64,000 nt of DNA from Streptomyces catenulae (GTDB lineage Bacteria; Actinomycetota; Actinomycetes; Streptomycetales; Streptomycetaceae), in the NCBI RefSeq assembly GCF_000718015.1, contig NZ_JODY01000002.1, positions 372,001-436,000 of the forward strand, in the 5' to 3' direction. The position numbers were made by a program, and so were the translations under genes. The notes below the pieces were generated by a model that searched no databases, was not told the origin of the DNA, and was given only the letters and a program-made list of their open reading frames with translations. This document shows, piece after piece, positions 1 through 64,000 of this stretch. Position 1 is the stretch's first letter. Each line of letters begins with the position of its first letter.

Positions 1-15
1 GGAGGAGCACCCGAC

Positions 16-861
16 ATGGACCTCGGCATCGGACTGCCGGTACTGCGCCCCGACCCGGAGCTGTCGCTCGCCGACTGGGCGCGGCACGCCGAATCGCGCG
101 GCTTCACCACCCTCGGCACCACCGACCGGCTCGTCTACGACCAGTACGAGCCGCTGACCGCCCTGGCCGTCGCCGCCGGGGCCACCTCCCGCATCCGGCT
201 GACCACCAGCATCCTGCTGGCCCCGCTGCGCGCCAACCACGCGCTGTTCGCCAAGTCCGCCGCCACCCTCGACCGGCTCTCCGGCGGCCGTCTCGTGCTG
301 GGTCTGGCACCCGGCGCCCGGGAGGACGACTACCGGGCGGGCGGACTGCCCTTCCGGCGCCGCGGCAGGCTGTTCGACGCGCTGCTGGAGACGGCCACCG
401 CACAGTGGCGGGAGACCGACGGCATCGGGCCGCGACCGGCCACCCCCGGCGGTCCCCCGCTGCTGCTGGGCGGTTTCACCGAGGCGGCGCTGCGGCGGAT
501 GGTCACCCACGGCAGCGGCTGGGTGGCCGGGGCCCAGGGCGTCGAGAACTTCCGTGCCCACGCCCCGGGGGTCCGGCAGGCGTGGCAGGCGGCGGGCCGG
601 GCGGGGGCGCCGCGGCTGGTGGGAACGGTCCACTGCGCGCTGGGTCCGGGCGCGGAGCGGCGTCTGCGCACCAGCCTGGAGCGGTACTACACCTCCGGCA
701 CCTTCACCCGGAAGAGCATCGAGGCGGGGCTGTCCTCGCCCGAGGCGGTGGCCCACGAGGTGGCGGCCTACGCCGAGGCGGGCTGCGACGAACTCATCCT
801 CTTCCCGCACGGCGGCGGCCCGGAACAGATCGATCTGCTCGCCGAGGCGGTCGGGTGGTGA
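16..861 (+). CDS. LLM-class flavin-dependent oxidoreductase
   Basis: A 281-residue luciferase-like (bacterial luciferase/F420-dependent reductase superfamily) protein. The N-terminus DLGIGLPVLRPDPELSL, the segment RLTTSILLAPLRANHALFAK and the block LDRLSGGRLVLGLAPG are the usual strand/helix signatures of this TIM-barrel family, which uses FMN or F420 for oxidoreductions or monooxygenations. The ATG is preceded by a strong GGAGGAG ribosome site at the very edge of the window, so nothing can be said about an upstream operon partner. It converges on the amidohydrolase gene and the two are separated by a perfect 11-bp hairpin. The substrate cannot be told from sequence; the family call is firm, the cofactor (FMN versus F420) is open. 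Confidence 0.85.
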   Translation: MDLGIGLPVLRPDPELSLADWARHAESRGFTTLGTTDRLVYDQYEPLTALAVAAGATSRIRLTTSILLAPLRANHALFAKSAATLDRLSGGRLVLGLAPGAREDDYRAGGLPFRRRGRLFDALLETATAQWRETDGIGPRPATPGGPPLLLGGFTEAALRRMVTHGSGWVAGAQGVENFRAHAPGVRQAWQAAGRAGAPRLVGTVHCALGPGAERRLRTSLERYYTSGTFTRKSIEAGLSSPEAVAHEVAAYAEAGCDELILFPHGGGPEQIDLLAEAVGW

Positions 862-866
862 GCCGC

Positions 867-895
867 GGGCGGCGGCCGACGGGAGGCCGCCGCCC
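867..895. terminator. Bidirectional hairpin between convergent genes
   Basis: Perfect 11-bp inverted repeat (gggcggcggcc / ggccgccgccc) with a 7-nt loop, placed in the 49-bp gap between the converging oxidoreductase and amidohydrolase stop codons. No U-tract, as is common for Streptomyces terminators. Confidence 0.7.
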
Positions 896-910
896 CGGCG
901 CGGCCGTGCC

Positions 911-2035
911 TCAGGGGCCGTCGCCCAGCCCGTACAGCCGCCGTGCGTTCTCCGCCGCGATCAGCGCCGCGACGCGGGCGGCGTCCTCGTAGGACCAGGC
1001 GCCGTGGTGGGTCCAGTCGTCGAGGACGGTGCGCAGCGCGGTGCGGAAGACGGCGCTGCCGACGGTGTACAGCTCGGGCAGGCCGTAGGCGTCGGTGGAG
1101 AAGAGGAGCTTGCCGAACGGGGTCAGCTCCAGGAACTCGGCGAGCACCGCGGCGGCCCGGGCGCCGGTGTGGCCGAGGGCGAGGCCGACGTCGGCGTAGA
1201 CGTGCGGGTAGACGGCCGCCAGGTAGGCGGCCTGGCGGTGGTACGGGTAGCAGTGCAGCAGGACGAGCGGGGTGCCGGTGTCGGCGGTGGCCCGGACGAA
1301 GTCGGTGAGCAGCGCCGGATCGGCGTGGTGCAGCCGCAGGTCGGGGTCGCCGAAGCCGGTGTGGATCTGGAGCGGCAGGCCGGTGGCGACGGCGAGTTCG
1401 ACGAGGTGGCGCAGCAGGACCGGGTCGGCGAGCCGGTCCTCACCGGCGGCCAGCCAGCCGCGGGCCGCGGCGTGCACCACGTCCCGGCCCGGCGGGTGGG
1501 CCGCCAGGGCGAGACCGTGGCGGTAGGCGGCGACGGTCTTGAAGGCGACGGCGTGCGCCGCGGCGTCGCGTACCGCGCGGGCCAGCGCGTCGAGGAACTC
1601 CTCGGCGTCGGCGGTCTGCCGGGCGGTGTGTTCGGCGAGGGTCTCCAGGCGGACGATCTCGTGGCCGGTGCCGCCGCCGGACTCCGCGGTCCCGGCGGGT
1701 CCGGTGAGCGGTCCGGGCAGCCCGGTGTCGACGAGGTAGGTGCCGATGCCCGCGGCGGTGAGCAGCAGGCGGCGGGTCTCGTCGGGGCCGAGTTCGGCGC
1801 GGCGGGCGAGGTAGTCGGCGGGCGGGCAGTGCGGCGGCAGGCCGAGGACCGGCGGGCACCAGCGGCGCAGCGCGAAGCCGAGTTGGCTGTCGAGGTAGCT
1901 GGTGCCGGGGGCGGCCGGGCGGTCGGACTCGGTGAGGAGTCCGGCGAACTCCGCCGCGGTCGGCTGGTGGCGGAGCACGCCGTGGCAGTGGTGGTCGACG
2001 AGCGGCGGCAGGCCGTCCCGCGGTGCGGGCGTCAC
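911..2035 (-). CDS. Amidohydrolase (FluG N-domain type)
   Basis: A 374-residue amidohydrolase-superfamily protein. Metal-ligand motifs are visible in order: VDHHCHGV near the N-terminus, PLQIHTGFGDPD, LVLLHCYPYHRQA and LLFSTDAYGLPEL near the C-terminus (the conserved Asp). The GTG chosen overlaps the stop of the upstream glutamine-synthetase-like gene by 4 nt (GTGA), implying translational coupling; a second GTG lies 9 nt further upstream. In fungal FluG the same two folds are fused in one chain, amidohydrolase first and synthetase second, so this pair looks like the split bacterial form. Probable role: hydrolysis of a gamma-glutamyl amide or a related amide handled by its partner. The substrate is not deducible. 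Confidence 0.85.
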   Translation of the reverse strand: MTPAPRDGLPPLVDHHCHGVLRHQPTAAEFAGLLTESDRPAAPGTSYLDSQLGFALRRWCPPVLGLPPHCPPADYLARRAELGPDETRRLLLTAAGIGTYLVDTGLPGPLTGPAGTAESGGGTGHEIVRLETLAEHTARQTADAEEFLDALARAVRDAAAHAVAFKTVAAYRHGLALAAHPPGRDVVHAAARGWLAAGEDRLADPVLLRHLVELAVATGLPLQIHTGFGDPDLRLHHADPALLTDFVRATADTGTPLVLLHCYPYHRQAAYLAAVYPHVYADVGLALGHTGARAAAVLAEFLELTPFGKLLFSTDAYGLPELYTVGSAVFRTALRTVLDDWTHHGAWSYEDAARVAALIAAENARRLYGLGDGP

Positions 2036-3432
2036 CAGCGCCACCGGGTCTCGGCGGCGATCTCCTCGTCGCCCTCGCCCGCGAACCGGGCGGCCTCCGC
2101 GCGGCGGACGGCGAGCACCGCGCCGTGCAGCACCTCGCCCATCGCCTCGCGCAGCGGCGCCGACTTCTCCAGCCGGTCGGCGGAGTCGGTGAGGGTGGTG
2201 GGGAGGCGGACGATGCCGCGGCGGCCACGCTCGCGGACGCCGAGGACGCCCGGGTCGCCGCTGACCGGCTCGGGCAGCACGCTGCCAAAGGCCAGGCCGT
2301 GGAGCCCGGCGGCGAGCACCGCGCCGACGACGAGGTAGGGGTTGGCGGCGGCGTCGAAGGGCTTCAGCTCGGCGTGGCCGCCGTCCGGGTCGTCGGGCGC
2401 CCCGGTGATCAGCCGGAGCGCGGCCTCGCGGTTCTCCACGCCCCAGCACTGGAAGACGCCCGCCCAGTGGGACGGCTGGAGCCGCAGATAGCTGGCGGGC
2501 GAGGGGCAGCCGAGGGCGAGGAGGGCGGGCAGCGCCTCCAGGACGCCGCCGAGGAACGCCGTCGCTTCGGGGGCCAGACCGTGGGCGGCGGCGGGGTCGC
2601 GGTGCAGGGAGCGGCCGTCGCGGTCCAGGCTGAGGTGGAGGTGGCAGCCGTTGCCGACGAGTCCGGCGACGACGGTGGGGGCGAAGGAGGCGCGCAGTCC
2701 GTGGCGGGCGGAGACGGCGCGGACAGTCTCGCGGACGAGGACGACGTCGTCGGCGGCGCGCACCGGGTCCCCGGCGGCGGTGGAGACCTCGAACTGGCCC
2801 GCCGCGTACTCGGGGTGGAGTTGGAGGACGTCGAGGCCCTGGACGGTGAGCGCCTCGGTGATGTCGCGGAGGTAGTCGGAGAGTTCGACGACGCGGGTCA
2901 TGCCGTAGGCGGGTCCGGCGCAGGGGAAGTCGAGCGGGGCGTCCGGGTCGGCGGCGGCCGGGGTGCCGGGCTCGGGGACGCGGGTGACGACCCATTCGGT
3001 CTCGAAGCCCATCCGTACGCCCAGCCCGTGCTCCGCGGCGCGTTCGGTCATCCGGCGGGCGAACTGCCGCTGGCAGGCGGGGTGCGGGGCGCCGAGTTGG
3101 TCGTAGCGGTCGGCGGGCGCCCAGGCCCAGCCGGGCTGGGCGGCGAGCGGGGTGACGCGGTCCAGGTCGGGGAAGAGCCGCAGATCGCCGTCGGGGCCGC
3201 CGATGTGGGGGGATTCGGTGATGGCGTCGTCGGAGGTGAAGACGTCGAAGACCGGGGACATGCCGACGCCGCGGCGGGCGGCCTGCTCCAGGCGGTGTGC
3301 CGGGACGGCTTTGACGCGGGTGATGCCCGCGTTGTCGACCCAGGTCAGAGCGGTGTTGCGGACCCCTTCGGCGTCCAGTCGCGCCGCCAGTTGCCGGTCC
3401 TGTGCCGACTGTTGTGCCGACCGCGATTCCAT
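2032..3432 (-). CDS. Glutamine synthetase-like gamma-glutamyl ligase
   Basis: A 466-residue member of the glutamine synthetase superfamily, type seen in FluG and gamma-glutamylpolyamine/ethanolamide synthetases rather than in ammonium-assimilating GlnA. GS landmarks are present but altered: MGFETEWVV (first Glu of the metal site), LQLHPEYAAGQFEVS, GNGCHLHLSL (GS His box) and ELKPFDAAANPYLVVG. The regulatory adenylylation loop of GlnA is not recognisable. The ATG lies 115 bp from the end of the upstream phosphatase gene and the 3' end overlaps the amidohydrolase start by 4 nt. Expected reaction: ATP-dependent joining of glutamate to an amine. GlnA4-like ethanolamine ligation is one possibility; I cannot distinguish substrates. 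Confidence 0.85.
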   Translation of the reverse strand: MESRSAQQSAQDRQLAARLDAEGVRNTALTWVDNAGITRVKAVPAHRLEQAARRGVGMSPVFDVFTSDDAITESPHIGGPDGDLRLFPDLDRVTPLAAQPGWAWAPADRYDQLGAPHPACQRQFARRMTERAAEHGLGVRMGFETEWVVTRVPEPGTPAAADPDAPLDFPCAGPAYGMTRVVELSDYLRDITEALTVQGLDVLQLHPEYAAGQFEVSTAAGDPVRAADDVVLVRETVRAVSARHGLRASFAPTVVAGLVGNGCHLHLSLDRDGRSLHRDPAAAHGLAPEATAFLGGVLEALPALLALGCPSPASYLRLQPSHWAGVFQCWGVENREAALRLITGAPDDPDGGHAELKPFDAAANPYLVVGAVLAAGLHGLAFGSVLPEPVSGDPGVLGVRERGRRGIVRLPTTLTDSADRLEKSAPLREAMGEVLHGAVLAVRRAEAARFAGEGDEEIAAETRWRW

Positions 3433-3547
3433 GGTGCGTCCTTACCTCGCGCGTGCCGATGTCTCGGCGTCCGGTGTGCCCACGGGGCGCGTCCGCCCGC
3501 GGGGCGGGTCGGCCGCGCGCCCTGCCGGGTGGCCGTCGGGCCCTGGC

Positions 3548-5611
3548 TCAGGGGCAGTTGAACTCGCACCATACGCACTTGCCGCCGCCCCGCGGTTCCA
3601 CTCCCCAGACATCGGCCAGCCGGTCGACGAGGAGCAGACCGCGTCCGGAGACCCCGGCCTCGCCCGGTTCGCGGCGGCGGGGGAGGTTGCTGGACTCGTC
3701 CTCGACCTCCAGCCGCAGCCTTCGTTCGACGCTGTGCGGCATCTCGACGGTGACGGCGCACGAACCCTCGGTGTGCAGCAGGGCGTTGGTGATCAGCTCG
3801 TCGGCGACGAGTTCGATCTCCTCGGAGCGGTCCCCGGCGCCCCAGGCGCGGACGGCGGCGCGGATCATGTGGCGGGCGGCGCTCAGGCCCTCCGGGTCGG
3901 CGGGGGCGATGTGGCGCCGGACGCGTCCGGCGATGTCCTGGTGCGGGTCGCCGAGGCGGCGCAGCAGCAGGAAGGCCATGTCGTCCTCGCCGGGGTCGCG
4001 GTCGGCGAGGTCGCAGAGGCGGTCGGCGAGGCGCTGGACGTCCTGCGGGCCGCGGCGCACCTCGGCGGCCAACGCGCGGATGCCGTCGCCGAGATCGACG
4101 CCCGGCGTCTCGACGAGGCCGTCGGTGCAGAGCAGCAAGGTGTCACCCGGAGCGAGCTGCACCGTGGTGACCGGGTAATCCAGTCGGGTGAATTCGGCGG
4201 AGAGCCCGAGGGGCAGGCCCCCGGCGACGGGCAGCGGGCGGCAGAGCCCTTCGGCGTGCCGCAGCAGCGGGTCGATGTGCCCGGCGCGGACGAAGCGGGC
4301 GGAGCCGGTGCTCAGGTCCGCGTCGACGTAGACGCAGGTGGCGAAGCGGTCGGTGTCCAACTCCTTGAGGAAGGCGGAGGCGCGGGCCATGACGGTGGCG
4401 GGGGCGTGGCCCTCGGCGGCGTAGGCGCGCAGCACGATGCGGAGTTGGCCCATGAGGGCGGCTGCCTGGGTGTCGTGGCCCTGGACGTCGCCGACGACGG
4501 CGGCGACCCGGCCGTGCGGCAGCGGGATGACGTCGTACCAGTCGCCGCCGATGTCGCTGCCGAGGCGGGCCGAGCGGTAGCGGACGGCGATCTGGGCGCC
4601 GGGGACGCCGGGGATGCGGCGCGGCAGCATCGCCTGCTGGAGTCCGGCGGCGAGGTCGTGCTCCTGGTCGTGGAGCATGGCGCGGGCCAGGCTCTGGGCG
4701 ATGCTGGTGCCGAGGGCGACCATCAGGGTGCGTTCCTGCTCGCCGAAGTCCGACTCGCGCTGGAAGAAGATGCCGATGACGCCGATCGGGCGGCCCTGGG
4801 CGATCAGCGGGAGGTAGGCGGCGGAGCCCACGTCGAGGGGTTCGATGGCGGGCCAGATGCGCGGGTAGCACTCCTCGAACTCGGCGCGGCTGCCGACGAA
4901 CCGCGGGGTGAGGGTGCGTACCACCTCGCTCATGGGGAACTCGTCGCCGATCCGGGTGAGCCCCAGCTCCGGGACGAAGCTGCCCGCCTTGCCCTCGGAG
5001 ATCAGCCGGATGCGGCCGGATTCGACCAGTCCGAGGATGACGTTCTCGGCGCGCAGCCGGCTCAGTCCCTGGTCGTCGGCGAGGACGGCGATGACGTCGT
5101 GGACGGTGCGGGCGTGGGCGAGGGCGGCGGTGGTGCGCTGGACGACGTCGGTGTGGCGGCGGCGTTCCTCGTCGACGGCGATCCGTTCGGCGGCGTGGCG
5201 GTACTCCTCCTCGGCGTCGCGGACCACGCCGATGATGCGGAAGGGCCGCCCGGTGTCGTCGCGGCGGATGCTGCCCTGGCTGTGGATCCAGTGGAGCGAG
5301 CCGTCGCGGTGGCGGGCGCGGTAGTAGGCGCCGTAGGAGTCGCTGCCGTCCTTGAGGGCGCGGGAGACGAGGGCGTCAAGGCGGGCCGCCTCGCCGGGCG
5401 GGATGCGGTCGCCGAGGCTGGCGGGCCGGTCGTCGTACGCCTGCGGGGGCATGTCGAAGAGCCGCAGCGCGGGCGGGTCCATGTGCAGCAGCCCCCGGTC
5501 GAGGTCCCAGTCGAATCCGCCCATGCGGTTGAGGGCAAGGGTGAGATCCGGGTGGGCGGGCCAGTCGTCCGGCACCGACACGGTGGGCCGCTGAGCTCCC
5601 CGGTCAGCCAT
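3548..5611 (-). CDS. PAS-GAF-SpoIIE phosphatase with HATPase domain
   Basis: A roughly 687-residue signalling phosphatase. In order: a PAS domain (GFDWDLDRGLLHMDPPALRL, then PFRIIGVVRDAEEEY), a GAF domain (ADDQGLSRLRAENVILGLVE to SIAQSLARAML), a SpoIIE/PP2C domain with metal-binding Asp blocks SDIGGDWYDV and AVVGDVQGHD plus LLLCTDGLVETPG and DPGEDDMAFLLL, and a C-terminal HATPase_c of the anti-sigma-factor type (VADELITNALLHTEG; GRGLLLVDRLADVWG). This layout is typical of Streptomyces regulators of the sigma-B-like partner-switching system. I use the ATG at 5611; a TTG 99 nt upstream is the alternative. Divergent from the XRE/TetR regulator gene, sharing a 190-bp intergenic region. The sensed signal is unknown. 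Confidence 0.9.
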   Translation of the reverse strand: MADRGAQRPTVSVPDDWPAHPDLTLALNRMGGFDWDLDRGLLHMDPPALRLFDMPPQAYDDRPASLGDRIPPGEAARLDALVSRALKDGSDSYGAYYRARHRDGSLHWIHSQGSIRRDDTGRPFRIIGVVRDAEEEYRHAAERIAVDEERRRHTDVVQRTTAALAHARTVHDVIAVLADDQGLSRLRAENVILGLVESGRIRLISEGKAGSFVPELGLTRIGDEFPMSEVVRTLTPRFVGSRAEFEECYPRIWPAIEPLDVGSAAYLPLIAQGRPIGVIGIFFQRESDFGEQERTLMVALGTSIAQSLARAMLHDQEHDLAAGLQQAMLPRRIPGVPGAQIAVRYRSARLGSDIGGDWYDVIPLPHGRVAAVVGDVQGHDTQAAALMGQLRIVLRAYAAEGHAPATVMARASAFLKELDTDRFATCVYVDADLSTGSARFVRAGHIDPLLRHAEGLCRPLPVAGGLPLGLSAEFTRLDYPVTTVQLAPGDTLLLCTDGLVETPGVDLGDGIRALAAEVRRGPQDVQRLADRLCDLADRDPGEDDMAFLLLRRLGDPHQDIAGRVRRHIAPADPEGLSAARHMIRAAVRAWGAGDRSEEIELVADELITNALLHTEGSCAVTVEMPHSVERRLRLEVEDESSNLPRRREPGEAGVSGRGLLLVDRLADVWGVEPRGGGKCVWCEFNCP

Positions 5612-5764
5612 GCGGCCACTGTCCCACACACCCCGGTATGCAGGCTTTTCGACCGTCTCTCCGTCCCCCTGCGCACCACAACTGACTTTCGCATCAGTCA
5701 GTGAGCGCAACGCGAGAAATTCCCTGCTCAGGGTAGGTTTAGAGAAGGAAATCGGCGCTCATCG

Positions 5765-5794
5765 TTGCGATGGTCTCAACGCGGCTGCTACGGT
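5765..5794 (+). promoter_or_regulatory. Promoter for leaderless regulator gene
   Basis: A -35 hexamer TTGCGA (5765-5770) and -10 hexamer TACGGT (5789-5794) are separated by 18 bp. The -10 ends 8 nt before the ATG at 5803 and there is no ribosome site, so the transcript probably starts at or next to the start codon. Confidence 0.6.
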
Positions 5795-5802
5795 CCCGGA
5801 CC

Positions 5803-6663
5803 ATGACGGACGACCCCGCAGCCCGGGTGCCGGATGAGGCCGGGGCGCTCACGGAACGTGTCCGGCAGGCGATCGACGGGCTGGGATGCAGCCGCCGCGA
5901 GGTCGCCCGCCGGATCGTGATGGACCCCTCGAAGCTCTCCCGGTCGCTCAACGGCGGGCGCCGCTTCACCGTCGCCGAGATCGTCCGTATCGCCGACATC
6001 ACCGGCGTCGACGCGGGCCGCCTCCTCGGCCCGGCGCAGCGCCCCGCACCGCCCGCCGCGACCGGTCCGGTGGCGGTGCCGGACGGTGGCCGTCCGCTCC
6101 AGATCGTCCGCGAGACCGTCCGGCTCATCGCCGAGCACGGCTTCCACGGCGTCCGGGTCGCCGACATCGCGGCGGCCTGCGGCACCAGCACCGCGGCCGT
6201 CCATTACCACTTCCCCGGCCGCGACGAGTTGCTGGAGGCGGCGGTGCGCTGGTGCATGGACGAGGACACCGCGCGCCGCGCCGCGGGCCTCGCCACCGCG
6301 GCCGACGCCCGCGGCGAGCTGCTGCACCTGATCGCCCTCCAGACGCCCCGCACCGACCAGCAGCGCCGCCAGTGGCTGGTCTGGCTGGACCTGTGGGCGC
6401 AGGCCGCCCGCTCCACCGCGATCGGCCGCCTCCACGAGCACTACTACCGGCAGTGGCGCACCACCGTCGCCGATGTGCTGCGCCGCGGCATCGACCAGGG
6501 CGTCTTCCGCGACCTGGACCCGGAGTTCACCGCGCTGCGGCTGACCGCGCTGATCGACGGTCTGGCCACCCAGGTCCTGGCCACCGCGCCGGACAGCACC
6601 GGCCCCGACACCATGCACGACGCCCTGCTCGCCTTCGTGGCGAGCGAGGTCACCGCGGACTGA
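5803..6663 (+). CDS. XRE-like/TetR dual-HTH transcriptional regulator
   Basis: A 286-residue regulator with two apparent DNA-binding parts. Residues about 15-70 resemble a Cro/XRE helix-turn-helix ([20 protein letters not shown] followed by [20 protein letters not shown]). After a Pro/Ala linker, residues about 95-145 form a TetR head ([20 protein letters not shown], then [20 protein letters not shown]), and the rest is a TetR-type helical ligand/dimerisation domain. A promoter spaced for leaderless translation supports the ATG at 5803. It lies 71 bp upstream of the carnitine-type operon in the same orientation, so it is the obvious candidate local regulator, with dehydrocarnitine, carnitine or a CoA ester as possible ligand (inference). 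Double-HTH architecture is less common than single-domain TetR proteins. Confidence 0.85.
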
Positions 6664-6734
6664 GTCCGCCCGTCCCACCGGCCGCCGCCACCCCGGCGGC
6701 GGCCTCCCCCCTGCCCCCTCCGAAGGGAACCCCC

Positions 6735-7622
6735 GTGAACAACGAGGTCATCATCACCTGTGCGCTGACCGGCGCGGGCGACACCGTCGGCCGCTCCCCG
6801 CACGTCCCGGTGACGCCGGAGCAGATCGCCGCCTCCGCCGTCGAGGCGGCCGCGGCGGGCGCCGCCGTCGTCCACATCCACGTCCGCGACCCCGAGACCG
6901 GCGCGCCCTCGCGCGACCCGAAGCTGTACGCGGAGACCGTCGCCCGGATCAAGGACACCGGCACCGACGTCATCATCAACCTCACCGCCGGGATGGGCGG
7001 TGACCTGGTGCTCGACGCCGACCAGCCGCTGGAGAAGGGCGCGCTGCCCGGCACCGACCTGGTCGGTGGCCTGGAGCGGCTGCCGCACGTCGAGGACCTG
7101 CTCCCCGACATCTGCACCCTGGACTGCGGTTCCCTCAACTTCGGCGACAACCTGTACATCTCCACCCCGGAGATGCTGCGCAAGGGCGCCAAGCGCATCC
7201 AGGAGCTGGGTGTGCGGCCGGAGCTGGAGATCTTCGACACCGGTCAGCTGTGGTTCGCCAAGCAGCTGCACGCCGAGGGCCTGCTGGACGACCCGACCGT
7301 CTTCCAGCTCTGCATGGGCATCCCGTGGGGCGCGCCCGCCGACCCGGGCGTCCTCCAGTCGATGGTGAACATGCTGCCCGAGGGCGCGCAGTGGGCCAGC
7401 TTCGCGCTGGGCCGGATGCAGATGCCGTGGGTGGCGCAGTCGATCCTGCTCGGCGGCAACGTCCGCGTCGGTCTGGAGGACAACCTCTACCTGAGCAAGG
7501 GCGTGAAGGCCACCAACGGCCAGCTCGTCGAGCGCGCCGTGCAGGTCACCGAGTTGCTGGGCGCCTCGGTCGCCACGCCCGACCAGGCCCGCGCCCGCCT
7601 CGGCCTCAAGCCCCGCGGCTGA
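6735..7622 (+). CDS. BKACE family beta-keto acid cleavage enzyme (dehydrocarnitine type)
   Basis: A 295-residue BKACE (formerly DUF849, kce-like) protein. Family hallmarks are the N-terminal [14 protein letters not shown], the Zn motif [12 protein letters not shown] (HxH), [15 protein letters not shown] and [18 protein letters not shown] enzymes cleave a beta-keto acid with acetyl-CoA to give acetoacetate and a new acyl-CoA. The two genes that follow, a carnitine-3-dehydrogenase-like enzyme and a hotdog thioesterase, are the known partners of the dehydrocarnitine-cleaving subgroup, so the expected reaction is 3-dehydrocarnitine + acetyl-CoA to betainyl-CoA + acetoacetate. The GTG start follows an AAGGGAA ribosome site. 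The family is firm; the substrate rests on context. Confidence 0.88.
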
Positions 7623-7668
7623 CCGCCCTCCCCTCTCCGCCCCTCCCCCGGCACACCTGGAGTTCCCC

Positions 7669-8640
7669 ATGACCACCACTCCGCCCGCCCCCTGCGCCCC
7701 CGAGGACGTCCGCCGCGTCGCCTGTATCGGCGCCGGTGTCATCGGCGGCGGCTGGGTCGCCCACTTCCTCGCCCGCGGCTACGACGTGACCGCCTGGGAC
7801 CCGGCGCCCGACGCCGAGGAGAAGTTGCGCCGTCTGGTCGCCGCCGCCTGGCCCGCGCTGGAGCAGCTGGGCCTGGCCGAGGGCGCCTCGCAGGACCGGC
7901 TGACCGTCACCGCGACGCTCGCCGAGGCCGTCGCCGACGCCCAGTTCGTCCAGGAGAGCGCCCCGGAGAAGCTGGAGCTGAAGCGCTCCCTCCTCGCCGA
8001 GCTGGACGCCGCGACCCCGCCCGGCGTCGTCATCGCCTCGTCGACCTCCGGCTACCCGATGACCGACATGCAGACCGAGGCGGCCGACCCGGGCCGCCTG
8101 GTCGTCGGTCACCCGTTCAACCCGCCGTACCTGATCCCGCTGGTCGAGGTCGTCGGCGGCGAGAGGACCGCCGCGGACGCCGTGGCCTGGTCGTCGCGCT
8201 TCTACGACGTGGCGGGCAAGTCCGTGATCACCATGGACCGCGAGCTGCCCGGCTTCATCGCCAACCGCCTCCAGGAGGCCCTGTGGCGCGAGGCGCTGCA
8301 CATGGTCGCCAACGGTGAGGCGACGGTGAAGGACATCGACGACTCGATCACCGAGGGCCCGGGCCTGCGCTGGGCGTTCATGGGTCCCTGCCTGACCTTC
8401 GCGCTGGCCGGTGGCGAGGGCGGCATGGGCCACATGCTCGACCACTTCGGCCCGTCGCTGAAGTCGCCGTGGACCCGGCTGGAGGCCCCCGAGCTCGACC
8501 GCGAGCTGCGCGACGCGATGGTCGACGGCTGCGAGGAGGCCGCCGGTGAGCGGACCTACGCGGACCTCGTCGCCGAGCGCGACCAGGGCGTCATCGACGT
8601 GCTGCGCGCCACCGGCCGTCTGGGAGGCACCGCCCGATGA
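7669..8640 (+). CDS. L-carnitine dehydrogenase (3-hydroxyacyl-CoA dehydrogenase family)
   Basis: A 323-residue NAD-dependent dehydrogenase. The Rossmann motif CIGAGVIGGGWVAHFLARG is near residue 20. The 3-hydroxyacyl-CoA dehydrogenase core includes ASSTSGYPMTDM and the signature VVGHPFNPPYLIPLVEVVGG, followed by the helical C-domain (ELPGFIANRLQEALWREALH). It sits 46 bp behind the BKACE gene and its stop overlaps the next start by 4 nt (ATGA). Single-domain proteins of this size next to a BKACE gene are typical L-carnitine 3-dehydrogenases, which make dehydrocarnitine. A different 3-hydroxy acid substrate is possible but less likely given both neighbours. Confidence 0.85.
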   Translation: MTTTPPAPCAPEDVRRVACIGAGVIGGGWVAHFLARGYDVTAWDPAPDAEEKLRRLVAAAWPALEQLGLAEGASQDRLTVTATLAEAVADAQFVQESAPEKLELKRSLLAELDAATPPGVVIASSTSGYPMTDMQTEAADPGRLVVGHPFNPPYLIPLVEVVGGERTAADAVAWSSRFYDVAGKSVITMDRELPGFIANRLQEALWREALHMVANGEATVKDIDDSITEGPGLRWAFMGPCLTFALAGGEGGMGHMLDHFGPSLKSPWTRLEAPELDRELRDAMVDGCEEAAGERTYADLVAERDQGVIDVLRATGRLGGTAR

Positions 8641-9095
8641 CGGCCCCGCTCCCCCTCTTCCGGCAGACCGTCCGGGACGAGTGGATCGACTACAACGGCC
8701 ACCTCAGCGAGGCGTACTACGTCCTCGTCTTCGGGTTCGCGACGGACGCGCTGATGGCGGAGACCGGGCTGGACGACGCCTACCGCGCGGAGTCGGGCTG
8801 CTCGCTGTACACGGTCGAGGCGCACGTCCGCTACCTCGACGAGGTGGCCCGCGGTAGCGCGCTGACGGTCCGCACCTCGGTGCTGGGCGTCGACGCGAAG
8901 AAGGTGCGGTTCGCGCACGAGATGTTCGTGGGTGAGCCGGGCGACGCGCCGGTGGCGACGGAGGAGCTGTTCGCGCTCCACGTCGACCAGGGCACGGGCC
9001 GCTCCGCGCCGCTGCCCGAGGCGACGCACCGCAGACTCACCGGCCTGGTGGTGCCCGCACCCGCCTGGGCGGGACGCGGTATCCGCGAGATCTGA
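8637..9095 (+). CDS. Hotdog thioesterase, betainyl-CoA type
   Basis: A 152-residue 4-hydroxybenzoyl-CoA-thioesterase-like hotdog protein. The N-terminal DEWIDYNGHLSEAYYVLVFG carries the conserved DxNGH block of the family, followed by the helix/sheet core (YTVEAHVRYLDEVARGSALT). The start overlaps the dehydrogenase stop (ATGA). As third gene of the operon it should release glycine betaine from betainyl-CoA, completing L-carnitine to glycine betaine plus acetoacetate. Betaine is a compatible solute and methyl donor. No carnitine transporter is present in the window, so uptake must be encoded elsewhere. An 18-bp hairpin follows directly. Confidence 0.82.
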   Translation: MTAPLPLFRQTVRDEWIDYNGHLSEAYYVLVFGFATDALMAETGLDDAYRAESGCSLYTVEAHVRYLDEVARGSALTVRTSVLGVDAKKVRFAHEMFVGEPGDAPVATEELFALHVDQGTGRSAPLPEATHRRLTGLVVPAPAWAGRGIREI

Positions 9096-9103
9096 CGTAC
9101 CGG

Positions 9104-9143
9104 CGCCGGGGCCCTCGGAGGACATCCTCCGGGGGCCCCGGCG
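9104..9143 (+). terminator. Strong hairpin after carnitine-type operon
   Basis: An 18-bp stem (9104-9121 with 9126-9143, one G-U type mismatch) with a 4-nt ACAT loop begins 8 nt after the thioesterase stop codon. GC-rich, no U-tract. Confidence 0.8.
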
Positions 9144-9260
9144 TCTGCGTTCCGGGCCCGGCGCACCACCCGGCGTACGCGCCCCCGGGTGCGCCCGAGC
9201 GCCTGAACTCCGGCCACGGCAGCGGGATTTGGGGTGTTGACGTCCCCGGCACACGGCAAG

Positions 9261-9275
9261 TAGGAAAGTTTCCTA
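9261..9275. promoter_or_regulatory. Perfect palindrome TAGGAAAGTTTCCTA upstream of phosphoesterase
   Basis: A 15-bp perfect palindrome centred at 9268, about 90 bp upstream of the metallophosphoesterase start. It is AT-rich in a GC-rich setting. From memory it resembles the AGGAAA-N-TTTCCT type of operator bound by ROK-family repressors (such as CsnR) in Streptomyces; that match is not verified here. The region 9144-9364 otherwise holds no gene. Confidence 0.6.
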
Positions 9276-9364
9276 ACAATGACGGGTCCGGCATCTTGAC
9301 CCGTACATGACCCGGCGTCAGGATTCCTCGGGAACGGCTCCCCGTGCCGAACCAGGAGACGCAC

Positions 9365-10315
9365 ATGACGCCCACCCCCCGCGCCAAGAAGCCCCTCCAC
9401 AAGAACCCCCGCATCTCCGTCCCGGCGGCCGGTGCCGCCGCCCTCGCGCTCGCCGGCGGCGTGCTGATGTGGTCCCCCGCCGGACGCGCCGACGCCTCCC
9501 CGCACCGCGCGGCGGGCGGCTTCACCGTCGTCGCCGCCGGGGACATCGCCGAGCAGTGCACCGCGGACAGCAAGGACTGCGAACACCCCAAGACCGCCGC
9601 GCTGGTGAAGAAGATCGACCCGAAGTTCATCATGACGATGGGCGACAACCAGTACGACGACGCCCGCCTCAAGGACTTCACCCGCTACTACGACAAGACC
9701 TGGGGCGCCTTCAAGAAGAAGACCCACCCCATCCCGGGCAACCACGAGACCTACGACCCGGACGGCGAGTTCAAGGGCTACAAGGCGTACTTCGGCGACA
9801 TCGCCTACCCCAAGGGCAAGCCGTACTACAGCTACGACGAGGGCAACTGGCACTTCATCGCCCTCGACACCAACAACCTCGACTCCACCCAGCTGAAGTG
9901 GTTCAAGAACGACCTCAAGGCCACCTCCAAGAAGTGCGTCGCCGCCTACTTCCACCACCCGCTCTTCTCCTCCGGCGAGCACGGCAACGACCCGGTCAGC
10001 CGCCCCGTCTGGAAGGCGCTCTACGACGCCAAGGCGGATCTGGTGCTCAACGGCCACGACCACCACTACGAGCGGTTCGCCCCGCAGAACCCGGACGGTG
10101 AGCGGGACGACAAGAACGGCATCGTCGAACTCCTCGGCGGCATGGGCGGCGCCCACCCGTACAAGATCGAGGAGGTGCAGCCCAACAGCCAGAAGCGGCT
10201 GACCAACACCTTCGGGGTGGTGAAACTCAACTTCACCGACGACGGGTACTCCTGGGACCTGATCGGCACCGACGGCAAGACCAAGGACAGCAGCCCGTCC
10301 TACACCTGCCACTGA
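9365..10315 (+). CDS. Secreted metallophosphoesterase (purple acid phosphatase-like)
   Basis: A 316-residue exported calcineurin-like phosphoesterase. The first ~45 residues are a long signal peptide: a basic stretch (RAKKPLHKNPR), a hydrophobic core (VPAAGAAALALAGGVLM) and an Ala-rich cleavage region. The five metal-site blocks are all visible: VVAAGDIAEQ, MTMGDNQYDD, PIPGNHETYD, AAYFHHPLFSSG and NGHDHHYERF. This is the dinuclear-metal fold of phosphatases and phosphodiesterases acting outside the cell. The ATG at 9365 follows AGGAG; a GTG 21 nt upstream is less likely. The palindrome upstream suggests dedicated control. The MFS gene begins 25 bp downstream. Substrate not deducible. Confidence 0.88.
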   Translation: MTPTPRAKKPLHKNPRISVPAAGAAALALAGGVLMWSPAGRADASPHRAAGGFTVVAAGDIAEQCTADSKDCEHPKTAALVKKIDPKFIMTMGDNQYDDARLKDFTRYYDKTWGAFKKKTHPIPGNHETYDPDGEFKGYKAYFGDIAYPKGKPYYSYDEGNWHFIALDTNNLDSTQLKWFKNDLKATSKKCVAAYFHHPLFSSGEHGNDPVSRPVWKALYDAKADLVLNGHDHHYERFAPQNPDGERDDKNGIVELLGGMGGAHPYKIEEVQPNSQKRLTNTFGVVKLNFTDDGYSWDLIGTDGKTKDSSPSYTCH

Positions 10316-10340
10316 CCGGCGAAGGCGGGCACCGGGCACC

Positions 10341-11588
10341 ATGTATCTCGCGACCACGGACGCAGCCACCACGGCGACCAAGGTGACGCGGGGCCGCGTC
10401 GGCGGGCCGGTTCTGGCCCTCGGCGCGGTCAGCCTCGTTACCGACATCTCCTCGGAGATGGTCACCGCCGTGCTGCCGCTCTACTTCGTCATCCAACTCG
10501 GCCTCTCCCCCCTCCAGTTCGGCTTCCTCGACGGCCTCTACAACGGCGCCACCGCCCTCGTCCGGCTGCTCGGCGGGCACGCCGCCGACCGCGGCGGGCG
10601 CCACAAACTCGTCGCCGGCTGGGGCTACGCCCTCTCCGCGCTCTCCCGCCTGGGGCTGCTCCTCTCCGGCGGCGCCACCCTCGGCATCGGCGCCTCCCTC
10701 GCCGCCGACCGGCTCGGCAAGGGCGTCCGCACCGCCCCGCGCGACGCGCTGATCTCGCTCAGCGCCCCGCCGGACGCGCTCGGCCGCGCCTTCGGCGTGC
10801 ACCGCGCGATGGACACCACCGGCGCGCTCCTCGGCCCGCTCGCCGCATTCGCGCTGCTGTGGGCCACCGCCGACGCCTACGACGCGGTCTTCGTCGTCAG
10901 CTTCTGCGTGGGGCTGCTGGGCGTGCTGCTGCTCGTCGTCCTCGTACCGGACCGCGTGGCGCAGCCCGCACCGCCGCCCGCCGCGCCCCGGCCGCGCGCC
11001 GCGCTGCTGGCCCCGCTGCGCGACCCGGCGTTCCGGCGGATCTTCGTCGCCGCCGCGCTGCTGGGCGCCGCGACCATCGGCGACTCGTTCCTCTATCTGC
11101 TGCTGCAACGGCGGCTGGAGTTCGCGGTCAGCTGGTTCCCGCTGCTGCCGCTGGGCGCCGCGGCGGTCTATCTGCTGCTGGCGGTGCCCGCCGGGCGGCT
11201 CGGCGACCGCATCGGCCGCCGGGTGCCGTTCCTCGTCGGCCACGCCGCCCTGCTCGGCGGCTACCTCCTGCTGCTGACCTCCGGCGCCGGACTCCCGCTG
11301 CTCGCCGCCGTCCTGCTGCTGCTCGGCGTTTTCTACGCGGCGACCGACGGCGTCCTGATGGCGCTCGCCGGACCGGTCCTCGCGGCCGAACGCCGGGCGA
11401 GCGGGATGGCGCTGCTCCAGACCGGCCAGGCGCTGTGCCGGTTGCTGGCGGCCGCCGGGTTCGGCGCCGCCTGGACGCTGTGGGGCACCCGCCCGGCGCT
11501 GATCGCCGCGGTCGCCGCCCTGGCCGTGGCGCTGCTCGCCGCGGTCCTCCTGCTCCCCCGCACGGAAAGGCACCTCACACCGGCATGA
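10341..11588 (+). CDS. MFS transporter
   Basis: A 415-residue integral membrane protein of the major facilitator superfamily. Near residue 75 it carries the MFS loop motif LLGGHAADRGGRHKLV between predicted TM2 and TM3 and a matching loop RLGDRIGRRVPFLVGHAALL in the second half. The rest is runs of hydrophobic segments consistent with about 12 TM helices. Lies 25 bp after the phosphoesterase gene and overlaps the next gene by 4 nt (ATGA), so the three genes are probably cotranscribed. The ribosome site before the ATG is weak, so the true start may differ slightly. The transported substrate is unknown; the secreted phosphatase upstream makes a liberated hydrolysis product a candidate (inference). 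Confidence 0.82.
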   Translation: MYLATTDAATTATKVTRGRVGGPVLALGAVSLVTDISSEMVTAVLPLYFVIQLGLSPLQFGFLDGLYNGATALVRLLGGHAADRGGRHKLVAGWGYALSALSRLGLLLSGGATLGIGASLAADRLGKGVRTAPRDALISLSAPPDALGRAFGVHRAMDTTGALLGPLAAFALLWATADAYDAVFVVSFCVGLLGVLLLVVLVPDRVAQPAPPPAAPRPRAALLAPLRDPAFRRIFVAAALLGAATIGDSFLYLLLQRRLEFAVSWFPLLPLGAAAVYLLLAVPAGRLGDRIGRRVPFLVGHAALLGGYLLLLTSGAGLPLLAAVLLLLGVFYAATDGVLMALAGPVLAAERRASGMALLQTGQALCRLLAAAGFGAAWTLWGTRPALIAAVAALAVALLAAVLLLPRTERHLTPA

Positions 11589-12724
11589 ACCCCTCCCCCC
11601 GCCACAAACCCCCGGTCCGGGAGCCCGAGGGCCCGCCCCCCGAGGGCCGGGAGCCGGGCGCCGCCGCCCCGGGCGCCCGGCCGGTGCCCGCCGGGGCCGC
11701 GGCCCGGTTCGCCGCGCTGCCGCTGCGGACGCGTGTCCTCGCGCTGACCGTGACGGGCGCGCTGCTGGCCGGTGTCGCGGTGGCGTACACCGTGGGCGCG
11801 GCCCGCCGGGCGGAACCGGCCGACCCGGTCTCGGCGTTCGGTCTCGACCACGGTCAGCTCTACTTCCGCTCCGGCGCCGCCGGGGACGGCCGCGTCGCCC
11901 GGCTGCCCGCCACCGGCGCCGCCGTCTCCCCCGCCGCCCACGGACCGGGGCGGCGCACCACCGGCGGCCCGCGCTGCGACCGCTTCTACGCGGCGGCCCG
12001 CACCGGGCTCTGCCTCCAGCGCCGCCCGGGCATCCCGCCGCGCTCGTACGCCGTCGTCCTCGACGAGAAGCTGCGCGAGAAGCGGCGCATCGGGCTGACC
12101 GGCATCCCCAACCGGGCGCGGGTCTCGGCGTCCGGCCGGATGCTGTCGTGGACGATGTTCGCCACCGGCGACTCGTACGCCACCACGTCCTTCTCCACCC
12201 GCACCTCGATCCTCGACACCCGCACCGGCTATCTGATCAAGAACATGGAGGGCGTCCCCCTCACCCTCGACGGCCGCCGCTACCATGCCCCCGACGTCAA
12301 CTACTGGGGCGTCACCTTCGCCCGCGACGACAACACCTTCTACGCCACCGTCTCCACCGCGGGCAAGACCTATCTCGTCAAGGGTGACCTGCGGAAATGG
12401 CGGGCCCGCACGCTCCGCGAGAACGTCGAGTGCCCCTCGCTCTCCCCCGACAACACCCGACTGGTCTTCAAGAAACGCGTCCGCGACGGCGCCCGCGACC
12501 CGTGGCGGCTCCACGTCCTCGATCTGCGCACGTTCGAGGAGCGTCCGCTCGCCGAGACCCGCAGCGTCGACGACCAGGCCGCCTGGCTGGACGACACCAC
12601 GCTCGCCTACGCGCTGCCCGGCAAGGAGACCGGCTCCAGCGACATCTGGACCGTCCCCGCCGACGGCCACGGCTCCCCCGCCCTGCGCGTCCCCGACGCC
12701 TCGTCCCCGGCCCGGGTGCCGTGA
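11585..12724 (+). CDS. Membrane-anchored TolB-like beta-propeller protein
   Basis: A 379-residue protein. After a Pro-rich cytoplasmic tail (residues 1-~40) there is a single hydrophobic segment (VLALTVTGALLAGVAVAYTV), followed by an extracytoplasmic domain. That domain has WD/TolB-like repeats: CPSLSPDNTRLVFKKR, RLHVLDLRTFEERPLAE, DDQAAWLDDTTLAYAL and SSDIWTVPADG. Start overlaps the MFS stop by ATGA. Such proteins usually sit on the outer face of the membrane as binding or scaffold domains; here the neighbours are a secreted phosphatase and a transporter. No lipobox Cys is seen, so it is anchored by the TM helix. No enzymatic motif found. Confidence 0.75.
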   Translation: MNPSPRHKPPVREPEGPPPEGREPGAAAPGARPVPAGAAARFAALPLRTRVLALTVTGALLAGVAVAYTVGAARRAEPADPVSAFGLDHGQLYFRSGAAGDGRVARLPATGAAVSPAAHGPGRRTTGGPRCDRFYAAARTGLCLQRRPGIPPRSYAVVLDEKLREKRRIGLTGIPNRARVSASGRMLSWTMFATGDSYATTSFSTRTSILDTRTGYLIKNMEGVPLTLDGRRYHAPDVNYWGVTFARDDNTFYATVSTAGKTYLVKGDLRKWRARTLRENVECPSLSPDNTRLVFKKRVRDGARDPWRLHVLDLRTFEERPLAETRSVDDQAAWLDDTTLAYALPGKETGSSDIWTVPADGHGSPALRVPDASSPARVP

Positions 12725-12766
12725 CCCGGACGCATGGCGGCCCCGTTCCCGGCGCACAATCGAAGG

Positions 12767-13456
12767 GTGAGTGACGCGCAGAGGGACACCGGACGGACCA
12801 CCTCCGACACACCGCGCCCGGCCACCGGCGGAGGCGGCGACCCGGCCTGCTGGCTGGACCGGGTCTGCGAGGTCTGCGGGCGGATCGACGACCGGCCGGA
12901 CGGGGCACGCGACGGCTGCCGCTTCTGCGCCGAGGAGGCGGCGCCACCGGCGGCGGAGGCCGCACCGCCGGTGGCCGCCCGCCGCCGCGACCGGGACGCC
13001 GACGGCCGGGCCCGCAACGCGCGGCCCCGCGACGGGCTCGGGCGCCCGCTGCCGTACGGCACCCCGGGCGTGGCCCGTCAGCCCGAGGGCGTGGTCCGGA
13101 CGCCGGAGGCGACGCTGACCGAGGCGCAGCGGCTGCTCGACGCCGGGATGCCGTTCCACGCCCACGAGGTGCTGGAGGACGCCTGGAAGACCGCCGCGGA
13201 ACCGGAGCGCGCGCTCTGGCGCGGCCTGGCGCAGCTCGCCGTCGGCCTCACCCATGCGGCCCGCGCCAACGCCACCGGCGCCGTCGCCCTCCTCGACCGC
13301 GGCGCGGCGGCCCTCGCCCCGTACGCGGACACCGCCCCGTACGGCATCGACACCGCCGCGCTGACCGCCTGGGCCCGGCGGCTGACCGCACGGCTGCGGG
13401 ACGCCCCGGCAAAGCCGGTCCCGGCGGCCGGTACGGCGCCGCGGCTGCGCGGCTGA
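12767..13456 (+). CDS. DUF309 domain protein with N-terminal zinc-ribbon-like region
   Basis: A 229-residue protein. The N-terminal part has a Cys-rich cluster (CWLDRVCEVCGRIDD ... GCRFCAEE) that looks like a small metal-binding module. Residues about 125-200 are a DUF309 helical domain (LLDAGMPFHAHEVLEDAWK; WRGLAQLAVGLTHAARANAT). The His-Glu pair in FHAHEVLE is the family's conserved feature. I chose the GTG at 12767 because CACAAT lies 6 nt upstream in -10 position for a leaderless start; an ATG at 12734 is in frame. DUF309 has no established biochemical function that I can state. It converges on the carboxypeptidase gene. Confidence 0.75.
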   Translation: MSDAQRDTGRTTSDTPRPATGGGGDPACWLDRVCEVCGRIDDRPDGARDGCRFCAEEAAPPAAEAAPPVAARRRDRDADGRARNARPRDGLGRPLPYGTPGVARQPEGVVRTPEATLTEAQRLLDAGMPFHAHEVLEDAWKTAAEPERALWRGLAQLAVGLTHAARANATGAVALLDRGAAALAPYADTAPYGIDTAALTAWARRLTARLRDAPAKPVPAAGTAPRLRG

Positions 13457-13461
13457 TCCGG

Positions 13462-13484
13462 CCCGCCGGGAGACGGTCGGCGGG
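13462..13484. terminator. Short hairpin between convergent genes
   Basis: A 7-bp stem cccgccg/cggcggg (13462-13468 with 13478-13484) lies in the 37-bp gap between the DUF309 and carboxypeptidase stop codons. Placement makes a bidirectional terminator plausible. Confidence 0.45.
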
Positions 13485-13493
13485 CGCCGTCCG

Positions 13494-14660
13494 TCACGGT
13501 GCCTGCGGTCCGCCCCGCTCGCCCGCCCGGCGGCGCAGATGCTGGCGCCGGGCCAGCGCCGCGCCCATGGCGAGGACCGCGGCGCCGATGCCGCCGCCCC
13601 ACAGGGCGAGCGCGTCCCGCCACGGCGAGTTGCCCGCCTCGTCGGTACGGGTGGTGTGCGGGGCGGAATCGGTGTCCGGGCCCGGCGCCACCGCGCGGGT
13701 CATCGAACCGATCGGCTCCGCGGTGCCCACGCTGTCGAAACCCCAGTCCAGCAGCGCGGCGGCCTCCTTGTAGACGCCGTTGGCCGCGCCGGACCGCGGG
13801 TTCATGACCGTCACCAGCAGGGTGTGCCCGTTGCGCCGGGCGGCGGCGATCAGGGTGTTGCCCGCGTTGGTGGTGTAGCCGTTCTTCACCCCGATGATCC
13901 CCGGGTAGCGGGACATCCCGTTCGTACCGGAGAGCAGCCGGTTGGTGTTCTCTATACGGGTGACGCCGCCCGCGGTCGGGAAGTCGGCCCGGGCGGTGGA
14001 GCAGTAGCGGGCGAAGTCGTCGTTGGCGAGCCCCGCCCGGGCGAAGACCGTCAGGTCGTACGCGGACGAGACCTGGCCCGGGGTGTCGTAACCGTCCGGG
14101 GACTTCACGGTCGTGTCCTTGGCGCCCAGTTCCCGGGCCTTGGCCTGCATCTCCCGGGCGGTCGCCGCCCACCCGCCGTTCATCGACGCGAGGACGTGCA
14201 CCGCGTCGTTGCCCGAGCGCAGGAACACCCCGCGCCACAGGTCGGCCACCGAATAGCTGCTGCCCGCCTCGACGCCGACGAGGCTGCTGCCCGAGCCGAC
14301 GCCCTCCAGTTCGGCGGGCTCGACCCGGTGCACCGAATCCGCGGCGAACTTCGGCAGCGCGGTGACCGCGAAGAGGGTCTTGAGGGTGCTGGCCGGGGGC
14401 AGTTTGCGGTGCAGGTCCTTGGCGGCCAGGACGCTGCCGGAGTCGGCGTCGGTGACGGCCCACGACAGCGCGGAGAGGTTCTCCGGGAGCGCGGGCACCC
14501 CGGGATCGTCGGCCACCTGCACCCCGGCGACGGCCGGAGCGGGCGGACGGTGCGCGTCGGCCGCGAGGGCCGGGGCCGGTATGGAGGCCGACGAGACGCC
14601 GGTGACGACGAGCACCGCCAGTGCACCGGCCTTCCGGGACAGGAACGCATCGAGTGACAT
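13494..14660 (-). CDS. D-alanyl-D-alanine carboxypeptidase (serine-type, S11)
   Basis: A 388-residue exported penicillin-binding protein of low molecular mass. A signal peptide (hydrophobic core ALAVLVVTGVSSASIPAPAL) precedes the DacA-like domain: SxxK as ASTLK (catalytic Ser/Lys), the SGN motif FLRSGNDAV, and the third box IIGVKNGYTTNAG, in which the usual KTG reads KNG. A C-terminal hydrophobic helix (ALWGGGIGAAVLAMGAALA) followed by basic residues anchors it to the membrane. Role: trimming the terminal D-Ala of peptidoglycan pentapeptides. The ATG at 14660 has no ribosome site but TAGCGT lies 7 nt upstream, suggesting a leaderless transcript. A GTG at 14669 is the alternative. Confidence 0.9.
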   Translation of the reverse strand: MSLDAFLSRKAGALAVLVVTGVSSASIPAPALAADAHRPPAPAVAGVQVADDPGVPALPENLSALSWAVTDADSGSVLAAKDLHRKLPPASTLKTLFAVTALPKFAADSVHRVEPAELEGVGSGSSLVGVEAGSSYSVADLWRGVFLRSGNDAVHVLASMNGGWAATAREMQAKARELGAKDTTVKSPDGYDTPGQVSSAYDLTVFARAGLANDDFARYCSTARADFPTAGGVTRIENTNRLLSGTNGMSRYPGIIGVKNGYTTNAGNTLIAAARRNGHTLLVTVMNPRSGAANGVYKEAAALLDWGFDSVGTAEPIGSMTRAVAPGPDTDSAPHTTRTDEAGNSPWRDALALWGGGIGAAVLAMGAALARRQHLRRRAGERGGPQAP

Positions 14661-14755
14661 GACGATCACGCTAGGGAGCTGCCGGGTGTCTTGCAGGGCG
14701 GCTGGGCCAGACGGACGACAGATGCGCCCCGCAGCGGCGCGCCCCCACGCAGAGC

Positions 14756-14795
14756 GGCCCGCCCGGTGCGACGGGGGATGCACACCGGGCGGGCC
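14756..14795 (-). terminator. Hairpin downstream of P450 gene
   Basis: A perfect 13-bp stem ggcccgcccggtg/caccgggcgggcc (14756-14768 with 14783-14795), about 60 nt past the P450 stop on the minus strand and upstream of the carboxypeptidase promoter. Confidence 0.7.
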
Positions 14796-14856
14796 TCAAC
14801 ACCTTTCTACCGCATCGCAGAACACTTATGCCTCGGAAAGCGTGTTCGTCGGCGGC

Positions 14857-16095
14857 TCACCACGTCACAGGCAGCGACTTCAGGCCACGTGCGCGCAGCG
14901 TCCTGCGGTGGGTCAGCGACTCCCGCGGGACGTCCAGCCGCAGCCCGGGGAACCGTTCGAGGAGCGCGCCGAGCGCGACCGCCGTCTCCATCCGGGCCAG
15001 CGGCGCCCCCAGGCAGTAGTGGATCCCGTGGCCGAGGGCGAGGTGTCCGGAGAGGCCGCGGGCGAGGTCCAGGCGGTCGGCGGCGGGGAAACGGGCCTCG
15101 TCACGGTTGGCGGAGGCGACGGAGAGCAGCACACAGTCGCCCGCCGGGATGCGGACGCCGCCGATCTCCAGGTCCTCGCGGGGAAAGCGCCGGATGGCGA
15201 GCGGGGCCGGCGGATCGAAGCGCATGAACTCCTCCACCGCGCTCGGCAGTTCGGCCGGATTACGGCGCAACGCCTGGAGCTGCTCGGGGTGGTCGAGGAG
15301 GGCGAGGACGGCGTTGCCGATGAGGTGGACGGTGTTCTCGTATCCGGCGAAGAGGATCAGGAAGGCCAGCGAGGTCAGTTCGTCCTCGGAGAGCCGGTCG
15401 TCGCCGGGGGTGGCGTCCGGTGCGGCGGCGTCCGGGGTGTCGCGGACCGCGATGAGTTCGGAGAGCAGATCGTCGCCGGGGTGGGCACGCTTGGTGGCGA
15501 TGAGGTCGGTGAAGTAGGTGAAGAGTTCGCCGACCGCCTGCTTCATCAGCTCCGGGCGGGCCGGGTCGGGGGTGATCAGCCGATCGGTCCAGGCGCGGAA
15601 GTCGCGCCGGTCGCCGCGGGGGACGCCGAGCAGGTCGCAGATGACGACGATCGGCAGATGACCGGCGTAGTCGGCGAGGAGGTCGGCGCGTCCGGCCGGT
15701 GCGACGGCGTCGAGCAGTCCGTCCGCGACACGGCGTACGGGGGCGCGCAGTGCCTCGATGCGGCCCGGGGTGAAGGCGCGGACGACCAGGCGGCGGACCC
15801 GGGTGTGGTCCGGCGGGTCCATGTTGAGGAGGTTGGCGTCGAGCGCCGGGGGCAGTGCGAAGCCGCGGTAACTGCCGGGCGTGGCGTGGCTCCTGTCGAG
15901 GGAGAGCCGCGGGTCGGCGAGGGCGGCCCGGACGTCGTCGTAGCGGGTGACGAGCCAGGCGGGTTGTCCGTCGGGACCGGCGATGCGGTGGACGGGGCCG
16001 CTCTCGCGCAGGGCGACGTACGCGGTGTGCGGGTCGTCGAGGAGGGGCGTCACATCGACGGGTGCTGCGGGGCCGGTCTCGGCGGTGTTCTGCAT
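14857..16095 (-). CDS. Cytochrome P450 (soluble bacterial type)
   Basis: A 412-residue class I bacterial P450. MDPPDHTRVRRLVVRAF is the C-helix block; ILFAGYENTVHLIGN is the I-helix oxygen-activation motif (AGYENT in place of the common AGHETT); EEFMRF holds the ExxR pair; ALGHGIHYCLGAPLARMET is the haem-Cys loop. It resembles CYP105/CYP107-type enzymes of secondary or xenobiotic metabolism. No ferredoxin gene is adjacent, so it must draw on a redox partner from elsewhere. The ATG at 16095 has TAGAGT 8 nt upstream, suggesting a leaderless transcript. It is 201 bp downstream of the membrane-protein gene of the XRE-ImmA operon on the same strand; whether it is cotranscribed is unclear. Confidence 0.88.
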   Translation of the reverse strand: MQNTAETGPAAPVDVTPLLDDPHTAYVALRESGPVHRIAGPDGQPAWLVTRYDDVRAALADPRLSLDRSHATPGSYRGFALPPALDANLLNMDPPDHTRVRRLVVRAFTPGRIEALRAPVRRVADGLLDAVAPAGRADLLADYAGHLPIVVICDLLGVPRGDRRDFRAWTDRLITPDPARPELMKQAVGELFTYFTDLIATKRAHPGDDLLSELIAVRDTPDAAAPDATPGDDRLSEDELTSLAFLILFAGYENTVHLIGNAVLALLDHPEQLQALRRNPAELPSAVEEFMRFDPPAPLAIRRFPREDLEIGGVRIPAGDCVLLSVASANRDEARFPAADRLDLARGLSGHLALGHGIHYCLGAPLARMETAVALGALLERFPGLRLDVPRESLTHRRTLRARGLKSLPVTW

Positions 16096-16227
16096 GGTTC
16101 CCGACTCTAGGGGTGGCGGGCCGCGGCGGCCGAACTGCCCTGCCGGGCAGGGCCGGTGAGGTCGGAGGGGGCTGTCCTTCTCCCCCCTGTCGCGGGCGGT
16201 GTCCTCCGGTCCGGGACCGGGGGGGCA

Positions 16228-16255
16228 CCGCCCGCGGCGGAGGTGGTGCGGGCGG
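16228..16255 (-). terminator. Possible hairpin between membrane-protein and P450 genes
   Basis: An 8-bp stem ccgcccgc/gcgggcgg with a 12-nt loop in the 201-bp gap. Weak, but it would separate the XRE-ImmA operon from the P450 gene. Confidence 0.35.
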
Positions 16256-16296
16256 CCCGGACCCCCGTACCGGGCCACCCCGTCGGTGTGCCGCCG

Positions 16297-17526
16297 TCAG
16301 GGGCGGCCCGTCGCGCTGCGTTGGCGCAGCTCCGTGAGGACGGTGTCGATCAGCGGTGAGTGGTAGACGTCGGCGACGAGGGCGAGGTGCTCGTACTCGG
16401 CGGTGAGGCGGCCGTCACCGGTGCCCTCGGTGACGACGACGGTGTCGGCGGAGTGCGGCGGGACATGGCCCACCGCGCGGTTCTCCAGGCCGCGGCGGAG
16501 CGCGGCGGCCTCGGCGACGGCCGCGCGCTGGCGCTCGTCCGGCACCACGGCGCGGGCGCGTTCCCCGGCGATGTCGAGGGTGTCGGACTCGACATGGCGG
16601 CGCAGCGAGCGCTGGACGTCGCGGATCTCGGCCATCCGGCGGTTGGCCCGCCACTCCAGGTCGGCGAAGGGCCACCGCCCCGGCCAGTCCTCGCGTTCCA
16701 TCGTGACCTCCGGGTTCTCCTCGGTGACCTGCCGCCACAGCGGGGTGAGGCGGCGCAGGCGGCGCCAGGCCGTCACGCGGGGCCCGGCGGCCGGGAGGGC
16801 GAAGCCGGTGAGGACGAGGAGGGCGGCGACGGAGGCGCTGAGCGGGGCGACGCCGTTGGAGAGCCAGGGGGCGGGGCGGTCGGCCCAGGAGAGGGCGAAG
16901 CCGAGGAGTTTGGCGGCGCAGTAGACCAGGCCGAGGAGGCATCCGGCGGAGAGCACCCGCAGGCCGCGGGCGAGCCAGGAGACGCCGAGGGTGGCGGCGT
17001 AGCGCAGGCAGAGCGTGCCGAGGGCCGCCAGGCTGGCGCCGAAGATCGCCAGGTAGAGGCCGAGGAAGACCATCACGCCGGGGGCGCCGGTGTAGGCGGT
17101 GCTGAAGTCGCGGGGGTGCTCGACGGCGTCGGGGCGGCCGACGGCGAAGCCGGTGACGGCGACCGCCCAGAGCACCGCGACGGCGGCGACCGTGGTGCGG
17201 GCCCGGGTGCGGGCGCGGCGGCGGGCGGCGCCGCCCACGCCCGCCGCCCAGCGGGCCAGCATCACCTGGGCGCCGACGGCGAAGACCATGACGGCGGAGT
17301 AGAGGAAGACCATCGCGAGGTTGGCGACGCCCAGCAGGTGGTCGAAGGCGCGGTAGAGGCTGGGCGCGGAGAAGAGGAAGACGGTGGCGACGCTGCCGGT
17401 CATCACGCAGGCCAGGCCCAGGTCGGCGTTGGCGCGGTCGCGGAGCCAGGCGGTGGTCTTGTAGCCGACGAGGGTCCAGGCGACGGCGGCGAAGCAGAGG
17501 TAGACGACGTCGAAGACATCAGGCAC
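16297..17526 (-). CDS. Multi-pass membrane protein, MAB_1171c-like putative transporter
   Basis: A 409-residue protein whose first ~270 residues contain about seven hydrophobic segments (for example DVVYLCFAAVAWTLVGYKTT and VMVFLGLYLAIFGASLAALG). A soluble C-terminal region rich in Arg/Glu follows (WRANRRMAEIRDVQRSLRRH). The overall layout matches the MAB_1171c/DUF6545 family, always described as a putative transporter without biochemical evidence that I know of. I chose the GTG at 17526, which overlaps the protease stop by 8 nt and follows GGTGAG; upstream in-frame starts exist at 17535 and 17580. Translationally coupled to the ImmA-like protease, third gene of the XRE-ImmA operon. It could be a sensor rather than a transporter. 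Confidence 0.75.
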   Translation of the reverse strand: MPDVFDVVYLCFAAVAWTLVGYKTTAWLRDRANADLGLACVMTGSVATVFLFSAPSLYRAFDHLLGVANLAMVFLYSAVMVFAVGAQVMLARWAAGVGGAARRRARTRARTTVAAVAVLWAVAVTGFAVGRPDAVEHPRDFSTAYTGAPGVMVFLGLYLAIFGASLAALGTLCLRYAATLGVSWLARGLRVLSAGCLLGLVYCAAKLLGFALSWADRPAPWLSNGVAPLSASVAALLVLTGFALPAAGPRVTAWRRLRRLTPLWRQVTEENPEVTMEREDWPGRWPFADLEWRANRRMAEIRDVQRSLRRHVESDTLDIAGERARAVVPDERQRAAVAEAAALRRGLENRAVGHVPPHSADTVVVTEGTGDGRLTAEYEHLALVADVYHSPLIDTVLTELRQRSATGRP

Positions 17527-18241
17527 GTGGCTCACCGCCGTCGTCACGGGCCGGTTCGGCGGCGTCGGTGCCCGGGGCATCCGCTGCCGGGACGCGGTCC
17601 TCGCCGTCGGCGGCGGCGTCCGGGCTGCGGAGGTGCTGGAGGGCCGGGCCGAGGGCGGCGGCGAGTTCGGCGGCGCGGCCGTCCGGCGGGGGCGGCGGGT
17701 CCTGGGTGGGCGGGGCGAGGTGTTCCATCAGGAGGGTGCCCAGGACCTCCGTCTCGCGTTCGGCGGGGTTGTCGTAGCCGTGGTGGCGGGCGAGGCCCGG
17801 GGTCAGACCCATCCGGCGCAGCGCGGTCGCGGCGTCGACGGAGGGCGTCCACAGGCGCAACGCGTCCTCGGTGAGCGCGGGGTCGCGGTCGTGGCCGAGG
17901 AGGAGGTGGCCGAGTTCGTGCAGCACGATGTGGGCCTGGTGCCAGGGCGAGGTGCGGCTCTCGTAGAAGACCCAGTAGGCGTCGTCGGTGGCCGCCGTCA
18001 TGCCGGAGGCGGCGCCGTCGAGGCTCATCGGCACCAGGTGGACGGGGGCTCCCACGCGTGCGCCGACGAGGTCGCACAGACCCCGCAGATCGACCGTGGC
18101 GGGCAGCGCCAGCTCCTTGACGAGCCGCTTGCACCGCCTGCGTATCCGCCCCACTCGCATGGTCATCCCGTCGTCGTGCGTGCGCCGCCAGGTGGCGAAG
18201 AGCCGGTCCGGCCCGTCGACCCGGGGCAGGTCAACCGTCAT
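17519..18241 (-). CDS. ImmA/IrrE-like zinc metalloprotease
   Basis: A 240-residue protein with the zinc-peptidase motif HIVLHELGHLLLGHD (HExxH) near residue 115. It is preceded by a helical N-terminal region (VGRIRRRCKRLVKELALPAT) and followed by a disordered, acidic, Pro/Ala-rich tail after about residue 180. ImmA/IrrE proteases typically cleave or inactivate a partner XRE repressor in response to a signal. Here the XRE gene lies directly upstream and the two overlap by 11 nt, exactly the expected pairing. The ATG at 18241 is used; a GTG at 18250 is equally possible. The downstream membrane protein is also coupled, so signal, protease and repressor may form one circuit (inference). Confidence 0.85.
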   Translation of the reverse strand: MTVDLPRVDGPDRLFATWRRTHDDGMTMRVGRIRRRCKRLVKELALPATVDLRGLCDLVGARVGAPVHLVPMSLDGAASGMTAATDDAYWVFYESRTSPWHQAHIVLHELGHLLLGHDRDPALTEDALRLWTPSVDAATALRRMGLTPGLARHHGYDNPAERETEVLGTLLMEHLAPPTQDPPPPPDGRAAELAAALGPALQHLRSPDAAADGEDRVPAADAPGTDAAEPARDDGGEPRA

Positions 18242-18803
18242 GGCCGACACCGCCTCTGCCCGGCAGGTCCATCTGGCGGCGGAACTGGTCGATGATGGTG
18301 GTCAGGCTCTCCTGGACGTCGGGCGGCAGGCCCACCGAGCGCAGCGCGATGGCGCGGACCCGCTGGTCGCGCATGGCGGCGAGGAAGCGGACCTCCTCCT
18401 CCACCCGCTCGGCCTGCGGCTGCGACAGGTCGCCCAGGAGATATCCGGCCGGGACGCCGAAGAACTTCGCCAGCGCGCGCAGGACCTCGGGGGAAGGGTT
18501 GCTCCGGCGGCCGTTGCGCAGCATGGAGAGGTACTGCTCGGTCAGGCGCACCCCGCCGAACTGCTCCGGGTCGCCGCTGATCTCGTCGGCGACATGGGCG
18601 TTGGTGTACGGGGCGCCGGGCGGGTGCATGTGGGTGAAGAGGCGGCCCAGGCGGTCGGCGAGGGTGCCGGTGTCCTGCCGTGCCGTCCCGTCGTGCGCCG
18701 CAGTGCCGGGCCCGGCGCCGCCCGGCACGTCCTGGGCCGCGCTGTCGCCGGTCTTTGCCCTGCCCGGCTTCCCGGTGCGCTCCCTGTCGTCCTTCGCAGC
18801 CAT
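18231..18803 (-). CDS. XRE-family transcriptional regulator
   Basis: A 190-residue regulator. The first ~50 residues are a low-complexity charged stretch. A helix-turn-helix region spans about residues 50-120 (LTEQYLSMLRNGRRSNPSPE followed by VLRALAKFFGVPAGYLLGD), and the C-terminal part is helical (RVEEEVRFLAAMRDQRVRAI). First gene of the XRE-ImmA-membrane protein operon and the likely substrate or partner of the downstream protease. A plausible operator, the dyad CCAAC-GGTGA-GTTAA at 18870-18884, lies 66 bp upstream of the start, and two related dyads occur further along, one of them in front of the acyl-ligase operon. Confidence 0.82.
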   Translation of the reverse strand: MAAKDDRERTGKPGRAKTGDSAAQDVPGGAGPGTAAHDGTARQDTGTLADRLGRLFTHMHPPGAPYTNAHVADEISGDPEQFGGVRLTEQYLSMLRNGRRSNPSPEVLRALAKFFGVPAGYLLGDLSQPQAERVEEEVRFLAAMRDQRVRAIALRSVGLPPDVQESLTTIIDQFRRQMDLPGRGGVGHDG

Positions 18804-18869
18804 CCCCTAGCCCTTCCCCCGTGTGCGGCCGTTGCCGTCGCCGGCCCGTGCGCAGCCCTGTCCACGGAC

Positions 18870-18884
18870 CCAACGGTGAGTTAA
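18870..18884. promoter_or_regulatory. Dyad copy 1 (CCAAC-GGTGA-GTTAA)
   Basis: Inverted repeat with 5-bp spacer, 66 bp upstream of the XRE regulator gene. Same consensus, YYAAC-N5-GTTRA with a central GnGA, as the copies at 19041 and 19892. Candidate operator for autoregulation by the XRE protein. Confidence 0.5.
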
Positions 18885-19040
18885 GTCGACCGTCGGGACT
18901 CCCGGGCACATCCTGTCACGGACCGATCACCGGATGCCAGGGGTGGTCGGGAACGGAAGGCGGAACGGACGGTATTCCGTGGCGGATTGCCCCGTGCCGC
19001 CGCCGGTCGGTAGGGTCCCTTCGCACGGCCCGGTCGTTCC

Positions 19041-19055
19041 TTAACGGAGAGTTGA
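19041..19055. promoter_or_regulatory. Dyad copy 2 (TTAAC-GGAGA-GTTGA)
   Basis: Second copy of the YYAAC-N5-GTTRA dyad, about 280 bp upstream of the first small ORF; may control that transcript. Confidence 0.5.
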
Positions 19056-19334
19056 GCCGCCGCTTCCGCCGGGGCCGTCGGGCCCCGCCGCCGTACCACG
19101 GAAGGCGTGCGGAACGCCACCGCGGCCCTTCCGGCCACCCCCTTCCGGGGGCACCCAGGAGGGGGTGCCCGTCCCGTCGCGGGGGGCGGTTTGATGGCGG
19201 GAAGTCGCCGCGGCAGCTCTGCCGTCCGGCGTCGGCCGGCGCCCCTTCGTGAGTACCGCCCGGCCCTCCCCGCTTACGGCCCGGACCTTCCCCCCGGGCC
19301 GTCACCCCCCGCCTGACGGAGAGGACCTGCCCCC

Positions 19335-19439
19335 ATGACCCCTGCCCTCGTACGTACCGCCCGGCCCGCGCCCGTCGAACGTGCCACCGCTCCGGCCCCG
19401 GCCGCACGCCGCGCCGGAGGTGCCGCGTGCCCCGCATGA
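19335..19439 (+). CDS. Small ORF, 34 residues, possible leader peptide
   Basis: A 34-codon ORF starting MTPALVRTARPAPVERATAP and ending GGAACPA, preceded by GGAGAGG nine nt upstream of the ATG. Arg/Ala/Pro-rich, with no hydrophobic core. Its stop overlaps the next small ORF by 13 nt, and a GGAGG inside its 3' end would serve as ribosome site for that ORF, so it may act as a translational coupler or leader. I do not recognise it; the coding call rests on ribosome site, codon usage and overlap. Confidence 0.45.
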   Translation: MTPALVRTARPAPVERATAPAPAARRAGGAACPA

Positions 19440-19630
19440 CCATGAACGTGTACCGGATCGACCCCACGACCTCCGCCCGGACCGAAGTCCGTTACGTGGA
19501 CGTGCCGTTGGGCACGGCGCCGCCGCATCCAGCGATCAGCGCGGCGTTCCCGCCGTGCCGGTGTGCGCGCTGCCCCCGCCACCAGGAGCCCCGGTCGGGC
19601 CCCGGGCGGCACGGCTCGCCCCGTTCCTGA
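19427..19630 (+). CDS. Small conserved-looking Cys-rich protein, 67 residues
   Basis: A 67-codon ORF with GTG at 19427; ATG codons at 19436 and 19442 are alternatives. The protein begins MPRMTMNVYRIDPTTSARTE and contains a CRCARCPRH cluster (three Cys in CxCxxC arrangement) followed by a basic Gly/Pro-rich tail. Third-position GC is as high as in neighbouring genes. Two tandem hairpins lie ~90-170 nt downstream, so this and the preceding 34-codon ORF look like a discrete transcript. Possible roles are a metal-binding regulator, a secreted/processed peptide or a RiPP precursor; no modifying enzyme is adjacent other than the operon that follows. Function unknown. Confidence 0.55.
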   Translation: MPRMTMNVYRIDPTTSARTEVRYVDVPLGTAPPHPAISAAFPPCRCARCPRHQEPRSGPGRHGSPRS

Positions 19631-19720
19631 CCCTCTGACCGCCCCGCGGCAATCCTCACGGCCGCGTCCCGGGACGTCCTCCCCCGCCCGGGCCGCACCG
19701 TTGCCGCGGGGCCCGCTCCA

Positions 19721-19802
19721 CCGGTCGCCCCCTGAAGGCGACCGGCGCCGGAGGGGCGGGCCCGGGAGTTCCCCCGACTCCGCCCTGCGGGCCCGCCCCT
19801 CC
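19721..19802 (+). terminator. Tandem hairpin terminators after small ORFs
   Basis: First hairpin: 9-bp perfect stem ccggtcgcc/ggcgaccgg (19721-19729, 19737-19745). Second: 15-bp perfect stem ggaggggcgggcccg with its complement (19750-19764, 19788-19802). Together they isolate the small-ORF transcript from the acyl-ligase operon. Confidence 0.7.
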
Positions 19803-19890
19803 ACCCTCTCCCCCGAGCACCGGACGCCCTGCCGTCCGGTGCTCTCCGCCGTTCCGGGGCCCGCGCGCGAACTCACCCCACCAGCCCTCC

Positions 19891-19919
19891 GTTAACAGCG
19901 AGTTGATGGTTCGTTACGC
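19891..19919 (+). promoter_or_regulatory. Dyad copy 3 / possible 11-bp-spaced repeats before acyl-ligase operon
   Basis: TTAAC-AGCGA-GTTGA (19892-19906) is the third copy of the YYAAC-N5-GTTRA dyad. The same stretch can be read as three GTT-starting heptamers (GTTAACA, GTTGATG, GTTACGC) at 19891, 19902 and 19913, exact 11-bp spacing as in SARP boxes. It lies 34 bp upstream of the acyl-ligase GTG. The two readings cannot be separated from sequence alone; the dyad is favoured because only it is shared by all three sites. Confidence 0.5.
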
Positions 19920-19952
19920 CGGAACTGATCTACGCCACGGACTCTGTTCCGC

Positions 19953-21494
19953 GTGCAACCACTACGGCAGAGCAGCCCAGGACCGGACACCGTCCACGGT
20001 GTCCTGCGGCGACGCGCCCGGAGCCATCCGGGCCGCCCGTTCCTCTCCTTCCTGGACGAGTCCGGTGCGGTCACGACGGTCAGCTACGGCGAGATGGACC
20101 GCCGCGCCGAGCGGATGGCCGACCTTCTGGTCAGCCGGGGCATCGGTCCCGGGAGCCGTTTCCACGTCCATCTGACCAACCGGCCCGAGTTCTTCGACGC
20201 CTGGTTCGGCGCGGCGAAGGCGGGCGCCGTCATGGTCCCCACCAACCCCCTGTCCACCGCCGACGAACTCTCCTACGTCCTCTCCCACGCCGAGTGCCGG
20301 TTGAGCCTGACCCAGCCCGAGCTGCTCACCACCGCACAGGTCGCCGCCATCGACTCGCCCTGCTGCGAACAGCTGCTGGTGACCGGCTCGGAGTCGCTGG
20401 AGCGGGCGCTGGCCACGGCGCCCGCCCGGCCCGCGCGGGTGGTGGACGATCCGGCGGCGCCGCTCGGGGTGCTCTACACCTCCGGCACCACCAGCCGCCC
20501 CAAGGGCGTCGTCGTCCCGCACGCGGCGTATCTGCACTCCGGTGAGGTGGTGGCCCGGCAGCTGCGGCTGCGGCAGGAGGACCGGCAGCTGATCGTGCTG
20601 CCGCTGTTCCACGGCAACGCGCAGTACTACTCCTCGATGTCCGCGCTGGTCACCGGCGCATCGATCGCACTGGCCCCGCGGTTCAGCGCCTCGCGCTGGT
20701 CGGAGCAGGCGGTGCGGCTGGGGGCGACGGTGGCGAGCCTGTTCGCCGCGCCGATCCGGATGATCCTGGCGCAACGCCCGTCGGCGTACGACACCGCGCA
20801 CCGGCTGCGCTCCGTGCTCTTCGCGCAGAACGTCACCGACGCCCAACTCGCCGAGTTCGAGGAGCGCTTCGGGGTGCCGCTGCTCCAGCTGTACGGCATG
20901 ACCGAGACCGTCGCGCCGCCGCTGATGAATCCGCTGCACGGGCGGCGCCGCAACCAGAGCATGGGCCGTCCGGTGCCCGGCGCGCGGCTGCGGATCGTCG
21001 ACGAGCGGCTGCGGGACGTCGTCCGCGGTCAGAGCGGCGAACTGCTGGTCGGCGGCGTGCCGGGGCGGACCCTGATGGCCGGTTACCTCGGCGATCCGGA
21101 GGCGACCGCCGAGGCGCTGGGCGGCGGCTGGCTGCGGACCGGGGACCACGTCCGGGTGGACGGCGACGGGTTCGTGCACTTCGTGGACCGCGGCAAGGAC
21201 GTCATCAAGCGGGCGGGCGAGAACGTGTCGTCGAGCGAGATCGAGCGGGTCGTCAACGCGCACCCGGCGGTCTTCGAGTCGGCGGTGGTGGGGGTCCCGG
21301 ACCCGATCCGGGACGAGACGGTGAAGGTCTTCGTCGTCCTCAACGGTCAACACCCCTTCAGCGAGGGCGAGTTGATCGAGTGGTGTGCGGCCAGGCTGGC
21401 GCCGTTCAAGGTTCCGGGGTGTGTGGCGGTCGTCGAAGGACTGCCGCGCACCTCGGTAGGCAAGATCCGCAAGCATCTGCTTCGCGGTCGCTGA
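19953..21494 (+). CDS. Acyl-AMP ligase (ANL superfamily, CaiC-like)
   Basis: A 513-residue adenylate-forming ligase. The P-loop A3 motif VLYTSGTTSRPKGVVVPH is near residue 175, LYGMTETVAPP (A5) near 310, the GGGWLRTGDHVRVDGDGF block (A7) near 400, DRGKDVIKRAGENVSSSEIE (A8) follows, and the A10 lysine is in TSVGKIRKHLL. It activates a carboxylic acid as AMP ester and transfers it to CoA or a carrier protein. The GTG start lacks a clear ribosome site. First gene of a plus-strand operon with the nitroreductase, GTP cyclohydrolase II homologue, small protein and thioesterase. Overall it resembles crotonobetaine/short-chain acid ligases; one possible role is activating an isonitrile acid or its precursor for the PKS, but the minus-strand ligase competes for that job. 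Confidence 0.85.
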   Translation: MQPLRQSSPGPDTVHGVLRRRARSHPGRPFLSFLDESGAVTTVSYGEMDRRAERMADLLVSRGIGPGSRFHVHLTNRPEFFDAWFGAAKAGAVMVPTNPLSTADELSYVLSHAECRLSLTQPELLTTAQVAAIDSPCCEQLLVTGSESLERALATAPARPARVVDDPAAPLGVLYTSGTTSRPKGVVVPHAAYLHSGEVVARQLRLRQEDRQLIVLPLFHGNAQYYSSMSALVTGASIALAPRFSASRWSEQAVRLGATVASLFAAPIRMILAQRPSAYDTAHRLRSVLFAQNVTDAQLAEFEERFGVPLLQLYGMTETVAPPLMNPLHGRRRNQSMGRPVPGARLRIVDERLRDVVRGQSGELLVGGVPGRTLMAGYLGDPEATAEALGGGWLRTGDHVRVDGDGFVHFVDRGKDVIKRAGENVSSSEIERVVNAHPAVFESAVVGVPDPIRDETVKVFVVLNGQHPFSEGELIEWCAARLAPFKVPGCVAVVEGLPRTSVGKIRKHLLRGR

Positions 21495-21558
21495 CCCGGT
21501 GCGGGCGCTGATGACGCCCGCACCGGTGGATATCCATCCATCAACATGAGGAGTATCC

Positions 21559-22350
21559 ATGGAATTCAAGCGCGCCGTCGGTACGCGCCGCACCACCCGC
21601 TACTACCAGGCATGGCGCCCGGTGGAGAAGGAGAAGGTCCAGAAGATCCTGCACGCCGCGCGGCTCCAGTCGCACCACGGCAACGCGCAGGAGGTCCGTA
21701 AGGCCGTTGTCATCACCAAGGGCGAGACCCCGGACGCGGTGCGCGACGGACTGATCGACGCGGTCTACAACCAGCCGCAGGCCCACCAGGCGCCGGTCGC
21801 CATCGTGTGGTGCACCGACATGGCCGGGTGGGAGCCGCTGCGTCCCGCGCTGCTCAAGCTGATCGAGTCGGGCTCCCTGACCTCCAGCTACGGCTGGTCC
21901 GAGGAGTTCGTCGACAGCGTCGTGATGAAGACGCCGGACTTCAACGTGCTCGCCGGTGACGTCGAGTTCGCGAAGTGGCTCAGCGCCTTCGAGTGCGGTC
22001 TCGGGGTCGGCTCGGCGCTGCTCGCCGCGACGGACGAGGGTCTGGGCACCGGCCTGGTCACCGGCCGCCGGGAGCAGATCCGTGAGCTGCTGAAGATGCC
22101 CGACAGCGTCATCCCGACCCAGATCCAGCTGGTCGGCTACTCCGCCGAGAGCATCGAGGCGGGCGGCCAGCGGCCCCGCCCCGACTTCGAGGACCTGTAC
22201 TTCGACGGCACCTGGGGCACCAGCTACGGCAGCGACGAGTCGGTCGTCGCCGAGCTGTCCGACGCCGGGATGATCCAGGCGCCCGCGCCGCTGCCGCACC
22301 GCAAGGCGGAGCTGCGTGCCCTGGCGGGGATGTTCGGTCTCCCCGAGTGA
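21559..22350 (+). CDS. Nitroreductase-family flavoenzyme
   Basis: A 263-residue protein of the nitroreductase/FMN-dependent superfamily. The N-terminal [20 protein letters not shown] is the usual RRSxRxY-type FMN-binding start of the fold, the central [20 protein letters not shown] corresponds to the conserved helix over the flavin, and [13 protein letters not shown] matches the C-terminal family strand. The ATG follows TGAGGAGTAT. The family covers nitroreductases, dehydrogenases of thiazoline/oxazoline rings and the flavin-destroying BluB. The next gene encodes a riboflavin-pathway enzyme homologue, and the two overlap by 4 nt, so flavin supply or flavin breakdown is a fair hypothesis. Specific reaction unknown. 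Confidence 0.78.
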
Positions 22351-23120
22351 GAGCCGAGCTGATGTCGGAGGCTGCGGTGGTGCCCGATTCCCGGGCGCCG
22401 TCGCGGCCTCCGGCCCACCCCGACGGCTCCGCGGGAGTCCGCCGCCTGGCCCAGGCCCGCATCCCGACCGCCCACGGCGAGCTGCGCTGCGTGGCGTACG
22501 CGGCGGCGGACGGTGTGGAGCATCTGGCGTTCGTGGCGGGCGAGGTGTCCGGGGCGGCCGACGCGCTGGTGCGGCTGCACAGCGAGTGCGCCACCGGCGA
22601 CCTCATGGGGTCGCTGCGGTGCGACTGCGGTGCGCAGCTCGACGAGGCGCTGCGGCGGGTCGCGACCGAGGGCACCGGCGCGGTGGTCTACCTCCGCGGT
22701 CACGAGGGCCGCGGTATCGGCATCGCCGCCAAGCTGCGCGCCTACCAGCTCCAGGACACCGGTCTGGACACGGTGGACGCCAATGTGGCGCTGGGGCTGC
22801 CGGTCGACGGCCGGGACTACGGCGCGGGCGCGGCGATCCTCCACGACCTGGGCATCACCGGCGTACGGCTGCTGACCAACAACCCCGACAAGGTCACCGC
22901 GCTCGCCCGGCACGGCGTGCGGGTGGCCGACCGGGTGCCGCTGCTCGCCCCGACGCACGGGGAGAGCCTGCGCTATCTGCGGACCAAGCGGTCCCGGATG
23001 GGGCACCTCCTCGACGGTCTGGACTCCCCCGCCGGGCCCGCCGGCCCCGACCGTTCCCACCCGCCCCGAACCACCACGACGACGGCGCCCGCGCCGGCGC
23101 CTGCTGAGGAAAGCCCATGA
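22347..23120 (+). CDS. GTP cyclohydrolase II homologue (RibA family)
   Basis: A 257-residue RibA-type protein lacking the RibB (DHBP synthase) half found in the bifunctional housekeeping enzyme. Zinc ligands are conserved in [20 protein letters not shown] (three Cys), followed by [40 protein letters not shown] and [11 protein letters not shown]. It should convert GTP to 2,5-diamino-6-ribosylamino-pyrimidinone phosphate, formate and pyrophosphate. The canonical RQEGRGI loop reads RGHEGRGI and the usual Cys after RDF/Y is absent, so a shifted activity is possible. GTG overlaps the nitroreductase stop (GTGA) and its own stop overlaps the next ATG. A standalone RibA inside a secondary-metabolite locus points to a pyrimidine, pteridine or flavin-derived building block, or to boosted flavin supply. 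Confidence 0.85.
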
Positions 23121-23449
23121 CCGACACTGCCTTTCACGATCTGATCACCGTCCAGCGGTACGCGGCCCAGCTGTCGGACCTGGACACGAAGGACCGCGAC
23201 GCGAGGCTGAACACCGTCGCCGAGTTCGCCGAGTTCGTCGGGCGGACGCCGGACGAGATGATCGCGGAGATCTTCAACGAGGAGACCCGCAAGTACCGCA
23301 AGCGCGGCTTCTACAGCGACCGGGTCAAGGAGTTCTCCGCGGCGTTCGACGGGCCGCGCAACCGCCAGCTGGCCCGCGGCAACGTCATCCGCTCGTTCTT
23401 CATCGCCAACGGCCGCCGGATCCCCCCGGAGCAGCCGGACTGGATCTGA
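23117..23449 (+). CDS. Small protein resembling a tyrosine-recombinase N-terminal (SAM-like) domain
   Basis: A 110-residue all-helical protein. Its ATG overlaps the RibA stop (ATGA) and follows TGAGGAAAGCCC. The pattern [37 protein letters not shown] and [20 protein letters not shown] resembles the core-binding SAM-like domain of phage integrases, but no catalytic domain follows: the protein ends after the helix that would lead into it. As part of a tightly coupled biosynthetic operon it is more likely a recruited protein-protein or nucleic-acid binding module than a recombinase fragment. Function unknown. Confidence 0.65.
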
Positions 23450-23584
23450 GCACCGGTGCGGGCCCGGCGACGGGCCCGCACCCGCCCGGCCGCCCCGGGG
23501 CGGCCGGGTCCACGCGCGCGGCCGCCGACCCCTCGTGCAGCGGCGCCCGCCCGCGGTGCCGGCCCACCTGAAGGGAGCAGACCC

Positions 23585-24004
23585 TTGCTGCCCATGCCAC
23601 GGCATCCCCTCGACGACCTGCTCGGCATCCGCTACGAGGAGGTGTCCCCCGGGCGGGTGCTCGCCTCGCTCACCCTGTCCCCACGCATACACGGCGCGCG
23701 GGGCACGGTGCACGGTGGTGTGCTGGCGGCGCTGACCGAGAGCGCGACGGCGGCGGGCGGGACCCTCAACGCCGGGGAGGGTGAGGCGGCGGTCTGCGCG
23801 GACACCCAGATGCACCACGTCCGCCCGGCGGTCGACGGCACCCTGCACCTCTGCGCGGTCCCCGTCCACCGCGGCTTCACCCAGCAGCTGTGGTCCGCGG
23901 AGGTCTTCGACGACCGCAACCGGCTGGTGAGCCGCGCGACGGTGCAGTTGCTGCACGTGGCGCGGGAGCGGGCGGTGACACCGGCCGCGGGCCACCCCCG
24001 CTGA
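23585..24004 (+). CDS. PaaI-type hotdog thioesterase
   Basis: A 139-residue hotdog-fold acyl-CoA thioesterase. RYEEVSPGRVLASLTLSPRI, then GTVHGGVLAALTESATAAGG (the HGG-type active-site block with the catalytic acid in TES) and MHHVRPAVDGTLHLCA are the PaaI/YbgC-like landmarks. The TTG at 23585 is the best start: AAGGGAG ends 7 nt upstream; the ATG at 23594 is too far from it. Last gene of the plus-strand operon, 135 bp behind the small protein. It may hydrolyse the acyl thioester made by the operon's ligase or edit the PKS. A perfect bidirectional hairpin follows. Confidence 0.8.
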   Translation: MLPMPRHPLDDLLGIRYEEVSPGRVLASLTLSPRIHGARGTVHGGVLAALTESATAAGGTLNAGEGEAAVCADTQMHHVRPAVDGTLHLCAVPVHRGFTQQLWSAEVFDDRNRLVSRATVQLLHVARERAVTPAAGHPR

Positions 24005-24021
24005 CGCCCGGTCACCGCCGA

Positions 24022-24052
24022 ACGGTCGGCCCCGGGCTCCGGGGCCGACCGT
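24022..24052. terminator. Bidirectional hairpin between thioesterase and methyltransferase
   Basis: A perfect 14-bp stem acggtcggccccgg/ccggggccgaccgt with a 3-nt loop in the 54-bp gap between convergent operons. It marks the shared end of the plus-strand ligase operon and the minus-strand PKS operon. Confidence 0.8.
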
Positions 24053-24058
24053 CGCGCG

Positions 24059-24850
24059 TCAGACCTCCGCCGTGTCCGGCCGACGGCCCCAGGCGCTGAC
24101 CATCAGCGGGCCGAAGCCGAGGATGTCGCCGTCCCGCCAGAGCCGGTGGAAGGCGTCGAGGTCGTCCTGGTCGACGAGCCCGGCGGCGAGCAGCCGGGGC
24201 GCGAGCTGCTCGATCAGCAGGTCCCAGGCCGGTTGTCCGGCGACCGGGTCGGCGGAGAGCGGCAGCGACACCGCACGCACCTGGACGTCACGCAGTCCGG
24301 CGGCGCGCAGCAGCCGCGGCACCTTCCGGCCGAAGTGCTGGTCGTAGGGGCCGACCGCGAGGGCGGTGAGCAGGGCGGTGACGACGCGGTCGTGGGCGGG
24401 TGAGGGCGGGTCGACGGCGCGCACCGTGGTCCAGTCGATGTCCTCCACCAGCACCCAGCCGCCGGGCCGGGCCGCCCGGACCATCGACCGCAGCACCGGC
24501 TCCGGGGACGTGAGGTGTTCCAGCAGCAGCCGGGAGTGGACGAGGTCGAACCGGCCCTCGGGCAGCGGTTCGGCGGTGACGTCCATCCGCCGTACGCCCA
24601 GCACGCCCCCGGCGAGCGGTTCCAGGAAGCGGGTGTCGGCGTCGACGGCCAGCACCTCGCCGTCCGGACCGACGCGGTCGGCGAGGCGCTGCGCCACCCC
24701 GCCGGTCCCGGCGCCGACGTCGAGACAGCGCCAGCCGGGGGCGAGGCCGAGGCGGTCGCAGAGTTCGGCGGTGCCCGGGTCGTAGAGCGCGCAGATGTTC
24801 TCCAGGCGGGCGCGCTCCGCGTGCCATGCCGGGTCGAGCACGTAGCTCAT
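24059..24850 (-). CDS. SAM-dependent methyltransferase
   Basis: A 263-residue class I methyltransferase. Motif I is CLDVGAGTGGVAQRLADRV near residue 45, followed by GEVLAVDADTRFLEPL (acidic residue for the ribose), MDVTAEPLPEGRFDLVHSRL and LLEHLTSPEPVLRSMVRAAR. The ATG at 24850 has AGGAG 5 nt upstream and overlaps the ferredoxin stop (ATGA). It ends the minus-strand PKS operon and is preceded by a P450/ferredoxin pair, which suggests methylation of a P450-installed hydroxyl or of the terminal carboxylate. O- versus C-methylation cannot be decided from sequence. Confidence 0.85.
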   Translation of the reverse strand: MSYVLDPAWHAERARLENICALYDPGTAELCDRLGLAPGWRCLDVGAGTGGVAQRLADRVGPDGEVLAVDADTRFLEPLAGGVLGVRRMDVTAEPLPEGRFDLVHSRLLLEHLTSPEPVLRSMVRAARPGGWVLVEDIDWTTVRAVDPPSPAHDRVVTALLTALAVGPYDQHFGRKVPRLLRAAGLRDVQVRAVSLPLSADPVAGQPAWDLLIEQLAPRLLAAGLVDQDDLDAFHRLWRDGDILGFGPLMVSAWGRRPDTAEV

Positions 24851-25083
24851 GTGGACTCCTGTCGTTCGAAGGTGACGGCCATCCAGGGGCAGATCGTCTC
24901 GGCGCGGACGAGGGCTTGCGCGTCGGCCGCGTCCAGGTCGGCGTCCGGCCGCAGCCAGGCCCGCCGGTCCGCGAGGCGGAAGACGGCGGGGACGGTCTCC
25001 GCGCAGTGGCCGGTGCCGCTGCACAGGGCGTGGTCCACGCTCACCCTGCGGGTTGCGGTGGTCCGCTCGACGGGGCCGCTCAT
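24847..25083 (-). CDS. 3Fe-4S ferredoxin, P450 redox partner
   Basis: A 78-residue ferredoxin, too short to have its own entry in many gene callers. The cluster ligands follow the 3Fe-4S pattern typical of Streptomyces P450 ferredoxins: CSGTGHC (C-x5-C) near residue 21 and ETICPWMAV (final Cys-Pro) near residue 65. Its ATG overlaps the P450 stop and its stop overlaps the methyltransferase start, so P450, ferredoxin and methyltransferase are translationally coupled. It passes electrons to the adjacent P450. Confidence 0.9.
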   Translation of the reverse strand: MSGPVERTTATRRVSVDHALCSGTGHCAETVPAVFRLADRRAWLRPDADLDAADAQALVRAETICPWMAVTFERQEST

Positions 25084-26309
25084 GCGCGGTCCGTGCGGGG
25101 CAGGACCGGGCCGTCGTGGACCATCTCCAGGGAGGTCCAGGAGCGGAACATCGGTCCGGGCACCTGCTCGGGGGTGAAGCCGGGGCGCAGCCGCAGGCCG
25201 GGCAGGCGGCGGTAGAGCGTGGACAGGGCGACCTCGGCCTGGAGGCGGCCGAGGTTCATACCGATGCAGTGGTGGACGCCGTAGCCGAACGCCATGGAGG
25301 CGGGCAGCTCCTTCCGGTCCCGGTCGAGGCGGAGTTCGTCGGGCCGGTCGAAGATCTCCGGGTCGTGGTTGGCGGCGCCCAGCGAGAAGTAGATCCGCTC
25401 GCCGGGCCGGGAGACGTGCCCGCCGGGCAGCTCCGCCTCCTTGAGGGTGCGGCGGTACAGGCCGAGGATCGGCCCGTCGTAGCGCAGGCCCTCCTCGACG
25501 AGGGTTTCGGTCAGTCCGTCGATGTCGCCGAGGTACGCCGTCTTCTGGTCGGGGTGCTGCTCCAGGGCGCGGACGAGGTTGCCGATGGCGGCGCCGGTGG
25601 AGGCGTTGCCGGCGATCAGGCCGAGGATGAGCAGGCCGATCTCCCGCTCGGCGAAGCGGTCGCCGTTCTCCTCGGCGAAGCAGAGCGTGGTGGTGAGGTC
25701 GTCGGCGCCGGGCCCGGCGGCGCGTCGGGTGCGCACCGTCTCGCGGAGGTAGTCGCTCCACGCCTCCAGCTCGGGGGAGGCCAGTCCCTCGGTGTTGGCG
25801 AGGCCGGTGGACTCCGGCAGCAGCGCGGTGCGCAGGACGTACTCGCGGTCCGCTTCGGGGATGCCGAGGAGTTCGGAGATGTGGGTCTCGCTCACCGGGG
25901 AGGCGAAATCGGTGACGAGGTCGAAGGAGCCGCCGCGGGCGGCGAGCCCGTCGATGAGGTCGTTGACCGTCCGCTCGGTGAACGGCCGCATGCGGTTGAT
26001 GCGGGACGCGGACAGCGCCCGGACGATGAGGCGGCGCTGACGGGTGTGGCGGGGCGGGTCGGCGAGCGTGAAGACCTGCAGCTCCTCGGGGACCGGCTCC
26101 TCCAGCGGCCAGGCGGCGCTGTAGGTGCAGGAGAACGCCTCGTGGTTGCGGCCTATCTCCTTCACCGCCTCGTACGAGGTGACCTGCACGGAGTCGAGTT
26201 CCGGGGAGTGGACGATCGGGCAGCGGGCGCGGTCGGCGGCCAGCTGCTCCCAGGGGTGGGCGGCCTTGCCTTCGTACGGCTTGAAGGCGGGGACGGGCTG
26301 CTCGGACAT
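25080..26309 (-). CDS. Cytochrome P450, PKS tailoring
   Basis: A 409-residue bacterial P450. LADPPRHTRQRRLIVRAL is the C-helix block. The I-helix reads LGLIAGNASTGAAIGNL, where AGNAST replaces the usual AGHETT. EEGLRYDGP carries ExxR, and FGYGVHHCIGMNLGRLQAEV is the haem-Cys loop. The altered I-helix can go with atypical chemistry or tight substrate fit, so it deserves attention. Ribosome site GGAAGAGAAGAG precedes the ATG. It lies 50 bp after the acyl ligase and is coupled to its own ferredoxin. Likely role: oxidation of the polyketide released from the two modules. Confidence 0.88.
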   Translation of the reverse strand: MSEQPVPAFKPYEGKAAHPWEQLAADRARCPIVHSPELDSVQVTSYEAVKEIGRNHEAFSCTYSAAWPLEEPVPEELQVFTLADPPRHTRQRRLIVRALSASRINRMRPFTERTVNDLIDGLAARGGSFDLVTDFASPVSETHISELLGIPEADREYVLRTALLPESTGLANTEGLASPELEAWSDYLRETVRTRRAAGPGADDLTTTLCFAEENGDRFAEREIGLLILGLIAGNASTGAAIGNLVRALEQHPDQKTAYLGDIDGLTETLVEEGLRYDGPILGLYRRTLKEAELPGGHVSRPGERIYFSLGAANHDPEIFDRPDELRLDRDRKELPASMAFGYGVHHCIGMNLGRLQAEVALSTLYRRLPGLRLRPGFTPEQVPGPMFRSWTSLEMVHDGPVLPRTDRA

Positions 26310-26359
26310 GTCAGCTCTTCTCTTCCGGCGGGAGGCTCGGCTCTTCGGGTGGGCGGCGG

Positions 26360-27946
26360 TCAGTTGACCGCGCGGTCGCGGTCGGCCCAGAACTGCTCGC
26401 GCAGGGTGCGGCGGAGGATCTTGCCGCTGGGGTTGCGGGGGACGGAGTCGACGACGGTGTAGCGGGTGGGGACCTTGAAGTCGGCGAGCCGTCCGCGCAG
26501 GAAGGTACGGATCTCGTACGGGGCGGCGAAGGCGCCGGGGCGGAGGGCGAGGAAGGCGTGGACGGCCTCGCCCCAGCGGTCGTCGGGGACGCCGATGACG
26601 GCGGCGTCCAGGACGGCGGGGTGGGCGCAGAGGGCGTTCTCGACCTCGGCGGGGAAGATGTTCTCCCCGGCTCTGACGATCATTTCCTTGATGCGGTCCT
26701 GGATGAAGAGGTAGCCGTCCGCGTCGAGGTATCCGGCGTCGCCGGTGTGGAGCCAGCCGTCGCGGAGGGTGGCGGCGGTCGCGTCGGTCAGCCGCCAGTA
26801 CTCCAGCATCCGGGCGGGCGTCTTGATGCAGACCTCACCGACCTCGCCGGGCGGCAGGGCGCGGCCGTCGGGGGCGACGATCCGCAGTTCGATGCCGGGG
26901 TAGGCGCGTCCGGCGGCGCGCAGCCGGGGGCTGCCGGGGACGTGGTCGGCGGGCGGCAGGCAGACGGCGGTGTTGCCGGTCTCGGTGAGGCCGTAGATCT
27001 GCGCGAGGTCGCACCGCATGACGGAGATGCACTGCTGGAGGAGGGATTCGGAGATCGGGGAGCCGCCGTAGACCACCTTGCGCAGGGTCGCGAAGTCGGC
27101 TTCCGCGGCGTCCGGTTCGGAGAGCAGCATCAGCAGCATGGCGGGGACGAGGAAGGCGGTGGTGACGCCGGACTCGCGGATGAGGTGGAGCACCTCGCGG
27201 CCACCGAAGGAGCGGAGCGCGACGTTGGTGACCCCGGCGTTGAAGCCCTGGGTGGCGTACCACAGGCCGCCGATGTGGGAGCCGGAGATGCCGATGAGGC
27301 TGACGTCGTCGGGGCGGAAGTCGATCCAGTCGAGTCCGGCGTCGTCGAGCAGCCCGCGGACGGCGAAGAAGCTGCGGTGGGCGAGGACGACGCCCTTGGG
27401 CAGGCCGGTGGTGCCGCTGGTGTACATCTGGGCGACGGCGTCGTCGGTGGTGGCGGGGGCCGGGGCGGCGGCGCCGCGTCCGGTGTCCTTCCAGTCCTTG
27501 AGGGTGCGGGCCGACTCGTCGGTGCCGTCGAGGAGCACCAGGTGCCGCAGGTCGGGCAGGTCGGGGCGGATCTTGTGGGCGGTGGGCAGGAACTCCTCCT
27601 CGACGAAGAGGAGTTCGGCGCGGGAGTCGCGCAGGATGTACTCGACCTCGGTGGGCGCCAGGCGCCAGTTGACGGGGACGAGGACCGCTCCGGCGGCCGC
27701 GCAGGCGTACAGCAGCTCGTAGAAGCGCACCGACTCCTTGCCGAGGTAGCCGACGCGGGAGCCCTTGGTGAGGCCGGACGCGGCGAGCGCCAGGGCGCCG
27801 CGGGCGCTCTCGGCGTACAGGCGTCCGTAGGTGACCTCGACGCCGCCGCAGACGAGCGCGGGGTATTCGGGCCGGTGGGTGGCGTGGAAGGCGAGCCGGG
27901 CGTCGAGGGTGCGGTGCGTCGGCGGGGGCGCGGGGTGTCTGGTCAT
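26360..27946 (-). CDS. Fatty acyl-AMP/CoA ligase in PKS operon
   Basis: A 528-residue ANL-superfamily ligase. A3 is MYTSGTTGLPKGVVLAHRS near residue 180, A5 IYGLTETGNTAV near 325, A7 DGWLHTGDAGYLDADGYL, A8 DRIKEMIVRAGENIFPAEVE, and the A10 lysine lies in NPSGKILRRTL. The N-terminus (TLDARLAFHATHRPEYPALV) and overall pattern fit long/medium-chain acyl ligases. The ATG follows GAAGGG and lies 14 bp from the stop of the lone-KS gene. In isonitrile pathways an acyl ligase (ScoC) loads the isonitrile acid on an ACP; this gene, cotranscribed with the PKS whose first protein starts with an ACP, is the best candidate for loading the starter (inference). No FAAL-specific insertion was identified by eye. 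Confidence 0.85.
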   Translation of the reverse strand: MTRHPAPPPTHRTLDARLAFHATHRPEYPALVCGGVEVTYGRLYAESARGALALAASGLTKGSRVGYLGKESVRFYELLYACAAAGAVLVPVNWRLAPTEVEYILRDSRAELLFVEEEFLPTAHKIRPDLPDLRHLVLLDGTDESARTLKDWKDTGRGAAAPAPATTDDAVAQMYTSGTTGLPKGVVLAHRSFFAVRGLLDDAGLDWIDFRPDDVSLIGISGSHIGGLWYATQGFNAGVTNVALRSFGGREVLHLIRESGVTTAFLVPAMLLMLLSEPDAAEADFATLRKVVYGGSPISESLLQQCISVMRCDLAQIYGLTETGNTAVCLPPADHVPGSPRLRAAGRAYPGIELRIVAPDGRALPPGEVGEVCIKTPARMLEYWRLTDATAATLRDGWLHTGDAGYLDADGYLFIQDRIKEMIVRAGENIFPAEVENALCAHPAVLDAAVIGVPDDRWGEAVHAFLALRPGAFAAPYEIRTFLRGRLADFKVPTRYTVVDSVPRNPSGKILRRTLREQFWADRDRAVN

Positions 27947-27960
27947 GGTGGAGCGGCCCT

Positions 27961-29799
27961 TCAGATGCGTGCGGCGCGCAGCCAGTGGCGGCGGCGCCGG
28001 AAGGCGTAGGTGGGCAGTGGGGTCAGGCGGGCCCCGGTGGCGGCGAACGCGGCGTCCCAGTCGGGCCGTTCGCCCCGGCAGTGGGCCTCGGCGAGGGCGG
28101 TGCCGGGGTCGGGGTCCGGGCCGGGGGCGGTGCGGGGGCCGGGGCGGAGCAGGCCGGGGGCGTCGGCGCCGTCGGCGAGGACGGTCAGGGCGCGCAGCCG
28201 GGCCGCCCGGTCGGCGCCGAGGACCGCGGCGCGGCACGGCTGTCCGGCGTGGGCGGTGGCGAGGGTGCGGGCCACGTCGAGGACGGAGGCTTCGGGGTGC
28301 GCGGTGAGGTGGGCGGCGAGGCGGGCGGCCTGGGCGCGGAGCCCGGCCTCGTCGGCGGCGGAGAGCGGCCAGGGCGGGGCGTGGTCCGGGCCGGACGGGG
28401 GCCGGGCGGCGGGGGTCGTGGTCTCCTCGGCGGGCGCGTCGGCCGGGGCCTCCTCCAGGATGACGTGGACGTTGGTGCCGCTGATGCCGAACGAGGAGAC
28501 GGCGGCGCGGCGGGGGCGGCCGGGCGCGGTCGGCCAGGGCACGGCCTCGGTGAGTAGCCGGACGGTTCCGGCGCTCCAGTCGAGGTGGGGTGAGGGTTCG
28601 TCGGCGTGCAGGGTCCGCGGCAGCTGTCCGTGGCGGAGGGCGAGGACCATCTTGATCAGGCCGCCGATGCCGCCGGCGGCCTGGGTGTGGCCGATGTTGG
28701 ACTTCAGGGAGCCCAGCCACAGGGGCCGTCCGGCCTCGCGTTCGGCGCCGTAGGTGTCGCACAGCGCCTGGGCCTCGACGGGGTCGCCGAGCGGGGTGCC
28801 GGTGCCGTGTGCCTCCACCGCGTCGACGGAGTGGGCGGGGACGCGGGCGGCGGCCAGCGCCTGGTGGATCATCCGGCGGTGGGCGAGGCCGTTGGGGGCC
28901 GTCAGCCCGTGGGAGGCGCCGTCCTGGACGACGGCGGAGCCGCGGATGACGGCGAGGACGGTGCGGCCGTGGCGCCGGGCGTCCGACAGACGCTCCAGGG
29001 CCACCAGTCCGGCGCCCTCGGCGACGCCCCAGCCGTCCGCCCCGGCGGCGAAGGACTTGCAGCGGCCGTCCGGCGCCAGCAGGCCCTGGGCGCCGAACGC
29101 GGTGAGCGCGGCGGGCGTCGCCATCACGGACGCGCCGCCGACCAGCGCGAGGTCCGTCTCGTCGGCGCGGAGTGCGTGCACGGCGGTGTGCAGGGCGACG
29201 AGCGCCGAGGAGCAGGCGGTGTCGACGGTGACGGCGGGGCCCTGGAGGCCGAGGGTGTAGGCGATCCGGCCGGAGGCGACGCTCGGGGCGCTGCCGACCA
29301 GGAGGGCGCCGCCGGTGCCGGGCGGGGCGTCGCGGACGCGTCCGCCGTAGTCGTTGTAGATCACCCCGGCGTAGACGCCGGTGCGGCTGTCGCGCAGTGC
29401 GGTGGGGTCGATCCCGGCCCGCTCCAGCGCCTCCCAGGCGGTCTCCAGCAGCAGCCGTTGCTGGGGGTCGCAGAGTGCGGCCTCCTCGTCGGTCATCCGG
29501 AACGGCGCGGGGTCGAAGTCGGCCGCGCCGTGCAGGAATCCGCCGCGGGTGGTGGCTCCGGCCGGTGCCGGGTCCCAGTCGCGGTCGGTGGGGAGGCCGG
29601 AGGTGGCGTCGCGGCCGTCGGCGAGCAGTTGCCACAGGTCGTCGGGGGTCTCGACGCCGCCCGGGTAGCGGCAGGCCATCCCGACGACGGCGATCGGCTC
29701 GTGCCGCCGTTCCTCGGCCGCGGCCAGCTCCCGCCGGGTGCGGCGCAGTTCCCGCGTGACGCGTTCGAGGTAGACGCGCAGCTGGCGTTCGTCTGCCAT
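27961..29799 (-). CDS. Lone modular ketosynthase lacking AT and ACP
   Basis: A 612-residue protein. It begins with an N-terminal PKS docking coiled coil ([20 protein letters not shown]) and continues with a complete [15 protein letters not shown] (Cys196), [12 protein letters not shown] (His331), [11 protein letters not shown] (His371). After the KS-AT linker ([16 protein letters not shown]) the sequence passes through Ala/Pro-rich filler straight to the post-AT linker [15 protein letters not shown] and stops. The whole AT is missing while both flanking linkers remain. Ribosome site AAGGAAGG. The docking domain implies it receives the chain from the second PKS protein. With no AT, KR or ACP, and no integrated TE in the system, it may catalyse chain release or condensation with a nucleophile, or work with a trans-acting AT; it could also be a decaying module. 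Confidence 0.88.
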
Positions 29800-29857
29800 G
29801 GATGCCTTCCTTGGGCCGGTCGGGGCGGTACGGGACGGGGCGCTGCCCGGCGCCCCG

Positions 29858-32800
29858 TCAGTGGGTGCCGAGTTCCTCGTCGATGAGGCCGAAGAGCTGT
29901 TCGTCGGTGGCGGCGTCCAGCCCGTCGTCCGGGCCGGTGTCGTCGCGCAGTTCGGCGAGGAGCGCCGTCAACCGGGCCGCGGCGGCGGCCCGTTCGCCCG
30001 GTCCGGTGCCCTCCAGGGCGGCGGTGAGCCGGTCGAGCGCACCGTGCAGCGCCTCGGCGGGGGCGTCCGGCGTTCCGGGGACGTCGGGTGGCGCCGTGGA
30101 CCCGGTGGGGGTCAGCCGGGTGTCGAGGTCCTGGGCGAGCGCCGCGGGGGTGGGGTGGTCGAAGACGAGGGTGGCGGGGAGCCGGAGTCCGGTCGCCTCG
30201 TCGAGGGCGTTGCGCAGCGCCACCGCGGTGAGCGAGTCGAAGCCGAGGTCGGTGAGGTGGCGTTCGGCGGGGACGGTGCGGGCGGCCTGTCCGGCGGGGT
30301 GGCCGAGGACGGTGGCGACGCGTTCCTGGACGAGGGTGAGCAGCGCGGCGGTGCGGCCGGGGGCGTCCAGTGCGGCCAGCCGGGCGCGGAGGGCGTCGGC
30401 GTCGGCGCCGTGCGGGGCGGGGCGGGCCGCGGCGGGCAGCAGGGCGCCCAGGAGCGGGGGTGGGCCGCCGGGGCGTTGCCGCAGGGCGGCGAGGTCGAAG
30501 CGGACGGCGGTCAGGGCGGGTTCGGTGGTGGCCAGGGCGGTGTCGAGGAGGGCCACGCCCTGGTCGGTGGGGAGCGGGAGCACGCCGGTGCGGCGGAGTT
30601 GGGCGGCGAGGTCGTCGCGGTCCAACTGCTCCTCGCGTTCGACGGTGCGCTCCCAGTAGCCCCAGGCGAGGGCGGTGGCGGGGAGCCCGGCGGCGTGCCG
30701 GTGGCGGGCCAGCCCGTCCAGCAGGGCGTTGGCGGCGGCGTAGTTGGCCTGGCCGGGCGCGCCGAGCACCCCGGCGAGGGAGGAGAAGAGGACGAAGCGG
30801 CGGAGCGGCAGATGGGCGGTGAGGTCGTGGAGGTGGAGCGCGGCGTCGGCCTTCGGCCGCAGCACCCGGGCGACGCGGTCGGCGTCGAGGGCGGCGAGTA
30901 CCCCGTCGTCGAGGGCGGCGGCGGTGTGGACGACGGCGGTCAGCGGCCGGTCCCCGGGGACGGTGGCGAGGAGCCGGGCGAGGGCTTCCCGGTCCCCGGC
31001 GTCGCAGGCGGCGAGGGTGACGGTGGCCGCGCCGAGGTCGCGCAGGTCGCGGGCGAGGGCGGCGGCGCCGGGCGCGTCGGGGCCCCGGCGGCCGGTGAGG
31101 AGGAGGTGGCGGGCGCCGTGTGCGGTGACGAGGTGGCGGGCGACGAGGGAGCCGAGGACGCCGGTGCCGCCGGTGATCAGGACCGTGCCGTCGGGGTCGA
31201 GGGGCGCGTCGTCCGCCGGTGCCGGTGTCCCGGCGCGTTCCAGGCGGGGGACGAGGACGGTGCCGCGGCGCAGGGCGAGTTCGGGTTCGCCGGTGGCGAC
31301 GGCCGCGGGCAGGGTGCGCGGCGCCGCGGGGTCCGCGTCGGTGTCGAGGAGGACGAGGCGGCCCGGGTGTTCCTGCTGGGCGGAGCGGACCAGGCCCCAC
31401 AGGGCGGTGTGGGCGAGGTCGGGGACGGCGTCGCCGGGGGCGGCGGCCACGGCGCCGCGGGTGACGAGCACCAGCCGTCCGGTCAGGCGGGGGTCGGCCA
31501 GCCAGGTCCGGAGCAGGGTCAGCGCCGCGGTGGTGGCGGCGCGGGTCCGGTCGGCGAGGTCCCCGGTGGGCGGGGTGTCCTCGGGTCCGGGGAGCGCCGC
31601 CACGAGGACGTCGGGCGGCGCCTCACCCGCCGCCGTCGCGGTCTGCAGGTCGGCGAGCCGGTCGTGGTGGCGGGCGCCGGGGACGGGCGGGGCGGAGCCG
31701 AGGACGGCCCAGGTGCCGCCGCCCGGACCGGTGGCGGGCCGGGGGTGCCAGACGGTGCGGAACAGCGCGTCCCGGTGGGCGCCGCCGGATGCGGCGACGG
31801 CCGCCGGGTCGACGGGCCGCAGGGTGAGGGCGTCGGCGTGGAACACCGGGCGGCCGGTGCCGTCGGTGACGGTGACCGCGGCGGAGTCGGCGCCCTCGGG
31901 GGTGAGGGTGACGCGGAGCGCGGTGGCGCCGGGGGTGTGCAGACGGGCGCCGCGCCAGGCGAACGGGAGGCGCAGCCCGGGGCCGGTGAGCCCGAGCGGG
32001 TGGAGTGCCGCGTCGAGGAGGGCGGGGTGGAGCGCGAACCGTCCGGCGTCCGGGACGGCGTCGGGCAGTGCGACCTCGGCGTGGAGGGTGTCGCCGTCGC
32101 GCCAGGCGGCGGTCAGCCCGCGGAAGGCGGGCCCGTATCCGGCGCCGATGGTGTCGAGCCGGGCGTACAGCTCGTCGGGCGGTACGGGTACGGCGCCGGG
32201 TGGCGGCCAGGCGGTGGGGGCGGGGGCCGGGGCGGGGTGCCCGGCGGTGAGGGTGCCCTTGGCGTGCCGGGTCCAGGGGGTGTCGGGGGCGTCGCCGGGG
32301 GCGGCGTGGACGGTGACGGTGCGGTCGCCGGTGGCCGGGTCGGGGGCGTCGACGGCGAGGTGCAGGCGGACGGGTTCCTGCTCGGGGAGGAAGAGCGGGG
32401 CTTCCAGGAGGAGTTCGGCGATCTCGGGGCAGCCGGTCTCCTGCCCGGCACGGAGCAGCAGTTCGACGAAGGCGGTGCCGGGGAGGAGGACGGCGCCGCC
32501 GACCGCGTGATCGACCAGCCACGGCTGCGCCGCGAGGGAGATCCGGCCGGTGAGGACGGTGCCGCCGGTGCCGGGCAGCTGGACGGCGGCGCCCAGCAGC
32601 GGGTGGTCCACCCCGCCGACGCCGAGGTGGGCGGGGTCCCCGGCGGTGGTGGCGGGCGGCACCGGCCAGAACCGTTCGTGCCGGAAGGCGTAGGTCGGCA
32701 GGGCGGTCCGGGCTTCCCGGGTCTGCCGGGGGTCGGCGCCGAGGACGGCGGGCCAGTCCAGGTCCACGCCGTGGACGTACGCCTGCGCCAGCGACCGGGC

Positions 32801-35473
32801 GAAGTCGTCGGCGCCGCCCTCGTCGCGGCGGAGCGACTCCAGGACCACGCAGCCGTGTCCGGCGTCGTCCGCGATCTGTGTCACCGCCGCGGTGAGGACG
32901 GGGCGCGGGCTGACCTCGACGAAGGCGCGGACGCCGTGGTCCAGGAGGTGGGTGACGGCGCCCTGGAAGTCGACGGTCTCCCGGAGGTTGCGGTACCAGT
33001 ACGAGCCGTCCAGCGCCGCCGGGTCCACCGGGCCGCCGGTCACCGTCGACCAGAACAGTGTGCCGTTGCCGGGCAGCGGCGTCAGGTCGGCGAGGGCGGT
33101 ACGCAGCCGGTCCTCCACCTCCGCCACATGGGCGGAGTGTCCGGCGCGCTCCGCCGGGATGCGGCGGACGCGGACGCCGTCGGCGGCGAGCCGGTCGAGG
33201 ACCGCCTCGACGGCGGCGACCTCACCGGAGATCGTGGTGGCGGCCGGGGAGTTGACCGCGGCGACGGTGACCCGGCCGTCCCAGGCGGCGATCCGTTCCT
33301 CGACGGCGGCGCGGCCGAGCAGCACGGAGGCCATCGCGCCGGGCGTGGTGAGGGCGTTGAGGCAGGCGGCGCGCAGCGCGACGATCTTCGCCGCGTCGTC
33401 CAGGCTCAGCGCCCCGGCGACATACGCGGCGGCGATCTCGCCCTGCGAGTGTCCGACGACCGCCGCCGGGGTGACCCCGCAGCGGCGCCACAGTGCGGCG
33501 ATGCCCGTCATGACGGTGAAGAGCGCGGGCTGTACCACCGCCAGATCGTCGTAGGCGGCCGGGTCGTCGGTCTCGCCCTTCAGGAAGGCCGTCAGCGGTA
33601 CGTCCAGGTAGGGGGCGAAGGCCCGCTCGCAGCGGGCGACCCAGTCGGCGAACTCCGGCACGGTGCGCAGGAGTCCGGCGCCCATGCCGATCCACTGGGA
33701 GCCCTGGCCGGGGAAGACCAGTGCGACGCCCTCGCCGGGGTTCTCCGGGACGGTGCCGGTGACGGTGGCGGGGTGCTCGACCCCGGCGGCGAGCGCGTCG
33801 AACGCCGCGGCGGCGGCCGTCCGGTCGGCGGCCCGCACCACGGCCCGCTGCGCGAATCCGGTGCGCCCGGCGAGCGCGCCCGCCACCGCCGCGTCCGGCA
33901 GCTCCGCCGTCCGGTCGGTGCGCAGGAACTCCGCGAGCCGTCCGGCCTGGGCACGCAGTGCGGCGTCCCCGCGTCCGGAGACCGGCCACAGCAGCGGCGC
34001 CACGGGCCGGGGCGCGGCCGTCGCGTCGGTGTCCGGGCCGGGCTCGGCGGGCGGCGCCTGCTCGACGATCACATGGGCGTTGGTGCCGCTGACGCCGAAG
34101 GAGGAGACGCCCGCCCGGCGGGGGCGGTCCACGTCCGGCCAGGGCACCGCCTCCCGGACGACCTCCACGGCGCCCTCGGCCCAGTCCACATGGGTGGACG
34201 CCGGCGCGACATGGAGGGACGCCGGGACGGTCCCGTGCTCCATCGCCAGCAGCGCCTTCATCACCCCGGCGACGCCCGCAGCCGCCTGGGTGTGCCCGAT
34301 GTTCGACTTCACCGAACCGAGCAGCAACGGCGGAGCATCCGACGGGCGCTGGCCGTACGTGGCGAGCAGCGCCTGCGCCTCGATCGGATCACCCAACGCC
34401 GTACCCGTCCCGTGAGCCTCGACCACGTCCACGTCCGACGCCGACAGGCCCGCCGACGCCAGCGCCTGACGGATCACCCGCTGCTGCGCCGGACCACTCG
34501 GCGCCGTCAAACCGTTCGACGCACCGTCCTGATTCACCGCCGAACCCCGCACCACCCCCAGAATCCGACGACCCGCGCGCACCGCGTCCGACAGCCGCTC
34601 CAGGACCAGGACGCCCACGCCCTCGCTGAGGGAGGTGCCGTCGGCGGCGTCGGCGAAGGGCTTGCAGTGGCCCTCGGGCGAGAGGGCGCGCTGACGGCTG
34701 AACTCGATGAAGACGGTGGGGGTGGGCATCACGGTGACGCCCCCGGCCAGCGCCAGCGTGCACTCGCCGCGGCGCAGCGCCTGCGCCGCCAGATGGAGCG
34801 TCACCAGCGACGACGAGCACGCCGTGTCGAGGGCGAGGGTCGGGCCCTCAAGACCGAGGACGTAGGCGAGGCGTCCGGCCGCGACGCTGGAGGTGGTGCC
34901 GAGGTCGAAGTACCCCTCGACCTGGTCGAACACCGGCTGGAGGAGGAGGGAGTAGTTGGACGGGAAGGCGCCGGTGAAGACGCCGGTGCGGCTGCCCTTC
35001 ACCGTGGCCGGGTCGAGTCCGGCGCGCTCCAGCGCCTCCCACGACGTCTCAAGGAGCAGCCGCTGGATCGGGTCCATCGCCAGCGCCTCGCGGGGCGAGA
35101 TGCCGAAGAACGCGGCGTCGAAACCGGTGGTGGCGTCGAGGAAGCCGCCCTCGCGGACATAGCTGGTGCCGGGGTGTTCCGGGTCCGGGTCGTACAGCGC
35201 GTCCAGGTCCCAGCCGCGGTCGTCGGGGAACGGGCCCTGGACGCGGCCCTCGGCGGCGACCACGTCCCAGAGGTCTTCGGGCGAGTCGATGCCGCCGGGG
35301 TAGTGGCAGGCCATGCCGACGACGGCGATCGGCTCGTCGGCGGCGTCCCGCAACCGCTGGTTCTCCCGGCGCAGTTGCCGTGCCTCGGTCAGGGACGCTC
35401 GGAGCGCCTCGACGACCTTGGCGTCGGGGGCGTGCGGCGGGCGCGGCGCGCCGGGGGTGTCGGGGGTTTCCAT
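29858..35473 (-). CDS. Type I PKS, KS-AT-DH-KR-ACP, RAGH-type AT
   Basis: An 1,871-residue single-module PKS. N-terminal docking coiled coil (~18-42), KS (~48-472; Cys219, His353, His393), AT (~585-890; GHSQG Ser676), DH (~955-1160; [11 protein letters not shown] with His989, Asp1154), KR (~1425-1600; [12 protein letters not shown] at 1521-1523 as in B-type KRs, Tyr1578), ACP (Ser1747 in LGFDSL), C-terminal docking region ([14 protein letters not shown]). At the AT specificity site the sequence is ERAGHS (776-779 RAGH) instead of HAFH or YASH. xAGH variants are associated with ethylmalonyl-CoA or other large extenders, which fits the CCR gene in the cluster. No ER, so an alpha-ethyl enoyl product is expected. 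ATG follows GAGG; GTG at 35476 is adjacent. Confidence 0.92.
34266..34605 (-). repeat. Near-identical 340-bp KS segment, copy in second PKS
   Basis: This part of the KS (around the VEAHGTGT and NIGHTQ motifs) is almost identical at DNA level to 39814-40153 in the first PKS gene, constant offset 5,548 bp. Silent positions are conserved too, unlike flanking KS sequence. Suggests recent gene conversion between the two modules. Confidence 0.65.
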
Positions 35474-35498
35474 CACGAACCTCGTTGTTGCCGTGGCG

Positions 35499-38400
35499 TC
35501 AGGAGTGGTCGTCGAGCGCGAGCCGGATCAGGGCGTCCACGTCCATCGCGGCGATGTCGGCGGTGTCGCCGGGGCGCGGGGCGGTGGCGGGTGCGGCCGG
35601 GGGTGCCGGTTGCGGGGCGGGGGCGTCCGGGAGCAGCCGGGTGCGGAGGTATCCGGCGATGTCGGCGGGGGTGGGGTGGTCGAAGACCAGGGTGGAGGGC
35701 AGCCGCAGGCCGGTGGCGCGGGAGAGGCGGTTGCGGAGTTCGACGGTGGCGAGGGAGTCGAAGCCGAGGTCGCCCAGGCGGCGGTCGGGCGCCGCGTCCC
35801 GGTCCTGGGCGCCGAGCACCGCACGGACCTCCGCCTGCACCAACCGGCGCAGGAGGCGGTCGCGTTCGGCCGGGTCGGCGGCGCGCAGCCGCCGGGTGAG
35901 GCCGTCCGGCTCCGCGTCGGTCCGTGCGGGGGCGGCGCGGCGCGGGGCGGCGGGTGCGGCGGCGCGCAGCAGGGCGGGCGGTTCGGCGCCGGGGGTGTGC
36001 GCGGTGAGCGGGACGGGGGCCAGCAGGGGTTCGGCGGTGGCCGCCGCGGTGTCGAAGAGGGCGAGGCCCTGTGCGGTGGTGAGGGTGCCGATGCCGAGGC
36101 GGGCGAGGCGGTCGGTGCGGCTGCCCTGGTCGAGGTGGCGGGTGAGTCCGGTCGTCTCGTCCCACAGGCTCCAGGCGAGGGAGGTGGCGGGCAGTCCGTG
36201 GGCGGCGCGGTGGGCGGCGAGGGCGTCGAGGAAGGTGTTGGCGGCGGCGTAGTTGGCCTGCCCGGCGGTGCCCAGGAGGCCCGAGGCGGACGAGTACAGG
36301 GCGAACAGCGCCAGGTCGTGGCCGCGGGTGAGGTCGTGGAGGTGCCAGGCGGCCCGCACCTTGGGGGCGAGGACGCGGATGGTGCGCTCGGCGGTGAGGG
36401 AGGGGAGGACGCCGTCGTCGAGGACTCCGGCGGCGTGGACGACGGCGGTGAGCGGGTGGGCGGCGGGCACGCCGTCGATGAGCGCGGCGAGGGCGGCGCG
36501 GTCGGTGGTGTCGCAGGCGGCGACGGTCACCTCGGCGCCGAGGGCGGTCAGTTCGGCCGCCAGCTCGGTGGCGCCCGGCGCGTCGGGTCCGCGGCGTCCG
36601 GCGAGGAGGACATGGGCGGGGCGGTGGCGGCGTACCAGGTGGCGGGCGAGGGCGCCGCCGAGGGTGCCGGTCCCGCCGGTGATCAGCAGGGTGCCGTCCG
36701 GGTCGAGGGCGGGCGCGGCGCTCCCCGCCGTCCGTCCGGGTGCGCCGCCGTCCGTGGGTCGGTACGGCGTGAGGCGGAGCCGGGCGGCGCGTCCGGCGCG
36801 CAGGGTGAGCTGGGGTTCGTCGGCGTCGCGGGCGGCGGCCAGGGCGGCGGGCAGGGCGCGGCGGGAGGCGTCGGTGCCGTCGGTGTCCACCAGGAGGAAC
36901 CGGCCCGGGTTCTCGCTCTGCGCCGACCGCACCAGGCCCCACAGGGGCGCCGCCGCCAGGTCGGTGACGTCCTCCCCCGGTGTGGCGGCGACGGCTCCGG
37001 AGGTGACGATCACCAGGCGGGAGGCGGCGCAGCGGTCGTCGGCGAGCCACTGCTGGAGGGTGGCCAGGAGCGTGGTGGTGGCGGTCTCGGCGGCGCCGGG
37101 CAGGTCCGGGCCCGACGGTCCGGCGCACGGCAGCAGGACGGTGTCGGGCACCGGCTCCCCGGCGTCGAGGCGGGCGCGGAGCGCCGCGAGTCCGGTGTGG
37201 ACGGTGGGGCCCGGCGGGCAGTCGGCGGGGTCGGTGCCGAGCACCGCCCAGGTGGCGTCGGGTCCGGTCGCGGCGGGGAGGTCCCAGGGCTGCCAGACGG
37301 GGCGGTGCAGGGCGCGGCCGTCGGCGGCGGGGCGGAGCCGGTCGGCGGGGACGGGCCGGGTCACCAGGGAGCGGGCGGTGGCGACGGGGGCGCCGGTGGG
37401 GTCGGTCAGGTCGACGGCGACGGTGCCGGGGCCCTGCGGGGTCAGCCGGACCCGCAGCCGGTCGGCGCCGGTGGCGTGGCTGCGGACGCCGCTCCAGGTG
37501 AACGGCAGCCAGGGCCCGTCGGCGGAATCGTCGAGCCCGCCGTTCAGCAGCATCGGGTGGACCGCCGCGTCCAGGAGGGCCGGGTGGAGCGCGAACCGTC
37601 CGGCGTCCGGCACGGCGTCGGGCAGTGCGACCTCGGCGAGGAGGGCGTCGCCGTGGCGCCAGACGGCGGTCAGTCCGCGGAAGGCGGGCCCGTAGCCGAA
37701 GCCGCGGGCGGCGGTCCGGTCGTGGAAGTCGTCGAGCGGCACGGGGCGGGCGTCGGCCGGGGGCCAGGGGGCGGGGTCGGCCCCGTCCGGCGCGGGCTCC
37801 TCGGCGGTGAGGGTGCCCGTGGCGTGCCGGGTCCAGGGGGCGTCGGGGTCGTCCGCGGGGCGGGCGTGGACGGTGACGGGGCGGTCGCCGGTGGCCGCGT
37901 CGGGGGCGTCCACGGCGACCTGGAGGTGGAGGGCGCCGCGCTCGGGGAGGAAGAGCGGGGCTTCCAGGACGAGTTCGGCGATCTCGGGGCAGCCGGTCTC
38001 CTGCCCGGCACGTAGCAGCAGTTCGACGAAGGCGGTGCCGGGGAGCAGGACGGCGCCGCCGACCGCGTGATCGGCCAGCCACGGCTGCGCGGCCAGGGAG
38101 ATCCGGCCGGTCAGCACGGTGCCGCCGGTGGCGGGCAGTTCGACGGCCGCGCCCAGGAAGGGGTGGTCCGCGGCGGTGACGCCGAGGGCTTCCGGGGCGC
38201 CGCGGCCGTGGGACGGGGCGGGCCAGAACCGTTCGTGCCGGAAGGCGTAGGTGGGCAGGGCGGTGCGCAGGGTCCGGGCGTGGGCCGGGTCGGCGCCGAG
38301 GACGGCGGACCAGTCCAGGTCCACGCCGCGGACGTACGCCCGCGCCAGCGACCGGGCCAGCCGGTCCGCGCCGCCGTCGCCGCGCCGCAGCGTCTCCAGC

Positions 38401-41258
38401 ACCACGCCCTCGTGCCCGCGCTCCTCCAGGATCCGGTCGACCGCCATCGTCAGCACGGGGTGGGCCGCCGCCTCGACGAAGACCCGGAAGCCGCGGTCGA
38501 GGAGGTGGCTGACGGCGCCCTGGAAGTCGACGGTCTCCCGGAGGTTGCGGTACCAGTACGAGCCGTCCAGCTCCGCCGGGTCCACCGGGCCGCCGGTCAC
38601 CGTCGAGCAGAACAGCGTGCCGTCGCCGGGCAGCGGGGTGATGTCCGCGAGGAGGGTGTGCAGCCGGTCGGCCAGGATCTCGGTCTGGGCGGAGTGCGAG
38701 GCGTAGTCGATGGGGATGCGGCGGGCCCAGATGCCGTCGGCGGCCATCCGGTCGAGGAACTCCGTCACCGCGGCGGCGTCGCCCGACACGGCGGTGGCGG
38801 ACGGGGAGTTGACGGCGGCGACGGTGAGGGCGCCGTCCCAGTCGGCGATCCTCGCGGCGGTCTCGGCGCGGCCCAGCATCACCGTGGCCATCGCGCCGCG
38901 CCCGGCCAGCTCGGTGAGGAGTCCGGCGCGCAGTGCGACGATCTTCGCCGCGTCGTCCAGGGTCAGCGCCCCGGCGACATGGGCGGCGGCGATCTCGCCC
39001 TGGGAGTGTCCGACGACCGCCGCCGGGGTCACCCCGTGGTGCCGCCACAGTGCGGCGAGGCCCGTCATGACGGTGAAGAGCGCGGGCTGCACCACCGCGT
39101 CGCCCTGGTCGAGGGAGACGGTGCTGTCCTCGTCGCGGAGCAGGGCGGTCAGCGACCAGTCCAGGTAGGGGGCGAAGGCCCGCTCGCAGCGGGCGACCCA
39201 GTCGGCGAACACCGGTGAGGCGTCGAGGAGTTCCCGCCCCATGCCCGCCCATTGGGAGCCCTGGCCGGGGAAGACCAGCACGGTGCCGCCGGTGGCGGCG
39301 CCCGCCGGGGCGGTGCCGGTGACGACGGAGTCCGGCTCCGCGCCGGTGGCGAGCGCCGCCAGCGCGGTGGCGGCGCCCGTCCGGTCGGCGGCGAGCGCCA
39401 CCGCCCGCCGCTCGAACCCGGTCCGTCCGGCGAGGGCGGCGGCCACCGCCGCGTCGGGCGCCCCGTCGTCGCCCCGCAGATACTCCGCCGTCCGTCCGGC
39501 CTGGGCGCGCAGTGCGGCGTCCCCGCGGCCGGAGACCGGCCACAGCAGCGGACCGGCGGCGCCGCGCGGGGCCGGAGCCGGTTCCCGTTCCACCGCGGGC
39601 GGTGCCTGCTCGACGATCACATGGACGTTGGTGCCGCTCATGCCGAAGGAGGAGACCCCGGCGCGGCGTGGCCGCCCGGTCGGCGGCCAGGGCGCGGCCT
39701 CCCGGACGACCTCCACGGCACCGGCCGTCCAGTCGACGTGCGAGGAGACCGCGTCGACATGGAGCGAGGCGGGGACGGTCCCGTGCTCCAGGGCGAGCAC
39801 GGACTTGATGACTCCGGCGACGCCCGCGGCCGCCTGGGTGTGCCCGATGTTCGACTTCACCGAACCGAGCAGCAAGGGAGGCGCATCCGACGGCCGTTGT
39901 CCGTACGTGGCGAGCAGCGCCTGCGCCTCGATCGGGTCACCCAACGGCGTCCCCGTCCCATGGGCCTCGACCATGTCCACGTCCGACGCCGACAGGCCCG
40001 CCGACGCCAGCGCCTGACGGATCACCCGCTGCTGCGCCGGACCACTCGGCGCCGTCAGACCGTTCGACGCACCGTCCTGATTCACCGCCGAACCCCGCAC
40101 CACACCCAGAATCCGGCGACCCGCGCGGAGCGCGTCCGACAGCCGCTCCAGGACGAGCATGCCCACGCCCTCGGCGGGACCGAAGCCGTCGGCGCCGTCG
40201 GCGAAGGCGCGGCAGCGGCCGTCCGGGGAGAGGGCGCGCTGACGGCTGAAGCCCTGGTGGACGCTGGGCCCGGAGAGGACCGTCGCACCCCCGGCCAGCG
40301 CCAGCGCGCACTCGCCCTGGCGGAGCGCCTGCGCCGCCAGATGGAGCGTCACCAGCGACGACGAGCACGCCGTGTCGACGGTCAGCGCCGCGCCCTCCAG
40401 CCCGAGCGCGTAGGAGATACGCCCGGAGGCGACGCTGTGGTGGGTGCCGGTCGTGTAGTACATGTCGCTGTCGGGGACCGGCCGGGCGGTCAGCGCGTGG
40501 TCGAAGTCGGCGACCCCGGCGTAGACCGCGGTGGGCGAGCCGCGCAGCGCCGCGGGGTCGATCCCGGCGCGCTCCAGCGCCTCCCACGACGTCTCCAGCA
40601 GCAGCCGTTGCTGCGGGTCCATGACCAGCGCCTCGCGGGGCGAGATGCCGAAGAACGCGGCGTCGAACTCCGCGGCGCGGTCGAGGAAACCGCCCCCGCG
40701 GACATAGCTGGTGCCCGACCGGTCGGGGTCCGGGTCGTAGAGCGCGTCCAGGTCCCAGCCGCGGTCGGTGGGGAGCGGGCCGATGGCGTCGTCCCCGGCG
40801 GCGAGCAGCCGCCAGAGGTCTTCGGGCGAGTCGACGCCACCGGCGAAGTGGCAGGCCATCCCGACGATGACGACGGGGTCGTCGTCGGCGGCGGGCCCGG
40901 TCGGTTCCGCGGCGGGGGCATCGGCCGGAGCGGTGTCCGACGGGGCGTCCGCGGGCGGCGCGGAGTCCGCCGTCCGCAGGGTGTCGAGGAAGGCGGCGAG
41001 CGCCACCGGGGTGGGGTGGTCGAAGACCAGGGTGGACGGCAGGCGCAGCCCGCTCCCGGCGCCGAGCCGGTCGCGCAGGTCGACCGCGGTGAGGGAGTCG
41101 ATCCCCAGGTCGAGGAAGGGCACCTCGGACGCGTCCTCCGGCACCGGGTATCCGAGCAGCTCCGCCAGGTGCGCGCGGACCACGCCGAGCAGCACCCGGC
41201 GCCGTTCCCCGCCGGGGCGGTCGGCGGCAGGCCAGGCGGGTGCCGAAGTCGATTCCAT
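35499..41258 (-). CDS. Type I PKS, loading ACP + KS-AT-DH-KR-ACP, methylmalonyl-type AT
   Basis: A 1,919-residue PKS whose first domain is an ACP (~18-95, Ser55 in LGIDSL), so a preformed starter must be loaded in trans. Then KS (~128-552; VDTACSS Cys298, His433, His473), AT (~655-960; GHSQG Ser752; DYASHS 851-856, the methylmalonyl YASH signature), DH (~1031-1240; [11 protein letters not shown]is1064, Asp1230), KR (~1520-1690; [12 protein letters not shown] 1613-1615, Tyr1670) and ACP (Ser1835 in LGFDSL). The C-terminal docking segment ([14 protein letters not shown]) should meet the N-terminal coiled coil of the next PKS. No ER, so an alpha-methyl-enoyl chain is expected. ATG at 41258 is backed by GGAGG. 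First gene of the minus-strand operon; divergent from the KAS III/isonitrile operon. Confidence 0.93.
39814..40153 (-). repeat. Near-identical 340-bp KS segment, copy in first PKS
   Basis: Partner of 34266-34605. The shared stretch includes long runs without mismatch, for example the region encoding [11 protein letters not shown] and [18 protein letters not shown], and conserves wobble positions. Confidence 0.65.
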
Positions 41259-41728
41259 GGGAAACGCGCCTCCAAATGAATCCGCGCGGTACCACGTGCC
41301 GGTCTCACACGGGCAGCGGAAAAGCGTCAACGACGCCCGGAACAATTCCGCACCGCGGCGTTCCGGACGACCGGTTCATTTGATACGCCGCAGCTCACGG
41401 GGAACGCAAGCGACGATCTCGGGGAACGGGACACACAAACGGCCGGGTGCCGTACCGTACGGAAGCGCGCCACCCCTACACTCTCCCGCATCCCCGCACG
41501 TCAGGAACTCATACCGGACGGCCTGTCGGCAACATCCCGCCCGCCCTGCACCCCGCGCGGCACCTTTAGAGCGGCTTTAGAATCACTTCAGAAACACGGC
41601 CTTTGATTGACAGGGAACGCCGCGGCGTCTTTTGCTGAGAACACCTCTCCCCGTGACGGGCGGAATGCGGCGCAGAAATGCACCGCAGGAATTCTCCGCC
41701 CGTTCTCTCTCTTCTCCAGAGGCTGGTC
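41259..41728. other. 470-bp divergent promoter region of PKS and isonitrile operons
   Basis: No gene. Toward the KAS III gene it holds a clear SARP box (41564-41592). Toward the PKS it holds two GGGGAACG copies 22 bp apart (41399-41406 and 41421-41428), an AGGGGT-type element (ACCCCTA at 41472-41478 on the plus strand) and a GGAGG ribosome site before the PKS ATG. Confidence 0.6.
41564..41607 (+). promoter_or_regulatory. SARP box and -10 for the isonitrile/KAS III operon
   Basis: Three heptamers CTTTAGA, CTTTAGA and CTTCAGA start at 41564, 41575 and 41586: exact 11-bp spacing. The third repeat ends 8-9 nt before a -10-like TTTGAT (41602-41607). This geometry is the known SARP-binding arrangement. 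The SARP encoded at 45769-46542 is the natural candidate activator. Confidence 0.8.
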
Positions 41729-42766
41729 GTGAACATGAGCGGAATACCTCCCGGGGCGCCCGGACGCGCCGCCGTACTGTGCGGTGTGGGCGGTCGGCTG
41801 CCCGAACGGGTCGTCAGCAACGCGGAACTCTCCGCGCGGCTGGAGACCACCGACGAGTGGATCACCACCCGCACCGGCATCCGCAACCGCCGCGCCGCGG
41901 CCCCCGGTGAGGCCACCTCCGACCTGGCCGTCGCGGCCGGACGGCGGGCGCTGGACGCGGCGGGCGGCGAACCGGCGGACACCGTCCTGGTCGCCACCGT
42001 CACCCCCGACCGCCGCTGCCCGGCCACCGCTCCCCTGGTGGCCGCCCGGCTCGGGCTGACGGGCGCCGCCGCCTTCGACGTGTCGGCGGTCTGCACCGGC
42101 TTCCTCTACGGGCTCGCCACCGCCGCCGGGCTGATCGCCGCGGGCGTCTCCACCCGCGTTCTGCTGATCGGCGCGGACGTCTACTCGTCCGTCGTCGACC
42201 CGACCGACCGCACCAACGCCATCATCTTCGGCGACGGCGCCGGGGCGGTCGTCCTGCGTGCCGGTTCGCCCGACGAGCCGGGCGCGGTGGGCCACTTCGA
42301 CCTCGGCAGCGACGGCGGCGCGGAGGAGGCCATCCTCATCGCGGCGGGCGGCTCCCGCAGCCCCCTCACGGCGCAGACCCCGCGCGCCGACCGGCACTTC
42401 GCGATGCGCGGCAAGGAGGTCTACCGCCAGGCGGTGACCCGGATGACCGCGTCCGCGCGGACCACCCTCGCCGCCGCCGGATGGCACCCCGACGACGTCG
42501 ACCACCTCGTCGCCCACCAGGCCAATCTGCGCATCCTGCACTCCGTGGCGGACGGGCTCGGCGTCGCCCGGGAGCGGTGCGCCCGGCACCTCGTCGACGT
42601 CGGCAACACCGGCGCCGCCTCCATCCCGCTGGCCCTCGACGACGCCCACGCCACCGGTGCGCTGACACCGGGCGCCCGGGTGCTGCTCACCGGCTTCGGT
42701 GGCGGCCTCACCTGGGGCTCGTGCGCACTGCGCTGGCCCGACCTCAGCCCCGCGACCGACCGGTGA
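41729..42766 (+). CDS. Ketoacyl-ACP synthase III
   Basis: A 345-residue KAS III (FabH-like) enzyme. The catalytic triad is visible: Cys122 in [11 protein letters not shown], His in [13 protein letters not shown], Asn in [15 protein letters not shown]. FabH signatures [12 protein letters not shown] and [13 protein letters not shown] also occur. It condenses an acyl-CoA starter with malonyl-ACP; the free ACP is encoded next. Because the ScoE/ScoD-like genes follow, one reading is that it makes the C4 (acetoacetyl) unit that host FAS enzymes turn into crotonyl-ACP, the acceptor for glycine. It could alternatively build a different enoyl acid. The GTG at 41729 has AGAGG 6 nt upstream; the ATG 6 nt later is the alternative. 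First gene after the SARP box. Confidence 0.88.
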
Positions 42767-42789
42767 CCGACCGGCGGAAAGGACCGGCG

Positions 42790-43038
42790 ATGACCCACGC
42801 CACGTACGACCGACTGACCGCCCTCCTGGGCGAGTTCCACGACGCCCCGGCCGAGGCGCTGACCCCGGAGGCAACCTTCGTCGAGCTGGGCGTCGACTCG
42901 CTGACGATGGTCGAGATCGCGCTGCGCATCGAGCGGACCCTCGGCATCGAGGTCGGCGACGACGAACTCACCGAGGACCTGACGCTGGCACAGACCGTGC
43001 GGCTGATCGACGCCAAACTCCCCGCCGACGCCGCCTGA
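42790..43038 (+). CDS. Free acyl carrier protein
   Basis: An 82-residue discrete ACP. The phosphopantetheine Ser is in [20 protein letters not shown] near residue 38, followed by the acidic helix II/III region ([20 protein letters not shown]). GGAAAGGA lies 6 nt before the ATG. It sits between KAS III and the ScoE-like enzyme, the place of ScoB in isonitrile lipopeptide clusters, and should carry the enoyl intermediate to which glycine is added. Confidence 0.9.
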
Positions 43039-43070
43039 CCCCCCTCCCCCGCCACCTCCCAGGAGCCCCC

Positions 43071-43958
43071 ATGCAGATCACCCCGCAGGCCGGAAAGCAG
43101 CTCGGCGTCACCGTCGAGGGCTTCGACCACACCACCGCCTCCGAGGCGGCCGTCGCACGCGTCCTGTCCGCCGTCTACGAGCACAAGATCGTCGTGCTGA
43201 AGGGGCAGCACCTCTCCCCGCAGTCCTTCCACGACCTGGGCTCCCGGTTCGGCCGCCCCGAGGCGTACTACGAGCCGATGTACCACCACCCCGACAACCC
43301 CGACATCTTCGTCTCGTCGAACGTGCCGGAGAACGGCAAGCAGATCGGCGTCCCCAAGACCGGCAAGTTCTGGCACGCCGACTACCAGTTCATGCCGGAC
43401 CCGTTCGGCATCACCCTCATCCACCCCCAGGTCGTCCCGGAGAAGAACCGCGGCACCTACTTCCTCGACATGGGCGCCGCCTACCGGCGGCTGCCCGACG
43501 AGCTGAAGCAGGCGGTGGCGGGCACCAACGGGCGGCACAGCGTCCGCAAGTACTTCAAGATCCGCCCGTCGGACGTCTACCGCCCGATCTCGGAGATCAT
43601 CGAGGAGGTCGAGCGGAAGACCCCCGCGGTGCTCCACCCCACGACCTTCACCCACCCCATGACCGGCGAGACCGTCCTCTACCTCAGCGAGGGCTTCACC
43701 GTCGGTCTGGAGGACGCCGACGGCACCCCGCTCGACGACGCGCTCCTGGCCCGGCTGTTCAAGGAGACCGGCCAGCTCGACGAGGAGCTGACGCACGAGG
43801 CCCTCCACCTCCAGGAGTTCGGCAAGGGCGACCTGCTGATCTGGGACAACCGCAGCCTCATCCACCGCGCCCGCCACACCACCACCCCCGAGCCGACCGT
43901 CTCGCACCGCGTCACCGTCCACGACGCCCGCCCGCTGTACGAGACGGCGGCCGCGTGA
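43071..43958 (+). CDS. ScoE-like non-heme Fe(II)/2-oxoglutarate enzyme, isonitrile forming
   Basis: A 295-residue TauD-fold dioxygenase. Iron ligands: His102 and Asp104 in [11 protein letters not shown] and His265 in SLIHRARH. From memory of ScoE, its substrate residues Tyr96/Tyr97/Tyr101, Lys193, His299 and Arg310 correspond here at a constant offset of 30 to Tyr66/Tyr67/Tyr71 (EAYYEPMY), Lys163 (YFKIRP), His269 and Arg280 (SHRVTV). The blocks [19 protein letters not shown] and [19 protein letters not shown] are also strongly ScoE-like. ScoE oxidatively decarboxylates an N-carboxymethyl-3-amino acid to the isonitrile acid. AGGAG precedes the ATG; the stop overlaps the ScoD-like start by 4 nt (GTGA). 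Confidence 0.9.
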
Positions 43959-44467
43959 GCGCCACCGGCACAGCCGAACCGGACCTGCTGACCCGGGTGC
44001 TCGCCCCCTACAAGGCGCACTGCACCTATCTGCGGTCGGCGGAGGTCACCGCGGACGACGGGACACTCACCGCCCGCGGCGAGTTCGCCATCCCCGAGTC
44101 CTGCTACATCGACGACACCGGGCACCTCAACTCCGTCGAGGTCAACATCTGCTACAACCAGCTGATGTACTACGCCCTCGCGGTCGCGGTGCGGGACCGG
44201 CTGCTGCCGCAGTTCGCGGAGTGGACGATGGCGGACTACTGGAAGCGGCAGCTCCCCGACATCCTCATCGTCCGCTTCGAGAGCCGCTTCCCCCGGCCGG
44301 TCGACCCGCGCGCCTTCCAGGGAGAATTCACCCTGAAGCGGCTGACCCGGCGCACCCCCCGCGGCGGCACCCCGCTCCTGATCGCCGAAACCACCCACCG
44401 CTACCACGACGCACACGGCGGCCGGTGCCAGGGCGAGGCCACCCTCGCCCTGACCCGACTGCCCTGA
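43955..44467 (+). CDS. ScoD/FcoT-like thioesterase (glycine-adding enzyme of isonitrile pathway)
   Basis: A 170-residue hotdog protein of the FcoT/ScoD family. Recognisable blocks are [40 protein letters not shown] and [20 protein letters not shown], followed by [20 protein letters not shown]. In isonitrile lipopeptide pathways ScoD catalyses conjugate addition of glycine to an enoyl-ACP and then hydrolyses the thioester, giving the substrate for ScoE. The GTG overlaps the ScoE-like stop, so the two are translationally coupled, the same pairing as in known clusters. Confidence 0.85.
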
Positions 44468-44528
44468 CCCGCGGGCGGCCGTCCCCGGCGGGCGGCCGCC
44501 GCGGCGGCGCGTCCCAGGAAGGTCCCCC

Positions 44529-45305
44529 GTGCCGCACCCGCCCTCCCCCCGCACCGCGCCGACCGGTCCGTGGATCCGCCGCTTCGGCGCCGCCGACGGC
44601 GCCGTACCCCTGGTGTGCTTCCCGCACGCCGGTGGCTCGGCCGGCTCCTACCTGCCGCTGGCCAAGCAGCTGACGCCGCATGTCGAGACCTGGGCGGTGC
44701 AGTACCCCGGGCGCCAGGAGCGGTACCGCGAGACGCCGTTCACCGAGGTCACCGCGCTCGCCGACGCCGCCTTCACCGCCCTGCGCCCGCATCTCACCGG
44801 GCCCTACGCCTTCTTCGGGCACAGCATGGGCGCCCTCGTCGCGTTCGAGGTGGCCCGCCGGTGCGAGGCGGAGACGGGCCACGGGCCGGTGCGGCTCTTC
44901 GCCTCCGCGCGCCGGGCGCCGTCCGTACCGCACCGCGGCGCCACCGGATGGCGGGACGACGACGCGCTCGTCGCGGAACTGGAGCGGCTGGGCGGCACCA
45001 TCCCCGGCGCCCTGGACGATCCCGATCTGCGCGCCATGGTGCTGCCGGTGCTGCGCGCCGACTACCGGGCCGTGGAGGGGTACGTCTGCGCCGCCGGGGC
45101 GACGGTCGGCTGCCCGCTGACCGTGCTGTGCGGCGACAGGGACCCGGTCGTCACGGTCGCCGAGACCGACGCCTGGCGCCCGCACACCACCGGCGCGTTC
45201 GACGTCACGGTGCACCCGGGCGGCCACTTCTACCTCGACGCCCGCGCGGCCGAGGTCGCCGCCGGGATCATCGGTGCGCTGACCGGCCCAACACAGCGGC
45301 TCTGA
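44529..45305 (+). CDS. Type II thioesterase
   Basis: A 258-residue alpha/beta-hydrolase of the GrsT/RifR family. [20 protein letters not shown] (oxyanion region), [34 protein letters not shown] (nucleophile Ser), [11 protein letters not shown] (Asp) and HPGGHFYLD (His). AGGAAGG before the GTG. Such enzymes clear misprimed carrier proteins. Because no PKS protein here ends in a TE domain, it might also release the final chain. Confidence 0.9.
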
Positions 45306-45411
45306 CCCCCGGTTGGCGGGGCTCACGGTGCGCCCCTCCAACTGGGGGTGCCTCCCGCGCACACCCTTCGGCATCCTCGTCCGCGATGGCCGACAACCAA
45401 GGAGAACGACG

Positions 45412-45687
45412 GTGATCAGTCGGCTGCGGCCGCATCGGTACAGGTGGATGCCGCCGGACACGAGCGGCCTGGAGTCGCTGACCGGCCGGGAGCGGGAGGT
45501 TCTCCTCCTGGTGACCCAGGGGCTGTCCAACGCGGAGATCGCCGAATCCCTGGTGGTGTCCGCGGCGACCGTCAAGACCCACGTCGGACGGATGCTCGCC
45601 AAACTCCAACTGCGCGACCGCGTCCAGGCGGTGATCTTCGCGTACGAGTGCGGTCTCGTGCAGGCGGAAGGGGACCGTACCGGCTGA
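45412..45687 (+). CDS. Stand-alone LuxR-type HTH regulator
   Basis: A 91-residue protein that is little more than a LuxR/NarL C-terminal DNA-binding domain: [60 protein letters not shown]. There is no receiver, ATPase or ligand domain. AAGGAGAAC lies just upstream of the GTG at 45412. It is 106 bp behind the thioesterase gene and probably in the same transcript, converging on the SARP gene. It may bind DNA constitutively or depend on dimerisation with another regulator. Confidence 0.85.
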
Positions 45688-45690
45688 GCC

Positions 45691-45752
45691 GCCGGGCGGG
45701 GTGGGACGGGCACCGGCGGGGCGGCCGGAGCGCCCCTCCCGCCCCGCCCGGC
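45691..45752. terminator. Bidirectional hairpin between LuxR and SARP genes
   Basis: A 16-bp stem (45691-45706 with 45737-45752, one mismatch) in the 81-bp gap between the two convergent regulators. Confidence 0.75.
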
Positions 45753-45768
45753 TCCCCCCGGTGCGGGC

Positions 45769-46542
45769 TCAGCCCACCAGCTGCATGTCCCGCGCCGCGC
45801 CGTCGGACCGCAGGATCGTCCGCTGCAACTCCCGCAGCTCCCAGGAGGGTTCGAGGCCCAGCTCACGGCGGATGGTGTCGCGGGCCGAGTGGTAGGTGCG
45901 CAGCGCCTCGGCGCGCCGTCCCGAGCGGGACATGCAGAGGATCAGCTGCCGGTAGAACGCCTCGTGCAGCGGATGCTCGGCGAGCAGCGCCCGCAGGACG
46001 CCGGTCATCTCCTGGTAGCGGCCCAGGGCGATGCCGGACGCCACGAGGAGTTCGGCGCACTCGATGCGCGCCTCCTCCGCCCACCGGGCGCAGCCGCCGA
46101 CGATGGGGCCCGTGGCCGCGCCGTCCAGCACCGTGCCCCGGTGCAGCGACCGGGCGGCGCCGAGCAGTTCCACGGCCCGTTCGTGGCCGCCCGCGCGGGC
46201 GGCGCGGCGACCGTCCCGCAGCAGGCACTGGAAGCGGTGCAGGTCCAGTTCGCCGGGGGCGAGCCGCAGGACGTAGCCGGGCGCCGTGGTGGCGATCGGG
46301 CCGCCGGGCCGTCCGGGGCGGGTGAGGAGCTTGCGCAGTTGGGACATGTGGACGTGGAGGGAGGCGGTGGCGCGGCGGGGCGGGGCGCTCCCCCAGATCT
46401 CGTTGCTCAACTCGTCCCGGGAGACGACGTGGTTGGCCCTGATGAGCAGCGCCGCCAGCAGGATCTGCATCTTCGGTGCGCTGACCGCCGCGACGGACCG
46501 GTCATCGGTCACCCGAAGCGATCCCAGAATCTCGTACCGCAC
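45769..46542 (-). CDS. SARP-family pathway activator
   Basis: A 257-residue Streptomyces antibiotic regulatory protein: an OmpR-like winged-helix domain (PKMQILLAALLIRANHVVSR, DELSNEIWGSAPPRRATASL, HVHMSQLRKLLTR, TTAPGYVLRL) followed by a bacterial transcriptional activation domain (LDLHRFQCLL; EHPLHEAFYRQLILCMSRSG; TYHSARDTIRRELGLEPSWE). Length and layout match ActII-ORF4/RedD-type small SARPs. The GTG start follows GAGGAA. Its predicted DNA target, 11-bp-spaced heptamers, is present upstream of the KAS III operon. A perfect 15-bp hairpin sits just upstream of its ribosome site, and four tandem heptamers lie further up. Confidence 0.93.
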   Translation of the reverse strand: MRYEILGSLRVTDDRSVAAVSAPKMQILLAALLIRANHVVSRDELSNEIWGSAPPRRATASLHVHMSQLRKLLTRPGRPGGPIATTAPGYVLRLAPGELDLHRFQCLLRDGRRAARAGGHERAVELLGAARSLHRGTVLDGAATGPIVGGCARWAEEARIECAELLVASGIALGRYQEMTGVLRALLAEHPLHEAFYRQLILCMSRSGRRAEALRTYHSARDTIRRELGLEPSWELRELQRTILRSDGAARDMQLVG

Positions 46543-46575
46543 GAATGGTTCCTCGCTCTCCAGCTGTCATTCCGT

Positions 46576-46612
46576 CGTTCCGGGCACCCCGGTGACCGGG
46601 GTGCCCGGAACG
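46576..46612 (-). promoter_or_regulatory. Perfect hairpin in SARP leader
   Basis: Inverted repeat of 15 bp (cgttccgggcacccc and its complement) around a GGTGACC loop; it ends 34 bp before the SARP GTG. It could be a terminator for CCR transcripts, an attenuator, or a palindromic operator. Confidence 0.6.
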
Positions 46613-46638
46613 CGCTTCGGTACCGTGGAATTCACCGG

Positions 46639-46666
46639 CCGGAACCCGGAATCCAGAATCCGATTT
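46639..46666 (-). repeat. Four tandem 7-bp repeats upstream of SARP gene
   Basis: Plus strand: CCGGAAC, CCGGAAT, CCAGAAT, CCGATTT, directly abutting at 46639, 46646, 46653 and 46660. They lie between the likely SARP promoter and the leader hairpin. Confidence 0.5.
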
Positions 46667-46803
46667 CTCGTATTCCTTGTGGGACCTCGCCACAAAAATT
46701 GCGGTGGGACCGTGGTCGGTCCGTCGCCTCGTGTGCGTCCGGCCGGACTCTTCTTCCGTTCCGCGCCGTTGCCCCCGGCACATGCCAACGTAGCCGCGCG
46801 GAA

Positions 46804-46847
46804 CCCCTGGCGTGAACCCCAGTCCCCTGGGCCGGACCCCTTAGGGG
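46804..46847 (-). promoter_or_regulatory. AGGGG repeat cluster upstream of SARP gene
   Basis: Minus-strand AGGGG at 46847-46837 region, 46828-46824 and 46808-46804, plus a TGGGG, with the last copy 12 nt before a -10-like TACGTT (46791-46786). Similar AGGGGT elements precede the CCR and degenerate-KS genes. Confidence 0.45.
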
Positions 46848-46956
46848 ACACCGCGGTGAACAGGGGTCGTCCGCATTCCGGATGCGGTTCACCGCTTACG
46901 CGCCAACGCCCGGAAGGGGGCGGGATCCGGCCGGGCGGGGAGGGGCGGGGCCCGGG

Positions 46957-48303
46957 TCAGGCGACCGTCTCGGCGGGCAACTCCCGTAGGGGGTTGAGGT
47001 TCTGGGCCCCGATGCGGGCGCGCAGCTCGGGGTCGGTGACGCCCAGCCCGGTCTCGGGCGCCATGCAGAGCACACCGACCTTGCCGACATGGCGGTTGAG
47101 CTGCACCGACCGCGCGGCCTCACCGACGTCGGCGAGCGGGTGCACGGCCGACAGGACCGGGGAGAGCAGGCCCAGCCGGAAGAGCCGGTTGCACTCCCAC
47201 TGTTCCTGGAGGTTGGCGCCGTGACTGCCCACGATGCGCTTGAGGTTCATCCACAGATAGCGGTTGTCGTAACTGTGCTGGTAGCCGGTGCTGGAGCCGC
47301 AGGTGACGACGGTGCCCCCGCGGCGGACCACGAACACCGAGATCCCGAACGTGGCCCGGCCCACGTAGTCGAAGACGACGTGCGGGTCCTCGCCGACCGC
47401 CGCCCGGATGGCGCGGCCCAGCCGTTTGCCGCGTTCGATGGTCTCCTCGGGACCGGGCGCGCCGTCGTCCACGCCGATCTCCCGGCGGTCGATCACCACC
47501 TCGCAGCCCAGTTTCCGCAGCAGTTGCGCCTTGTGCTCCGAGCCGACGACACCGACGGGGATGCCGCCGGCGTTCTTCACCATCTGGACGGCGAAGGAGC
47601 CGAGCCCTCCGGCGGCGCCCCAGATGAGCACGATGTCGCCCTGCTTGATCCGGGCGCCCTTGTCGCTCACCAGCATGCGGTAGCTGGTCACGGCGGTCAG
47701 CATGGTGCTGGCCGCCTCCTCCCACGTCAGATGGGCGGGCTTGTCGAGGAGTTGGCTGGCCCGGACGACGGCGTAGTGGGCGAGCCCGCCGAAGTTGGTC
47801 TCGAAGCCCCAGGCGCGCTGGCCGGTGCCGAGCATGCCGTCGGCGTGGGTGGCGGGCTCCTGGTCGTCCACCTGGACGCAGCTGACCACGACATGGTCGC
47901 CGGTACGCCAACGGCGCACGCCGGTCCCGGTCTTGACCACCACTCCGGCCGCGTCCGAGCCGATGACCTGGTACGGACGGTCGTGGCGGGTGGCGAAGCC
48001 GCCCTCCCGGGCGTACTTCTTCAGGAAGGTGAACGTCGGCAGCGGTTCGAACATCGCCGACCACACGGTGTTGTAGTTGATCGAGCTGGCCATGACGGCG
48101 ACGACCACCTCGTCCGGCGCGATCTCCGGCATCGGCACCGGGCCGACGTGCAGGGACTTGCGGACGTCCTTGTCCTCGACGCCGTCGAACAGGTGGATGT
48201 CCTCGGCGCGGAGATGGGCGGCGAGATACTCGTCCGGCAGTTCGTGCCGTTCGAGTTCTTCCGGTGTGGCTCCGCCGAGCAGAGCATCAGCCAAGGAATC
48301 CAC
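46957..48303 (-). CDS. ccr: Crotonyl-CoA carboxylase/reductase
   Basis: A 448-residue CCR of the medium-chain dehydrogenase/reductase superfamily. Family-specific stretches are SSINYNTVWSAMFEPLPTF, RPYQVIGSDAAGVVVKTGTG, AWGFETNFGGLAHYAVVRAS, the nucleotide site IWGAAGGLGSFAVQMVKNAG, and DYVGRATFGISVFVVRRGGT with TGYQHSYDNRYLWMNLKRI. It reductively carboxylates crotonyl-CoA (or longer enoyl-CoAs) to ethylmalonyl-type extender units. GAAGGGAAG precedes the GTG at 48303. Within this cluster it should feed the RAGH-type AT of the second PKS. It could also draw on the crotonyl pool shared with the isonitrile branch. Confidence 0.95.
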   Translation of the reverse strand: MDSLADALLGGATPEELERHELPDEYLAAHLRAEDIHLFDGVEDKDVRKSLHVGPVPMPEIAPDEVVVAVMASSINYNTVWSAMFEPLPTFTFLKKYAREGGFATRHDRPYQVIGSDAAGVVVKTGTGVRRWRTGDHVVVSCVQVDDQEPATHADGMLGTGQRAWGFETNFGGLAHYAVVRASQLLDKPAHLTWEEAASTMLTAVTSYRMLVSDKGARIKQGDIVLIWGAAGGLGSFAVQMVKNAGGIPVGVVGSEHKAQLLRKLGCEVVIDRREIGVDDGAPGPEETIERGKRLGRAIRAAVGEDPHVVFDYVGRATFGISVFVVRRGGTVVTCGSSTGYQHSYDNRYLWMNLKRIVGSHGANLQEQWECNRLFRLGLLSPVLSAVHPLADVGEAARSVQLNRHVGKVGVLCMAPETGLGVTDPELRARIGAQNLNPLRELPAETVA

Positions 48304-48498
48304 GGCTCTTCCCTTCTGAGATGAGATACGGCGCCCCACCGCGGCTTTCCACCGCACGGTCCATGGGCGCGAGAAATTCCGGGGCCGATCGCGGCATCGC
48401 ACCGGGCGGATCCGCGTATACGTCGGCGGTCCGCGGCGGTACGGGAAAGGCTCCCTTTCGCGCCGCCACGCTAGGCAGCCCGCCACGGCGCCCTCAAG

Positions 48499-48519
48499 CC
48501 CCTGCGACCCCTATAAATT
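48499..48519 (-). promoter_or_regulatory. AGGGG repeats with shared 16-mer upstream of CCR
   Basis: The 16-mer GCGACCCCTATAAATT (48504-48519) is identical to 50639-50654 upstream of the degenerate-KS gene. With the preceding CCCCT it forms AGGGG repeats at 9-bp spacing on the minus strand, 25 nt from the TAGCGT -10. Confidence 0.55.
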
Positions 48520-48597
48520 CCGCACCGGAGAAGAAAAGGGAACCCCGATAATTCCGGCCCTTCCTTTCCGCGACCCCGCACCGCGTTTCCCGCCGAC

Positions 48598-48635
48598 GGC
48601 ACGGCGCCGCCCCGGGAGCGTCCCGGCGCCGTGCC
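48598..48635 (-). terminator. Second hairpin after degenerate-KS gene
   Basis: Inverted repeat ggcacggcgcc/ggcgccgtgcc enclosing an inner ccggga/tcccgg stem; backs up the hairpin at 48651-48688. Confidence 0.6.
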
Positions 48636-48650
48636 CGTGTCCCGGCATGC

Positions 48651-48688
48651 CGCAGGGCCCGTACGGAACGTGCCGTACGGGCCCTGCG
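48651..48688 (-). terminator. Perfect hairpin after degenerate-KS gene
   Basis: A perfect 16-bp stem (48651-48666 with 48673-48688) and 6-nt loop, 22 nt downstream of the degenerate-KS stop codon on the minus strand. Confidence 0.8.
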
Positions 48689-48710
48689 CGGGGTGCGGGG
48701 TGCCGCGGGC

Positions 48711-50231
48711 TCAGCGGTGCCCGGCCAGCTCCAGCAGCCGGGAGAGGAGTCCCTCCTCGCGCAGCCGCTGGAGGGGCAGTTCGCCCAGTATCTCCAGCAC
48801 CTGCTCGTCGTTGAGCCCGGCCGCCAGATCGACCGGGGCGGCGGCCTCCGCGTCGGGGGCGGCCGGTGCCGCCGCGGCGTCCGGCCGCGCGGGGACGGCC
48901 TCCGGGAGCGGGCCCGGGGCGACCGGCGGCAGGGGGCGGCGGACGGGGGTGGGGGCGAGCGCGTCGGCGATGTCCTCGGGGCGGAAGCCGGGCCGGGTCG
49001 CGAGGTGGACGCTCATCCGGGCGGCGCGGGCCCGCAGCGTCGCGGCGGCCTCCGCCGGGGAGGTGGCGGGCCCGTCGTCGGCCCGCCGGACACCGTGCCC
49101 GCCCGCGGCCGGTGCGGGCGCGGTGCGACCGGCCCAGTCGGAGAGCACCAGATGGCAGGTCCCGCCGTCGCCGTACGCGCCGACCCCCGCCAGCACCGGT
49201 TCGCTCCCCCGGCGCGTCAGCGGCACCACGGCGCGGCCCGTCCCCTCCGGGGCGCCGGTCCACGCCGGGGCCTCACCGGTCACCCGGACCGCGGCGCGCA
49301 GGCACAGCACCGTCTTCACCAGCGCGGCGGCGGCGCCCTCGGGCCGCGCGGCGGCGTCGGCGGGCAGCGGCTCCCGCACCGGGCGGCCACCCGAACCGGC
49401 GGGGACCGCGGTACGCACCGGGCCCGCGGTGGCGGCCAGTTCGACGAAGCGGACCGCGGCGGCGTCGACCCGGGCGTGGGCGCGGGCCCGGCGCGCCGCC
49501 TCCTCCTGGGCGGCGCCCGGCCCGGCGGTGGCGCCGCCGTCGTGGCTCACGGCGCCGCCGCGGATCAGACAGTGCACGGTGTCGCCGTCGGCCAGCGCCC
49601 GGCGCAGCGTCTTCAGGACGAGGAGCCCGCCGTCGGCCGCCGCCGCCGCGCCACCGGCGGACGCCCGGACGCTGACCCCACCGGCCAGCGCCTCGTCGCA
49701 CTCGCCGCCGCGCAGCGCCAGACAGGCGAGGTGGACGGCGGTCAGCGCGGAGGAGCGCGCGGTGTCGACGACCAGGCTCGGACCGCGCAGGCCCAGGGTG
49801 GCGGAGAGTCGGCTGGCGAGGGTGGTGCGGTCGGTGCCGGACGTGCCGCGCGCCGCGGGCCGCGGGCACTCGGACGCGCCGAGGAAGACACCGGTGCCGC
49901 CGCCCGCCAGGCCCTCGGGGAGGATCCCGGCGCTCTCCAGGGCCTCCCGGGCGAGGTCGGTGGAGAGCCGCTGCCGCGGGTCGGGGGCGCCGAGGTCCTC
50001 GGCGGGCACCCCCAGCGACTCCGGACCGAACCAGCGGGCCGCGCCGCCGGACCCGAACCGCCTGCCGCCGGAGCCCTCGGACGCCTCCGGGCCGTCGTGG
50101 AGCAGCCGCCAGAAGCTGTCGGGGCCGTCCACCCCGGGGAACCGGCAGGACACCCCGACGACCGCTACGGCCCCGTCCTCCTCCGGCGCGGTCCGCCCCG
50201 CGCCCGTGTCCGCCTCGGAAGCGATACCCAT
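48711..50231 (-). CDS. Degenerate ketosynthase-like protein (Cys to Arg)
   Basis: A 506-residue PKS-type KS homologue that has lost all three catalytic positions. The nucleophile motif DTACSS reads LVVDTARSSALTAVH (Arg159), the EAHGTGT box reads VELAATAGPV, and the NIGHTQ box is replaced by PEGAAAALVKTVLCL. The fold-defining parts survive (AVAVVGVSCRFPGVDGPDSF; DPRQRLSTDLAREALESAGI; LALRGGECDEALAGGVSV; LKTLRRALADGDTVHCLIRG). The C-terminal ~130 residues are Ala/Pro-rich and end in a helical segment (NDEQVLEILGELPLQRLREE) like a PKS docking tail. GAGAGGAA precedes the ATG. The reading frame is intact and codon use is normal, so it looks like a maintained non-catalytic protein rather than a pseudogene; a scaffold or carrier-protein-binding role is plausible. 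Confidence 0.8.
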   Translation of the reverse strand: MGIASEADTGAGRTAPEEDGAVAVVGVSCRFPGVDGPDSFWRLLHDGPEASEGSGGRRFGSGGAARWFGPESLGVPAEDLGAPDPRQRLSTDLAREALESAGILPEGLAGGGTGVFLGASECPRPAARGTSGTDRTTLASRLSATLGLRGPSLVVDTARSSALTAVHLACLALRGGECDEALAGGVSVRASAGGAAAAADGGLLVLKTLRRALADGDTVHCLIRGGAVSHDGGATAGPGAAQEEAARRARAHARVDAAAVRFVELAATAGPVRTAVPAGSGGRPVREPLPADAAARPEGAAAALVKTVLCLRAAVRVTGEAPAWTGAPEGTGRAVVPLTRRGSEPVLAGVGAYGDGGTCHLVLSDWAGRTAPAPAAGGHGVRRADDGPATSPAEAAATLRARAARMSVHLATRPGFRPEDIADALAPTPVRRPLPPVAPGPLPEAVPARPDAAAAPAAPDAEAAAPVDLAAGLNDEQVLEILGELPLQRLREEGLLSRLLELAGHR

Positions 50232-50630
50232 GTCATTCCTCTCGCCCGCCGCGCGCCGCGGCCGGATGTCGGGCAGCCGGAGCGGCCGCCCCGCCGCCGT
50301 TCCGCTTGTACCGCCCGCCGCTGTGTCCGTGTTCCGGGGCGGCTTGCGCCCCGCTCGCCCAACTCGGTGGTCAGGACCGCCGTCGGCCCGGTTCGGTTGC
50401 CTCCCGTACCAGGCGGGAAGGGTTCCACGCCGAAGGCGTCGCACCATCGCTCCCGGTCGCCCCAGGGCCCCTGAAGCGGCGGACGAGGTCCGTGCTCCGG
50501 TCGCCGGGCGACATTCCGATTCCGGCCCGGCGGAGACCGCCGTGGCCCGGGCCCGGCCGCCCGCTCACCGCGCGGCCCCGGTCGTCCCCCTCCATTGTCC
50601 AGGCCCCGAACACCCTGCGCAGCGCACCCC

Positions 50631-50654
50631 GACCCCTAGCGACCCCTATAAATT
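50631..50654 (-). promoter_or_regulatory. Tandem GACCCCTA decamers upstream of degenerate-KS gene
   Basis: GACCCCTAGC and GACCCCTATA abut at 50631 and 50641; the second belongs to the 16-mer GCGACCCCTATAAATT shared with the CCR promoter region. On the minus strand they read as AGGGGTC repeats upstream of a GACAAT -10. Confidence 0.55.
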
Positions 50655-50738
50655 TCAGGTGAACACCGGGTGTCCCCCGAAGAGGTGTCATGGGCCGGGA
50701 CCTGCGGGCGGAGCGGCGTCCCCGCCCGGATGTCCGCC

Positions 50739-50768
50739 GTCCCCGGCGCCATGCAGGACGCCGGGGAC
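50739..50768 (-). terminator. Hairpin after 377-residue surface protein gene
   Basis: A perfect 10-bp stem gtccccggcg/cgccggggac, about 30 nt past the stop codon on the minus strand. Confidence 0.6.
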
Positions 50769-50797
50769 GGACCGGAAACCGGGGCGGGTGCGGGGTG

Positions 50798-51931
50798 TCA
50801 GCCGGTGCACCGCACGGTGACGGCGGACGCCGCGTGGTGGGCGCCGTCGAAGCCGGAGCCGAAGTCGGTGCCCTGGGTGTGGAGTTTGACGGAGAGGTGC
50901 CCGTCGGTGATCGGGAAGGTGCCGCCGGGCGCCCAGTCGCCGCGCTTCTTGGTCTGGTCGACGGTGAAGTCGCCGAGCGCCTTGCCCGTCCCCGCCGCGG
51001 AGGCGAACACCGAGTAGCGGGTGGGGTGTCCGCCGACGTGCTTCACGTCGTCGTCCCCGGGGATGAAGGCCCGGACCTGGCAGCTGCCGGACTTCACCGG
51101 CCCGGTGGTGAAGGTCCACAGGGTGTAGTTGCCGTCGTCGCCCTTGTCGCCCGCCATCGGGACGGAGACGAAGGAGCCGTCGCAGCCGTCCTTGGCCCAA
51201 CCGCCCTTGTGCGTCGTCCAGCCCGCGTCGCCGTCGGCGTAGGTGCCGTGCTCCTTGTACCCGGTGGACTTGTCGGTGCAGCCGGGCCCGGCCGTCCCCG
51301 TGTAGGTGGTGGCGGCGTCCGCCGGGGCACCGCCCTGCCCGCCGGAGCCGCCCGACGCGCCGCCGTCCTGCGGTGCCTGATGCCCCTGCGGCTGATCGGC
51401 GCCGGGCACGACCCCGGCGCCGCGGCCCTGTCCGTCGTACTCGGAGGCGGCGGCCGGGGGCTTCGCGGCGTCGCCGTGGCGGCCGGTCAGCTGGGAGATG
51501 AGGAACGGGGAGCAGAGGAGCAGGACCCCGGCGATACCGGCGGCGGCGACCATGGGCCTGGAGACCCGGCCGCCGCTCGCCACGAGCGTGTCCGGGGCCG
51601 CCTCGGACGCCGTCGCACCGGTGGCCGCGGTGGCCGACGCGGTCTTGCCCGCCGTCCGTTTCCCGGTGTCCGCCGCCGCGTCCGTCTCCCCCGCGGCGGC
51701 GGTGCGCCCGTCGGTCCCGGGCATCCGCCGCGCCGCGGGTCCGGGCGCGGGCGTGGTGTCCGCGGAGAGGACGGGTACGGTCGCGCCGTCCGTGCGGGGC
51801 GGCCTGGCGGTCCCCCGGCGCGGCGGCGCGGCGGGCGCCTCGCCTCCGGCCGCTTCGACGGCCGTCGCCTCGCCGTCCGCCGACGGGGCGTCGCCCCTCC
51901 TACGGGACTCTTCCGGCTCCATGGGCGCCAT
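50798..51931 (-). CDS. Single-pass surface protein with disordered N-terminus
   Basis: A 377-residue protein. Residues 1-~125 are Ala/Pro/Glu-rich and disordered, then one TM helix (PMVAAAGIAGVLLLCSPFLI), a Gly/Gln/Pro-rich spacer (~150-205) and a folded C-terminal domain of ~165 residues. That domain has four Cys (GPGCTDKSTG, KDGCDGSFVS, SGSCQVRAFI, TVRCTG) that could form disulphides and a beta-rich pattern (YTLWTFTTGPV; RYSVFASAAGTGKALGDFTV). GAAGGAG lies immediately before the ATG. Cytoplasmic N-terminus and external C-domain are predicted. It follows the giant-protein gene by 152 bp on the same strand and may be its partner (anchor, processing or immunity factor); I recognise no family. 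Confidence 0.75.
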   Translation of the reverse strand: MAPMEPEESRRRGDAPSADGEATAVEAAGGEAPAAPPRRGTARPPRTDGATVPVLSADTTPAPGPAARRMPGTDGRTAAAGETDAAADTGKRTAGKTASATAATGATASEAAPDTLVASGGRVSRPMVAAAGIAGVLLLCSPFLISQLTGRHGDAAKPPAAASEYDGQGRGAGVVPGADQPQGHQAPQDGGASGGSGGQGGAPADAATTYTGTAGPGCTDKSTGYKEHGTYADGDAGWTTHKGGWAKDGCDGSFVSVPMAGDKGDDGNYTLWTFTTGPVKSGSCQVRAFIPGDDDVKHVGGHPTRYSVFASAAGTGKALGDFTVDQTKKRGDWAPGGTFPITDGHLSVKLHTQGTDFGSGFDGAHHAASAVTVRCTG

Positions 51932-52083
51932 CGTCTCCTTCTTCTGATGTGACTCTGGGTGGGTGTGAGGGGGTCATACGGGACCGGGGCGGTGGTCCGG
52001 GGGACGCGCCCGTGCGGGGCCGCCGCGGGACCGTGGAGGGGTGCCGTCCACCGGGCGCGGGGGTCGCGTGGCCGGTGCCGGTG

Positions 52084-55000
52084 TCACTGCCCGGCTCCGG
52101 GGCCGGGCGTCTGGTCCATGGCGGTGTCGGAGGAGCCGTCCCAGTGCACGAGGGCCTGGAGGGCGGTGGGTGACATGGAGCCGAGGACCGGGGTGGCGAG
52201 GAAGCCCGCACCCTGGAGGATCATATCCAGCTCCGTGGCCTCAACGTCGGGGTTGCGGGCACCGGTTGATGTCCCGCCCAGGGTCTGGTGGCCGGGTGGC
52301 AGCAGCGCGCGCAGCCGCGCTTCCAGCTCCGGATGGCGCTCCAGGGTGCCGGTGACGCTCAGCGTGTCGTAGGTGACCGCCGCCCACTCCGTGCCGCCGG
52401 TTCCGCCGCCGTGCTCCCGGGCCGTCAGTTCCTGCCGGAGTTCGCGGACCATGTCCCGTTCCATCGCCTCCAGGCTGTGGGTGCGCAGGGTTTCGCTGAA
52501 GTTGCGCTGGACGGTGTCCGCCTCGCGCAGCGAGCGGCACTGCGGCAGGTTCGGGTTGGGGAAGTACTGCGCGTAGGGGTCGGTGACGACGGTGATCGCC
52601 TGGAGGGGCAGCAGTCCGCCGCCGCTCATCGCCTTCCAGCCGCCCGGGTTCTCCAGGTAGTTGGCGATGAGCGCGGTGTGCACCTCCTCCAGCGAGCCGA
52701 TCAGCCGCAGCCCCTCGTCCTGGGTGACGCCGATGACGGCGAGCCATTCGTCGCCGGTGAGCACCCCCCTGCCCAGGGCCGGGTCGAGGACGAGGAGGAC
52801 GACGCTGCCGTCCGTCCGGGTCACGGGGACCGCGCAGGCGATGTGGTAGTCCCATTCGATGCGCCCGGGGCTGGTGTTGTCGGCTCCGGCGGCGTTGGGG
52901 CTCGCGACGTGGAGCCGGGGTTCGGTCCGCGCCACGGTGATCTTGCGGACGGGGGCGTTCCACTGCTGGAGCTTGAGCGCGATGTGGTGCGCCCGCAGAT
53001 AGCAGCCGTCCTCCGGGTGGCCGTGCGGCATCGGCAGCTCGCCCAACTGGTGGTCGTGGTAGTACATCCGGGACAGATCCTCGTACCAGCCGTCGACCAG
53101 CTCCCGGCTCACCACGTCCCTCGTGCCCAGGCCCAGCGCGTAGGAGATGTCCGGGGTCCGCCGGGGGGCGAGGGTGCGCAGTTCGCTCTCCAGGTCGGAG
53201 TGGTACGCCGCGGTCCAGGCGTCCTGGACCGCCCACAGCTTGCGCAGATCGCGGTGGAGTCCGCCGAGCATCCGCAGGGCGCTGTCGAACGCCCCGTCGC
53301 GCAGCCGGGTGTGGAGTTCACCGGCGAACGCGACGACCTGCGGCAGCTGTTGCGGCAGGGCGTACGGCGCGACCTCCACGGGCGCGAGGGCGCTCGCGGC
53401 AGGCGCCTCGGGGTGGCCGAGCGCCGCCATCAGCGGCTGCCACCACTCCGCGCCCAGACGGCGCTGCTCCACCGCGCGCCGGACCGCGTCGACCGGGGTG
53501 AGGCCGGTGTACGAGCGGAAGCCGCTCTCGAAGCTCCGGTCCGGGGCCGGGTGGTTGCCACCGGTCGCGCCGAGGAGGTCCAGCAGTTCCCGGTGCGGCA
53601 CCGGGTTCGCCAGCAGCAGACCGGCGGCCCGGGCCGCCATGCGGACGACGGCCAGGTGGGCGACGACCGCCGCCTGGTCGAGGCCGAGTCCGGCGACGGA
53701 CTCCTGCGGCAGCGAACCGGTCGCCGCCTCCACCTCGTTCAGCACCGCGGTGAGCGACCGCGCGGTGTCCAGATGCCGCCGCACCACGGCCTGGGCGCGG
53801 GTACGGCCCGGGGACAGCAGCGTGCCGGAGGTCGGGGCGCCGCCGAAGGCGCCGCGCCGCTGCCGCGGGGCGCCGGGCGGCACGTTCGACGCGCTCTGCA
53901 GCGCCTGCGGACCGGCCTGCGCACGCCGGATCGCGTCCCGCAGCAGGGCCGACACACCGCTCCCGCCGCCGGGCGCCGGGGGCCGCGCGCCCCGCAGGAC
54001 CCTCGGACCGGCCTGCGCACGCCGGATCGCGTCCCGCAGCAGGGCCAAGACGTCGCTCCCGCCGGTGGCGGTCGGCGGGGTGCCGTTCCCGGGGCCGCCC
54101 GGGGTGGCGCCCGGCTGCGGTACGGGGACGATGCCGCCGGGCGGCACGTCGGGCAGCTCGTAGTCGAGGACGTTCCCGGTGCGGGCGTCGACGGTCACCG
54201 TCATCGTGAACGGGACCTCGGGCCCCGCCTCGACGGTGAACTCCGGCGCGCCGGGCGGCGGGGTGGTCCGGCCGCTGCGGGCCGTCAGATACGCGGCGAC
54301 GCGCAGCCGGTCGGTGCTCCAGCCCTCCGGCAGGTACCGCGGGTCGTACCGCCGCTGCCACGCCTCGGGTGCGAACCGGTCGCGGAGCTGACCGGCCAGC
54401 CGGGCGGCGCCGGAGCCGTGCGGGACGGCGTCCGGGTCGCCGGACACCACCCGGACCTCGGCGTCGCCGGTCAACGCGGTGACCCGGGCCGCGGCCCGCA
54501 TCCGCAGCGCCGGGGTGAGGTGCGGTGCCCCGTACCCCGTCCGCGGCTGCCAGGCGGTCGCCTCGTCGGGGACGGGGACGAGCCGCCGCACCCCGGCGAG
54601 GAGGGTGTCCAGCCCGGCGGCGGTCGGCGCGGTGCCGAGCAGGCGCTGTGCCGCGGCGGCGAGGTCCGCGTCGTCGCCGGAGAGGAGGAGGGCGAGGAGG
54701 TCGGCGCCGCCGCCCGGGTGGGCGCCGGGCTCCGCCGCGGTCACCGTGACGGTGACCGGCTGCGCGGTCCCGGTGAGCGCCCGGTGCACGGTGTCCAGGT
54801 GTTCCTGGAGCCGGGCGAGGGCGGTGGCGTATGCGGTGCCGTCGGTGGTGCCGGACGCCGGTCGGGGCAGGGTGACGGTGAGCTGCGCCACGGCCGTGCC
54901 GTCGGTCCGCAGGGCGTGCCGGACGGTCAGCGGGAGGGGCCCGCCGTCGCCGGGCAGCTCCACCGTCACCGGGGCGGTGTGCGCGATCACCTCCGCCTCG

Positions 55001-58000
55001 GTCTCCGGCCCGATCTGCGGCTGGAGGTGGTGCGCCGGGCGGATCCACTGGTGTTCGCCGTCGCGGACGTACCCCTCGATCCGGACGCCGTTGCCGGTAC
55101 CGGCCCACAGGTAGCCGTCGCCGTGCAGGCTCAGCTCCCCCGATTCCAGGGCGTGTGCGTGGGCCGCGGTCACGGCGTCGCGCAGGGTGTCGAGCGTCCA
55201 CCCCGTCGGGAAGATCTCCTTCCACGCGGCGCCGACCGGGCCGTGCTCCGTCCCGTTCTCGTCCAGCAGCCGGACCTTCGCCATCCGGATGCCGTTCTCC
55301 GTGTGCAGCCAGTCCTCCTCGTACAGTGTCCGGTCGGCGTCCCGCAGCAGCCTCTTGCGCGGGGCGTAGACGATGCCGTGGGCCCGCTGTTCGTCCGCGT
55401 TCCGCAGCAGCCGCCCGGCGAGACCGCGGTCCCGGTCGCCGTGGAGGAGCAGCTGCGCCAGCTTCTCGGTGAAGTGCGGGGCCGCGTCGCCGGTGGGCGG
55501 GGCGGAGAGGACCGGCCCGGGGACCTCCTGGTCGTCGGTGACGGTGGGGTGGGTGGTGTGGGCGGTGTGGGCCGCGGCGTCGGTCTGCCCGGTGGCCTGG
55601 CCGCCGCCGCTCAGGACGTCGAGGATGTCGTCCTCCTCCGGTTCCTCGTCGTCGCGGTTCCGGATGTCGCTCTCCAGGATGTCGCTGCCGCTGTCGTCCC
55701 CGTCCTGCGGGGCGGGCGGCGGCGTGGGGGCGTCGCCGCGGACGAGGAAGAAGTCGTCGACGAGCCCGTCACGGTCCATCTCGACATGGATCTGGAGGTC
55801 GTCGTGGTCCGGCACCCAGTCGACGGCGATGCGGCCGGACCGTCCCTCGGTCCGGATCCGCCGGGCCGTGCGGACGGCGAGCAGACGGACGTCGTCCATG
55901 GTGAGGTCCGACGGCAGCTCGGTCAGCGTCTTGTGCCAGCCGCGCTCGGTGAACCGGTGGAAGTGCTGGCTGAGCAGCTCCCCGAGGGTCTCCTCGCGGG
56001 TGGTGAACGGTGCCAGTTCCCGGGCCCGGTAGGCGTCGAGCAGCTTCTTCGCCTGGGGGTCCCAGAGGATCTCCTCCACGCTGCGGTGGTTCATCGCCAT
56101 GAGGGCCATGTCCATCCGCGACCCCTCCCCCCACTGCTGCGGGGCGTACGGGTTCGGCGGATCCAGCACCGCGCGGGCGGCGTCCAGCAGGAGCTTGAGG
56201 TTCTCGTCCGTCGCCTCGAAGCCGATCAGTTCCTGCGCGGCCAGGGCCGGTTCGTTCCCGCAGAACTCCAGGAAGTCCGCGATCGCCTCCTCGGACGGCT
56301 CGCCGCCCTCCAGGACCGTCCGGATCACGAAGCGGGTCACCGGGGCGCCGTCGATCCGGCTCAGGTGGTTGTACGTGGCGTCGATCTCCTGCTGCATCGC
56401 GGTCAGCCGCGCGTGGGCCCGTGCGACCTGTTCGGACGTCATGCCGGACGGTACGGGCAGGTCGAGGGCGATGTGCAGGGCGAAGTCCCCGTCGCCGAGG
56501 ACGGCGTGCGAGAAACGGTAGGAATACCCCCCGTTCCCGCCGATCTCCAGGCTGTGCTCCTCCGGCAGTGTCCGGGCATGGACCAGGGTGCCGCTGTCCG
56601 TCCAGGTCGGCAGCGGCTGGTGCGGGGCGGGCCGCACCCAGATGTGCCGTCCCTGGAGGGTGTAGCCCTGGATGCGGATGCCGCCGCTCTCGCCCGTCCA
56701 CAGATAGCCCGCGTGCAGATGCCGGGCCTCCCCCACCGGCCAGACGAACCGGCCGCTGTCCATGGCGGTCAGATAGGCGGTCTGCACATGCAGCCACAGG
56801 CTCTCCGCCGACCAGCCCTCCGGGTACTCCTCGCTCCGGCCCCGCGGGAAGAGCAGGCGCCGCCCCTGGTGGGCGTCGAGCATCGGGCGCCACCGGTTGT
56901 GGTCCCGGGCCTCGGTCTGGTGGGTGCCGACGGTCACGTCGAGGGCCTCCACCTCGGCGTAGAAGGTGCCGTTGGGGTTCTGCTGCACCAAAGGCTCGTA
57001 CCGGGTGCCGAGTACGCCCTGAACACCCTGGTCGAAGAAGAAGTAGCCGCCCACCCGCTTGGCGCGGTCGCCGACGAGGAGGAACCGCTCCAGGGAACGG
57101 GTGAGGCGCGGCAGCCCGAGGGGGGCGGGGCCGAGCAGTTGGTCGAAGAAGAGCGGCGCCTGGAGGAGCCTGCCCGTCCTCGGGTCGCTCTGGTCCTCGT
57201 GCGGGGCGAAATCGAGGATCCGGCCGGTGGCATCGATGACGCCGCGGATGCGCAGTCCCTGGTAGACGCCGTCGAACGTGGTCCGCCCGGCGCCCGGGTC
57301 CAGGGTGCCGCCGCGGTCCCGCCAGTCGAAGTACGCCTGCCGGGCCGCGTACACGATCTCGTCCTCGGTCCGGTTGTCCGGGAACATCAGTACCGGCGCG
57401 CCCGGTTCGGGCGTGAGCCCCGTGCTGTCGTCGACGGTGGTGCGGAAGGTGAAGCGGCCCTGCGGCGACTGCCAGGACCGGAACGTCGCCCAGTAGGTGT
57501 GGTTGGGCAGCAGCGCGCCCATCTGCAGGGGCTGTTCACGGACGCTGGAGTGGTTGCGCGGCGCCATGCGTCCGGCGCGGAAGGTGCCGGAGTCGCCCCA
57601 CAGCACCCTGCGGCGCACCTCCAGCGGGACGGTGACCCGGTCGAAGGTGAGCGGCAGGGGCTTGGGCGCGGCGCCCGCCGCGGCCCGCACCTCGTTGTTC
57701 TTCGCATCCGTCGAGAGCAGCCATCCGTCCCGTCCGGCCTTCGCCTTGCCCTTCGGGTCCTTCGGCGTGCCCGTCGCATGGTCCGTCCCGCCCGTGGTGG
57801 CGGTCTCCTCCTCCAGCAGGCGCCGTTTCCGCTGGATGGACGACCAGATCATCATCAGGTCGTGCACGGCGAGCCGCAGGTTGGGCGGGAGCCCGGCGGC
57901 GTCGGACAGGAGGTTCGAGTTGGGGATGCGGCCCCACCGGTCGACGACGGTCGCCGACATGAGCGTGCCGTCCTCGTCGAGGGGGCGCGGCAGGCCTTCC

Positions 58001-61000
58001 CCGTACCAGTCGGAGGTGCCGTAGTTGTGCATCGTCTCGTGGGCGATCACCGATACCGGGGTGCCCTCGTACCACGTGACGTTGTTCTCCCGGTCACGGC
58101 CCGGCTTGAGGTTCACATGGTGGTGGCGGACGGCCTTGGCGCTGACGAACTCCACCGCGAAGTGGACCAGATCGCCGTCGGGGAAGCGGTGTCCGACGTT
58201 GTGGTAGAGCTTTCCGGCCTCCTTGGTCTGTTGTTTCTTCTCGGCCAGCGTCTTCGGGGTGATCCCCTCGTCGGGGGCGAGATGGTGCCGGGCGATCAAC
58301 CGGCTGAGCCGGGTGCCGTCGCCGAGTTGGTAGCGGCGTACCTCGAAGCGCTGCGCCCAGACCGGTCCGAGCGAGCCCAGCCACCGCTGGAACTCCTTCG
58401 GGGGTGCCTGCACCTCGACGCGCGGTCCGATCTCCTCCCCCATCGGCACCACCGTGACCCGGTGGCCGCGGCGGATGATCGGCCGGCCGTCCTTCGCCCA
58501 GCCGACGGTCAGGTCGAGTTCCGGTGCCCACTGCACCGAGACGACCACCCCGCGGCTCTTCGGGCGGAACAGCACCTTGCCGGGGGCCAGGGCGTCCACG
58601 TCGACGGTGTCGAAGCCCTCGTAGACGATCTCCATGGTGGCGCTGGACGGCAGCTGCGCGCCGGGGCGGGGGACCGCACCGGGTGCGCCGGTCCTCGGCA
58701 GACCCGCCAGCCGGTCGGCGTGGCGCAGGTCCAGATCCATCTCCTCGCCGATCTGGAACGGCATCTCCTCCGTCGTCACCAGCCTCCGGACGGCGCGGGT
58801 GTGACCGGGCAGCGTCTGCAGGGCGGTGACGGCGACGGAGACGGCGGCCATGGCGGACGGTTCGCGGGCGTCGAACGCGTCCCAGAAGGCGGACGGCTTG
58901 CCGTCGGCGAAGGCGAGGACGGCGTTCAGCGCGATCCGGGCGGCGCCGTCGTTCGGCACACCGTTGCCCAGGAGTTGCCGCACCAGGTGGTCCGGGAGCG
59001 TCGCCGGGTTCCGCGGCGGCCGGTTGCCCCAGCTCCGGCGGACGGCGTCGTAGTCCCGCTCGACGGGCCGGTGTCCGTCGCGGATGCGGTCCACCGGGTC
59101 GTCGGCGAGCAGCCAGCCGTCCCTCCAGAGCAGTTCGTCGAGCTGCTCCCCCTTGAACGTGCGGTACGCCTCGTGGACCGCCTCGTCCGTCGCGAACAGC
59201 CGCGCCAGCTCCTGGTAGCGCTGCCGGTGGACGCCGTCGTAGCGGAAGACGCCGCCCTCGGGCACCAGGGCGCGCCTGCCCGGGAGGTGCGGGCGGCCCT
59301 CGTGGCTGTCCTGGTAGGCGAAGACCGGGCCGGTCGGGTGCTGCGGCGGTTGCGAGGTCTGTTCGGCGTGCGCGTACGGCACGGAGGCGTACGCCTGGAA
59401 GAACTGGTGGAGTTCGTGGAAGAGGTCGCGGACCTTCCGCACCACGGAATCGGGCAGCCGGGCGGGGAAGTTGCCGTCCCAGCCGTCGAGCCGCGCCAGG
59501 GTGTCCAGGACGTGTCCGAAGACGCTCGGCGCGTCGGTCGCGCCGTCGAAGTACGCGGTGAACGTGTCGCGGGCGCCGACGGCTTCCAGGGCCGCCTGGA
59601 CGGCCCGGGCGCCGCCGAAGAGGCGGTGCTGGTCGGGGAAGAGCTGCTGGGGCGACTGCCGGAAGAAGTGGCGGCCGAGGCTCATCCCGAGCCCTTCCAG
59701 CAGCGCCGCGGTGAGCAGCGCGTCCACGGGCAGGACCCGTCCGGCCACCCGCTGCTTCGACCAGGCCAGCCGGAGGAACTGCCGGGCCCGGACGACCCGG
59801 TCCGTGCCGGGGTCGTCCCGGTCGGCGGTGAGGGTGTCCGCGACCGCCTTGGCGAGGGCCGGGTCGTCCTTCCCGAAGTGGGCGAGCATCTGGGCCGGGT
59901 CGACCGCGGCGCGGCGCAGCTCCCGCAGGGCCGGGGGGTTCGAGGGCTCCTCGCGGGTCCACGGCTCGACCTGTTCGATCAGGAAGCGGGCGACGGCCTC
60001 GTCGTGCCGCGGGCCGCCCCAGCCGTCGATCAGCGCGGAGTGCGCGTCGAGGAACGCCTCCAGCTCGCGCATGCGCTGTGTGTAGGAGGTCTGGGCGCCG
60101 GTCAGCAGCGGATGCCAGGTCCGGTCGCCCTGCGGCTGCCGGGACTGCTCCCAGGTCGCCAGGTGGGTACGGAGCGTGCGCAGGGCGTTCCGGGACCGGG
60201 TCAGCTCACGCGCGGTTCCGTTCGCGGGGTGCGGGTCCAGCTCCGGCAACAGCGGGAAGGAGGTGGGGCCGGGGGTCGGGTCGGCCTGCGGGGTGGGCCC
60301 GGTGACCGCCACCGTGGGCTGCGCCGCGCCGTCCGTGGGCGGCGTCACCTCGGCCGTGTCGGTGCCGGGGGTGTGCTGCTGCTGGTCGCCGAGGAGTTCC
60401 TCCAGGGTGGGCGGGTTCGGGTCGAGGTAGGGCATCTCCTCCAGTGCGGTGAGGAAGTCCGGGACGCCGGATCCGGTGTCCTGCGGGAGGGGGCCGTCGA
60501 AGGAACCGTTCCGGAGGAAGTCCAGGAAGCTCTGGTCGGGGTCGAACAGCGTGGTGCCGCCCTCGTCCAGCGGCGGGAACTGCGGGTCCGACACGTTCTG
60601 CTGGAGGTGCGCCATCTCCGTCAGGAGCGGGTCGAGGTCGGAGGTGCCCGTGGTCAGGTCGCCCGTCGTGCCGCCCTGGTTCTCGGTGGGGAACTGCGGG
60701 GGTGTGGAGGCGTCCTGCAGCGTCTCCGTCGGGCCGAAGTCGAACGCGTTCGGGTCGAAGGGGTCGGTCCCCTCGCCGTTCCCCAGCGCGGCCAGCAACT
60801 CCTCGTCGTGGAAGAGCTGCCCCCAGTAGTCCTCCTCCGGGGTCTCGTGACGGGGCCGGGTGACGGTTGCGGAGTGCTCGTCGTGGGTGGTGGCGTCGGG
60901 CGTCGGGGGGAGCGGGGCGGTGGGGTCCGTCGGGGTCCTGAGCAGCCAGGGGTGGCGGACGGCGAACCCGTAGAACGCCTCCGCGCCGGTGCGCAGCAGT

Positions 61001-64000
61001 TGCTGTTGTGCCGGTGAGAGCGGCCGGTCGGTCCCGTTGTCCCGGAGGGTGGCCAGGAACTCGGTGTACCCGGGGTCGGTGGCCGGTGAGTGGTTGCCGT
61101 TCAGCGGGTGGCGGTCGGTGGCCGTCAGGAAGTCGGTCCAGGTCCGTACGGCGTCCATGAGGAACGCGCGTTCCTCGAAGGTGAACTCCTGCTGCATCCA
61201 GAAGGTCAGCGCCCGGGCCAGCCGCTGATCGGTCCCCGTCAGCTCGCCGAGGTACGTGAAGACGTCCTCCGGCCAGTCCTCGGGGCGGGTCCGCGGCGCC
61301 GGGGGGAGGTCGTCGGGGCCGTGGGTGAGGGGCTCGAAGCCCGCCGCGGGCCGGACCGCCGGGGTGGGGCCGGACGCGGGGAGCTGCGACGCGGCGATCA
61401 CTTCACGGATGACCAGGTGGCGGTAGAAGTCGGCCACGTACCGCAGGTTCCCGAGCGCCTGCCGGGACGCCTCGGTGCCGAGCAGCCCGGGACCGTCGTC
61501 CAGCAGGTCCGCGCCGAGGCTCTCCAGATACCCCCACCAGCGGGCCAGCTGTGCCGCCTTGGGGCCGCGGATGTGGGGGACCTCCTCCAGCTCCAGCCAG
61601 GCGTGGGTCTGCCGGGTGCGGACGTCCGTCGGGCCGAAGACGTCCTGGAGGTCGTCCAGGAGGAGGCGTTCGCGGTCGGCCCAGTACGTCGGCGCGGTGA
61701 TCCGTTCCTCGTCCTGCGCCGATCCGCCGTCGCCGTGCTCCGGCTCCTCCCCCGTCCGCGGCGCGGACCCGGTGTCCAGGAACGTCATGAACTCGACGGC
61801 CGAGGCTCGGGCCTTCCGGATGTCCAGGTTCGGGAGGCCGAACTTGACGCCCTGCAGATGGCGGACGAACTCCCCGGACGTGGCGGCTGCGGCCGTCTCC
61901 GTCAGGAGCGACCGGCCGTTCTCCCGCAGATACCGGTGCCAGAGCAGCACGTGCCGGAGGGCGGGCAGCCCCGCGCGGCGCTCCTGGGCCCACCGCTGGA
62001 TGGCGTCCCGCTCCTGCGGGGTGGCCGCCACCTCGTCCAGCGCCTCCCTGGCCTGCTGGAGCAGCCGACGCGGTCCGCGCAGCGTGGTGTGGTGGAACGG
62101 GTCCGCCGTGATGACGCCGTGCTCCCGCAGGTAGGCGTAGAACTTGCGGGGCCCGGCCAGGGCCCGCATCCGCTCGTACGGCCGCCGGGTGCCGTCCGTC
62201 AGGTCGGCGCGGAGCTGTGCCACGTACTCCGTGACCGCCTCCCGCGGCGGGGCGATCAGGTCGTCCCCGTCGAGGTGGCGCCACCATGTCCGCAGTCCCG
62301 ACGCGACCTGCTGCTGGCTGCTCCAGGTCACGATGTCGCCGAGGAAGTCCGCGACCAGGCGGACCTCGTCGGAGCCCCTGCCGTGGACCGTCTCCAGGTC
62401 GAGGAGGAGCACCCGCACGCCGGCGGGCCAGCCGGAGAGGTCGAGGGTCCGGGCGATGGAGACGGGCCCCTCGTCGGCGCCGGTCCGCTGGTCCGGGGTG
62501 ACGGTCAGGATCTGGTTGAGGTCCAGATCCAGGCCCATGCCCAGGTCCAGGCCCATGGTCGGGTCCAGGTCTTCCTGGCCGTCGTGCATCCCGAGGAACG
62601 CGTCCAGCTCCGGGTCGACCGCCGGGAAGGAGACCGGCTGGTGGTCCGTGACCGTGTAGAGGAATGTGTCGAGTCCGGGGTCGAGCGCGTCGAAGAGTTC
62701 GGCGCCGACCGTCTCCTGGTGCCGTCCGGGGGCGGTGTGCGGCTCGGTCGGCCACTGTGCCAGCACCGTGTCCAGCTGCTCCCGCAGCGCGGCCGCCCGC
62801 TCGTCGGACACCCCGTGCGGCGCCGCCCCGTCCAGTTCCTGGCGGTAGGCGAGCGCACGGTCGATCCACTCCGACCACGTCGACCGGTCGCCGAGCGGGG
62901 CGCTGCCGCCGCCCGATGCGGCCTCCAGCACCTGCACCGTCGTCTCCACTCCGCCCACCCAGGTGGTGTCGGTGTCCTCGGGCGGGTGCCCGGTGAGCAA
63001 CTCCGGGTGGGTGGCGAGGTGTTCGTAGAAGAGGGCGGCGTAGGCCCGCCGGATCACCCGCATCCTCTTGGCGCCACCGTCGGACGTGGCCTGGTGGGCG
63101 GCGAGGTAGGCGTCGAACTGCCGGTCCAGCATCGGCCGGTGCGCCGTGGTCAAGGGTCCCGCCTGCGGGTCGCGGCCACGGAGGTAGTTGCGCCACGCCT
63201 GGAACGCCCGGGCGCGCAACCCACGCTCGGGGTGGGTCAGCGCCTCCCCGCCCAGCCAGCCGCGGACGGCGGCGGCCAGTTCGGGTTCGTTCTCCCGGTC
63301 GAGCTGGGTGAGGAGCTGCGCCGCCTCACCGCTCCACTGCGCGGGGTCCACCACGGCGGACGTGTTCCAGCGCGGTGTGCTCCGGATACCGGCGGTGGGC
63401 CCCTGGAGGGTGTCGTCGGCGCGCAGCCGGGCCAGCGCGGCGTCGATCGCCCGGCTGTACTCGGCCCGCATGCTCACCAGGAACCGTTCGGCGGTCCGCG
63501 CCTCCCACAGGTCGCGGCGGAACTGCTCGCCCACGGCGATCCGGACGTCCCGGAGGTTGGTCCGGGTCAGGTTCCGTGTCCGGAACGGCAGGTATGCGGT
63601 GCCGGGCGCGTGGAGGAAGCTGCCCAGGTAGCTGAACCACTTGTTCCAGGCGGCCCATCCGTCGCGCTGCCGCGGCAGCTGCGACGAGGTGGCCGGGACC
63701 TGATCGGGCGTGGTGCCCGGGGTGTCCAGCCGCCGCATCTGGGCGAGCAGCCGGTCGCGGAGGGCGGGATCGGCGTCCGCGAGGTACACCTCGTCGTCGG
63801 CGGCGGCGAGCAGGCGCCAGCCCTCGTCGAGCCGGGCGCGGGTGACCGGTCCCTCGTGGGCCTCGGCCCAGGTGAGGAACGCCTCCGCCTCATCGGCGCC
63901 GGGCTCCTCGACCCACGAGCCGTCCCCCTCGTCCTCGTCGAGGACCAGGCTCCGGCCCCCGTCGAATCCGTCGTCCTCCGGCATGACCAGGGGGCTCGGC
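52084..64000 (-). CDS. Giant multi-module protein with protein-glutaminase-like C-terminal domain (5' end outside window)
   Basis: An open frame of at least 3,966 residues that runs off the window edge with no upstream stop, so the true start is not visible. The N-terminal ~1,100 visible residues are helical repeats with W-x2-Y/H-L motifs (RWWGYLESLGADLL; LLWHRYLRENGRSL; KFYAYLREHGVIT). The middle carries an HExxH (VIAHETMHNYGTSDWYGEGL, around nt 58020-58050) and duplicated ~270-residue modules (GYLWTGESGGIRIQGYTLQG, nt ~56700; GYLWAGTGNGVRIEGYVRDG, nt ~55090). Near the C-terminus DGCYLRAHHIALKLQQW, EWDYHIACAV and LVLDPALGRG give Cys, His and Asp spaced 53 and 20 residues apart, like the protein-glutaminase triad. 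Likely a secreted or effector deamidase of the polymorphic-toxin type, similar to giant Streptomyces 'lonely Cys' proteins (family name from memory). Confidence 0.8.
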   Translation of the reverse strand, partial: PSPLVMPEDDGFDGGRSLVLDEDEGDGSWVEEPGADEAEAFLTWAEAHEGPVTRARLDEGWRLLAAADDEVYLADADPALRDRLLAQMRRLDTPGTTPDQVPATSSQLPRQRDGWAAWNKWFSYLGSFLHAPGTAYLPFRTRNLTRTNLRDVRIAVGEQFRRDLWEARTAERFLVSMRAEYSRAIDAALARLRADDTLQGPTAGIRSTPRWNTSAVVDPAQWSGEAAQLLTQLDRENEPELAAAVRGWLGGEALTHPERGLRARAFQAWRNYLRGRDPQAGPLTTAHRPMLDRQFDAYLAAHQATSDGGAKRMRVIRRAYAALFYEHLATHPELLTGHPPEDTDTTWVGGVETTVQVLEAASGGGSAPLGDRSTWSEWIDRALAYRQELDGAAPHGVSDERAAALREQLDTVLAQWPTEPHTAPGRHQETVGAELFDALDPGLDTFLYTVTDHQPVSFPAVDPELDAFLGMHDGQEDLDPTMGLDLGMGLDLDLNQILTVTPDQRTGADEGPVSIARTLDLSGWPAGVRVLLLDLETVHGRGSDEVRLVADFLGDIVTWSSQQQVASGLRTWWRHLDGDDLIAPPREAVTEYVAQLRADLTDGTRRPYERMRALAGPRKFYAYLREHGVITADPFHHTTLRGPRRLLQQAREALDEVAATPQERDAIQRWAQERRAGLPALRHVLLWHRYLRENGRSLLTETAAAATSGEFVRHLQGVKFGLPNLDIRKARASAVEFMTFLDTGSAPRTGEEPEHGDGGSAQDEERITAPTYWADRERLLLDDLQDVFGPTDVRTRQTHAWLELEEVPHIRGPKAAQLARWWGYLESLGADLLDDGPGLLGTEASRQALGNLRYVADFYRHLVIREVIAASQLPASGPTPAVRPAAGFEPLTHGPDDLPPAPRTRPEDWPEDVFTYLGELTGTDQRLARALTFWMQQEFTFEERAFLMDAVRTWTDFLTATDRHPLNGNHSPATDPGYTEFLATLRDNGTDRPLSPAQQQLLRTGAEAFYGFAVRHPWLLRTPTDPTAPLPPTPDATTHDEHSATVTRPRHETPEEDYWGQLFHDEELLAALGNGEGTDPFDPNAFDFGPTETLQDASTPPQFPTENQGGTTGDLTTGTSDLDPLLTEMAHLQQNVSDPQFPPLDEGGTTLFDPDQSFLDFLRNGSFDGPLPQDTGSGVPDFLTALEEMPYLDPNPPTLEELLGDQQQHTPGTDTAEVTPPTDGAAQPTVAVTGPTPQADPTPGPTSFPLLPELDPHPANGTARELTRSRNALRTLRTHLATWEQSRQPQGDRTWHPLLTGAQTSYTQRMRELEAFLDAHSALIDGWGGPRHDEAVARFLIEQVEPWTREEPSNPPALRELRRAAVDPAQMLAHFGKDDPALAKAVADTLTADRDDPGTDRVVRARQFLRLAWSKQRVAGRVLPVDALLTAALLEGLGMSLGRHFFRQSPQQLFPDQHRLFGGARAVQAALEAVGARDTFTAYFDGATDAPSVFGHVLDTLARLDGWDGNFPARLPDSVVRKVRDLFHELHQFFQAYASVPYAHAEQTSQPPQHPTGPVFAYQDSHEGRPHLPGRRALVPEGGVFRYDGVHRQRYQELARLFATDEAVHEAYRTFKGEQLDELLWRDGWLLADDPVDRIRDGHRPVERDYDAVRRSWGNRPPRNPATLPDHLVRQLLGNGVPNDGAARIALNAVLAFADGKPSAFWDAFDAREPSAMAAVSVAVTALQTLPGHTRAVRRLVTTEEMPFQIGEEMDLDLRHADRLAGLPRTGAPGAVPRPGAQLPSSATMEIVYEGFDTVDVDALAPGKVLFRPKSRGVVVSVQWAPELDLTVGWAKDGRPIIRRGHRVTVVPMGEEIGPRVEVQAPPKEFQRWLGSLGPVWAQRFEVRRYQLGDGTRLSRLIARHHLAPDEGITPKTLAEKKQQTKEAGKLYHNVGHRFPDGDLVHFAVEFVSAKAVRHHHVNLKPGRDRENNVTWYEGTPVSVIAHETMHNYGTSDWYGEGLPRPLDEDGTLMSATVVDRWGRIPNSNLLSDAAGLPPNLRLAVHDLMMIWSSIQRKRRLLEEETATTGGTDHATGTPKDPKGKAKAGRDGWLLSTDAKNNEVRAAAGAAPKPLPLTFDRVTVPLEVRRRVLWGDSGTFRAGRMAPRNHSSVREQPLQMGALLPNHTYWATFRSWQSPQGRFTFRTTVDDSTGLTPEPGAPVLMFPDNRTEDEIVYAARQAYFDWRDRGGTLDPGAGRTTFDGVYQGLRIRGVIDATGRILDFAPHEDQSDPRTGRLLQAPLFFDQLLGPAPLGLPRLTRSLERFLLVGDRAKRVGGYFFFDQGVQGVLGTRYEPLVQQNPNGTFYAEVEALDVTVGTHQTEARDHNRWRPMLDAHQGRRLLFPRGRSEEYPEGWSAESLWLHVQTAYLTAMDSGRFVWPVGEARHLHAGYLWTGESGGIRIQGYTLQGRHIWVRPAPHQPLPTWTDSGTLVHARTLPEEHSLEIGGNGGYSYRFSHAVLGDGDFALHIALDLPVPSGMTSEQVARAHARLTAMQQEIDATYNHLSRIDGAPVTRFVIRTVLEGGEPSEEAIADFLEFCGNEPALAAQELIGFEATDENLKLLLDAARAVLDPPNPYAPQQWGEGSRMDMALMAMNHRSVEEILWDPQAKKLLDAYRARELAPFTTREETLGELLSQHFHRFTERGWHKTLTELPSDLTMDDVRLLAVRTARRIRTEGRSGRIAVDWVPDHDDLQIHVEMDRDGLVDDFFLVRGDAPTPPPAPQDGDDSGSDILESDIRNRDDEEPEEDDILDVLSGGGQATGQTDAAAHTAHTTHPTVTDDQEVPGPVLSAPPTGDAAPHFTEKLAQLLLHGDRDRGLAGRLLRNADEQRAHGIVYAPRKRLLRDADRTLYEEDWLHTENGIRMAKVRLLDENGTEHGPVGAAWKEIFPTGWTLDTLRDAVTAAHAHALESGELSLHGDGYLWAGTGNGVRIEGYVRDGEHQWIRPAHHLQPQIGPETEAEVIAHTAPVTVELPGDGGPLPLTVRHALRTDGTAVAQLTVTLPRPASGTTDGTAYATALARLQEHLDTVHRALTGTAQPVTVTVTAAEPGAHPGGGADLLALLLSGDDADLAAAAQRLLGTAPTAAGLDTLLAGVRRLVPVPDEATAWQPRTGYGAPHLTPALRMRAAARVTALTGDAEVRVVSGDPDAVPHGSGAARLAGQLRDRFAPEAWQRRYDPRYLPEGWSTDRLRVAAYLTARSGRTTPPPGAPEFTVEAGPEVPFTMTVTVDARTGNVLDYELPDVPPGGIVPVPQPGATPGGPGNGTPPTATGGSDVLALLRDAIRRAQAGPRVLRGARPPAPGGGSGVSALLRDAIRRAQAGPQALQSASNVPPGAPRQRRGAFGGAPTSGTLLSPGRTRAQAVVRRHLDTARSLTAVLNEVEAATGSLPQESVAGLGLDQAAVVAHLAVVRMAARAAGLLLANPVPHRELLDLLGATGGNHPAPDRSFESGFRSYTGLTPVDAVRRAVEQRRLGAEWWQPLMAALGHPEAPAASALAPVEVAPYALPQQLPQVVAFAGELHTRLRDGAFDSALRMLGGLHRDLRKLWAVQDAWTAAYHSDLESELRTLAPRRTPDISYALGLGTRDVVSRELVDGWYEDLSRMYYHDHQLGELPMPHGHPEDGCYLRAHHIALKLQQWNAPVRKITVARTEPRLHVASPNAAGADNTSPGRIEWDYHIACAVPVTRTDGSVVLLVLDPALGRGVLTGDEWLAVIGVTQDEGLRLIGSLEEVHTALIANYLENPGGWKAMSGGGLLPLQAITVVTDPYAQYFPNPNLPQCRSLREADTVQRNFSETLRTHSLEAMERDMVRELRQELTAREHGGGTGGTEWAAVTYDTLSVTGTLERHPELEARLRALLPPGHQTLGGTSTGARNPDVEATELDMILQGAGFLATPVLGSMSPTALQALVHWDGSSDTAMDQTPGPGAGQ
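53909..54046 (-). repeat. Perfect 42-bp direct repeat inside giant gene
   Basis: 53909-53950 and 54005-54046 are identical over 42 bp, 96 bp apart (32 codons). They encode ALLRDAIRRAQAGP twice, flanked by Pro/Gly-rich linkers, and look like a recent in-frame duplication of a helical motif. Confidence 0.75.

Follow-up and report, generated by a model that had tools for sequence, protein, structure and literature searches.

The question raised by this 64,000-nucleotide stretch of the Streptomyces catenulae genome (hereafter the window) is whether genes for an isonitrile acid serve a polyketide synthase (PKS) here rather than a nonribosomal peptide synthetase (NRPS). What we find looks like a bacterial cluster in which a small isonitrile acid is made and then extended on a polyketide rather than a peptide assembly line. 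The KAS III, free acyl carrier protein (ACP), ScoE and ScoD genes lie on the plus strand, and the PKS operon runs divergently on the minus strand. By conservation the cluster spans about 24059-46542, a larger region than first proposed, and its right limit is perhaps the crotonyl-CoA carboxylase/reductase (CCR) gene at 48303. Its features, with the evidence for each, are:

24059..25024, minus: SAM methyltransferase marking the left limit of the conserved cluster, its true start probably inside this ORF (Pfam)
25080..26309, minus: cytochrome P450 (Pfam)
26360..27946, minus: ScoC-type acyl ligase, 528 aa (motifs, comparison of loci, NCBIfam)
27961..29799, minus: AT-less, ACP-less terminal ketosynthase (KS) with N-terminal coil (Pfam, sequence, tree, relatives)
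29858..35476, minus: PKS2, docking-KS-AT(RAGH)-DH-KR-ACP (domain matches, motifs)
35499..41258, minus: PKS1, loading ACP-KS-AT(YASH)-DH-KR-ACP (domain matches, motifs)
41735..42766, plus: KAS III, FabH-like, ORF possible from 41678 (Pfam, NCBIfam fabH)
42790..43038, plus: free ACP in a ScoB-like place (Pfam PP-binding, E 3.9e-13)
43071..43958, plus: predicted ScoE, iron/2-oxoglutarate isonitrile-forming oxidase/decarboxylase (alignment, NCBIfam, residue check)
43955..44467, plus: predicted ScoD, enoyl-ACP glycine-adding thioesterase of the FcoT family (domain and NCBIfam matches, overlap with ScoE)
44529..45305, plus: stand-alone thioesterase (TE), type II-like (Pfam PF00975; 55-62% identical in G001-G004)
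45313..45687, plus: small LuxR-type regulator (Pfam GerE; kept in G001)
45769..46542, minus: SARP-type regulator (Pfam BTAD and Trans_reg_C; kept in G001, G003 and G004)
46957..48303, minus: CCR, a second copy in the genome (TIGR01751, 543.5 bits, cut-off 378.55)

The predicted isonitrile-forming genes

The original prediction identified ScoE by residues conserved at a constant offset of 30, and this was borne out: the protein aligns with crystallised ScoE (6DCH) at that offset without a gap over 291 residues, 219 of them identical. All 20 positions that we checked, covering iron and substrate residues, are the same in both proteins. The functional residues come from PMC7949033. The score against NCBIfam model NF049937 is 510.5 bits (cut-off 400), matches to taurine dioxygenases score far lower, and the protein falls inside the ScoE clade of our tree, which argues against a TauD protein of other function. 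ScoD, rightly described as coupled to ScoE, shares 4 bases (GTGA) with the stop of ScoE and scores 276.5 bits against NF049938 (cut-off 250), placing both genes above their NCBI equivalog cut-offs. By sequence comparison these are a true ScoE and a true ScoD, and their reactions would be those known for the homologues.

The free ACP and the KAS III in front of ScoE are also as predicted. The KAS III (Pfam ACP_syn_III and ACP_syn_III_C) likely starts at 41735 within the ORF 41678-42766, and the Cys, His and Asn of its active site are readable in the sequence. The gene at 45313-45687 was considered as a free ACP and rejected, its Pfam match being that of the LuxR-type regulator.

The absence of an NRPS held as well, since Pfam scans of genes in the window showed no condensation domain, and nothing of the kind lies nearby on the contig, where about 247 kb separate ScoE from the end of the nearest Condensation match. 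The 3966-aa gene at 52084-63984, considered as a hidden NRPS, carries EndoU and Gln-deamidase domains. The window thus has equivalents of ScoB-E (ACP, ligase, ScoD and ScoE) and lacks a ScoA-like NRPS.

The polyketide assembly line

As originally proposed, a divergent PKS begins with a loading ACP: PKS1 starts at about 41258 on the minus strand with an N-terminal ACP, and PKS2 comes next. Overlooked at first were the ScoC-type ligase (26360-27946), the AT-less terminal KS, the P450 and the methyltransferase. Docking tails give the order PKS1, PKS2, KS-only protein. Relatives of the KS-only protein include P0002 (91%) and P0003 (84%). The ligase shares 70-72% identity with its counterparts in G002-G004; with most of the remaining ligases of ScoE loci, NRPS-type ones among them, it shares 51-60%. 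An AMP-binding gene at 19953-21494 was rejected as the missing ScoC, that role falling to the ligase at 26360-27946; in neither G003 nor G004 did we find any of the genes of the 19953-24004 region next to the methyltransferase.

A proposed pathway

We favor, with reasonable though far from complete confidence, a pathway in which the cluster makes a polyketide primed by a β-isocyano acid. The KAS III and free ACP, with host reductase and dehydratase, would provide a short enoyl-ACP, probably crotonyl, the C4 length being presumed. ScoD would then place glycine on the β carbon and hydrolyse the thioester to free N-carboxymethyl-3-aminobutanoate, which ScoE would oxidise to 3-isocyanobutanoate. 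According to PMC7949033, ScoE converts free CABA to free INBA; a re-activating ligase would therefore be needed. The ScoC-type ligase would re-activate the free acid and load the N-terminal ACP of PKS1, its presumed target, and because this ligase, unseen at first, is present, the model of isonitrile-acid priming is the stronger. A point against is that the enoyl acid may instead be the substrate of the ligase. PKS1 would add a methylmalonyl unit with KR and DH processing, and PKS2, with an atypical AT, would do the same with perhaps an ethylmalonyl unit, for which the CCR perhaps supplies ethylmalonyl-CoA, to give roughly a 2-ethyl-7-isocyano-4-methylocta-2,4-dienoyl-ACP, a branched isocyano-dienoyl chain. 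PMC6490886 gives smaller residues as typical at the xAGH-type site of ATs for exotic alkylmalonyl units; no rule for the xAGH motif was found in PMC6164871, and RAGH has no confirmed specificity. Finally, the chain would presumably dock on the AT-less terminal KS, which would either release it or extend it by a unit supplied in trans on a carrier, with tailoring by the P450 and methyltransferase. We take the cluster to be expressed.

A different order of events is unlikely, although it has a model in cremimycin 3-aminononanoate: PKS1 and PKS2 would build a 2-enoyl chain, ScoD would add glycine and release it, and ScoE would leave a terminal isonitrile, with the ligase and terminal KS acting later. 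PKS2 ends in DH-KR-ACP without a TE domain, and the cremimycin starter PKS also lacks a TE, its chain being released by CmiS1 (PMC11284099). The KAS III-ACP-ScoE-ScoD operon, however, is common to NRPS clusters that show no type I KS, the tail of the last module fits docking of the KS-only protein, and a loading ACP requires an acid loaded in trans. The cremimycin CmiS1/CmiS2 route is alike in that ScoD-type glycine addition and release feed a polyketide starter (PMC11284099), whereas the oxidase there is a flavin enzyme and the window has ScoE; Pfam scans of the cluster ORFs showed no CmiS2-like FAD oxidase. Because ScoE replaces that flavin oxidase, the predicted outcome in the window is an isonitrile, not an amine.

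Returning to the primed polyketide, its first step would depend on the KAS III, which had been thought to distinguish this cluster. It does not: among the best 80 of 105 ScoE relatives, 45 of the 58 NRPS-type loci have a KAS III of at least 60% identity (a fragment in one case) immediately before ScoE. This frequency also speaks against a KAS III outside starter supply, acting either as a FabH-like self-resistance copy or as the partner of the CCR in making an unusual extender unit, as does its retention in G003 and G004, whose genomes have no CCR match at E 1e-60. We regard both roles as improbable, though each has a precedent: FabH is reported to be inhibited by the isonitrile antibiotic amycomicin, a foreign fabH conferring resistance (PMC13273461), and the ossamycin and divergolide clusters make branched extender units with FabH-CCR pairs (PMC6490886).

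Related clusters and a mosaic history

Three further genomes, one from Streptomyces and two from Saccharopolyspora, share the core, each with one or two reducing modules: KAS III, ACP, ScoE, ScoD, TE, PKS, KS-only protein and ligase are found together in the window, G002, G003 and G004. Identities to these counterparts are 71-75% for the KAS III and 57-68% for the free ACP. G003 lacks PKS2 and the P450, and its single module bears a PKS2-type tail. In G002, no P450, methyltransferase or SARP gene was found within the 25.8-kb contig, which stops 2.2 kb beyond the thioesterase, so that a CCR may lie beside this cluster. The P450 has counterparts in G004 (67%) and G009 (54%), the G002 and G003 stretches giving none, and the methyltransferase is present in G001, G003 and G004. 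Since G003 lacks the P450, and the G002 contig both enzymes, tailoring differs between the clusters.

Our survey followed exact 8-residue patterns of the window ScoE, and of the 105 relatives it retained the 80 best; for both reasons far relatives are under-counted. Loci were classed by looking for the short motifs HHxxxDG and DTACSS over at most about 21 kb of sequence each, and relatives' gene maps were drawn with tblastn. Type I KS motifs appear in 15 of the 80 loci; chance motifs and contig ends contribute to the classes "both" (5 of 80) and "none" (7 of 80).

We define a modular-PKS isonitrile family by consecutive genes for a reducing module with loading ACP, an AT-less KS and a ScoC-type ligase, to which ScoE and ScoD lie close. 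The window, G002, G003, G004, G009, L072, L074 and L076 have this arrangement, the loading-ACP motif before the first KS being seen in 7 of these 8 (the motif scan did not find it in L074, nor a DH motif in L074 and L076). Across their modules the KR motif is found in 11 of 11 and the ER motif in 0 of 11. The one-module loci L053/G009, L072, L074 and L076 resemble the window in PKS, KS-only protein (98/94) and ligase (98/95, 99/96) and differ in that their own ScoE and ScoD group elsewhere and their KAS III is absent or only 41% identical.

The trees conflict reciprocally, ScoE and ScoD of the core grouping with NRPS clusters, and the ligase (tree of 36 chosen loci plus the window) and terminal KS with the separate modular-PKS family. 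The KAS III-ACP-ScoE-ScoD-ligase set is also found in the NRPS clusters L004, L009 and L041. By these phylogenies the cluster is a mosaic of different histories, and the conflict suggests exchange with statistical support from AU tests that were post hoc, with 30 rows picked by us and groups chosen in the light of earlier trees; among the ten NRPS-type rows, L063 lacks a KAS III match. Divergent operons, differing histories and a ScoE-ScoD side without the PKS side in S. pinistramenti might suggest two unrelated neighbors, a cassette for the acid and a small PKS cluster, but this is very improbable given that four genomes from two families preserve the pairing, that the ScoC-type ligase missing from the cassette sits in the PKS operon, and that G009, L072, L074 and L076 carry related PKS, KS-only protein and ligase beside their own ScoE and ScoD.

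Among known systems, the isonitrile lipopeptide clusters (sco of S. coeruleorubidus, SF2768, mycobacterial nrp) share ScoE, ScoD, a ScoC-type ligase and an ACP with the window, where PKS1, PKS2 and the terminal KS replace the NRPS and the ligase sits in the PKS operon. Amycomicin and aerocyanidin resemble the window in combining enzymes of the ScoE and ScoD types with a PKS, and they have no NRPS. In that pathway, the isonitrile acid is reportedly ligated to an ACP and then extended by the PKS (Zheng, Clardy and Liu 2024). Three loci that we likened to it by look (G005, G006 and G007) differ in having a PKS with an ER motif, absent from PKS1 and PKS2, and a KS of another clade (100/100). Amycomicin/aerocyanidin is a characterised isonitrile pathway with a PKS (PMC13273461), and this precedent, with the KS motifs in our survey, overturns the view that the combination is unique. 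Of the proposed new compound class, isonitrile-acid priming stands as the best-fitting reading, and "class" is too strong, "variant" being the better word. A ScoE cluster with a modular PKS was not found among the matches listed in full-text literature searches.

Implications

Gene identities, key residues, module domains, conservation and mosaic history are established at the level of sequence, and the cluster type looks rare, a new branch of a known route to reactive, metal-binding molecules. It is an evenly balanced proposal that these loci are a distinct modular isonitrile polyketide family, in which the acid cassette of copper-binding lipopeptides was exchanged onto a small modular PKS, with module number, extender units and the AT-less terminal KS varying between species, and with mono-isocyano dienoyl products and an undescribed KS-based ending. 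Monoisonitriles are being studied as antibacterials (PMC11290450). A chemical target before the terminal KS would be the C12H17NO2 acid (protonated, calculated m/z 208.133), and the cluster offers a small assembly line for asking whether PKS ketosynthases take isonitrile starters and for finding the role of an AT-less terminal KS. More broadly, our results suggest that evolution has joined the ScoB-E isonitrile-acid genes, as a portable starter cassette, to NRPSs and to PKSs of at least two kinds.

Layout of the locus

Gene calling by codon-position GC, together with family scans, resolved two divergent operons in the window:

41735-42766, + strand, KAS III
42790-43038, + strand, free ACP
43071-43958, + strand, ScoE
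43955-44467, + strand, ScoD, with a GTGA overlap with ScoE
after ScoD, + strand, stand-alone thioesterase (TE)
after the TE, + strand, small LuxR regulator
after the LuxR regulator, opposite (-) strand, SARP regulator
leftward from 41258, - strand, PKS1 (ACP-KS-AT-DH-KR-ACP)
after PKS1, - strand, PKS2 (KS-AT-DH-KR-ACP)
27961-29799, - strand, AT-less ketosynthase (KS-only)
26360-27946, - strand, acyl ligase, absent from the original prediction and recognised through the gene order of Saccharopolyspora shandongensis
after the ligase, - strand, P450
after the P450, - strand, methyltransferase

This layout bears out the translational coupling of ScoE-like and ScoD-like genes near a free ACP in the original prediction, as well as its divergent bimodular PKS starting with a loading ACP. 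The genes at 19953-24004 (+; by family scan an AMP-binding ligase, a nitroreductase, a GTP cyclohydrolase II, a 110-aa protein and a 4HBT thioesterase) have no counterparts next to clusters of the window type (the window plus G002, G003 and G004, one Streptomyces and two Saccharopolyspora genomes with the same core) and were therefore left out of the cluster; they may form a pathway of their own. Beside the SARP gene, here and in S. pinistramenti alike, is a gene for a degenerate ketosynthase-like protein (48711-50447, -), whose active-site Cys is Arg in the window (DTARSS) and Gln in the S. pinistramenti counterpart (DTAQSS), as in KSQ decarboxylases. In the region 50798-63984 (-), a polymorphic-toxin-like protein of 3966 aa carries EndoU and Gln-deamidase domains, and the protein encoded next to it has a membrane segment; counterparts of the two in unchanged order adjoin the S. 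pinistramenti ScoE locus.

Identity of ScoE and ScoD

The window ScoE aligns without gaps to crystallised ScoE at the predicted constant offset of 30, with 219 of 291 residues identical and agreement at all 20 positions checked, including the iron ligands His132, Asp134 and His295. Also kept within this set are Tyr96, Tyr97, Tyr101, Arg195, Lys193, Arg310, Arg157 and His299, residues mutated or in contact according to the accessible text of PMC7949033; position 158, Asn158 in that text, is Gly in the solved ScoE chain used for comparison. ScoE and ScoD both score above the NCBI equivalog cut-offs; the genome contains two further TauD-like matches, at 26-27% identity. The closest solved ScoD relatives are 5WSX and 5WSY, presumably SAV606. 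The predicted lack of an NRPS holds: the genome has 22 Condensation matches, and the three on the same contig lie at 29.9, 35.7 and 166.9 kb, far from ScoE at 415.1 kb.

A proposed assembly route

Enzymes of the ScoD type attach glycine to an enoyl thioester, which they then hydrolyse (PMC11284099, accessible text), and ScoE converts free N-carboxymethyl-3-aminobutanoate (CABA) into free 3-isocyanobutanoate (INBA; PMC7949033, accessible text). Acting likewise, the window ScoD would release a free acid and ScoE would turn free CABA into free INBA, a product needing re-activation, which would explain the presence of the ligase. The isonitrile acid is probably made, re-activated by this ligase, loaded on the PKS1 ACP and extended. 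Loading would occur in trans, which fits a loading ACP without an AT of its own; the loading-ACP motif is found in 7 of 8 first modules of modular clusters and is missing in locus L074.

The order PKS1, PKS2, KS-only is suggested by putative docking segments, the ends of these proteins being what we take to be docking classes. The PKS1 tail, [13 protein letters not shown], pairs with the PKS2 head, and the PKS2 tail, [14 protein letters not shown], with the KS-only head; the sole module of one-module G003 bears a tail of this second kind. The terminal KS, without AT or ACP, has Cys-His-His in place. A C4 starter, methylmalonyl at PKS1 (AT motif YASH) and ethylmalonyl at PKS2 would give 2-ethyl-7-isocyano-4-methylocta-2,4-dienoyl-ACP. 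Least secure in this prediction is the ethyl branch, proposed because RAGH replaces xASH in PKS2 and a second crotonyl-CoA carboxylase/reductase (CCR) lies beside the cluster. RAGH occurs in one of 11 modules, the window PKS2, and this CCR is 53% identical to the other copy in the genome. The G003 and G004 genomes gave no CCR match at E 1e-60; G001, a further genome with TE, LuxR, SARP and methyltransferase counterparts, and G002 have CCR on other contigs only, the G002 cluster contig ending too soon to judge adjacency.

The strongest rival is a cremimycin-like reverse order in which ScoD acts on the finished enoyl chain. The missing TE domain of the PKS would suit such an order, but both the KAS III-ACP-ScoE-ScoD operon shared with NRPS-type clusters and the docking of PKS2 to KS-only speak against it.

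Distribution and relatives

KAS III, ACP, ScoE, ScoD, TE, PKS1 or its equivalent, KS-only and ligase occur together in the window, G002, G003 and G004. The window shares its PKS2 with G002 and G004, its P450 with G004, and its methyltransferase and SARP genes with G003 and G004; no P450, methyltransferase or SARP was found on the 25.8-kb contig of G002. By identity, no window-type ligase appeared in 391 further genomes of the genus (best match 63%, versus 70-72% within the type). The AT-less KS has 12 further relatives (604-658 aa, 59-91% identity) among the best 14 of 120 database matches listed, the closest of those listed, at 91% and 84%, both being from Streptomyces; on these comparisons it appears rare, not unique. 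The S. pinistramenti locus L001 (also L091-L092) retains ScoE, ScoD, TE, LuxR, SARP and methyltransferase, with no KAS III, ACP, PKS, KS-only or P450 in the 40-kb stretch examined and no window-type ligase in the genome at E 1e-100. This state reflects either decay of the cluster by natural loss or, since the locus sits at a contig end, an assembly gap.

When a single genome was scanned for each species, 105 relatives of the window ScoE were detected, of which the best 80 fell by motifs into 58 NRPS-type loci, 10 PKS-type, 5 with both and 7 with neither. In 45 of these 58 NRPS-type loci the gene immediately upstream of ScoE is a KAS III of at least 60% identity (a fragment in L014); KAS III is therefore a usual part of such clusters, and not the distinguishing feature it had been thought to be. 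The same placement disfavours two other readings, in which KAS III would act as a resistance copy of FabH or in making an extender unit instead of supplying the starter.

Type I KS motifs occur in 15 of these best 80 loci: three of the window type (L002, S. benahoarensis; L003, Sacch. rosea; L005, Sacch. shandongensis), four with one module (L053, L072, L074, L076) and eight others (L054, L056, L057, L059, L060, L061, L062, L064). S. virginiae, from which the amycomicin cluster is reported (PMC13273461, accessible text), is among the eight, and L059 is a candidate for that cluster. The one-module isonitrile-PKS loci, from Streptomyces and Lentzea, have colinear ScoE, ScoD, PKS, KS-only and ligase genes, L053 differing in order and having a P450 and a distant KAS III; the literature searched held no description of them. 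L066-L070, from the Microbacteriaceae Leucobacter and Agrococcus, are ScoE-ScoD pairs with no ligase match or KS motif in the stretches scanned, and within the tree set the Leucobacter locus L069 and the Agrococcus locus L070 have identical ScoE.

Mosaic ancestry

In an 81-row ScoE tree the window groups with L001, L002, L003 and L005 (99/95), nested in a clade of 57 rows (100/99). Besides these five, that clade comprises 51 NRPS-type loci and L032, and KAS III accompanies 46 of these 52; this grouping with NRPS-type ScoE speaks against a TauD protein of other function. In matched trees of 30 chosen rows, with groups named after earlier trees, ScoE and ScoD alike unite the four clusters of the window type with ten of the NRPS type (100/98 each), and forcing the window type to group with the modular family (loading-ACP reducing module, AT-less KS and ScoC-type ligase with ScoE and ScoD nearby) is rejected (AU p 2.5e-58 for ScoE, 0.024 for ScoD). 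The ligase tree instead joins the window type to the modular family (99/96), the NRPS-type placement being rejected (AU p 0.0076), and a single KS-only clade (98/94) unites the window type with G009 (the genome of L053), L072, L074 and L076. Because these pairs of trees group the window type differently, the isonitrile-acid and PKS-side genes have different ancestries, which points to an exchange in one direction or the other. The two G004 modules are sisters (100/100) while the window PKS2 pairs with that of G002 (100/99), which suggests that a second module originated, or underwent conversion, on more than one occasion.

The prediction that no described cluster has this combination stands only in part. 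ScoE and ScoD with a PKS and no NRPS are not new as a kind, because the amycomicin and aerocyanidin pathways share that make-up with the window; Zheng, Clardy and Liu are said to have described in 2024 an isonitrile acid loaded by a ligase and then PKS-extended. The literature searched, whose coverage left key papers outside, held no description of a modular, two-operon, KAS III-fed isonitrile PKS. What is new here is this version of the pathway, with its terminal KS, together with its mosaic origin.
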